Origin: Candidatus Zipacnadia bacterium
Lineage (GTDB): Bacteria; Armatimonadota; Zipacnadia; Zipacnadales; Zipacnadaceae
NCBI GenBank assembly: GCA_029821195.1
Contig: JALGTU010000043.1
Location: 1-33,969 of the forward strand
DNA: 33,969 bases
Direction: 5' to 3'
Positions 1 to 33,969 of this stretch are shown piece by piece (the stretch's first letter is position 1; every line of letters begins with the position of its first letter). The position numbers and the translations under genes are program-made. The notes beneath the pieces were generated by a model. It saw only the letters and a list, made by a program, of their open reading frames with translations, had not been told where the DNA came from and made no database searches.

Positions 1-78
1 GGAGACGGACGACACACCGAACTAACCCGGGGCCACCGTTGAATGTGGGGGCGAATGCTCCGCAGAAACATCCGCCCC

Positions 79-99
79 CTCGTTCTGAGCCTGTCAAAA
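79..99. repeat. REP-like short intergenic motif
   Basis: On the minus strand this reads TTTTGACAGGCTCAGAACGA. It closely resembles the widespread intergenic motif TTCGACAGGCTCAGGACGAA, which when translated gives the familiar spurious peptide LVLSLSKG. It lies in the 146 bp non-coding stretch after the first minus-strand gene, and I see no gene in that stretch. The resemblance is from memory; copy number in the genome is unknown. Confidence 0.4.
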
Positions 100-146
100 G
101 GCCTTTGCACTGTCGTGGCAAGGGTGCTACTCCCCCAGCCCCACCG

Positions 147-1031
147 CTACAGCTCGATGCCCAGGTCGGCGAAGATCTGGCGAATCTTCTCCAGGCAGAT
201 GCGGCTCGCTTCTTCGGCGCCAGCGGAGAAGGCCGCCCCACCGGGCTGGTTGAGCAAGTCCTTATCCAACTCCGTACCGAGCCGCCAGTGCGTCTCCAGC
301 GAGCAGGCCCCCTCGTAGCCCATATCCAGCAGCGCCTGGAACTGGCCCGGGTAGTCAATGTAGCCCCCGTCGCCGACCGGCACACAGCGGCCGCCTTCCG
401 GGGCCTCGGGATCTTTGACGGCGTCTTTGATGTGGACGTGGATCAGCCACGGCTTCATCCGCTCCCAGGCATCGGGGAAGGGCAGCTCTCCGCCCTCGGC
501 AAAGACCTCGTTGGCCGGGTCCCAGATCGCCCGCAGCCGCGGGTGGTTAATCGCCTCATACAGCGCTGCCGCCTCCCTGGCTGTGGCGATATGCGTGGAC
601 GATTCGTTCTCGATGCCAATGTAGACATCTTCCTGCTCGCAGATCGCCAACGGCTCCTCGTAGGAGTCAATAATCTGCTGCCACACCGCACTGGCCGGGC
701 CGGTCTTCCAGAAGGTGAAGCCGCGGATGATCTGGCAGTCCCACGTATGCGCCATCTCGCAGAAGCGCTTGAGGTACTCGATGTGCGTATTGTACTGCTC
801 TTCGTCGCCCAGGTCGCACTTGAAGAATGGCGCGGCGATTGCAGCGATGGTCATGCCGGCGTCGTCGGTGACCTGCTTGATCTTGCGGACGTCGTCGTCA
901 GTAAGCTCCTGGGGCGGCTTATCCCAGACCGACCGCGGCTCGAGCGCGGTCACGCCGTACTCCGCGCCCACCTCGACGACGCGCTCAATGTCCTGCGATA
1001 TTTCATCAGTGATTACACTTAGCTTGAACAT
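147..1031 (-). CDS. sugar phosphate isomerase/epimerase (xylose isomerase-like TIM barrel)
   Basis: A 294-residue protein of the AP-endonuclease-2 / xylose-isomerase-like TIM barrel superfamily, whose members isomerise or epimerise sugars and sugar derivatives using a divalent metal. The metal-ligand pattern is visible: Glu in GIENE (about residue 141), Asp in WDPANE (about 171), His in IHVHIKD (about 200) and Glu in SLETHW (about 246). The exact substrate cannot be told from sequence. I chose the ATG at 1031, with GGTGGTGA a few bases upstream; an in-frame TTG lies immediately before it at 1034. There is no signal peptide, so it should be cytoplasmic. It is the last minus-strand gene, 178 bp beyond the phosphate acyltransferase gene, and need not share its operon. 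The family also contains hydroxypyruvate isomerases, inosose dehydratases and tagatose/psicose epimerases. Confidence 0.85.
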   Translation of the reverse strand: MFKLSVITDEISQDIERVVEVGAEYGVTALEPRSVWDKPPQELTDDDVRKIKQVTDDAGMTIAAIAAPFFKCDLGDEEQYNTHIEYLKRFCEMAHTWDCQIIRGFTFWKTGPASAVWQQIIDSYEEPLAICEQEDVYIGIENESSTHIATAREAAALYEAINHPRLRAIWDPANEVFAEGGELPFPDAWERMKPWLIHVHIKDAVKDPEAPEGGRCVPVGDGGYIDYPGQFQALLDMGYEGACSLETHWRLGTELDKDLLNQPGGAAFSAGAEEASRICLEKIRQIFADLGIEL

Positions 1032-1045
1032 CAATCTTCACCACC

Positions 1046-1071
1046 AGGTATGATTTTCTACCGTAGGTATG
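1046..1071. promoter_or_regulatory. direct repeat upstream of isomerase gene
   Basis: Two copies of AGGTATG (1046-1052 and 1065-1071) are spaced 19 bp apart, close to two helical turns, just upstream of the isomerase start. This spacing suits a protein-binding site such as an operator, but no promoter hexamers could be placed convincingly. Speculative. Confidence 0.2.
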
Positions 1072-1178
1072 TAAGTTTCGCCATGGCCGCATCGTATTCC
1101 TTCCGCACAAACCAGGCAATTGCCCCTGCAGATCACTCGTCCTTCTGACCGTCTACCATTTCGCGCCATTAGCCGTTA

Positions 1179-1206
1179 ACTAACCACTGTCCACTAACCA
1201 CCATCC
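1179..1206. repeat. 14 bp tandem repeat, two copies
   Basis: ACTAACCACTGTCC (1179-1192) is followed directly by ACTAACCACCATCC (1193-1206), 12 of 14 identical. It sits just after the stop codon of the phosphate acyltransferase gene (minus strand). No function can be assigned; such degenerate repeats are typical intergenic filler in some large-genome bacteria. Confidence 0.6.
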
Positions 1207-1209
1207 GTT

Positions 1210-2151
1210 CTAGAAATGCACCCGCCCGATCTTGAGCCGGGAGGTACGCTGCATATTGTGCATCATGATGCCAAGCGCAATCGAGTGCACCCTGGACTCA
1301 GCGCTGTCTGCTCGTGAAGTCAGCACCACGGGAGCCTGGGCACCCAGCAGCACACCGGCGGTGCGCCCGCCGCCCAGGAAGCTGAAGGTCTTAACGAGGA
1401 TATTGCCCGCCTCGATGTTGGGCACAAGCAGAATGTCACAACGACCGGCCACATCGCCGGGGATATCCTTGATCCGCGCTGCCTCGACAGAAATGGCGTT
1501 ATCCATGGCAAACGGGCCGTCCACGACACACTCCGGGAACTGCCGACGCCGCGCCATAACGCCCAGGGATGCAGCATCCAGCGTGGCGGGCATATTGGGA
1601 TTGACCAACTCCACCGCGCCGAGCACGCCGACCCTGGGACGGGGATTGCCCAGCAACTGGGCCAGGTAGACCGCGTTCATTATAATATCCGCCTTAGTTT
1701 CCAGGTCCGGCGCAATATTCATCGCGCCATCGGTAACCAGTATCAACCGCTGCGGCGCGGGTGTTTCCAGGATGAAGACGTGACTCATTATCACTCCCGC
1801 ACGCAGACCCGTCTCCTTATCCAGTATCGCCCGCAGGAAGTCATCAGTATGCATATGGCCCTTCATCAGCAGCTCCGCGCGCCTTTCGCGAACGGCGAGC
1901 GTCGCCGCTCGCGCCGACGCCAGGTCGTCCGGCTCATTGATGATGGGAACACCGCTAAGATCCATGTCAATACTATCAGCGATGCGCTCAATCTCGCCCT
2001 GGTCGCCAACCAGACACGCCGTCGCAATCCCCTGCTCGAGGACCTGCTTGACCGCCCATAGGACCTCCTCCTGGGCCGCCGCGGCGACCGACAGGGTCCG
2101 AGTGGGCTCAGAGGCTACTTGTTCCAGGATTTCGTCGAAGCTAGTGACCAT
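1210..2151 (-). CDS. ptb: phosphate butyryl/acetyltransferase family protein
   Basis: A 313-residue protein of the PTA/PTB family, which transfers an acyl group between CoA and orthophosphate. Family-typical stretches are visible: LILVTDGAMNIAPDL near residue 145, the VGVLGAVELVNPNMPATLDA segment, CVVDGPFAMDNAIS, and the C-terminal DILLVPNIEAGNILVKTF plus LGAQAPVVLTSRADS. Length and pattern fit phosphate butyryltransferase (Ptb) better than the longer Pta, but substrate is not certain. I chose the ATG at 2151: AAGGAG lies 7 bases upstream, and the residues encoded farther upstream look non-native. The start overlaps the end of ispH by 11 bp (ATGGTCACTAG), implying translational coupling. No butyrate or acetate kinase gene is in the window, so its partner must be elsewhere. 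Confidence 0.85.
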   Translation of the reverse strand: MVTSFDEILEQVASEPTRTLSVAAAAQEEVLWAVKQVLEQGIATACLVGDQGEIERIADSIDMDLSGVPIINEPDDLASARAATLAVRERRAELLMKGHMHTDDFLRAILDKETGLRAGVIMSHVFILETPAPQRLILVTDGAMNIAPDLETKADIIMNAVYLAQLLGNPRPRVGVLGAVELVNPNMPATLDAASLGVMARRRQFPECVVDGPFAMDNAISVEAARIKDIPGDVAGRCDILLVPNIEAGNILVKTFSFLGGGRTAGVLLGAQAPVVLTSRADSAESRVHSIALGIMMHNMQRTSRLKIGRVHF

Positions 2152-3028
2152 CGGTTCGCTCCTTGTGGGGATGCAAGCATCCCTCGGGATTCTCTGCAAG
2201 TTCTTGGAGACGCTCAGCAACAGCAGTAATGGCTTCCGGGGGCGTAGAGGCGCCGGCAGTAACACCGACCGCCTCCGTCGCCACCAGCCACTGCGGCTCG
2301 ATCTCCTGCGCCATCTCGATGTGGTAAGTGGGGGTGCCCGGGCCCCGGCAAATTTGGGCCAGACGGCGGGTGTTGGCGCTGTGGTATCCGCCGACCACTA
2401 TCATCAGGTCAACTGCCTGGGCCATCGCCAGGGACGCTTCCTGGCGAGTCGTGGTGGCCTCGCAGATGGTGTTGGCCACAATCAACTCCTCCACCCGCGG
2501 CAGCAGCGCCGCCACCAACGCCTGCAGGTTATCCAACCGCTGGGTGGTTTGCGAGACCACCGCGACATTTGCATCAAGCGCCACGCCGCGCAGGTCTTCC
2601 GGTCCTTCGACGATGGTAGCCTGCCCGCGAGCGTACTGCACAATCGCCCGGGGTTCGGGGTGATCCACCTCGCCCAGCACCAGCACTTGGTAGCCCATCT
2701 CGGCAAACTGCCCGGCCTTCTTGTGTACCCGAGCGACGAACGGGCAGGTCGCGTCAATTACCTCGATGCCGCGCGCGTGGGCCTGCGCATATATTTCCGG
2801 GCCGGCCCCGTGCGCCCGCACCATCATCACCGCCCCGTCGGGCACCTCGCCGAGGTCCTCCACTACTTCCAGGCCGGCCTGGGTCAGTTCCGCCACCACC
2901 TGCCGGTTGTGGATCAGCGGCCCTAGGCAGTAAACCTTCTCATGCTCCCCGGTCGCTTCCTGGGCGAGCTCTATCGCCCGGAGCACGCCGAAGCAGAACC
3001 CACCTTCGTGTACAATACTGACTTCCAC
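2141..3028 (-). CDS. ispH: 4-hydroxy-3-methylbut-2-enyl diphosphate reductase
   Basis: The last enzyme of the MEP (non-mevalonate) isoprenoid pathway: a cytoplasmic 4Fe-4S reductase turning HMBPP into IPP and DMAPP. The 295-residue protein has the three conserved cluster cysteines: C12 in GGFCFGV, C95 in DATCPFV and C189 in NTICEATTTRQ. Also present are RAHGAGPE, the HPE segment near 123 and a SAN triplet at 217-219 (commonly SSN in relatives). Translation begins at a GTG (3028) with a weak AAGG upstream. It lies 91 bp after the polyprenyl synthase gene on the same strand and overlaps the next gene by 11 bp. Pairing ispH with a prenyl synthase makes metabolic sense, since IspH supplies both of its substrates. 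Confidence 0.95.
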   Translation of the reverse strand: MEVSIVHEGGFCFGVLRAIELAQEATGEHEKVYCLGPLIHNRQVVAELTQAGLEVVEDLGEVPDGAVMMVRAHGAGPEIYAQAHARGIEVIDATCPFVARVHKKAGQFAEMGYQVLVLGEVDHPEPRAIVQYARGQATIVEGPEDLRGVALDANVAVVSQTTQRLDNLQALVAALLPRVEELIVANTICEATTTRQEASLAMAQAVDLMIVVGGYHSANTRRLAQICRGPGTPTYHIEMAQEIEPQWLVATEAVGVTAGASTPPEAITAVAERLQELAENPEGCLHPHKERTDGH

Positions 3029-3090
3029 CTGCGCAACCTTTCTGACGCCATCGCCCCCGCCGCTGATCCGCCTGCACTTGCCGTTCTCGT

Positions 3091-3120
3091 GCTGCCGTTA
3101 TCTGTCGTTGTCTGCCGTTC
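3091..3120. repeat. 10 bp imperfect tandem repeat, three copies
   Basis: Three adjacent 10-mers, GCTGCCGTTA, TCTGTCGTTG and TCTGCCGTTC, lie between ispH and the polyprenyl synthase gene and run into the stop codon of the latter. Core TGYCGTT recurs every 10 bp; a related TTGCCGTT occurs just upstream at 3079-3085. No function is evident. Confidence 0.5.
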
Positions 3121-4046
3121 TAGGCTTGCCGATCAAGCGTTAGTGCCGCCAGACCTTGCCAGAAGCGGTGGTTGGCGGGCAGTTTCTGGGCCACTTCTGT
3201 GGCTTGTCTGGCGAGCTGTGCGGCGTATTCGCGGGCGCCGTCGAGCCCGATCAGCGCCGGGTAGGTCTGCTTGCCGGCCTGTTCATCCAGTCCCACGGGC
3301 TTACCCAGGGTCTCTGCTGAGCTGGTCACGTCGAGTATATCGTCGGTAGCCTGGAACAGCAAGCCGAGCGTGCGCCCATAACCGCCGAGAAGATCAATCT
3401 GCTCCTCGGAGGCCTCCGCCAGAATCGCACCCGCCCGCGCGGCGGCCTCAAACAGCTTCGCGGTCTTGTTGAGGTGAATATACTCTAGCAGCCGGCGATC
3501 CGGCGGCTGTTTTTCACCCCGGATATCCGCGGCCTCCCCGCCGATGAGCCCGCTGGCTCCGGTGGAGGCGCAGAACTCCGAAATCACGCGCAGCACAGCG
3601 CGCCCCGATACGCCTTCGACCTGGGCCTGGGCCGCCAGTGCGCTGTAGGCGGCGATGATGAGGGCGTCGCCCGCCAGAACTGCGGTGGCCTCGTCGAAAG
3701 CAACGTGACACGAGGGCCGCCCCCGGCGCAGCGGGCTGTCATCAATGCCGGGCAAGTCGTCGTGGATGAGCGTCGCAGTATGCAGCAGCTCAAAGCCACA
3801 CGCCGTAGGCAGGACACTTTCGCCCTCGAACCCGAAGGTCGCAGCGGCCTGCATAACAATCAAGGGCCGCAGACGCTTGCCGCCCGGCAGGCTACGTCGC
3901 ATCGCCTCCACCACGTGTCCAGCGAACTCCCCCGCCGCGGGCAGGTAGCGCGCCAGGTGCTGATCTACCCGTGGTGCGCTTTCGGCCAGCAGGCGCTTGA
4001 CCTGCACCACCATATCACTGTTTGTCATCGAATCATCGCAGTTCAC
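3120..4046 (-). CDS. ispA: polyprenyl (farnesyl/geranylgeranyl-type) diphosphate synthase
   Basis: A trans-prenyltransferase of 308 residues that condenses IPP with an allylic diphosphate. The first aspartate-rich motif reads HDDLPGIDD followed by RRGRPSCH, and the second reads DDILDVTSS, followed by GKPVGLDEQAGKQTYPAL. The two-residue insertion in the first motif (DDxxxxD) and the overall length are typical of bacterial IspA-type short-chain synthases, so the product is probably farnesyl or geranylgeranyl diphosphate. GKRLRPL near residue 75 binds IPP in the family. The start is uncertain: GTG at 4046 gives the longest form, ATG at 4028 removes six residues, and neither has a good Shine-Dalgarno. 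It is followed on the same strand by ispH. The usual neighbours xseB and dxs are absent. Confidence 0.9.
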   Translation of the reverse strand: MNCDDSMTNSDMVVQVKRLLAESAPRVDQHLARYLPAAGEFAGHVVEAMRRSLPGGKRLRPLIVMQAAATFGFEGESVLPTACGFELLHTATLIHDDLPGIDDSPLRRGRPSCHVAFDEATAVLAGDALIIAAYSALAAQAQVEGVSGRAVLRVISEFCASTGASGLIGGEAADIRGEKQPPDRRLLEYIHLNKTAKLFEAAARAGAILAEASEEQIDLLGGYGRTLGLLFQATDDILDVTSSAETLGKPVGLDEQAGKQTYPALIGLDGAREYAAQLARQATEVAQKLPANHRFWQGLAALTLDRQA

Positions 4047-4374
4047 TTGCTGCCACTACCCGTGCTGGATTCGGAGGAGCTTACTCGAACGCCGACCAGG
4101 CTGGCTAACCTGCATTATTCACGAAGGCAAAAGGGATGAGGCTTCAAAAGACCTGCTGGTGGCGCTCAAAAGCCATTGACCGCAGTTCACAGTTCGCTGT
4201 CAGCAGCGACACGATGCAACTATCAATTGCGTTACTCAACTTTCAAAGTTTTTGCCGGAAGGGTGTGGGAAACCGGCTTTTTTTGCCTAAAAAGCGGGTT
4301 TCCCACAAGCCGTTCATGAATAATCCGAGCTAGACCTGTTATGCCCAGAGGAGTACTGCAGGACGCGGCCGGTG
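4047..4374. other. 328 bp intergenic region
   Basis: This non-coding gap separates the LysM-G5 gene from the polyprenyl synthase gene (both minus strand). It holds the long hairpin at 4264-4307 and otherwise no convincing gene. Small open frames here lack ribosome sites and family resemblance. It is locally AT-richer than the flanking genes and must contain the 3' end of the division cluster transcript, and perhaps a promoter for the isoprenoid genes, but no clear hexamer pair was found. Confidence 0.6.
4264..4307. repeat. long inverted repeat (hairpin) after the LysM-G5 gene
   Basis: The arm GTGGGAAACCGGCTTTTT (4265-4282) pairs with AAAAAGCGGGTTTCCCAC (4289-4306) with one mismatch, closing a 6-base loop TTGCCT. 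A further T-A pair extends it to 4264-4307. No T-tract follows either arm, so it is not a textbook intrinsic terminator. It lies downstream of the six-gene minus-strand division cluster and upstream of the isoprenoid genes, where a transcription end or mRNA-stabilising structure would be expected. Confidence 0.75.
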
Positions 4375-5406
4375 TCAGTCTTCTGACTCGGTTCTGGACA
4401 AGGTCGCCTCCCCGATGCCAATTCTTACTATCCGCGGCTCGGGCTCTTCGATAGTCCGACCCCTGATGTCCTTCTTGCTAATGACCCGGTTATTCTCGTA
4501 GACCACCCTCATCCAGACAGTCTTCTTGCCGGGCTTGCCTTCGCGCGCTACCTCCGTCTGACCCCGGGGCAGAATGGGCGTGCGAATCTCCTGCTTCTCC
4601 GGCGGTAGTACCTTTGTCCTGGTCTCCTCTTTGACTGTGACTACCGTCAGGGGGGCGGCCGGCGTGGACACCTTGAGCTTTTCGCCGATGATCAGGTAGC
4701 GATCTCGAATACCCGGGTTCAGCGCATACAGATGCGACAGAGTCATGCCGTGCCGGTGAGCGATCTGGGCGGGAAATTCGCCTTTTTTGACCCGATAGGT
4801 CTTCGCGGCGGTGCGACTCTCAGTAAGCTGCTCGACAGCGACGCTCAGGTCGGTGAGGACCTCCTCCGCGGGCCGGGGCACCTGGGGGGCGATGCGCACG
4901 TCCTGGCGGAATTTCGGGGATTCCAGCAGCTTATCATCTTCGGTAAAATACTTACGCTTGACCTCGTCGAGGGCCTTCTTGGCCAACTCCTCGGTGGCCA
5001 GAACCACCACCTCCTGCCCATCCACCTCGATGGCGGCAGAGCTGACCAGGACCGTGACTGCGGGGCGCAGTACTTCCAGGGCCTTGGCTATCGACAGCAC
5101 CTTCCTACCCTCCACCGGCCAGGGCGCATCTTCCCATTGCTCCTCAAAGGAGGCCTGGCCGGGCAGGTTCTTCTTGCCGGCCTTCAGCAGTTGCTCACGG
5201 ACCCGGTCGGCGGCCGCCTTATTGCGCACCAGCACGGCCACCTCGCCATTTATCTTGATGGCGCGGGCGAAACGCCCTCGTCCCGCCAGCAGGATCGAGC
5301 TGAGGATAAGGATCACGATGACCGCCAGCAACAGGCCGCTGCGATAGGCTCGGACAGCAGCCTGGAGTCGTTGGTAACGGCGGTCGCGCCGCTCGTGCTC
5401 TCTCAT
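4375..5406 (-). CDS. membrane-anchored LysM and G5 domain protein
   Basis: A 343-residue protein with a basic N-terminus, one membrane segment (about 23-42), an extracytoplasmic region that begins AIKINGEVAVLVRNKAAADRV, a LysM domain (about 203-246, KTYRVKKGEFPAQIA...GEKLKV) and a C-terminal G5 domain (about 254-330, VVTVKEETRTKV...). LysM binds peptidoglycan N-acetylglucosamine; G5 domains bind sugars and often occur in peptidoglycan-processing proteins. The layout resembles the LysM-G5-M23 endopeptidases of Firmicutes (from memory), but stops after G5, with no peptidase domain. GGAGG lies 9 bases before the ATG at 5406. It follows the S41 protease gene by 80 bp and ends the cluster that begins with ftsE. 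A role as a wall-binding scaffold or partner for the M23 proteins upstream is inferred from position. Confidence 0.8.
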   Translation of the reverse strand: MREHERRDRRYQRLQAAVRAYRSGLLLAVIVILILSSILLAGRGRFARAIKINGEVAVLVRNKAAADRVREQLLKAGKKNLPGQASFEEQWEDAPWPVEGRKVLSIAKALEVLRPAVTVLVSSAAIEVDGQEVVVLATEELAKKALDEVKRKYFTEDDKLLESPKFRQDVRIAPQVPRPAEEVLTDLSVAVEQLTESRTAAKTYRVKKGEFPAQIAHRHGMTLSHLYALNPGIRDRYLIIGEKLKVSTPAAPLTVVTVKEETRTKVLPPEKQEIRTPILPRGQTEVAREGKPGKKTVWMRVVYENNRVISKKDIRGRTIEEPEPRIVRIGIGEATLSRTESED

Positions 5407-5486
5407 TACTATCTTCCTCCGCGACCCGGCTAAGCGCTATTATGATATGACCAGCCAGCTGCACTGACCAGCTCCCGCCGACCGGG

Positions 5487-6836
5487 CTAGCCGGCGGGCT
5501 GGCCGGCGATCAGCTTCCGCAGAACCTCCACGGCACGATCCACCTGTTTCTTGTGCTCCCTGTCGTACCATTCTTTTTGCGTGAGAGCGTCGTCGCCAGG
5601 GCCGCGGTAGTATTCGCCAAAGTCCACGTCCGGCTCGATGCCGCGCTTGCCTTCGGCATACTCCTGACTCAGGTCGCGCTTATTGGGTGTGAGGTATCCG
5701 GCAGTAGACAGCGCCAGAGCCGAGTGGTCGTTAAGCTCGATCACCGTTTGGACCCGGGCTTTGCCGAAGGTGTGCTGGCCGACTACGGTAGCCCGCCCGG
5801 TGTCCTGAAGGGCGCCGGCCACGATCTCCGAGGCACTGGCGCTGCCCTCATTGACCAGCACCACGACCGGCAACTCACTGGGCACGGCAACTCGGCCGGG
5901 CAAGGCCTGGTAGGGCTGCGCTTCACTGTTGCGTTCCTTCACGTACACCACTGGCGCGTCGTCGTAGAACAGGCTGGCAATTGAGATGGCCTGTTCCAGC
6001 AATCCGCCACCGTTGCTGCTCAGGTCGAAGACCAATCCCTTGACATCTCTTGCCACCAGGTCGTCAAGTGACTCGCGCAGTTGTACGTCCGCCTGTTTGT
6101 TGAAGTAGTGCAGCCAGACGTAGCCGATGTCATCGCCAATAATCTTGTGTTCGGGGGGCGGGAACTTGACCTGGCGGCGGGTTATGGTGACCTCCACAGG
6201 TGTATCGGAACCCTCGCGCCGCAGGCTCAGGACCACCTTAGTGCCTTCGGGACCCCGGATCATATCGGCGACCGGACCCACCCCCAGGCCCTCCACCGAC
6301 TCGCCGTCAACCTTCACTACCACATCCCCGGGACGAATGTCCACCTCCGAGGCTGGCCCATCGCGAATGATCGAGGAGATCACAACCTGTCTGACATCTG
6401 TCTCCCCCACCTTGCGCTCCTCCAGTACGGCTCCGATTCCCTCAAACTGGCCCGCCGCCTCTGTCTGAAACTCCTTGTACTGCTCCGGGGTCATGAACCG
6501 GCTGTACGGGTCTTCCAGAGCCCCGATCATCCCCCGGATGGCGCCGTAGGTGAGCTTGATTGGCTCCTCGATGGGTTCAACGTAGTCTCTTAGAATGCGC
6601 TGGCGCACCTCCCAGAAGGTCGCCAGCGGCTGCAGGTTGGTGGACGCCGGGATCCCCCGGCCCTGCTCGACCTCAATAACTCCCGGCACAATCTGCGCCA
6701 CCCGCCCCACCAGCCCAAGCAGCGGTTCCGCCGAGAACCAGTGCATCACCCCCGCACCGGCCACAAACGAACCGGCCATCAACATGCCGATCAGCACTAT
6801 CAGCCACACGCGAAAACGAAAAGCAGTCTTATCCAT
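5487..6836 (-). CDS. ctpA: S41 family C-terminal processing peptidase
   Basis: A 449-residue periplasmic serine protease anchored by one N-terminal membrane segment (about 11-31). The order is the usual one: an N-terminal helical region with EDPYSRFM, a PDZ domain (about 130-222) that recognises C-terminal tails, and the S41 core. The Ser/Lys/Gln set can be placed as S334 in NEGSASASEI, K359 in TFGKARVQ and Q363, with the 25- and 4-residue spacing seen in CtpB and Prc. The common GKG is GKA here. DLSSNGGGLL and YLTPNKRDLSQEYAEGKRGIEPD are also typical. A GGGAGG lies upstream, in the 24 bp gap after the M23 gene. S41 genes next to ftsEX and M23 genes are a recurrent arrangement; such proteases often trim peptidoglycan hydrolases or their regulators. 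Confidence 0.95.
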   Translation of the reverse strand: MDKTAFRFRVWLIVLIGMLMAGSFVAGAGVMHWFSAEPLLGLVGRVAQIVPGVIEVEQGRGIPASTNLQPLATFWEVRQRILRDYVEPIEEPIKLTYGAIRGMIGALEDPYSRFMTPEQYKEFQTEAAGQFEGIGAVLEERKVGETDVRQVVISSIIRDGPASEVDIRPGDVVVKVDGESVEGLGVGPVADMIRGPEGTKVVLSLRREGSDTPVEVTITRRQVKFPPPEHKIIGDDIGYVWLHYFNKQADVQLRESLDDLVARDVKGLVFDLSSNGGGLLEQAISIASLFYDDAPVVYVKERNSEAQPYQALPGRVAVPSELPVVVLVNEGSASASEIVAGALQDTGRATVVGQHTFGKARVQTVIELNDHSALALSTAGYLTPNKRDLSQEYAEGKRGIEPDVDFGEYYRGPGDDALTQKEWYDREHKKQVDRAVEVLRKLIAGQPAG

Positions 6837-6860
6837 AGCCCGTTACTGACCTCCCAAAAT

Positions 6861-8018
6861 CTAGAACTTCATCGGATTTATCGGTTTACCATATTTGCGT
6901 ACGCCAAAATGCAGATGGGGTCCGGTGGACCAGCCAGTGCTCCCCACATAGGCGATGACCTGCCCCCGCTTGACCGTCTGGCCTTTGCTGACTGCAAACC
7001 GCGAGCAGTGCGCGTACATCGTCGAGATGCCGCTGCCGTGGTCAATCAGCACCGTCTTGCCGTAAACGCCCTTCCAGCCCACATAAACCACCAGCCCTTT
7101 GTCACCGGCGTGAATGGGCGTGCCACTGGGACAAGCCAGGTCTACGCCGTCGTGGAAGCGGCGCGTGTGCACAATCGGGTGGATGCGCCAGCCGTACCGG
7201 CTTGATATCCGATAGCTGCTCCAGATGGGGCACTTGAACGTGCCGCCCCATTTTCCTGAGTAGCGTGTCCCGCCGCCCCGTTGGAGTCGAGCGATCATCT
7301 GCTCAATCGCTCGCGACTCCTGCTCCATCTGCGCCAGCAGCCGCTCGGCTTCGCCGCGGTTCTCGTTAGTCCTTTTCAGCTCGGCATCGGCTGCGGCCCG
7401 CCGCGTCCTCACGACGTCCCGCTGCTGGATTATCTTAGCCCGCAGGTCTTCCTGCCGGGCTTTTTTGACCTCGAGTTCCGCCTTCTGGCGCTCGAAGGCC
7501 TGCTTCTCGCTGACCAGCGTGGCCAGCAGATTCTCGTCCCGCCGCGCGATACGCCGCGTGAACTCGGCCCGGTTAGCGAAGTCCTCGAACGACGTAGCCT
7601 GGAAGATCACTTCGAGGTACGACGGCTCCCCGGAGCGGTAGACCGCCAGCAGGCGCTGCTGCATCTCCTCCTGGCACTTTTCCAACCGCGCTTTCGTCTC
7701 CGCCAGTTCCTGCTCAGTCGCGGCGATCTCCTCCTTGGTCTGGCGGAGTTGTGCCTCGGTCCGGCGCAACGATGCCTGCGCCTCGTCCAACTGCCGCTGC
7801 GCGGCGACCAGCCGGCTGCGCGCGGCACGCTGCTCGCCTTTGATCGTGCGCAGCTCTTTCTTGACCTTCTTCTCCCGCCACAGGTAACTGCTCAGCTTCT
7901 TTTTCAGATCGCCGAGCCTGCTGGCCTCCGCCGCAGGCAGGGCTACGCTGCCCAGCAGCACCGCACAGATGCTGGCAGCCACTATTCCCGTCAAACCGTT
8001 TCGATACATTAGGCGCAT
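6861..8018 (-). CDS. EnvC/PcsB-like coiled-coil M23 peptidase (copy 2)
   Basis: A 385-residue secreted murein hydrolase or activator. A signal peptide ends near residue 30 (VALPAAEA). A long heptad-rich coiled coil covers about 35-245, then comes an M23 (LytM) domain of about 275-385. All zinc-site residues are present: H289 and D293 in FHDGVD, H337 in YAHC, and H368/H370 in GPHLHFG, so this copy should be catalytically competent, unlike E. coli EnvC, which has lost its ligands. Coiled coil plus LytM next to ftsEX is the mark of FtsX-controlled septal hydrolase factors. It is a close paralogue of the gene just upstream; the hinge segment containing YRSGEPSYLEVIFQAT is identical. ATG at 8018 is taken as the start, with AGGAAAG upstream; a second ATG at 8009 is possible. 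Confidence 0.9.
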   Translation of the reverse strand: MRLMYRNGLTGIVAASICAVLLGSVALPAAEASRLGDLKKKLSSYLWREKKVKKELRTIKGEQRAARSRLVAAQRQLDEAQASLRRTEAQLRQTKEEIAATEQELAETKARLEKCQEEMQQRLLAVYRSGEPSYLEVIFQATSFEDFANRAEFTRRIARRDENLLATLVSEKQAFERQKAELEVKKARQEDLRAKIIQQRDVVRTRRAAADAELKRTNENRGEAERLLAQMEQESRAIEQMIARLQRGGGTRYSGKWGGTFKCPIWSSYRISSRYGWRIHPIVHTRRFHDGVDLACPSGTPIHAGDKGLVVYVGWKGVYGKTVLIDHGSGISTMYAHCSRFAVSKGQTVKRGQVIAYVGSTGWSTGPHLHFGVRKYGKPINPMKF

Positions 8019-8106
8019 GCTATATCAGCGACTTTCCTGGGCCATCTTATGTTCAATCAGCTATCTACGCACTAGGCGGCCTGGCCCACAGTTGGGCAAC
8101 TCGACC

Positions 8107-9267
8107 TTAGAAGCGAACGAATCTCTCAGGATTGAGCCATTTCCCGTTCTGGCAGACACCGAAATGCAGATGCGGGCCGGTTGACCACGCGCCGGTCCCG
8201 CCCAGGTAGCCGATGACCTGCCCGGCCTTTACCACCTGACCCTTTTTCACCGCATACTTCGACAAATGGGCATAAAGCGTTACCATCCCGCTACCGTGGT
8301 CAATTCTGACCATCTTGCCGGCCGTGCGACTCCACCCCGCGAAAATCACTGCGCCGTCGGCCGCTGCTTTGATCGGCGTGCCCACCGGCAAGCGCGCGAT
8401 ATCTATCCCGCAGTGCATCTTGCGTATCTTGAGTGTCGGATGTATGCGCCAGCCGAACCGGCTGGTCACTACCCCACCCGAGACCGGCCGGAGCATCCCG
8501 CCCTGGAAACTCCCCTGGTACTGCCCCCCGCGCCGACTCAGCGCCGCCAGTTCCCGGGCGATTCGGTCGTATTCCCGCTCCATCAGCGCCAACTGGCGCT
8601 CGGCCTCGGCCCGGTCCTCGGTGATACTGCGCAGCGCCTGCTCGCTTTCCGCCTTGCGGGTCGCTATGACGTCGTGATGCTCGCGCACCTGTGCTTCCAG
8701 GACCGTCTGCTGGGCTTTTCTGCCTTCCAGTTCCGCTTTTTCGCGCGCGACTGCTTGCTTTTCGCTGACCAGCTTCGCCAACAGACTCTCGTCACGTTGG
8801 GCAATGCGTCGGGTAAACTCCGCCCGATTTGCAAACTCCTCAAACGTCGTGGCCTGAAAGATTACTTCCAGGTAACTCGGCTCGCCCGAACGGTAGACCG
8901 TAAGGAGTCGCTCCCACATCTGGTCCTGTTGCTCCGCCAGACGCACCTTCGCCTCGGCCAGCCTACGCTCGGCTTCGGCTACTTGCTTCTTGGTCTGGGC
9001 GAGCTGCGCCTGCACCTGGGCCAATTCCCTCTCCGCCCGCTCCAGGTCCTGCTGTGCCGCGGTAAGCTTCCCGCGGGCCTCGCGCTGCTCGGTCTTTATT
9101 TCGCGGAGGTCTTTGCGGACCGTTTGCTGGCGGGACAGATATGTACCCAGCTTTCGCTTGAGCGCATCCAGCCGGCCAGCCGCCGCCGGTGCCGGGAATA
9201 TTCCCACCAGCAAGAGCACCGCGACCGCTGATATGGCGGCAGCTTGCCTGTTTGGCCCTGAGCGCAC
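8107..9267 (-). CDS. EnvC/PcsB-like coiled-coil M23 peptidase (copy 1)
   Basis: A 386-residue paralogue of the following gene with the same architecture: signal peptide (about 1-30, ending PAPAAAG), coiled coil (about 32-245) and M23 domain (about 262-386). Its zinc residues are also intact: H285 and D289 in MHCGID, H334 in YAHL, H366/H368 in GPHLHFG. It differs from its twin by a longer linker and by GTGAWSTG in place of STGWSTG before the last motif. The start is a GTG at 9267 with GGAGG 8 bases upstream. It lies 77 bp after ftsX and 88 bp before copy 2. The expected role is septal peptidoglycan cleavage gated by FtsEX at the cell division site. Two intact tandem copies imply a duplication, perhaps with divided roles. 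Confidence 0.9.
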   Translation of the reverse strand: MRSGPNRQAAAISAVAVLLLVGIFPAPAAAGRLDALKRKLGTYLSRQQTVRKDLREIKTEQREARGKLTAAQQDLERAERELAQVQAQLAQTKKQVAEAERRLAEAKVRLAEQQDQMWERLLTVYRSGEPSYLEVIFQATTFEEFANRAEFTRRIAQRDESLLAKLVSEKQAVAREKAELEGRKAQQTVLEAQVREHHDVIATRKAESEQALRSITEDRAEAERQLALMEREYDRIARELAALSRRGGQYQGSFQGGMLRPVSGGVVTSRFGWRIHPTLKIRKMHCGIDIARLPVGTPIKAAADGAVIFAGWSRTAGKMVRIDHGSGMVTLYAHLSKYAVKKGQVVKAGQVIGYLGGTGAWSTGPHLHFGVCQNGKWLNPERFVRF

Positions 9268-9295
9268 CCCGAAAGCCTCCGCTTGCCTAGTGTCT

Positions 9296-9311
9296 ATAGT
9301 ACTAATACTAT
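9296..9311. promoter_or_regulatory. AT-rich palindrome between ftsX and the M23 gene
   Basis: ATAGTA and TACTAT form a perfect 6 bp inverted repeat around CTAA, in an unusually AT-rich island of this GC-rich sequence, about 30 bp upstream of the GTG start of the first M23 gene. It could be an operator or part of an internal promoter; no convincing -35/-10 pair was found. Confidence 0.3.
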
Positions 9312-9344
9312 GTACAATTGCCCGACTGCCCTAACCTGAACGAC

Positions 9345-10229
9345 TCAGGCCCGGCGTAGGTATCGGTGCAGACTCATCAGACTGCCGGCAGCACCAAAGA
9401 GCACGCCGCAGAGCACCACCGCGAGGCCAAACAGCACCAGCGCCTGGGTCGAGTATATCAAATCAACAAACTGCAAGTTCTGGGCCACGTACTGCTCGCA
9501 ATAACTGTACATCGGCAGCAGTAGGGCCGCCGCCAGCGCGCCACCCGCCAGCCCGTCCAGGACACCTTCGATGACGAAGGGGACGCGGATGAACCAACCG
9601 GTCGCCCCCACCAGTTGCATTATGCGAATCTCCTGGCGGCGGGCGTAAATGGTCAGGCGGATAGTCGTGCTGACGATCATCAGCATGGCCATCCCCAGCA
9701 CTATCCCCATAACGATCCCGGAAATCCTGATCCCGCGTGCCAGGGTCAGCAGCTTATCAGTCACCTGCTTGGCCCAGCGTGCCATCGCCACACCCTCGAT
9801 GGCCTCACTCTCCTGTGCTACCGCCTCGATGTCCTGCGGATCACTGGGCTTGACGTGGAAACTATCAGGTAGGACATTCACCCCTAACAGATCAGGGTCT
9901 TTTTCCAGAACGTCCAACCCCAGCTTCGCCATCATCTGCTTGAAGGCCTGCTCTTTGTCCACAAACCTGACGTCCTCCACTCGCGGATCGTCCCAGAGGG
10001 CCTGTTCGACCGCGTTCTTGTCGGCATCGTTAGCGAGTTCGACGATGATTACCGCCTTCTGGGTCTGCAAGGCCGCCATATGCTCAAGGTTAACACCAGC
10101 GAGCACCAGCCCGCCCAGGATCAGCAGGGCCACGGCGATATTCGATATTGCCGCCAGCGTCACCAGCCCGTTGCGAACTGCCGCTTCCCAGCCCTCGTGC
10201 AGGAGGAACTCAATGGTATTAAGGCGCAT
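9345..10229 (-). CDS. ftsX: cell division ABC transporter permease FtsX
   Basis: The membrane subunit of FtsEX, which passes ATP-driven conformational changes from the septum to periplasmic hydrolase regulators. The 294-residue protein has the FtsX pattern: one N-terminal membrane helix (about 22-45), a large extracytoplasmic loop (about 48-165) that contacts EnvC/PcsB-type partners, then three helices (about 170-192, 219-241 and 265-288). The cytoplasmic segment RRQEIRIMQLVGATGWFIRVPFVIEG is characteristic. I chose ATG 10229: its GGGGGCAGG site is inside ftsE, and it overlaps the ftsE stop by 11 bp (ATGCGCCTTAA). The open frame continues farther upstream, but those residues do not look like FtsX. 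It is followed by the two M23 genes, its probable effectors. Confidence 0.93.
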   Translation of the reverse strand: MRLNTIEFLLHEGWEAAVRNGLVTLAAISNIAVALLILGGLVLAGVNLEHMAALQTQKAVIIVELANDADKNAVEQALWDDPRVEDVRFVDKEQAFKQMMAKLGLDVLEKDPDLLGVNVLPDSFHVKPSDPQDIEAVAQESEAIEGVAMARWAKQVTDKLLTLARGIRISGIVMGIVLGMAMLMIVSTTIRLTIYARRQEIRIMQLVGATGWFIRVPFVIEGVLDGLAGGALAAALLLPMYSYCEQYVAQNLQFVDLIYSTQALVLFGLAVVLCGVLFGAAGSLMSLHRYLRRA

Positions 10230-10905
10230 CGTACCTGCCCCCTTGCTTGTCGTCCCGGACGATAACGCCCTGCACCAATTCAATTACGCGGCACTTGCTC
10301 CGGTTGACTATTTCCCGGTCGTGAGTAGCTACTACGACAGTCGTGTTCTGCCCGCAGATACTGCGCAGGAGCTGGATGATATCCCAGGAGGCCACCGGAT
10401 CCAGGTTGCCGGTCGGCTCATCGGCGAGGAGTATGGGCGGACCCTTGACCAGGGCGCGGGCGATGCTGACCCGCTGCTGTTCGCCGGCGGAAAGCTGGTG
10501 TGGGAAGGCCTCCGCCTTATCGGCCAGACCGACCAGTTCCAGGCTGATGGGCACCTTGCGGTACTTCTCGCGGCGGCTGGCGCCGACGACGTCCAGCGCG
10601 AAGCCGACGTTTTCCCACACAGTCTTCTGGGGCAGCAGCCGGAAATCCTGAAAGACTATTCCCACTTTGCGACGCAGGTACGGGACCCGCTGCGGCGGCA
10701 GCTTGGCTACGTCCTGGCCGTCTACAATCACTTTCCCGGCAGTGGGAACGATGTCCCGGTATATCAGGCCCAACAGTGTGGACTTGCCGCTTCCCGAGTG
10801 ACCAGTGCCAAAAGCAAACTCGCCGCGTTCAATATGCAGGTCAACACCGCTGAGCGCCTGCGTGCCGTCAGGATAGACCATACTTACCGATTGTAGATGT
10901 ATCAT
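10219..10905 (-). CDS. ftsE: cell division ATP-binding protein FtsE
   Basis: The ATPase of FtsEX, 228 residues. Walker A is GHSGSGKST (35-43), the Q-loop is VFQD (84-87), the ABC signature is LSAGEQQRV (138-146; LSGGEQQRV is commoner) and Walker B is ILLADEP (158-164). [21 protein letters not shown] at the N-terminus and WDIIQLL near 175 are FtsE-like. The residues before Walker A (FAFGTGHSG) differ from the usual FVFLVGPSG. Its ATG at 10905 is preceded by AGGATGG, and a strong promoter lies 76-104 bp upstream. First gene of the division cluster, translationally coupled to ftsX. Confidence 0.93.
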
Positions 10906-10980
10906 CCTGCCATCCTAACGCCGACCATTGGTGCGGTGAATGCTGCAAACGATGCGGCTAAGCCAACACGCCTGGGGCCT

Positions 10981-11009
10981 ATTATAGCAAAAATGCTCGC
11001 GGGCGGCAA
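10981..11009 (-). promoter_or_regulatory. sigma70-type promoter for ftsE cluster
   Basis: Reading the minus strand, TTGCCG (11004-11009) and a perfect TATAAT (10981-10986) are separated by exactly 17 bp. Transcription would start near 10974, some 70 bp before the ftsE ATG. It sits back-to-back with the pilM promoter. Confidence 0.75.
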
Positions 11010-11039
11010 CTTATGCTGGCTGCTGGGCACGTAATAGGC

Positions 11040-11068
11040 TTGACAAAAGCGGCCGTCTAGGCTAAACT
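11040..11068 (+). promoter_or_regulatory. sigma70-type promoter for pilM operon
   Basis: A perfect TTGACA (11040-11045) is followed after 17 bp by TAAACT (11063-11068, 4 of 6 to consensus). The start would fall near 11075, giving a leader of about 50 bases before pilM. It is divergent from the ftsE promoter, with the two -35 boxes only about 30 bp apart. Confidence 0.75.
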
Positions 11069-11123
11069 GCTATAAGCCTACCTGCATCAACAGCTGGCGT
11101 AAGATTCGACGAAGGAGTCACTG

Positions 11124-12233
11124 ATGGCACGCGGTGCTACCAACGCACTGGGGCTGGACATTGGGGGCAACGCAATCAAGGCGGTACAACTGCACAAGGG
11201 CAGGGAAGGCCTGCGCGTGGTGGGCATTCCTGCCAGCGTACCGACACCGGCCAGCGGCGTAGCTGGAGGGGTAGTAGTTGACGGCGAGGCGATCGCCGAT
11301 GCGCTGGCGGAGATGGTACGCACCCACGGTTTTACCACCAAAGATGTGATCGCCTCGGTGGGCGGCAGCACTTCAGTGACGGTTCGCGTGGCCAGTATGC
11401 CCCAGATGAGCGGGCGCGAACTGCGCGATGCCATGGACTACGAACTCGACCGCCAGGTCCCCTTCCCCATTGACCAGGTCATTTACGACTACCAGGTTAT
11501 TGATTTTGCTGCCGGTGACGAGGCCGGGGAGATGAACGTGCTGCTGGCCGCGGCGCAGGAGGACATGGTTAATGCCCACGTGGCCGCGATTACCGACGCC
11601 CATCTGCAGCCGATCCACATTGACGTCGAACCTCTGGCGCTGAGCCGGGCGCTGGTCAATGTTAGCACGAATGGCTACAATGAACAGACCGTGGCGATCG
11701 CCCATATCGGGGCCACCCAGACCGAGATAAGCGTGATCCGTCAGGGTCTGCTGGCCTTCGTGCGCGCCATACCCACTGCCGGCGAGTCGTTGACGGCGGC
11801 CATTCGCCAGGAGATCACCGCCGACGATACCCAAGCGGAGCAGGCCAAGCGCCAGTTCGCTGATGCGCGCCAGTTGTCCGGCCCGGCGCCGGGTGAATCC
11901 GAGGAGGCTCATCGCACCCGCGAGGCTATCCAGCAGGTAATCTCCGAGCCACTGTTCGAGGTGATCACCGAGTTGGGCCGCACGCTGGACTTCTATCGGC
12001 GGCAGCATCCGGGTGAAGATGTAGCCCTCGTACTCTTATCGGGCGGTTCGGCGGTCATTCCCGGCCTGGCTGAACTGGTCGGGACTGAAACCGGAGTGAA
12101 GGCCGAGGTGGCCAATCCTTATCAATACTTGATTTATGATACCGAAAGTGTCAGCGAGGCTTACCTGCGAGATATCGGTCCGGCAACAACGATAGCCGCT
12201 GGTTTGGCGATGCGGGATATGCTACCGGAGTAG
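11124..12233 (+). CDS. pilM: type IV pilus assembly protein PilM
   Basis: A 369-residue actin-like (FtsA/MreB fold) cytoplasmic protein that binds the N-terminal tail of PilN and links the pilus alignment complex to the cytoplasm. The first nucleotide-binding motif LGLDIGGNAIKAVQL (9-23) and the later SGGSAVIPGL (306-315) are clear, as are ELRDAMDYELDRQVPFPIDQVIYDYQV and the LDFYRRQHP segment. AAGGAG lies 6 bases before the ATG. It heads a rightward run of six pilus genes behind a good promoter. Motor ATPases, pilins, PilC and prepilin peptidase are not in this window. Confidence 0.93.
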   Translation: MARGATNALGLDIGGNAIKAVQLHKGREGLRVVGIPASVPTPASGVAGGVVVDGEAIADALAEMVRTHGFTTKDVIASVGGSTSVTVRVASMPQMSGRELRDAMDYELDRQVPFPIDQVIYDYQVIDFAAGDEAGEMNVLLAAAQEDMVNAHVAAITDAHLQPIHIDVEPLALSRALVNVSTNGYNEQTVAIAHIGATQTEISVIRQGLLAFVRAIPTAGESLTAAIRQEITADDTQAEQAKRQFADARQLSGPAPGESEEAHRTREAIQQVISEPLFEVITELGRTLDFYRRQHPGEDVALVLLSGGSAVIPGLAELVGTETGVKAEVANPYQYLIYDTESVSEAYLRDIGPATTIAAGLAMRDMLPE

Positions 12234-12249
12234 CAAGAGGAGCCTACTT

Positions 12250-13074
12250 GTGCTAAAGATTGACCTACTACCGAGACATTTTGCGATCGCGCGCTTGAAC
12301 AAGAAGCTGATCGTGGTGGTGGTAATTGCCCTGATAGCGGTGGCGGGCTTCTGGCTGTTCCGGGTCAACACTCTCAAGGCCACTATAGCCGAGACCCAAG
12401 CAAAGTTGGACGAAGTCAAGGTTATCGCTGACAAGGTGCGGGGTCTGGAGCAGGAAGCCTCCCAGAAAGAAAGTGAGCTGGCGCCGATTCAGGAAAAGGT
12501 GGACTTTGTCGCTGCGGCCGACGAGAGCGGCGGCCAGTTCTGGGACCGCTTCCACGCCATCAACAAGTACATCTCCAACGAGGCCCAGATGTCAGACATC
12601 ACCATCAGCGACAGCGCGGTCGAGTTTAACGTGACGATACGCGGGACGCTGGGCGTGGCCCGCTTCCTGCTTAACCTGCTGCGTTGTCCCGACATCTCTG
12701 ACATTACCTACTCGGGGATTTCCAGCGGCGCAGGGGTCATTGCGGCGGAGACCGGTGTTACCCCCAGCCCAGGGATGATGGGCGATGAGATGATGATGGA
12801 TGAGATGATGATGGAGGGAGAGATGATGCCGCCGGAGATGGGGGCCCCGATGCCCTCCATGCAGCCGACTACGACGGTGGTCGGCGCGGAGCCGGGCAGT
12901 CCCCAGGAGATCATCCCCCTGCGCATATCGGCGACGCTTATCGAGCCGACATCAGTACCCGTACCGCCGGGCATGCCCGTGCGCGGGGCCGGGATGATGG
13001 GGATGGAGGAAGAGATGATGGCAGAGCCGGGCATGGAGGAAGGTTTAACGCCCGAGGAAGAGATGGAAATGTGA
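12250..13074 (+). CDS. pilN: PilN-like type IV pilus protein with Met-rich tail
   Basis: A 274-residue bitopic inner-membrane protein. The short cytoplasmic tail LKIDLLPRHFAIAR is the PilM-binding motif (INLLP in relatives), followed by a membrane helix (about 19-38), a coiled coil (about 40-85) and a ferredoxin-like domain (about 95-160). Unusual for PilN, a low-complexity insert at 175-204 has 13 Met in 29 residues mixed with Asp/Glu, and the C-terminus (242-274) has 9 more Met with Glu and Gly. A further beta segment (IIPLRISATLIEP) lies between them. The DNA of the first tract is a near-repeat of GATGATG around 12775-12845. GTG start at 12250 with GAGGAG upstream, 16 bp after pilM. PilN pairs with PilO to align the motor with the secretin. 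Confidence 0.85.
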   Translation: MLKIDLLPRHFAIARLNKKLIVVVVIALIAVAGFWLFRVNTLKATIAETQAKLDEVKVIADKVRGLEQEASQKESELAPIQEKVDFVAAADESGGQFWDRFHAINKYISNEAQMSDITISDSAVEFNVTIRGTLGVARFLLNLLRCPDISDITYSGISSGAGVIAAETGVTPSPGMMGDEMMMDEMMMEGEMMPPEMGAPMPSMQPTTTVVGAEPGSPQEIIPLRISATLIEPTSVPVPPGMPVRGAGMMGMEEEMMAEPGMEEGLTPEEEMEM

Positions 13075-13172
13075 GTGGCTCGCGAACCGGCCCAGCACAG
13101 GCCAGCCGATTTATCTGTCACGCAAACCGTCTGTACACTACAAGTTGGTGCTGATTATTTGGGGAAGCAATT

Positions 13173-13892
13173 ATGGGTAAGATACCGCCGTTAGCCATAT
13201 GCGGAATTGCACTCGTCCTGGTTATCGGGATAAGCCTGGGCGCGCAGTTCAAGATGATCAAGCCTGCCCAGGCCCAGCTCAATGAGCTGCAGGACCAACT
13301 GGCGACGGAGCAGGCCAAGGCTGACGAGATGGCGGCGACCAAGCAGAGGCTGGCCGATGTCCAGACACGATGGGAGGCAGCCCAGGCCCAGCTCGCCAAG
13401 TTGCGCAAGGAGCGAGGCATTCAGTGCTCTTTCGCCCATCCCCTGCCGGCCCTATTTGCGTCACTGTGGCCGGAGCTGCGCATCAACTTGCCCAGGGTAA
13501 TCGAAGAGTGGGTAGAAGAGCAGGGCGTAGTTATCACCTCGGGAGCCAGTCTGGCGGCGCCGCCGTCCACTCCGCCCCAACCGACGGGCGACTTTATGCA
13601 GGTGGGAAACATAACTCTGCAAATAGAGGGCTCGCTCACCGACATCGAGCGGTTCTACCGGGCCCTGCCCACCTTTCCCCGCGTAGCGACCATAGGTGGC
13701 TTGTCATTGGCGGGCGAAGGTGATAAAATAACCGCAACGGTACCGATGACTATCTATCTGCTCGTCGAGGTGCCACCTGAGGCCGCCGCGGCAGTTGCAG
13801 CGCCGGGGGAACCGGGGATGGAGCCGCCCCCAGAGGCGGGCGGGGAAATGCCGGGAGGGCCGGGCGGAGGTATGGAAGAGGAGCCAATGTAG
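13173..13892 (+). CDS. pilO: PilO-like type IV pilus protein with Gly/Met/Glu tail
   Basis: A 239-residue bitopic protein: membrane helix (about 7-25), coiled coil (about 32-80), then a ferredoxin-like domain (about 105-200) containing MQVGNITLQIEGSLTDIERFYRALPTFPRV, typical of PilO. PilO forms a heterodimer with PilN in the periplasm. The last 39 residues are low complexity, rich in Gly, Pro, Glu and Met (GEPGMEPPPEAGGEMPGG...), echoing the tail of PilN. The ATG at 13173 follows a GGGGAAG site, after a 98 bp gap. The next gene starts 12 bp later. Confidence 0.85.
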   Translation: MGKIPPLAICGIALVLVIGISLGAQFKMIKPAQAQLNELQDQLATEQAKADEMAATKQRLADVQTRWEAAQAQLAKLRKERGIQCSFAHPLPALFASLWPELRINLPRVIEEWVEEQGVVITSGASLAAPPSTPPQPTGDFMQVGNITLQIEGSLTDIERFYRALPTFPRVATIGGLSLAGEGDKITATVPMTIYLLVEVPPEAAAAVAAPGEPGMEPPPEAGGEMPGGPGGGMEEEPM

Positions 13893-13904
13893 GGAGAAGA
13901 TACT

Positions 13905-14543
13905 GTGCACACCCAACGTATAGCCAAGTTTATGATGGCAGGCGGAGCCGGAGCGTTGACTCTGGCCATTACCGTGCTGTTGCTGTTCGTACTGCCGGCG
14001 ACTAATCCCGGCAGCATATCCTCCCAGGCTCAACCCGAACCGAGCGAGGAGATGGGGGAGCCCGCGCCCATGCCCGAAGGGGAGGAGATGGGCGGCGAAA
14101 TGATGGGCGAGGCGGCCCCGGCGCCCAGTGACTTTACAGGCGAACCGTTCGAGGCGTGGCGACCTAATCCCTTCCTGGCCGGCGCCGGGGTAGAGATCGA
14201 GTCAATTGAGGGTATGACCACGACAGCTACCAGGTATGGCCCGGACTGGTACCAGTTGCCGATTGCAGCGCGCCTCAGCATGGCCGCGTGCCAGCGGGGT
14301 CCGGAACTGGCGGCGGAACCGGCACCCAAGCCGGAAGAAGAGAAGTTCATGCGCATAAGCAGTATCCTGTGGACGGCCGGCAAGCCGCTGGCCATCTACG
14401 AGACAGCCGATGGCAAGACCGGCAGCGTCCAGCCCGGCGATATTGTGGACAACTGGATGGTCGAGCAGATCGGGCAGGATTACGCCATGATGCGCAATGT
14501 CATAAGCGGCGAGTATCGCCGCGTCCCCTTGAAGAGCAAATAG
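13905..14543 (+). CDS. pilP: PilP-like periplasmic linker protein
   Basis: A 212-residue protein with one membrane helix (about 12-31), a disordered linker (about 42-75) again rich in Met, Glu, Pro and Ala, an RPNPF box at 86-90 (PilP and GspC relatives have NPF there), and a C-terminal small beta domain (about 147-208, RISSILWTAGKPLAIYET...VQPGDIVDNWMVEQIG) like the HR domain of PilP/GspC. That domain docks on the secretin N-domains. Typical PilP is a lipoprotein; here a membrane helix without lipobox cysteine is seen, which is closer to GspC. GTG start with GGGAGAAG upstream. Identification rests on pattern and position between pilO and the secretin genes. Confidence 0.7.
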   Translation: MHTQRIAKFMMAGGAGALTLAITVLLLFVLPATNPGSISSQAQPEPSEEMGEPAPMPEGEEMGGEMMGEAAPAPSDFTGEPFEAWRPNPFLAGAGVEIESIEGMTTTATRYGPDWYQLPIAARLSMAACQRGPELAAEPAPKPEEEKFMRISSILWTAGKPLAIYETADGKTGSVQPGDIVDNWMVEQIGQDYAMMRNVISGEYRRVPLKSK

Positions 14544-14628
14544 AACAACTAGCCGGCTGCTCTCGTCTGAGAATCATGGAGTATTGGTGGCAGATTCAGT
14601 CTCAGGGCAACAACAGGAGGCAAATATT

Positions 14629-15402
14629 ATGCGAAGGGCACAGATCAGCTGGTTGCTATTGGCAGTAGTCGTATCGGTGGTGCTGGTACTGGGCACGGTC
14701 ACCCGCGGGATGGCCCAGGAGCAACACCGCTTCTCGGTGCAGTGGAAAGACATCACCGTGGCCGATGCCCTCATGGCCCTGCGGCGGCAGTTCGGTATCC
14801 AATACGTCCTGCCCAGCGACCTGGGCAAAAAGCGAATAGACGCTAACCTCACCAATGCCACGCCGGTGGAGGCGATGCGGCAGATTCTCAGCGCCGCGCA
14901 GCTGACCGCCGTCAACGAGAACGGGGTCTGGCACATTCGGGCAATGGCCCAGGCGCCGGCGGGCGGGCGGACTTACCGGCCAACTGCAACGACACGACCC
15001 GCTACTGCGCCCACGGCAGTGGCACCGCCTACACCTTTCCGCGTGGGACCGCAGCCGGTCAACGTCGGAGGCGCGTACGGTACAGCCCAGCCCAGCTATG
15101 GCGCTACGCCGGGTGCTACGGCGACGGGGATGACCGGATTCGGCCAGGGCATGCAGCAGTATTCGCCCGAAGACTTCGTGTTCCGCATTATCCCGCTCAA
15201 GTATATTGATCCGTATACGGTCCTCGACATGTTCGGGGGCCAAGCGGTAGGCGGCGAAGGTGGCGGTGGTGGCAGCCGGGGCAGCCGGGGCGGCTACGGG
15301 GGCCGCGGGCGGGATAGCTATGACAGCTACGACCGGGATCGCTATGACCGCGACCGGGATCGCTATGACCGCGACCGGGATCGCTATGACCGCGACGACT
15401 GA
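14629..15402 (+). CDS. short secretin N-domain (STN) protein with RYDRD repeats
   Basis: A 257-residue exported protein: signal or anchor (about 7-29, ending GMAQ), an STN / secretin-N0-like domain (34-105), a Pro/Thr/Ala linker, then the first strand-helix of a second secretin N-domain (FVFRIIPLKYIDPYTVLDMFGG, 183-204). It does not complete that domain; instead it runs into Gly/Arg-rich sequence and ends with three copies of a seven-residue RDRYDRD unit. The secretin barrel domain is absent. pilQ follows 112 bp later with its own start and its own STN domain, so this is a separate gene. The ATG at 14629 has AGGAGG 8 bases upstream. It could be a secretin partner or a degenerate secretin paralogue that gained a repeat tail. 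Function unknown. Confidence 0.75.
   Translation: MRRAQISWLLLAVVVSVVLVLGTVTRGMAQEQHRFSVQWKDITVADALMALRRQFGIQYVLPSDLGKKRIDANLTNATPVEAMRQILSAAQLTAVNENGVWHIRAMAQAPAGGRTYRPTATTRPATAPTAVAPPTPFRVGPQPVNVGGAYGTAQPSYGATPGATATGMTGFGQGMQQYSPEDFVFRIIPLKYIDPYTVLDMFGGQAVGGEGGGGGSRGSRGGYGGRGRDSYDSYDRDRYDRDRDRYDRDRDRYDRDD
15310..15396 (+). repeat. 21 bp tandem repeat inside CDS
   Basis: Three identical 21 bp units lie at 15334-15354, 15355-15375 and 15376-15396, each encoding the heptapeptide RDRYDRD. A degenerate copy (15310-15330) precedes them. The unit is a multiple of three, so copy-number change would lengthen or shorten the charged Asp/Arg/Tyr tail without a frameshift. Confidence 0.9.
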
Positions 15403-15460
15403 TGGTGCAGCCACGAGAACGTCTTTGACATAAATCCGGCAATAATCTGAACAATAGGGG

Positions 15461-15479
15461 CGTAGCGTGTTGGGCTACG
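15461..15479. repeat. small inverted repeat before pilQ
   Basis: CGTAGC and GCTACG form a perfect 6 bp stem around a 7-base loop in the 112 bp gap between the short STN gene and pilQ. There is no T-tract, so termination is unlikely; it may influence processing or translation of the pilQ part of the transcript. Confidence 0.35.
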
Positions 15480-15514
15480 GCAAACCAAGCCACGCGTGAC
15501 GCCGGGAGGGCATC

Positions 15515-17203
15515 ATGTTGAAGCCAAAGAGGAGCATAGCAGCAACACTGGTAGTTCTATTCGCAGCAGTGATCGCCTGTGCAGCGCCCCACGCAATTGG
15601 CCCGATCGGGGCCGACGAGCTCACAGCAGATGAGGGCTCCCAGCTTATCAACATTGATATTAAGGCGGGCCCCATTGCCGAAGTGCTGCGCGGCCTGGCC
15701 CGTTTCGGCGACGTTGACATCGTCATCAACGAGGGTGTCACCGGCACAATCCCCAGCATCAATCTGCGCGACAAGACGATTGAGGAAGCCCTCTACTTGA
15801 TTGCGCAAACCAACGGCTACGTGGTCTACAAGGTCCCGCCCCATACCTACATTGTCTCGCCGCCCGGAATACCCGGACCGGGTACCGGGCGACTATTGGA
15901 TCCTTGGAGCACTACCGGGGAATCAACCCCTGCACCGCGCTCCGCTGATACGGCCACACCAGCCCCGGTGGTCAGCCCCACTTTACCGCCGCTGCTTGCG
16001 ACGCAGATTGAACCCTCGACGGCCGTCCGGGGCTCAGTCAAAGGCGGCGAGCAGTGGGTTCGTGACCGCGTTGACCTGGCCTATTGCGATGCCGCGGAAG
16101 TAGCCCGGGCGTTTGGTGGCGGTGTGCTGGGCAGCCGGACCGCGCGGCGCCGACCGGGTCCCTACGTGCGATCAAGTCTGGAGCGCGCCCGTCTGGAGGC
16201 CGAAGCGCTCCCCTTTGCCGGGGATCTGCGTTCACCTGGTGCACCGTTTGTAGGAGGCGGATGGGGGCAAGCATATCTGGGTGAGCCGGAGGCCCGACTC
16301 GGTCAGGGCCTAGGCGAGTTCCGGGGTGACCAGCGCGGGGGCGCCTACCAGGGAGCGGGTGGCGTGGGCGGCGGAGTGACGCTGCCGATGGGCATGGAGC
16401 CGCCGCTGGCGATTCTCGAGCAGAATGTACTGCTGGTTCACGGTACTCAAGAAGCTATTGACCAGTTCCGCGAAATACTGGCCTTCTTTGACAAGCCGCC
16501 GAAACAGGTAGAGATTGAGGCCCGCTTCGTCGAGGTGGAAACGACCAAAGACAAGGCTTTCGGCATTGACTGGTTTGTGGCCAACGGCTCGGCCGAGTTC
16601 TTCAATCTGGGCTTTGCGCCCGGTCAGGGCATCAACGTGGCTCGCTTCCGCCGCGGCCGCTTCGAGGCGGAGCTGCGCACCCTACTCAACGAGGGCCGCG
16701 CTCAGGTCATCAACGCCCCCCGGGTCACCACCCAGAATAATCTGGAAGCAGAGGTTGACTTCTCCACCGAGATTCCGTACTTCTATGCGACGATAACCTA
16801 CAACGAGTTCGGACAGCGGCAGGTAGACTACGAAACCGAGACGGTGTCGGTCTCACAATCGCTGTCCGTTACTCCGCGAATTCTTGAAGATGACACCGTG
16901 GTACTGGACCTGGAGCCGGAGATTGACGACCAGGTCGGCACGGTCATCGGCCCCAGCGGCGAGGTGCTGCCGATTGTCAGCACCCAGTCAGTCTACACGC
17001 GCGTCCGGGTTGCCGACGGCGATACGCTGGTCATCGGCGGCTTCACCCGGACCAACGAGACGTTCAACATCCGCAAGACCCCGCTGCTGCACAAGTTACC
17101 GATAATCGGGAACCTGTTCCGCTCGCGAGTCGTCGCTGACCGGCAGTCGGAACTGTTGATATTCGTTACCCCACGCATTCTGCGGGAGATACCTGAGCAA
17201 TAG
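15515..17203 (+). CDS. pilQ: type IV pilus secretin PilQ
   Basis: A 562-residue outer-membrane secretin through which the pilus leaves the cell. Order: signal peptide (about 1-25), STN/N0 domain (46-116), a Pro/Thr/Ala linker, a secretin N-domain (186-328) split by a Gly/Arg-rich insertion (about 201-290), and the secretin barrel domain (331-557) with VEIEARFVEV, NAPRVTTQNN and the signature PLLHKLPIIGNLFRS (523-537), ending LLIFVTPRIL. The signal region contains VIAC (19-22), which fits a lipobox, so it may be a lipoprotein, though cleavage after APHA is also possible. It has fewer N-domains than many PilQ. GGGAGG precedes the ATG. No pilotin gene is seen. A GspD-like role is possible, but the pilM-pilP context favours PilQ. 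Confidence 0.92.
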   Translation: MLKPKRSIAATLVVLFAAVIACAAPHAIGPIGADELTADEGSQLINIDIKAGPIAEVLRGLARFGDVDIVINEGVTGTIPSINLRDKTIEEALYLIAQTNGYVVYKVPPHTYIVSPPGIPGPGTGRLLDPWSTTGESTPAPRSADTATPAPVVSPTLPPLLATQIEPSTAVRGSVKGGEQWVRDRVDLAYCDAAEVARAFGGGVLGSRTARRRPGPYVRSSLERARLEAEALPFAGDLRSPGAPFVGGGWGQAYLGEPEARLGQGLGEFRGDQRGGAYQGAGGVGGGVTLPMGMEPPLAILEQNVLLVHGTQEAIDQFREILAFFDKPPKQVEIEARFVEVETTKDKAFGIDWFVANGSAEFFNLGFAPGQGINVARFRRGRFEAELRTLLNEGRAQVINAPRVTTQNNLEAEVDFSTEIPYFYATITYNEFGQRQVDYETETVSVSQSLSVTPRILEDDTVVLDLEPEIDDQVGTVIGPSGEVLPIVSTQSVYTRVRVADGDTLVIGGFTRTNETFNIRKTPLLHKLPIIGNLFRSRVVADRQSELLIFVTPRILREIPEQ

Positions 17204-17237
17204 GCCAGGGCGTAACGACAACCTGATTCAGGCTTCT

Positions 17238-17270
17238 CCGAACGGCACAGCACCAGCTAGTGCCGTTCGG
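17238..17270. repeat. perfect 11 bp inverted repeat upstream of aroC
   Basis: CCGAACGGCAC (17238-17248) and GTGCCGTTCGG (17260-17270) form a perfect 11 bp stem with an 11-base loop. It ends 18 bp before the aroC ATG and just ahead of its AAGGAAG site. No T-run follows. It marks the boundary between the pilus and aro genes and could be a transcription-ending, processing or translation-control hairpin. Confidence 0.8.
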
Positions 17271-17288
17271 CGGTAAAGGAAGACGATT

Positions 17289-18497
17289 ATGACCCCTACA
17301 CTCGACTTTCGCACTGCCGGGGAGTCGCACGGTCGCCAGCTCACCGCGATCATCATCGGCCTGCCCGCCGGCTTGGCCCTGCAAGTTACCGCCCTGGACC
17401 GCGAGTTGGCTCGCCGCCAGTGTGGTTACGGCCGGGGTAAGCGCATGCAGATAGAAAGCGACCAGGCCGCGATCACCAGCGGCGTGCGCCACGGCCAGAC
17501 GCTCGGCACACCCGTGGCGCTGAGCATCGAGAACCGGGACTGGCCTAACTGGGAGCAGGAGATGTCGGTGGCCCCGCCCGCTCCCGGGCTCACCAGCGAG
17601 CGCGCAGTGACTGTCCCCCGGCCCGGTCACGCCGACCTGGCCGGCGCGGCCAAGTTCGGACAGACCGATATGCGCAATGTGCTGGAGCGCGCCAGCGCCC
17701 GCGAGACGGCGGCCCGGGTGGCCGTTGGCGCTATCTGCCGGCAACTGCTTGCCGACTTTGGCATCTCCGTGCACAGTTGCGTGATTAGTATCGGGGGCAT
17801 CGCGGCGGCGCCCCCCCAGAGACCGGACGACGAATTCTGGGCGCAGGTCGAAGCAAGCGACGTCCGCTGCAGCGACGCGGCAGCAGCCCAACGGATGCGC
17901 GCGGCGATTGACCAGGCCCACAAGCGCGGCGACACCCTCGGAGGCGAGTTTGAGGTCCACGTGACCGGAGTACTGCCCGGGCTGGGCTCGTATGCAACAT
18001 GGCAGGAACGACTCGATGCGCGCCTGGCCGCAGCAGTTATGAGCATTCCGGCCATCAAGAGCGTGGAGATTGGGCTGGGTAAGGGCGTGGCTGACCGGCC
18101 CGGCTCGCAGGTGCACGATCCCATCCAGGCCAATGCCCCCGGTGACCACTGGCCCTTCACTCGCCCGACTAATAACGCCGGCGGGATCGAGGGCGGAGTT
18201 TCCAACGGTGAGCCAATAGTAGTACGCGCGGCGATGAAGCCGATCCCCACGCTGACCCAGCCGCTGCCATCGGTCGAGCTTCATAGCCTACAGCCCAGTC
18301 CAGCTCATGCCGAACGCTCGGATGTCTGCGCGGTACCCGCGGCCTCAGTCGTGGGCGAGGCGATGGTCGCCTTCGTTGTGGCGCAGGCTATGCGCGAGAA
18401 GTTCGGCGGTGATAGCCTGGCGGATATGCAGACGGCTTTTCGCGCGTACCGGCAGCGCCTCGGAGAACTGGGCCAGCCGGGTGCGGAGGGGGTGTAG
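17289..18497 (+). CDS. aroC: chorismate synthase
   Basis: The last enzyme of the shikimate pathway, converting EPSP to chorismate using reduced FMN. The 402-residue protein has the family's landmarks: TAGESHGRQLTAIIIGLPAGL at the N-terminus, RRQCGYGRGKRMQIESD, RPGHADLAGAAKFG, RASARETAARVAVGAI and a Thr-Arg-Pro-Thr-Asn-Asn-Ala-Gly-Gly-Ile-Glu-Gly segment near residue 295 with the conserved GGI-GG. Length is normal. The ATG at 17289 follows AAGGAAG. The aroK-aroB fusion starts 3 bp after its stop, so the two are co-translated. The region upstream carries pilQ and a strong hairpin. Confidence 0.97.
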   Translation: MTPTLDFRTAGESHGRQLTAIIIGLPAGLALQVTALDRELARRQCGYGRGKRMQIESDQAAITSGVRHGQTLGTPVALSIENRDWPNWEQEMSVAPPAPGLTSERAVTVPRPGHADLAGAAKFGQTDMRNVLERASARETAARVAVGAICRQLLADFGISVHSCVISIGGIAAAPPQRPDDEFWAQVEASDVRCSDAAAAQRMRAAIDQAHKRGDTLGGEFEVHVTGVLPGLGSYATWQERLDARLAAAVMSIPAIKSVEIGLGKGVADRPGSQVHDPIQANAPGDHWPFTRPTNNAGGIEGGVSNGEPIVVRAAMKPIPTLTQPLPSVELHSLQPSPAHAERSDVCAVPAASVVGEAMVAFVVAQAMREKFGGDSLADMQTAFRAYRQRLGELGQPGAEGV

Positions 18498-18500
18498 GCG

Positions 18501-20141
18501 ATGGCGCACAGGTTTCGCCCAGCGGCGAGTGCCGTGGTCCTGGCCGGTTTTATGGGCACCGGCAAGAGCAGCGTGGCCAGCCTGCTGGCCCAGCGCTGGG
18601 ACCTGAGGAACGTGGACACCGACACGCTGATCGAAGAGCGCGCGGGCACCAGCATTGCGGAGATATTCGCCAGCCAGGGTGAGCAGCACTTCCGCAACCT
18701 GGAGACGGAAATCCTCACCGAGCTGTCCGCTGAGCGGGGCGTGGTCATCAGCACCGGCGGCGGGATGCTGCTGCGCCCGGAGAACGTCGAGCTGCTGCGC
18801 CGGATGGGGCCGATTGTGTGCCTGCACGCGTCGGCGGAGACAATCCTGGCGCGGACCACTGATAGTGACGAGCGCCCCCTCCTGAACAAGCCCGATCCCG
18901 CCACGGAGGTGCGCCGCCTGCTGGCCCAACGCGAGGAGGTGTACACCCGGGCCGACTACCATATTATCACTGATGAGCTTACTCCCGAGCAGGTCACCGA
19001 GCGCGTCGCCGAGATCATCGCGGCGGATCCGCGCGGGGTCTTCCTGACGAGCACGCGGGTCGAGTTACCCGTAGCTGTGGGTGAAGACAGCTACAGCATT
19101 CACATTGACCAGGGCCTGCTGGCGGCGATCGGCGCGATTATGCCCCCGGAAGAATCCGGTCAGCAGGCTGCCGTCATCACTGACGACAATCTGGCCGAAC
19201 TCTACGCGCCAGCAGTAGTCGCGAGCCTCGGCGACGTCGGCTGGGAGGCAGGCACGTTCACAGTGCCCGCCGGGGAGGGCAGCAAGACGCTGGCCACCGC
19301 CGGCCAACTCTGCGAGCAGTTAGCCGAGGCCGGCCTGGACCGCAGCTCGGTGATCTTCGCGCTTGGTGGCGGGATGGTCGGCGACCTGGCGGGGTTCGTT
19401 GCTGCCGTCTATATGCGAGGGATACAGTTCGTGCAGGTGCCCACTTCGCTGCTGGCGCAGGTGGATGCCAGCGTGGGCGGCAAGGTGGCAGTGGACCTGC
19501 CCCGCGCCAAGAACCTAGTGGGAGCTTTTCACCAGCCCCGGGCCGTGGTCATTGACACCCGCACGCTGGATACGCTTCCCGACGACCAGTTCCGGGCAGG
19601 TCTGGCCGAGGTCATCAAGCACGCAGCCATCGCCGATGCGGAGATGTTTGCCTACCTCGAAACCAACCTCGAGCGGATCATGAACCGTGACCAGCTGGCC
19701 TTGAAGTACCTGCTGGCGCGCAACTGCCAGATCAAGGCGGAGGTGGTCAGTGCCGACCCGCACGAGCAGGGCTGGCGGGCGGTGCTCAACTTCGGCCATA
19801 CGCTCGGCCACGGGCTGGAACGCGCTGCCGCCCAGTGGCAACTTTCGCACGGGGAGGCAGTCGCCGCAGGGATGATCGCGGAAAGCCAGATCGCAGTCGA
19901 GAAGGGGCTGGCCGAGCCGAGTGTGGTCGAGCGGCTCATCCGGCTGGTAGAACAGGCCGGGCTGCAGCCGGATTTGAGTGAGGTGGACTTTGACGGGGCC
20001 TGGGCTGCACTGTCTTCTGACAAGAAGATCCGGCAGGGGCGGCTGAAGCTGCCGGTGGTCCCGCAGATTGGGGAGGTTATCCTGACTGAGCAAATCCAGC
20101 TCACCGACCTGCATCAGGCGCTGGAGCGGCTGCGGGCGTGA
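18501..20141 (+). CDS. aroKB: shikimate kinase / 3-dehydroquinate synthase fusion
   Basis: A 546-residue two-enzyme protein. Residues about 10-175 are shikimate kinase: P-loop GFMGTGKSSV (16-25), VDTDTLIEERAGTSIAEIF, FRNLETE and STGGGMLL. Residues about 185-545 are 3-dehydroquinate synthase: EGSKTLAT, ALGGGMVGDLAGFVAA, PTSLLAQVDASVGGKVAVD and zinc ligands E370, H433 (NFGHTLGH) and H450 (LSHGEAV), with the 63- and 17-residue spacing of the B. subtilis enzyme. The two catalyse steps 5 and 2 of the shikimate pathway. Both halves look intact and there is no frameshift. Such AroK-AroB fusions are known in several phyla. The gene starts 3 bp after aroC, with a GGAGGG site inside aroC. Confidence 0.95.
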   Translation: MAHRFRPAASAVVLAGFMGTGKSSVASLLAQRWDLRNVDTDTLIEERAGTSIAEIFASQGEQHFRNLETEILTELSAERGVVISTGGGMLLRPENVELLRRMGPIVCLHASAETILARTTDSDERPLLNKPDPATEVRRLLAQREEVYTRADYHIITDELTPEQVTERVAEIIAADPRGVFLTSTRVELPVAVGEDSYSIHIDQGLLAAIGAIMPPEESGQQAAVITDDNLAELYAPAVVASLGDVGWEAGTFTVPAGEGSKTLATAGQLCEQLAEAGLDRSSVIFALGGGMVGDLAGFVAAVYMRGIQFVQVPTSLLAQVDASVGGKVAVDLPRAKNLVGAFHQPRAVVIDTRTLDTLPDDQFRAGLAEVIKHAAIADAEMFAYLETNLERIMNRDQLALKYLLARNCQIKAEVVSADPHEQGWRAVLNFGHTLGHGLERAAAQWQLSHGEAVAAGMIAESQIAVEKGLAEPSVVERLIRLVEQAGLQPDLSEVDFDGAWAALSSDKKIRQGRLKLPVVPQIGEVILTEQIQLTDLHQALERLRA

Positions 20142-20257
20142 GCCGCTGGCCCACGGGATAGTGCCCCAGGCGGCCGAGGGCTGATGTTCGACGATTCGGG
20201 GCAAATAGGGAGGCAATGTAGGTAGCAGTCGCCCTCAAAACCGGGAGAGACTCGACG

Positions 20258-21043
20258 ATGCGGCGCAAGCTGTCAATACGCAATACGGAGTTATGGGTCT
20301 GGCTGCGCGGCTGCGCCAGCGTTCTGGTGGTGTTGGCGGTCGCGGCCCTGGTCTTCGTGATAGTCGCGGTTCAGGGGCTGGGCACCAGCGCCCATGAGGC
20401 GCTGGTGCCTGATGTGGTGGGCGAGCCAGAGGCCGACGCTATGGCGACGCTGGCCAAAGCCGAGCTGGAGGGGCACGTCACCGCCCACAACTATCACGAA
20501 GAGGTGCCCTACGGACACGTAATCAGCACCGAACCTCCGGCGCTTATGCGGGTCCGGGCCGGGCGCCGGGTGCAGATGGTTGTCAGCAGCGGGCCCCGCA
20601 AGATCAAGACACCAAGAGTCATCGAACTGGCCTCGGAAGACGCGCAGAGGATTCTGGAAAAAGCAGGGCTGACGGTTGGCCGGATCACGCGCCGGCACAG
20701 CGACCAACCGAGCGACCGTGTACTCAGCCAGAACCCCAAGCCGGGGGAAAAGCTGCGCCGGGGCGAAGCAATAGACCTGGTGGTGAGCGGCGGCTCGGAT
20801 TTCGGGCAGTTTGAGGACGCCGATGGCCAGACCGTGCTGCTACGCCGGGTCCGGATTGTCGTTCCCGCCGGCCGCACCGTCCAGCGGGTGCGAGTCACCC
20901 TCAACTACCGGCACGGCGTGAAGACGCTTTACGACCGTATTCACCGTAAGGGCGACGAAATTCTGGTGGATTTCCAGGCGTCCACCGGTGACCGCGTGCA
21001 CGTGTACATTGACGAGAAACTGGCCGAGCGAAAACGCCTGTAG
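20258..21043 (+). CDS. membrane-anchored protein with two PASTA domains
   Basis: A 261-residue protein: short cytoplasmic N-terminus, one membrane helix (about 20-38), PASTA domain 1 (about 48-113, VPDVVGEPEADAMATLAKAEL...), PASTA domain 2 (about 115-179, TPRVIELASEDAQRILEKAGL...) and a C-terminal beta-rich region of about 80 residues. PASTA domains bind peptidoglycan fragments, usually on Ser/Thr kinases or penicillin-binding proteins. No kinase or transpeptidase domain is present, so any role is as a wall sensor or scaffold. GGGAGAG precedes the ATG. It lies 116 bp after aroKB and 45 bp before the sigma factor gene, on the same strand. Confidence 0.85.
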   Translation: MRRKLSIRNTELWVWLRGCASVLVVLAVAALVFVIVAVQGLGTSAHEALVPDVVGEPEADAMATLAKAELEGHVTAHNYHEEVPYGHVISTEPPALMRVRAGRRVQMVVSSGPRKIKTPRVIELASEDAQRILEKAGLTVGRITRRHSDQPSDRVLSQNPKPGEKLRRGEAIDLVVSGGSDFGQFEDADGQTVLLRRVRIVVPAGRTVQRVRVTLNYRHGVKTLYDRIHRKGDEILVDFQASTGDRVHVYIDEKLAERKRL

Positions 21044-21088
21044 GCCCAGGCCGGTCTATCCATCGCACGCGATTTGAGGCAGGAATAA

Positions 21089-21670
21089 TTGCCGCCTAAC
21101 GAGGCCGAGATAATCCGTCAGTGCCAGACAGGCGACAGCAGCGGTTTCGACCTGCTGGTCCGTGAGCACTATACTCGCGTCTACAACACCGCCTTCCGCA
21201 TGCTGGGAGATGCCGACGGGGCCGCTGATGCCACCCAGACAGCATTTGTCCGGGCCTTCTCTTCGCTGCACGGCTTTCGCGGCGATTCGTCGTTCTCCAC
21301 CTGGTTGTATCGCATCGTCATCAATGTCTGCCTGGATGAGTTGCGCGATGCGCCCAGGCAGCCCGCCAGCCTGACGCTCGTTACCGACGACGGCGAAGAA
21401 CTCCAGGAGCGCACCATTCCCGACGAGCAAGCCGATCCCGCCCGGGAGGCCGCCCGCCACGAGCGCCAGGAGATAGTCCACCAGGCCCTCCAGCGCCTGG
21501 CACCCGAGCAGCGGGTTGTGCTGGTGCTCTATGACCTGAACGGTTTCTCTTACCAGGAGGTCGCCACTACATTGAATCTGCCGCTGGGCACCGTCAAGTC
21601 GCGGCTCAACCGCGCGAGAGGTGCCCTAAAGGAAGAAATCAAGCCCCATCTGGAACTTTTCGAACCGTAG
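21089..21670 (+). CDS. ECF (sigma70-family) RNA polymerase sigma factor
   Basis: A 193-residue extracytoplasmic-function sigma factor. Region 2 (about 20-88) contains YNTAFRMLGDADGAADATQTAFVRAF and FSTWLYRIVINVCLDELR, and region 4 (about 128-182) contains LAPEQRVVLVLYDLNGFSYQEVATTLNLPLGTVKSRLNRAR. There is no region 1.1 or 3, as usual for the class (SigW/RpoE-like). The proposed start is TTG at 21089 with GAGGCAGGA just upstream. The next gene encodes a zinc-finger anti-sigma factor, which presumably holds it inactive at the membrane until a signal arrives. Its regulon is unknown; neighbouring envelope genes are natural candidates. Confidence 0.93.
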   Translation: MPPNEAEIIRQCQTGDSSGFDLLVREHYTRVYNTAFRMLGDADGAADATQTAFVRAFSSLHGFRGDSSFSTWLYRIVINVCLDELRDAPRQPASLTLVTDDGEELQERTIPDEQADPAREAARHERQEIVHQALQRLAPEQRVVLVLYDLNGFSYQEVATTLNLPLGTVKSRLNRARGALKEEIKPHLELFEP

Positions 21671-21732
21671 CTAAGTCATACGGGTACAGGCCCGCGATGG
21701 GCCCACGAGCCGTGAACGTGGTTAGGTGAGAG

Positions 21733-23067
21733 ATGATGCGTTGCACCAACTGCCGGGATAACTTCACCGACTATCTGGAGGACAGCTTGCCCCCGCCGCA
21801 GCGGGAACAGATGGCCGCCCACCTGCGCGAGTGCACAGATTGCGCGGCGGAGCTGGCGGCGCTGCGCCGGACCGTCGCGGCGCTGCATTCTCTGCCGACG
21901 GTCAGCCCGCCCGAGGACCTGCTGGCCCGCATCAACCGCGCGGTAGACGCCCAGACGACGACACCGCGGTTCCGAGTTTCCTGGCAGCGCATTGGTACGG
22001 TAGCGGCAGCAGCCACCCTCCTGGTGGGCTTCTGGGCGGTCTTTTCCCATCAGCGGCCAGGCACAATGACTGAGGGGATCAGCCCGGCGCTACGCTTCGA
22101 GCACGCCGTGAAAGAAGCAGATGTGGCGGAGCAAGCGCCGTCCACTACGGCAGAAGAGCCGGCGGAACTCGAGGAGGCTGCCGCTCCTGCCCCAGAGGTA
22201 ATCCGCGAGATAGCGCCGCCGGCAGCGGTTCGCCGTGACCGGAACGCGACCCGTGGCGTCATTCGCGAAGTGCAGCCCGAAGAACAACCACCATCACCTA
22301 AGCCGGTATACGTCGAGGAGCGGAGGCACAGTGAGAGCACGAACGGTGCTGGGCTGGATGTGCCCCCCCGTGGCGGCGAATTGGATCTGGGAATGGGGGA
22401 GGAGGGGCGCGATGCCGCCGGCATGACCGTGGAGCGACATATGCTGACGCTGGGTAGCGAACCCGCCGCACCGCCGGTCGCCAAGGCCCAGGCTGGCGCC
22501 AGGATGGTAATCACGCCGCCGCCGCTGGAAGAGCGCATAGTGGGTGAGACCGTTCAGGTGCAGATGGCGATCCAGCCCGAGGCCGACGTCGAACAGGCCC
22601 AGGTCCGGGTGGAGACCAAGGGGAGCCTCCGGCTGGCCGAGGACAAGCCAGTCATCTACCAGGGGCCGCTTTCAATGCAGGACAGCAAGCGGCTGGCCTT
22701 TGGTATTATCGCCGCAGAAACCGGGGCGCAGGAGCTGCGCGTGGACCTGACTTCCGAGTTGCCGGGGGTATGTGCCTCCACGCCAGTAACGATTCCGGGC
22801 TTCGAGTTGCCACCACAGCACTTGACCACCCAGGTTTTCCACGGCACGCCCCTCGATCAGGCCATCCGGGCCGTTGCCCAGGAGGCCAAGTTGAAGGTAA
22901 GTATCGGTGAGCGCGTCGGGCAGGAGGCGGTCTCCGCCGACTTCAGCGCCGGTGTGCCGGGCCAGGCCGCACTGCGCATCCTCGCCGAGAGCGCCGACTG
23001 CAGCCTGCAGGCTCAGGGCGACACCTACACTGTGTACCGACCGGCTCCCGACAACGATGCCCAGTGA
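21733..23067 (+). CDS. zinc-finger anti-sigma factor with C-terminal STN domain
   Basis: A 444-residue transmembrane protein. The N-terminus is a zf-HC2/ZAS anti-sigma domain with C4, C7 and the H30-x3-C34-x2-C37 zinc site. After a membrane helix (about 86-104) comes a long Pro/Glu/Ala-rich linker (about 110-250), a predicted beta-sandwich region (about 258-357) and a C-terminal domain (about 364-436) that aligns by eye with the STN domains of the two secretin-family genes in this window (FHGTPLDQAIRAVAQEAKLKVS versus the PilQ region at 50-71). STN domains normally occur on secretins and TonB-dependent receptors. Carrying one on the anti-sigma factor itself is unusual to my knowledge. Two adjacent ATGs (21733, 21736) follow a GGTGAGAG site. 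Its stop overlaps birA by 11 bp. Confidence 0.85.
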   Translation: MMRCTNCRDNFTDYLEDSLPPPQREQMAAHLRECTDCAAELAALRRTVAALHSLPTVSPPEDLLARINRAVDAQTTTPRFRVSWQRIGTVAAAATLLVGFWAVFSHQRPGTMTEGISPALRFEHAVKEADVAEQAPSTTAEEPAELEEAAAPAPEVIREIAPPAAVRRDRNATRGVIREVQPEEQPPSPKPVYVEERRHSESTNGAGLDVPPRGGELDLGMGEEGRDAAGMTVERHMLTLGSEPAAPPVAKAQAGARMVITPPPLEERIVGETVQVQMAIQPEADVEQAQVRVETKGSLRLAEDKPVIYQGPLSMQDSKRLAFGIIAAETGAQELRVDLTSELPGVCASTPVTIPGFELPPQHLTTQVFHGTPLDQAIRAVAQEAKLKVSIGERVGQEAVSADFSAGVPGQAALRILAESADCSLQAQGDTYTVYRPAPDNDAQ

Positions 23068-23845
23068 GCCGCTCGACGCAACCTGGTGTGCAGACCAGCT
23101 TCACACCCAAATAGTCGCACGCCGGCTGCTATACTATCCCCGGATTAGTTCCACTAACGACGAAGCTTTGCGCCTGGCTGACGGCGGTGAGCCGGAGGGT
23201 GTGGTGGTGGTGGCCGACACCCAGACGGCGGGGCGAGGGCGCCAGGGCCGCCGCTGGCAGGACGAGCCGGGCCAGTGTCTGCTCTTCTCACTACTGCTAC
23301 GCCCAGCTGCCGAGCCGCGCCTGCTGCCGATATTATCCCTGGGTGCAGCCGCCGCTGTCGCTGAGGTGCTCAGCTCCCGCTATGGCATCGCCATAGTGAC
23401 CAAGTGGCCCAATGACCTGGTGATTGGTGGGCGGAAGGTGGGCGGGCTGCTGCTCGAGCGCCGGGGCGAGGCGGTCGTGGTGGGGCTCGGCCTAAACGTC
23501 AACGGCCGGCCCGACTCCCTCCAGGCCCACATAGACCGCCCTTTGACCACTCTGGAAGCCGAATACGGCGCGCCGCTGCCGCGCGAAGAGGTCTTGGTGG
23601 GTATTATTGAGAAGATGGATGACATCTACCGGCAGTTTCAAGCTGGTGACAACGTGGGCCTCATCCACCGGTACCGCAAGTTCGAGAGCTTGCTGGGCCA
23701 GGCGGTATGCGTAACAGTGGACACCCGGCAGATTTGCGGCAGGGCCGAGGCGATCAGCGACCTCGGGGCGCTGGTCGTTGCCACCGCCCAGGGCCAGCGA
23801 GAGATTACCGCGGGCGAGGTCGAGCTGCTTGTTGAGTCTGAATAG
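23057..23845 (+). CDS. birA: biotin-[acetyl-CoA-carboxylase] ligase, without DNA-binding domain
   Basis: A 262-residue biotin protein ligase that activates biotin to biotinyl-AMP and attaches it to the carboxyl carrier lysine. Catalytic motifs are GRGRQGRRW (59-67), KWPNDLVIGGRKVGGLLLE (116-134) and VGLGLNVNG (142-150), followed by the small C-terminal SH3-like domain. There is no N-terminal winged helix, so this is a group I ligase and not a repressor. I chose ATG 23057, whose sequence ATGCCCAGTGA overlaps the stop of the anti-sigma gene by 11 bp; longer upstream in-frame sequence is a shadow of that gene. A likely substrate, the carrier protein gene, is at 30070 in this window. Confidence 0.93.
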   Translation: MPSEPLDATWCADQLHTQIVARRLLYYPRISSTNDEALRLADGGEPEGVVVVADTQTAGRGRQGRRWQDEPGQCLLFSLLLRPAAEPRLLPILSLGAAAAVAEVLSSRYGIAIVTKWPNDLVIGGRKVGGLLLERRGEAVVVGLGLNVNGRPDSLQAHIDRPLTTLEAEYGAPLPREEVLVGIIEKMDDIYRQFQAGDNVGLIHRYRKFESLLGQAVCVTVDTRQICGRAEAISDLGALVVATAQGQREITAGEVELLVESE

Positions 23846-23859
23846 CAGGTCCCAACGAG

Positions 23860-25806
23860 ATGCCGCTCCTACCACATAAGAAGACGCCGGCCGGACCCCA
23901 AGACAAGTTGCCGAGAATGTTTGTGGCCGGGCTGGTCTTGACGGCAATTCTGGGGCTGGTGCTGCCCACTGCCGCTTCGGTCGGCCCCAGGCTGGAGGCC
24001 GGCTGCCGGCTGCTGGGGCAGGGCGAGCTTGATCGCGCCGCAGCCCAGTTCGCAGCGGCCTACGCCGAGGACAGTCGCTGCGGGGAGGCGCAGGCCGGTC
24101 TGGGCGTGGCGCACCTGCTACGCGGGGATGGTGACCAGGCCGTAGCGGACTTTCAGGCGGCAGCGGCGCTGGACCCCACTTCGTCGCTGGGCCGGCTCGG
24201 TCTGGCAGCGGCTTACTGTCAACTCGGTGAGCACCGCCTGGCCCTGAGCACCTACGAAGGACTGCTGCTCACTACTCTTACCTCGGCAGACCGAATTGAG
24301 GTCACCGCCGCAATAGCCTATCTGCAATCTCGGCAGGGCTTATATGACAGCGCGCTCGCCTCAGCGGGCCAGGCACTGCAGGAAGATCCGTGCCATTCCC
24401 TCGCCCGCTATGCCCAGGCCGCGAGTCTGCTAGCCCGGCAGCAGCTCGCCGCAGCCGCTCGGGCCACGGAGGAGCCGCTCGGTAACCTGACGCTGTGCGG
24501 CTTGCTGGTCGGCGACTGTCTGTTCGCCCCGCAGGCGTACTACGCGCGGGCGCATCAGTTGGCCCAGATCCCGCCGCCTCCTATCCCCACACCGCCTCCG
24601 TCACCAGCGCCTCCCCCCCCGGAGTCGGCCAGGCGGCAGGAGTTTCTGCACCAGGAGCCCGATTTCCAGATCGCTCGCCCGCAGCACTGTTCTGCAGTCT
24701 CCGGGCGACTGCACATCCGTCTGGACGTCAAGGCCACCCTGGAAATCAGCCATATATCGGTGCTGCTGGGCGACAACTTCGTCGGGATGAGCAACAAGCA
24801 CCCCTTTGACCTCTTCGTGATGACGACGAACTGCCCCGACGGCTGGCAGGCGCTCCGCGTGGACGCTTACGACCGCGCCGGCCATCTGGTGCGCAGTGCT
24901 TCGGTGGGCGTGGTGGTGGAGAACGGCAATCGCACCCTGGCACCCGGGGAACGGCAGGCGCGTAGGACAGCGGCGGAGCTGCTGCGCCCCTACCTGTTCC
25001 TACAGCCGCAGCCCGGGCTCTGGGAACACCTGCGCGGCTGCATCTACCAGGCCCAGCGGGACCACATGGGGGCCATCGCCAGTTACGAGGCGGCGTTTGC
25101 CCGCTCACCGGAGCTGCCCCGGCTGCGCGACGATCTACTGGCTGCCTACCAGCATCTCAACATCCCCACGAAAAGCTCGCCCAGCGAGATGCACCAATTG
25201 CCGCGGGAGCAAGACGCTGTGGCCCTTACCTTCGACGACGGCCCGCATCCGAAGGTGACGCCGTGGATCCTGGATCACCTGGATCGGGTCGGCGCGAAGG
25301 CCACCTTCTTCCTGGTGGGCAAGCAGGTTGACCTGTATCCCGAGCTGGCCCGCGAGATCGTCCGGCGGGGACACCAGGTCGGCTCGCATTCGTACACTCA
25401 TCGCAATATGCGCCAGCTCTCCCCCCTGGAGATCGAGCGGGAGCTGGTCCGCAGCCGCGCGGCCATCCGCCGGGCTACCGGCGTCAGCATCACCCTGTTC
25501 CGCCCGCCGGGCGGCAATTACAACGAGACGGTCCGCCAGGCCACCGGCCTGTGGGGCTACACCACGGTGTTCTGGACCGCCAACATCTCCGACTACCCGG
25601 GGGCTTCGCCCGGGCAGGTCAAAGCTAAGCTGTTCCAGAAGATCGCGCCCGGGAGTATCGTTCTGCTGCACAATGGTGAAGATGAAACCGTTGACGTACT
25701 GCCCGACCTGCTCGACAAATTGAGAGACCGGGGGATGAAGATGATCGCGCTGCCCGGCCCGGAGCCTCACCTGCTTGCTGCGACTGGGAAGGGCGTGAGC
25801 CGGTGA
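23860..25806 (+). CDS. TPR-containing polysaccharide deacetylase (NodB/CE4)
   Basis: A 648-residue protein: N-terminal signal/anchor (about 20-40), TPR-like helical repeats (about 42-235), a Pro-rich spacer (238-254), a beta-sandwich region (about 270-355), another TPR-like stretch (about 365-435) and a C-terminal NodB domain (about 452-630). The CE4 catalytic motifs are complete: TFDDGP (457-462, D459 base and D460 metal ligand), HSYTH (510-514, H510 and H514 metal ligands), RPPGG (548-552) and LLHNG (602-606). It should remove N-acetyl groups from an extracytoplasmic amino-sugar polymer (peptidoglycan, exopolysaccharide or chitin-like). The start lies 14 bp after birA. Its stop overlaps the next gene by 4 bp, so the two form a unit. 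The TPR plus deacetylase build recalls exopolysaccharide export proteins. Confidence 0.88.
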   Translation: MPLLPHKKTPAGPQDKLPRMFVAGLVLTAILGLVLPTAASVGPRLEAGCRLLGQGELDRAAAQFAAAYAEDSRCGEAQAGLGVAHLLRGDGDQAVADFQAAAALDPTSSLGRLGLAAAYCQLGEHRLALSTYEGLLLTTLTSADRIEVTAAIAYLQSRQGLYDSALASAGQALQEDPCHSLARYAQAASLLARQQLAAAARATEEPLGNLTLCGLLVGDCLFAPQAYYARAHQLAQIPPPPIPTPPPSPAPPPPESARRQEFLHQEPDFQIARPQHCSAVSGRLHIRLDVKATLEISHISVLLGDNFVGMSNKHPFDLFVMTTNCPDGWQALRVDAYDRAGHLVRSASVGVVVENGNRTLAPGERQARRTAAELLRPYLFLQPQPGLWEHLRGCIYQAQRDHMGAIASYEAAFARSPELPRLRDDLLAAYQHLNIPTKSSPSEMHQLPREQDAVALTFDDGPHPKVTPWILDHLDRVGAKATFFLVGKQVDLYPELAREIVRRGHQVGSHSYTHRNMRQLSPLEIERELVRSRAAIRRATGVSITLFRPPGGNYNETVRQATGLWGYTTVFWTANISDYPGASPGQVKAKLFQKIAPGSIVLLHNGEDETVDVLPDLLDKLRDRGMKMIALPGPEPHLLAATGKGVSR

Positions 25807-28118
25807 ACCACTGGGCCCGCCGGCCTTGCGGCGCACTGACCGTCCTACTGATCGGCTTGCTCGTGCCGGTCGGCGGGCATGCTGGGGCACTGGCGATCAA
25901 CCTCCAAGATCCGCCGCATCTGGACGTCAACTACCACCGCTTCGCTGATTCCTGCCTCGTTGACTTTGCCAGTGAGCTTTCCCCACCCGCGGGCCACAGC
26001 GGATTTCTGTCGGTTAACGAGGGCGGGCAGTTCTGCGACCCTGACGGGCAGCGTGTCCGGTTCTGGGGGATCAACGTCGCCAAGGATGCGGTTTTTCAGC
26101 CCCACGAGACTATTGACGCCGTGGCCGGACTGTTCGCCCGCGCTGGCTTCAATCTGGTGCGGCTGCATCACCTGGACGATGTAGGTGGGCTGCTGCCGCC
26201 CGAGCGCGCCGGCCAGCAGCCCCGGCTGGATCCCGGAAAGCTTGATGCAGTTGACTACTGGATCGCCGCGCTGAAAAAACGGGGCATTTATGTCTACCTG
26301 GACTTACTGGACTACCGCACCTTCTGGGAAGCCGAGGGCGCGGCCAACGGCAGCTTGCTGGGGCGAGGCGCCAAGCCGTATGCGCTCTTCGCTGACCGGC
26401 TGATTGAGCTTCAGATCGCCTACGCGCGGGAGCTGCTGATAGAGCACATCAATCCCTACACGAATCTGAGCTATGCCAGCGATCCGGCAGTTGCGCTCGT
26501 CGAGCTCTGTGATGAGAACGGCTTGCTGGCGGCTGAGCAGCACTGGCGGCGGATAATGCCCCCGTACCGACGGGAGCTGCTCGAGCGCTGGAACGCATGG
26601 CTGCGGGACAAGTATCAGACTACCGCACGCCTCACCCAGGCCTGGCGCCGGACGGGATGTCCTGAGCCCCTGGCACACTTTGAGAGCCTCGAGGCAAACA
26701 CGGTCAGCCTGCCGGGGATGGCCCTCTCCGCCCCCGCCAACGACGCGCGGATGACCGATGCCCGCTGGTTCGCGGTGGACGTACACCGCGACTACTTCCG
26801 CCGGATGCGCGAGGCGCTCCGAGCGATGGGCGTGCGCACACCGATAACTGCAGTTACCGACTTTGAGTACCCCGCCGACGTATTCGCGGTCGCCTCGGAA
26901 CTGGACTTTGTCGCCGCGAATTACTACTTCGCCCACCCCATCTTCAAGGCGAATCGCCCCGGGGACGTGCTGGCCTATTTTGAGGCCGGCACCCCCCTCG
27001 ACGCCTGCGGACCGGACACCGCGGTGCGGCGCTTGTGCGGCCCTCGGGTGGCGGGCAAGCCGCTGGCGATCCGGGAGTGGAATGTCTGCTGGCCCAATCC
27101 CTACCGCGCTGAGGGCATTATGCAGGCGGCGCAATACGCTGCCCAGCAGGATGTTGACGCGATGATCCTGTTCACCTACAACTGCCAGCCGGGCACGGAC
27201 AAGCTATCCTACTTTGACGTCTCCGCCGACCCGGCCCGCTGGGGGCTGGCGGCGCTGGCCGGCCAGGTATTTCGCAGCGAGGGAGTGAAGCACGATTCGA
27301 CAGTCCAGGTAGTCTTCGAGCAGACTGATATTTACGATAGTCCTGACGAAACGCTGGTGGATGAAGTCTACGACCTCGGTCGGGGCGCGCGCGTCGTCAA
27401 CTGGTTCCCCGGCCTTCGCTTCGGGTCGCCTACTGAGTTGTATCTGCGCCCCACCGCGCGGCGCCTGAAGTACGAGATTCTCAAACAGTTTCCCGACAAC
27501 GCGCCGCCCACGGTCATTGATCGGCTGCCGGATTCTTCACCCCGCCGGCAGCAGTCCGCCCAATTTGGGTTCGTCAGCGGGCAGGAAGCTGCCGGTGCTG
27601 CGGCGAAGACTACTACCGACCGAAGTCCGACGCTGTCAGTTGGCTCGGGCGAATTGGCTGGTACGTTGGCCTGGTGCAGCCTGGATGGCGAGCTGGCCGC
27701 GGCATCGCGGTCCTGGATGCTGAAACATGTCAGCCCGGCGCATAACACCGGCGAGCGTACCCGGGCGCACTACGCTAAGAGCGGTCAGAACCTGCATGCC
27801 CTGCTGGAAGACGGCATTGCCCCGGTGCTAACCGGCGGGCAGATGGTGGGGGTGCCGCTGGGCGTGCAGTTGGCGGGGCAGCGGGTGGTGAACGTCTACC
27901 TGCGCGGCGGCGTCTGGGAGTTGGTGCGCGATGGCGAGGACTGGTGGTTTTACTGCGATGTTCCGGGCACAAAAGTGGAACTGCCCGGGTTGCCCGAACA
28001 CGTTGAAATGACGGCACTCACGCCCACGAGTCAGCAGGTCCAGATAGTCACCCAGCCCGTGGTCTACCCGGCGGAAGCCTTGTTAATCAGACTGCGTCAA
28101 CCCAAGAAACCAGACTAA
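25803..28118 (+). CDS. secreted glycoside hydrolase-like protein (clan GH-A TIM barrel)
   Basis: A 771-residue protein with a signal peptide (about 1-27, ending VGGHA). The N-terminal half (about 65-490) looks like a (beta/alpha)8 glycosidase: RFWGINVAKDAVF, FNLVRLHHLDD, GIYVYLDLLDYRTFW, then Glu in ELCDENG (E238) as candidate acid/base and Glu in LAIREWN (E425) as candidate nucleophile, an order and spacing that fit GH5-like clan A enzymes. The C-terminal third (about 500-771) is beta-rich and not recognised. Family and substrate cannot be fixed by eye. GTG start overlapping the deacetylase stop as GTGA, so translation is coupled. The pairing of a deacetylase with a glycosidase resembles PgaB and PelA, where the two activities are fused. 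Confidence 0.75.
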   Translation: MNHWARRPCGALTVLLIGLLVPVGGHAGALAINLQDPPHLDVNYHRFADSCLVDFASELSPPAGHSGFLSVNEGGQFCDPDGQRVRFWGINVAKDAVFQPHETIDAVAGLFARAGFNLVRLHHLDDVGGLLPPERAGQQPRLDPGKLDAVDYWIAALKKRGIYVYLDLLDYRTFWEAEGAANGSLLGRGAKPYALFADRLIELQIAYARELLIEHINPYTNLSYASDPAVALVELCDENGLLAAEQHWRRIMPPYRRELLERWNAWLRDKYQTTARLTQAWRRTGCPEPLAHFESLEANTVSLPGMALSAPANDARMTDARWFAVDVHRDYFRRMREALRAMGVRTPITAVTDFEYPADVFAVASELDFVAANYYFAHPIFKANRPGDVLAYFEAGTPLDACGPDTAVRRLCGPRVAGKPLAIREWNVCWPNPYRAEGIMQAAQYAAQQDVDAMILFTYNCQPGTDKLSYFDVSADPARWGLAALAGQVFRSEGVKHDSTVQVVFEQTDIYDSPDETLVDEVYDLGRGARVVNWFPGLRFGSPTELYLRPTARRLKYEILKQFPDNAPPTVIDRLPDSSPRRQQSAQFGFVSGQEAAGAAAKTTTDRSPTLSVGSGELAGTLAWCSLDGELAAASRSWMLKHVSPAHNTGERTRAHYAKSGQNLHALLEDGIAPVLTGGQMVGVPLGVQLAGQRVVNVYLRGGVWELVRDGEDWWFYCDVPGTKVELPGLPEHVEMTALTPTSQQVQIVTQPVVYPAEALLIRLRQPKKPD

Positions 28119-28123
28119 GCTGC

Positions 28124-28157
28124 CGACAGGCGAGACGCCTGTCGTACCGACGGTACG
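28124..28157. repeat. double palindrome (REP-like) between GH gene and purB
   Basis: Two perfect inverted repeats sit side by side. The first is CGACAGGCG / CGCCTGTCG with loop AGA (28124-28144). The second is CGTACC / GGTACG with loop GAC (28143-28157); the two share a CG dinucleotide. No T-run follows. Sequences like ACAGGCGAGACGCCTGT are repeated extragenically in several bacterial genomes (from memory). It may end or stabilise the deacetylase-GH transcript. Confidence 0.8.
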
Positions 28158-28184
28158 CACTTCCGGGGGGAGTAGGATAAGCTT

Positions 28185-29600
28185 ATGAACGAGAAGGACG
28201 AAAGCAGCCAGATATCAATTTTCGACTGTGTCAGCCCGCTGGATTTCCGCTACTACGGCCAGGATATGCAGCTTCAGGAGTGGCTCGCGCCGTATATGAC
28301 GGAGCGCGGGCGGATCAGCTCAGAGGTGCGCGTGGAGGTAGCAGCGGTGCGGGCTCTGGCTAACCTCGGCCTATGCTCCGGGGAGATTGCGGACGAGGTG
28401 GCCGCCGCGGCCGAGCGCGTCACCCCCGAGGCAGTTGCGGCCGAGGAGCGCCGCATCCATCATAATATTCGCGCGCTGGTCAATGTCCTGCGCGCTGAGG
28501 TGAGCGCACAGGCCCGGCCATATATCCACCTGTGCCTGACCAGCTTTGACGTCATAGACTCGGCGGCGGCGTGGCGCTTCAAGACCGTGACCCGCCAGGT
28601 CGTCGTCCCCCAACTGCTGGAACTGCTGGAGGTGCTTATTGCCCTCGCCCGCCGCGAGCGGGATACTCTCCAGATCGGCCGCACCCACGGCCAGCACGCC
28701 GCGCCGATTACCTTCGGCTTCGCCATGGCCGAGCACGTTAGCCGTCTGGGCAATCGCATCGAGGCAGTCCGGGCCGCCGGCGAGAACCTGCGCGGCAAGA
28801 TCAGCGGCGCGGTGGGCGCTTATAATGCCAGCGCACTGTTTTTCGAGGACCCCCAGCAGTTCGAGCGCGAGGTCCTGGGTCAGCTTGATCTGGAGCCCTC
28901 GCCGTCCTCCACCCAGATTGTCGAGCCGGAGTTTATGACCGATTACATCCACGCGCTGGTCTCGACGTTCGGCGTGCTGGCGAATCTCGCCGATGATATG
29001 CGCCATCTGCAGCGGACTGAGATCGCCGAGGTGGGCGAGGCTTTTGCCGCGGAGCAGGTCGGCTCGTCCACTATGCCGCACAAGCGTAATCCCTGGAATT
29101 TCGAGAACGTAAAGAGCATGTGGAAAGCCTTTGTGCCCCGGATGCAGGTGGTTTACGCCGATCAGCTCTGCGAGCACCAGCGCGACCTGACCAACTCCGC
29201 CTCGGGCCGGTTCCTGCCGGAGATGGTGGTGGCCCTAGTCGCCAGCGCGAAGCGGCTGCAGCGGATAATGAGCCGGCTGGTGACCGATCCCCAGCGGATG
29301 CGCGAGAACTTCGGGATGACCGAGGGACTGGTCGCGGCGGAGCCGGCATACCTGTTGCTGGCCGCGTATGGGCATCCCGACGCGCACGAGGTCATCCGGC
29401 AGCTTACTCTGGATGCGCAGCAGACGGGCAAGCCGTTCGTGGAGTTACTGGAGGCTGCGGAGGAGCTGAGACCGTATCTGGAGCAGTTTACCCAGGCGCA
29501 GCGGGCGCTGCTGGCCGATCCGACGCTCTACACGGGAATCGCTGCTGCGAAGACCGAGCAGCTATGCCAATTGTGGGAAAAGCGGCTCGCATTGCCCTGA
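28185..29600 (+). CDS. purB: adenylosuccinate lyase
   Basis: A 471-residue member of the fumarase/aspartase superfamily that acts twice in purine synthesis (SAICAR to AICAR, and adenylosuccinate to AMP). Conserved regions in order: TSFDVIDSAAAWRFK (119-133), GRTHGQHAAPITFGF (165-179, with H168) and the flexible signature loop SSTMPHKRNP (294-303). The C-terminal helices are present and the length is normal. GGGGAG lies upstream of the ATG, after a REP-like double palindrome. purC, for the preceding pathway step, is 3.3 kb downstream on the same strand. A close relative such as argininosuccinate lyase is less likely because of the PHKRNP loop and the purC nearby. Confidence 0.9.
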   Translation: MNEKDESSQISIFDCVSPLDFRYYGQDMQLQEWLAPYMTERGRISSEVRVEVAAVRALANLGLCSGEIADEVAAAAERVTPEAVAAEERRIHHNIRALVNVLRAEVSAQARPYIHLCLTSFDVIDSAAAWRFKTVTRQVVVPQLLELLEVLIALARRERDTLQIGRTHGQHAAPITFGFAMAEHVSRLGNRIEAVRAAGENLRGKISGAVGAYNASALFFEDPQQFEREVLGQLDLEPSPSSTQIVEPEFMTDYIHALVSTFGVLANLADDMRHLQRTEIAEVGEAFAAEQVGSSTMPHKRNPWNFENVKSMWKAFVPRMQVVYADQLCEHQRDLTNSASGRFLPEMVVALVASAKRLQRIMSRLVTDPQRMRENFGMTEGLVAAEPAYLLLAAYGHPDAHEVIRQLTLDAQQTGKPFVELLEAAEELRPYLEQFTQAQRALLADPTLYTGIAAAKTEQLCQLWEKRLALP

Positions 29601-29629
29601 ATCGCGCCCCAGCCGGCCATACACCAGCC

Positions 29630-29658
29630 TTGACAGCAGCCCCGGGAAAGAGTATTCT
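29630..29658 (+). promoter_or_regulatory. sigma70-type promoter before the small basic ORF and tRNA
   Basis: A perfect TTGACA (29630-29635) and TATTCT (29653-29658, 4 of 6) are separated by 17 bp. The start would fall near 29665, right at the in-frame GTG (29666) or a few bases before the ATG (29672) of the small gene. This could give a nearly leaderless mRNA; the same promoter could drive the tRNA and accB. Confidence 0.65.
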
Positions 29659-29671
29659 TTGCTTGGTGACA

Positions 29672-29824
29672 ATGAGCAAGGTAAAGATAGAATATCAATC
29701 ACTAACCCAACTGGACACAGAGGCCTTCCTCGAATTTGAAGAGGAGCTCGAACGTAAGATAGCGCGCGAGCAGCGAGAACGGCGCGAGCCCGTCAAAAAG
29801 AAGAAGCGCCGGGGACGGCGATAA
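29672..29824 (+). CDS. small highly charged protein, 50 aa, unknown
   Basis: MSKVKIEYQSLTQLDTEAFL begins a 50-residue protein with an acidic helix (EFEEELERK) and an extremely basic end (VKKKKRRGRR). I recognise no family. The protein-like composition, in-frame stop and a strong promoter directly upstream support it as a gene. GTG (29666) or TTG (29663) are alternative in-frame starts; no Shine-Dalgarno lies at a proper distance. The basic tail suggests nucleic-acid or ribosome binding, but this is inference from charge only. It lies 35 bp before the tRNA gene. It could also be a chance frame. Confidence 0.5.
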   Translation: MSKVKIEYQSLTQLDTEAFLEFEEELERKIAREQRERREPVKKKKRRGRR

Positions 29825-29858
29825 GGCCACAAGCAGTTAACTGGCAGATTGGCGCGGT

Positions 29859-29935
29859 GGCGGAGTAGCTCAGTTGGTTAGAGCGCGCGGTTCATACCCG
29901 CGTCGTCGGGGGTTCGAATCCCTCCTCCGCTACCA
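29859..29935 (+). tRNA. tRNA-Met (CAU anticodon, elongator type)
   Basis: A 77-nt cloverleaf with encoded CCA. The acceptor arm GGCGGAG pairs with CTCCGCT (the first pair is G-U), the D-arm reads TAGCTCAGTTGGTTAGAGC, the anticodon stem is CGCGG/CCGCG around TTCATAC with anticodon CAT, and the T-loop is TTCGAAT. The anticodon stem lacks the three consecutive G-C pairs of initiator tRNA and base 1 is paired, so it is not the initiator. A CAU anticodon can also belong to tRNA-Ile2, which TilS modifies; the D-arm is identical to that of E. coli elongator tRNA-Met, which favours Met. Confidence 0.93.
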
Positions 29936-30069
29936 TTTTTCTGCCCAGCGTCCAACGCTAAAGCATCGTGGATCCCGGACTGACTGCGCTAGCGGCAACC
30001 CATTACAAGGCCGTGAGACGCACACGGGTTCCCAATCCAGCAGCTTCCGCGTGTGGGGAGCCCCCAGCT

Positions 30070-30480
30070 ATGAAGCCTATCTCCCATGACGATCTGCGCT
30101 GGCTCCTGAGACTCCTTGATGCTGAAGGTCTGACTGAGGTCCAGGTACGTGAGGGTGAGTCAGAGGTGGTTATCGCGCGAGCGCCCTATTCGCGCGAAGC
30201 TGCCCTCGACCAGTCGCCCTACGGCGCAGAGCTGGACGAACATCATATCCCGGTGCTCGCACCCGTGGCCGGCCTGTTCTACCGCGCCGGCTCGCCCGAC
30301 GCCGAGCCTTTTGTAGAGGTAGGCGATGAGGTCATACACGGTGACACGGTGGCGCTGGTCGAGGCCATGAAGCTGTTCAACGAAGTGCCGGCGCCCGCCA
30401 CAGGCGCGGTCATCAGCATCCTGGCCGAGAATGGTCAGCAAGTTGCAGTAGATGAGGTGCTGATGGTCATTGAAACCTAG
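30070..30480 (+). CDS. accB: acetyl-CoA carboxylase biotin carboxyl carrier protein
   Basis: A 136-residue carrier of activated CO2 in the first step of fatty acid synthesis. The N-terminal helix region (about 1-40, with VQVREGESEVVIARA) is AccB-like, then a short linker, then the biotinyl domain (about 60-136) with PVLAPVAGLFYRAGSPDAEPFVEVGDEV and the biotinylation site EAMKLFNEV (K101). The usual thumb segment is present. I chose ATG 30070 with GGGGAG about 10 bases upstream; the open frame extends farther upstream but without AccB resemblance. accC, its usual partner, is not next to it. Biotin would be attached by BirA encoded at 23057. Confidence 0.92.
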   Translation: MKPISHDDLRWLLRLLDAEGLTEVQVREGESEVVIARAPYSREAALDQSPYGAELDEHHIPVLAPVAGLFYRAGSPDAEPFVEVGDEVIHGDTVALVEAMKLFNEVPAPATGAVISILAENGQQVAVDEVLMVIET

Positions 30481-30530
30481 CCCGGGCGGCGCGGTCGGCG
30501 CCACACGGGCAGGCAACAGGTGAAGCGAAA

Positions 30531-31820
30531 ATGCGAGACGGCGCGGTACAAGTGGGCATACTAGGGCTGGGAGTTGTCGGGGGCGGGCTGTACCAGATTC
30601 TGCGCGATAACGCCGAGCAGATTCGGCGTGTAGCCGGCGCGAGCGTTGAGGTGGCGGCGGCCTGCGACCTGGACACGGAGCGCCTGCGCGAGCTCTCTGT
30701 GCCCGAGGCCCTCCAGACCACCGAGGCAAGCCAGGTAATAAGCAATCCCGATATTGACATTATCGTCGAAGCTATCGGGGGGATCTCCCCGGCGCTTAAT
30801 TTTGTCACGGCGGCGATTGAGGCGGGCAAGAGCGTGGTGACCCCCAACAAGGAGATGATTGCCAAAGACGGCGGGGAGATCCTGGCGCTGGCGGAGCAGC
30901 ACGGCGTAGACGTCCAGTTTGAGGGCAGCGTGGGCGGGGTGATCCCGATCCTCAGGTCACTCAAGGAGAGCCTGGCGTCGGCGCGGATTGACCAGATAAT
31001 TGGCATTGTCAACGGTACCACCAATTATATTCTGACGGAGATGAGCGAGGCAGGCGCCGAGTTCGCCGAGGTCCTGGCCGACGCGCAGCGTGAGGGCTAC
31101 GCAGAGGCCGATCCTACCGCCGACATCGAGGGCATTGATGCCACCAATAAGCTGGCGATTCTGGCGGCGCTCGGTTTTGGCCAGCGTGTGCCGGTCGAAG
31201 AAATCTACTGCGAGGGCATCTCGGGTGTCACGGCTGCCGACATTGACTATGCCAACCGCATGGGCTACGTCATCAAGCTGCTGGCGATCGGCAAGCGCGC
31301 TGGCGACGAGCTGGAGCTGCGCGTACATCCGGCTTTGCTGCCTGCCGATCACCCCCTCGCGACAGTGCGGGGTGTGTACAACGCAATATTTGTATCCGGG
31401 CCCGAGTGCGGAGAGATTATGCTCTACGGCCAGGGGGCGGGAGCACTACCCACCGGCACGGCGGTAGCCGGCGACGTTATTGATTGCGCCCGCAATATCG
31501 TCCACGCCAGCCGCGGCCGCGCGCCGTGCACCTGCGAGGGCGAAGCAGTCCTGCGGCCGATGGCCGAGGTGGAGACCAGCGCCTACGTCCGTATGCAGGT
31601 GGCCGACCGGCCGGGCGTGCTCGGCCAGATCGCCACGGTGCTGGGCCGCGAGCAGGTTAGTATTGAGTCGGTGATTCAGGAATCTGCCCACGACGATGTT
31701 GCCGAGATTGTCTGGGTTATGCATCGCGGGCCCGAAAAGCACTTGCAGGCGGCAATGAGTGCCATTGAGGATTTGGCCGTGGTCCGGGAAATCTCCAGTA
31801 TGATCCGGGTGGTGGAGTAG
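30531..31820 (+). CDS. hom: homoserine dehydrogenase
   Basis: A 429-residue enzyme reducing aspartate semialdehyde to homoserine in the threonine/methionine branch. An NAD(P)-binding GLGVVGGG (12-19) starts the Rossmann domain. VTPNKEMIAKDG, VGGVIPILRSLKESL, GIVNGTTNYILTEM and the signature AEADPTADIEGIDATNKLAILA identify the catalytic domain. An ACT domain (about 351-429, RMQVADRPGVLGQIATVLG) suggests feedback control by threonine. AGGTGA precedes the ATG at 30531. threonine synthase starts 2 bp after its stop, so they form an operon; the homoserine kinase thrB is missing from the window. Confidence 0.96.
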   Translation: MRDGAVQVGILGLGVVGGGLYQILRDNAEQIRRVAGASVEVAAACDLDTERLRELSVPEALQTTEASQVISNPDIDIIVEAIGGISPALNFVTAAIEAGKSVVTPNKEMIAKDGGEILALAEQHGVDVQFEGSVGGVIPILRSLKESLASARIDQIIGIVNGTTNYILTEMSEAGAEFAEVLADAQREGYAEADPTADIEGIDATNKLAILAALGFGQRVPVEEIYCEGISGVTAADIDYANRMGYVIKLLAIGKRAGDELELRVHPALLPADHPLATVRGVYNAIFVSGPECGEIMLYGQGAGALPTGTAVAGDVIDCARNIVHASRGRAPCTCEGEAVLRPMAEVETSAYVRMQVADRPGVLGQIATVLGREQVSIESVIQESAHDDVAEIVWVMHRGPEKHLQAAMSAIEDLAVVREISSMIRVVE

Positions 31821-31822
31821 CA

Positions 31823-32914
31823 GTGGACGAGCCCCGCCAGGGCCCCGCCGGACGATGGCACGGGGTAATCGAGGCGTACCGCCAGTACCTGCCGGTCAGC
31901 GACGAGACGCCGGTGGTCACTCTGCTGGAGGGCGATACACCGCTAATCCGGTCGCGGCACATCGGACCCAGCCTGCCGGGCAATATCCAGCTCTATTTCA
32001 AGTACGAGGGCACCAATCCCACCGGCTCGTTCAAGGACCGGGGGATGACGATGGCCATCTCCAAGGCCAAGGAGGAGGGTGCCCGCATTACGATGTGCGC
32101 CTCCACCGGCAACACCTCCGCGTCAGCAGCGGCGTATTCCGCGGCAGCGGGGATGCAATCGGTGGTGCTGATCCCGGAGGGCTACGTCGCGCTGGGCAAG
32201 CTGGCCCAGGCCCTGGCGCACGGTGCGCGGGCTATCCAGGTGGCCGGTAACTTCGACGACTGCCTAAAGATAGTGCGCGACATTACTGACAACTACCCGG
32301 TAACGCTGGTCAATTCGCTCAACCCGTATCGCCTCGAGGGGCAAAAGACCGCCGCCTTTGAGGTATGCGACGCGCTGGGCCGAGCGCCGGATTTCCACGT
32401 TCTGCCGGTGGGCAATGCCGGCAACATTAGCGCGTATTGGATGGGGTATAAGGAATACCAGCAGGCCGGCGTGACCGAGTCCGTGCCGCACATGCTCGGC
32501 TGGCAGGCGGCAGGAGCAGCGCCGCTAGTGCTGGGCAAGCCGGTGGCGAATCCCGAGACGTTGGCGACGGCTATCCGCATCGGCAACCCGGCCCGCTGGC
32601 AGGAAGCGGCGGCGGCAGTGGAGGAATCGGGTGGGCTGGTGCGAATTGTGACTGACGATGAGATTCTGGCTGCCTACGCGCAGTTGGCAAGTCAGGAGGG
32701 CATCTTCGCGGAACCGGCCTCCGGCGCGGGCGTAGCCGGCGTCATCAAGCTGGCCCACGAGGGCTTTTTCGGCGCCGAGCCAGTGATAGTGGTCTGCACG
32801 GTAACCGGGCACGGGCTGAAGGACCCGGACCGGGCCGTCGCGCTGGCCCCGGAGCCGGAGAAGGCACCACCGCAGACCGCAGCAGTTGTAGAAATGTTAG
32901 CCCTTGAGACGTAG
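31823..32914 (+). CDS. thrC: threonine synthase
   Basis: A 363-residue PLP enzyme converting O-phosphohomoserine to threonine. The cofactor lysine is K71 in TGSFKDRGM, the phosphate-binding loop is STGNTSASAAAYSAAAGM (94-111), and LVNSLNPYRLEGQKTAAFE and LPVGNAGNISAYWMGYKEY are typical of the short (class II-like bacterial) form. Start is GTG at 31823, with GTGGAG in the end of hom acting as ribosome site. The gene ends 28 bp before the purC start. Confidence 0.96.
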   Translation: MDEPRQGPAGRWHGVIEAYRQYLPVSDETPVVTLLEGDTPLIRSRHIGPSLPGNIQLYFKYEGTNPTGSFKDRGMTMAISKAKEEGARITMCASTGNTSASAAAYSAAAGMQSVVLIPEGYVALGKLAQALAHGARAIQVAGNFDDCLKIVRDITDNYPVTLVNSLNPYRLEGQKTAAFEVCDALGRAPDFHVLPVGNAGNISAYWMGYKEYQQAGVTESVPHMLGWQAAGAAPLVLGKPVANPETLATAIRIGNPARWQEAAAAVEESGGLVRIVTDDEILAAYAQLASQEGIFAEPASGAGVAGVIKLAHEGFFGAEPVIVVCTVTGHGLKDPDRAVALAPEPEKAPPQTAAVVEMLALET

Positions 32915-32942
32915 CATCATAAGTGCTAGGGAGGTAGCAGTT

Positions 32943-33842
32943 GTGTCTGAATCTGTCGAGAAGACAATTCTGGCCACGCATATGCCCGGTGCGGACGCCC
33001 GCCGATCAGGGAAGGTCCGGGACATCTACGAATTCGGCAATAATCTGCTTATTGTGGCGACCGACCGGATATCTTGCTTCGACGTGGTGATGCCCAATGG
33101 TATCCCCGGCAAGGGCATAATTCTGACCAAGATTTCCGAGTTCTGGTTCCGAAGAACCGAGCAGCTCGTGCCCAATCATCTCATCTCCACCGATCTGGCT
33201 GATTTTCCAGAAGCGGTGGCGGACTACGCCGAGCTGCTCCAGGGCCGCTCCATGTGGGTGCGCAAGGCCAAGATCGTGCCGGTCGAGTGTGTCGTGCGCG
33301 GGTACCTCGCCGGCTCGGCATGGCAGTCGTACCAGGAAAGCGGAGAGATTTGCGGGCAGAAGCTGCCGGAGGGCCTGGTGGAGGCCGATAAGCTGCCTGA
33401 ACCGATATTCACCCCGGCCACTAAGGCGTCCTCGGGACATGACGTGAACATCACCCGGGAGGAGGTAGCTGCCATTGCCGGTGAGCGACTGGCCAAAGAC
33501 CTGGAGAGCGAGGCGCTCCGACTGTACCACTTTGGCGCGCAATATGCGGCCGAGTGCGGCTTCATCCTTGCCGACGCCAAGTTCGAGTTCGGACTGATCA
33601 ATGGCGATTTGACCGTAGCTGATGAGATCTTCACGCCGGATGCGTCTCGCTACTGGGATATCGAGCAGTGGGAGCCTGGCCACCCCCAGGAATCCTTTGA
33701 CAAGCAGTACGTCCGCGACTATCTGGAGGGCCTAGACTGGGACAAGACGCCCCCTGCTCCTGAACTTCCCCCAGAAGTCGTTGCCCGAACTCGCGAGATC
33801 TACCTCGAGACGATGCAGCGGCTGATTGGGCCATCCGACTAG
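32943..33842 (+). CDS. purC: phosphoribosylaminoimidazole-succinocarboxamide synthase
   Basis: A 299-residue SAICAR synthetase joining CAIR and aspartate in purine synthesis. Conserved: RSGKVRDIYE (21-30), ATDRISCFDVVMPNGIPGKG (39-58), VECVVRGYLAGSAW, the signature LPEPIFTPATKAS, and KFEFGLINGDLTVADEIFTPDASRYW. It is the longer form common in many phyla. I chose GTG 32943 with GGGAGG upstream; in-frame upstream sequence from 32904 overlaps thrC and is not conserved in type. It continues the amino-acid/purine run and works just before PurB, encoded upstream in the window. Confidence 0.96.
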   Translation: MSESVEKTILATHMPGADARRSGKVRDIYEFGNNLLIVATDRISCFDVVMPNGIPGKGIILTKISEFWFRRTEQLVPNHLISTDLADFPEAVADYAELLQGRSMWVRKAKIVPVECVVRGYLAGSAWQSYQESGEICGQKLPEGLVEADKLPEPIFTPATKASSGHDVNITREEVAAIAGERLAKDLESEALRLYHFGAQYAAECGFILADAKFEFGLINGDLTVADEIFTPDASRYWDIEQWEPGHPQESFDKQYVRDYLEGLDWDKTPPAPELPPEVVARTREIYLETMQRLIGPSD

Positions 33843-33856
33843 AAAGATTGGTCGCC

Positions 33857-33969
33857 ATGGCGAGTAGCACTGGTGGTCTGCGGCAGGCGGTCCGGGAAAC
33901 GGTGCGCCGTTACCGGATGCTGCAGGCCGGGGACAAAGTATTGGTGGCGGTCTCGGGCGGGCCGGATTC
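33857..33969 (+). CDS. tilS: tRNA(Ile)-lysidine synthase, N-terminal fragment (cut by window end)
   Basis: The first 37 codons are present, starting at ATG 33857. They read MASSTGGLRQAVRETVRRYR..., reaching LVAVSGGPD at the window edge. VAVSGGPDS is the PP-loop ATP-pyrophosphatase motif of TilS, which converts C34 of the CAU-anticodon tRNA-Ile2 to lysidine. Related PP-loop enzymes (TtcA, MesJ-like) share the motif, but the position of the loop about 30 residues in and the helical lead fit TilS. Starts 14 bp after purC. The rest lies outside the window. Confidence 0.8.
   Translation, partial: MASSTGGLRQAVRETVRRYRMLQAGDKVLVAVSGGPD

Follow-up and report, generated by a model that had tools for sequence, protein, structure and literature searches.

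A zinc-finger anti-sigma factor with a C-terminal STN domain, linked to the pilQ operon in a class of Armatimonadota

The pilus operon and its regulatory end

The window analysed here (33,969 nucleotides, the whole of contig C205 from a draft genome of 3.0 Mb in 237 contigs, 95% complete) carries on its forward strand a pilus cluster that runs into an ECF sigma factor gene and an anti-sigma factor gene. A motif search places a sigma-70-type promoter (TTGACA-17-TAAACT, 11040-11068), of a type conserved across the class, upstream of pilM (11124-12233; PilM_2, E 5e-57). This gene is followed by one for a protein in the pilN position (12250-13074, from position and synteny), by pilO (13173-13892; PilO, E 1.3e-5) and by a gene in the PilP position (13905-14543), whose product has no Pfam match and is PilP/GspC-like by eye and by synteny. 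Then come a short exported STN protein of 272 residues with a low-complexity tail (14584-15402; STN, E 9e-4) and the secretin gene pilQ (15515-17203; Secretin, E 1.7e-40; STN, E 5.6e-5), with its STN/N0 domain at residues ~43-116. Further along are aroC for chorismate synthase (17289-18497, by domain search), an aroKB fusion of shikimate kinase and 3-dehydroquinate synthase (18501-20141, from motifs read by eye and synteny) and the gene of a single-TM protein with two PASTA domains (20258-21043; PASTA, E 1.5e-24, and synteny), directly upstream of the ECF sigma factor gene (21089-21670; Sigma70_r2, E 9.5e-19; Sigma70_r4_2, E 1e-17). The anti-sigma gene (21733-23067) starts 62 bases past the latter, which is taken as cognate from this adjacency, and the gaps between genes from pilM through the anti-sigma factor are of 3 to 116 bases.

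The short STN protein resembles a secretin truncated behind N0 and the first part of N1; its tail is R/D/Y-rich in the window and G-rich in relatives, and many pilus clusters of Armatimonadota encode such a protein before pilQ. The PASTA gene differs between families in its N-terminal region (L053, 9522-11237; L036, 9850-11400; L034, 5266-6816; window, 20258-21043), and in one genus an extra gene lies between it and the ECF gene. In genome G041 its product is a homologue of PASTA protein kinases (Pkinase, E 1.8e-22); it has HGGLS in place of the expected HRDLK and is, from these residues, probably a pseudokinase. In other families the PASTA protein has a long N-terminal region that gives no Pfam kinase match, and the family of the window is without that region. 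On the other side of the promoter and divergent from the pilus operon, positions 5487-10905 hold FtsE/FtsX-type ABC genes, two M23/PcsB-type peptidases and an S41/CtpB-type periplasmic protease (5487-6836, reverse strand; Peptidase_S41, E 7e-49), which by gene content is a cell-wall remodelling cluster.

The initial annotation proposed looking for a motif of the ECF sigma factor upstream of pilM and pilQ. A sigma-70-like site, scoring 9 to 11 of 12, lies upstream of pilM in all ten loci of the class that extend far enough upstream (L036, L043, L046, L048, L050, L051, L052, L053, L056 and L061) and in L065, and almost no such site is found upstream of the PASTA and ecf genes. Matches to an ECF-type promoter are scattered, with none conserved near pilM, PASTA or ecf, which is a weak negative for a sigma factor with no defined motif to search by. 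The simplest reading of these sequences is that a housekeeping promoter drives pilM through the anti-sigma gene as a single long operon, and the absent ECF motif, weak as this indication is, does not favour control of the pil genes by the sigma factor itself.

An anti-sigma factor with an STN/N0 domain

The product of 21733-23067 is a protein of 444 residues whose parts were delimited from the reading frame, domain searches and hydropathy. Its N-terminus is a zf-HC2/ZAS zinc-binding anti-sigma domain (residues 4-38, 21742-21846; PF13490, E 1e-6, 29.2 bits vs a curated Pfam cut-off of 22.2), with zinc ligands at C4, C7 and H30-x3-C34-x2-C37, exactly the residues that had been read by eye at the outset. 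The motif H-x3-C-x2-C with upstream cysteines is what we take to be the mark of the ZAS family, such as RsrA. A single transmembrane helix follows at residues ~87-105 (21991-22047), where hydropathy over 19 residues reaches its maximum of 1.86, in agreement with the helix first proposed. Composition and the boundary of the profile match set off a long linker in the periplasm (22048-22494) in which P, A, E, G, S and T abound; it is disordered and of low complexity, with 154 residues up to the profile match, 59% of them being one of these six amino acids. Its length in relatives, where it can be delimited, goes from ~125 to ~306 residues, variation that, as far as sequence tells, is more like that of a tether than of a rigid rod. 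The beta-rich region suspected from the start is predicted as a sandwich (residues ~255-357, 22495-22803; pLDDT ~90), which Foldseek matches to Ig-like or macroglobulin-type domains; in the Pfam search of the window sequence it has no named family and no FecR match.

The last part of the protein is residues ~362-439 (22816-23049), and the STN domain that had been claimed there, with boundaries (364-436) right to within a few residues, stands on several kinds of evidence. Pfam STN on the single window sequence gives an E of only 0.02-0.03, below the gathering cut-off and too weak for a call, so profiles were used instead. An order-wide profile of 22 relatives, searched against the PDB, has PilQ N domains as all of its first seven matches (best E 5.5e-6). 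In the reverse direction, a profile of 76 STN domains from Armatimonadota PilQ and from the small STN protein before pilQ, with the anti-sigma factors and the window sequences excluded, matches residues 366-439 of the window anti-sigma factor at E 9e-11; of 3000 shuffled controls it matches none. There is some dependence between the two tests, as the secretin sequences were gathered using the anti-sigma STN profile; most of them, on the other hand, are from proteins recognised as PilQ by other regions or by operon position.

Structure prediction agrees with the profiles. Modelled alone from five sequences, the domain (pLDDT 81.7) shows the order b-a-b-b-a-b-b, which is that of STN. In a fold search with the two-domain model of beta and STN domains the Ig-like matches dominated, and the STN model was then searched alone; Foldseek returned Neisseria PilQ N0 first (E 3.2e-4), with LspD, PupA, XcpQ and PupR (6ovk) among the top seven and the putative anti-sigma factor BDI_1681 (4m0h) also among the best matches. 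By profile and by predicted structure, then, the C-terminal domain has the STN/N0 fold, and the lack of such a fold, which the initial annotation had named as fatal to its reading, did not occur. A tree of STN domains puts those of the anti-sigma factors on long branches, in a group of their own apart from PilQ and with weak support; it rests on too few columns to place the origin of the fused domain, and within that limit nothing in it points to recent copying from PilQ.

An STN domain on an anti-sigma factor is not new in itself. The background first given, that in Fec-type signalling STN is on the TonB-dependent receptor, is incomplete, as the anti-sigma factors PupR, for which a C-terminal STN was described in 2020 (PMC7186176), and FoxR, for which it was used in 2024 (PMC11637429), already have one. 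The factor of the window is like them a single-pass anti-sigma factor of an ECF sigma factor, with a periplasmic beta domain and then a C-terminal STN (PMC7186176, PMC11637429). It differs in that its N-terminus is a ZAS zinc finger and not a FecR-type anti-sigma domain, its beta domain is Ig-like and not of the FecR/CJM fold, and it has a long disordered linker, linkage to pilQ and no TonB transducer in the genus. With RsrA-like ZAS factors it shares the H-x3-C-x2-C motif, the upstream cysteines and a gene that adjoins the ECF gene, whereas its sensor ends in a secretin-type domain and the other zf-HC2 proteins of these genomes are without STN. With the N0 domains of PilQ and GspD its STN shares the fold and a detectable similarity of sequence; unlike them, it is the C-terminus of an inner-membrane regulator, without the N1 or barrel domains of a secretin. 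What is already known is thus the C-terminal STN on an anti-sigma factor, and what is different here is the zinc-finger N-terminus, the Ig-like domain, a genus that lacks TonB receptors and a position in the pilQ operon that is stably kept. In the open-access literature we found no paper joining a zinc-finger anti-sigma factor with STN, none linking an ECF factor with Armatimonadetes, and none linking an ECF/anti-sigma pair with the pilQ operon.

Conserved linkage and candidate partners

When 291 Armatimonadota genomes were searched with a profile built on the beta and STN domains, 35 had a match at E <= 1e-12, and 33 of these belong to the same order or class. One of the two outliers, G102, shares both the architecture and the gene order (L095), with a C-terminus above the Pfam cut-off for GspD N0; the other, G197, has a small anti-sigma-like protein adjoining an ECF gene and no recognised zinc finger. 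There is one match per genome, save for G017 with two partial matches at contig ends. Neighbourhoods, annotated with profiles built from the window proteins, show at 28 loci of nine families (L095, L097 and L098 included) the order pilM-N-O-P-STN protein-pilQ-(aroC)-aroKB-PASTA-ECF-ZAS anti-sigma on one strand, as far as the contigs reach. The STN is visible at 23 of the 28, the anti-sigma gene being cut by a contig end at the other five, and the anti-sigma gene adjoins the ECF gene wherever the contig extends that far. No exception to the pilQ linkage is met where the contig is long enough to show pilQ, the loci that fall outside this comparison starting or ending between aroKB and the anti-sigma gene. 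The link of the anti-sigma factor with the pilQ operon, first suggested by a single window, thus extends far past it. In other Armatimonadota classes there is a pilus cluster, often with the small STN protein, but the ECF/anti-sigma pair was not seen beside it. In one such class, genome G082 (L087) has a PASTA gene 3' of aroKB, so that this gene may be the older element.

Conserved as it is, the linkage alone is no proof of shared function, because the aro genes share the operon. The ECF/anti-sigma pair could be kept behind aroKB just for the level of its expression, with an STN that contacts another secretin (T2SS-like GspD) or an unrelated protein. Besides the aro genes, such hitch-hiking would fit the four secretin matches of the own genome, any other of which could be the partner, and a membership that is partly fluid, with aroC missing from some families and the genes downstream of the anti-sigma factor varying between birA, a deacetylase and a VIT/vWA gene. 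The regulatory module, however, stays while all these come and go, and although zf-HC2 matches number 3-23 per genome across the group (seven in the own genome), STN is found among these zinc-finger proteins on the pil-linked one only. We consider such hitch-hiking quite unlikely. The VIT/vWA-domain protein lies directly 3' of the anti-sigma gene in L052 (13092-15857), L043 (12633-14906) and L053 (13518-15962), of families f3, f7 and f8, and in G042 it holds an inserted STN-like stretch.

Which partner the STN has is a question that the presence of secretins by itself does not settle. The initial annotation would have been in difficulty had the anti-sigma factor turned up in genomes with neither a secretin nor a TonB-type receptor, and none was found; secretins are present in 101 of 101 relatives, and since they are universal the agreement is uninformative, for which reason their co-occurrence was dropped as evidence on the partner. 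The distribution of TonB-dependent receptors tells more. No barrel (PF00593) and no plug (PF07715) is matched in the own genome or in the genus, and a plug-domain search in ten genomes of the family gave no match, so that such a receptor was rejected as the partner in this genus. Signalling of the Fec type, in which the STN would dock on a TonB-dependent transducer, could appeal to the known FecR-type factors that have STN (PMC7186176, PMC11637429) and to the near-equal scores of the FecR_C and STN models on the relatives (11 and 10 members of the 22-relative alignment, respectively). Against it stand the missing receptors, the pilus linkage and the Pfam result for the window anti-sigma factor, which is zf-HC2 and no FecR domain; it is very improbable in general and close to refuted for the own genus. 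Because TonB-dependent receptors are absent from the genus, PilQ or the adjacent 272-residue STN protein is the best candidate partner.

Other observations suggest that the STN may have partners besides PilQ. In genus g3 the orthologue (G013, L060, 282-1475) keeps the ZAS domain, the helix, the linker and the beta domain, and a natural stop comes before the STN, in a genus where pilus linkage is still seen (G011, L061). Other classes have small exported STN proteins next to ECF or anti-sigma genes at 6 of 11 sampled non-pilus loci (L075, L077, L080, L088, L089 and L090, as opposed to L081, L083, L086, L091 and L092), and two further such loci, L073 and L096, were found by other routes. With ~15 to 38 matches to sigma-70 region 2 per genome in those classes, adjacency within a few kilobases by chance is estimated at a few per cent. 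The pairing of STN with ECF/anti-sigma genes would, from these neighbourhoods, seem to be a general theme in Armatimonadota. Several of the separate STN proteins at non-pilus loci have zinc-ribbon-like C-termini (a double zinc ribbon match in L073), and at two of these loci, L088 and L096, an anti-sigma-like membrane protein with no recognised zinc finger bears the STN as a fused domain.

The eight non-pilus loci (L073, L075, L077, L080, L088, L089, L090 and L096) also lend weight to a different view, that STN is a general module of periplasmic interaction or self-association and that the cassette of PASTA, ECF and ZAS::STN senses peptidoglycan or the state of the envelope, not PilQ; the place of the cassette in the pilus operon would then reflect that sensor and pilus work at common sites in the envelope. 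The gene before the ECF gene is for a PASTA protein, in G041 one with a detected kinase domain, and the divergent neighbours are the FtsEX-type ABC genes, the two M23/PcsB peptidases and the S41 protease, all of which would suit such a sensor. Yet every fused STN of this class whose surroundings can be assessed is linked to pilQ, and pairing with STN/N0 domains, such as those encoded in the same operon, is what the STN family is best known for. We hold envelope sensing to be unlikely, if deserving of some weight.

A proposed secretin-docking circuit and its meaning

Our preferred reading remains that the STN of the anti-sigma factor meets a secretin-type domain encoded in its own operon. The ZAS domain is established, for its family, as an inhibitor of ECF sigma factors in the cytoplasm, and the zinc finger of the window protein would keep the adjacent ECF sigma factor inactive. 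One helix would span the inner membrane, the flexible linker of ~150 residues would cross the periplasm, and the Ig-like domain would present the STN, which could dock on PilQ, the type IV pilus secretin, at its N0/STN layer, or else on the short STN protein whose gene comes before pilQ. Such docking would work as in PupR and FoxR, where the C-terminal STN of the anti-sigma factor meets its STN counterpart on a TonB-dependent transducer and this pairing shields the anti-sigma factor from a proteolysis that otherwise goes through proteases of the Prc/CtpA type and then of the RseP type (PMC7186176, PMC11637429). A change in the secretin, be it unassembled, misassembled or displaced, would then expose the anti-sigma factor to a periplasmic protease or shield it from one, and cleavage of the RseP type would next release the sigma factor. 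An M50 site-2 protease is encoded in the own genome, and the S41 protease of the window, ~15 kb from the anti-sigma gene, is a possible processing enzyme by analogy with Prc/CtpA in the processing of FoxR (PMC11637429). It is probable that sensor and machine are transcribed as one unit from a sigma-70-type promoter, and the regulon would probably be other than the pil genes themselves.

Of the STN-based tie between anti-sigma factor and secretin first proposed for this locus, the STN itself, the linkage to pilQ and the lack of a TonB receptor in the genus hold; the docking to PilQ, by analogy with PupR and FoxR, and the surveillance are what we infer from them, as are the direction of the signal, the proteolysis and the regulon. 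To the secretin-docking mechanism as a whole, with PilQ or the small STN protein as partner and proteolytic release of the sigma factor, we give an even chance. Somewhat short of that we would place the broader proposal of a circuit, running through the whole class, in which the ECF factor monitors the assembly of the pilus secretin by STN-STN contact between the ZAS anti-sigma factor and the N0 ring of PilQ or the small STN partner, a TonB-free secretin counterpart of Fec signalling and part of a phylum-wide habit of joining STN with ECF/anti-sigma genes.

Cell-surface signalling through STN is described in the open-access literature only with TonB-dependent transducers. That a whole class keeps, in its pilQ operon, an anti-sigma factor with a secretin N0 domain suggests that a secretin, too, can be watched through such an interaction. 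The reading predicts testable pairs of proteins in a little-studied phylum. If it is true, the anti-sigma factor may report the state of the pilus pore, or of its surroundings, to the cell, and would offer a direct handle on how cells sense the assembly of a large outer-membrane machine.
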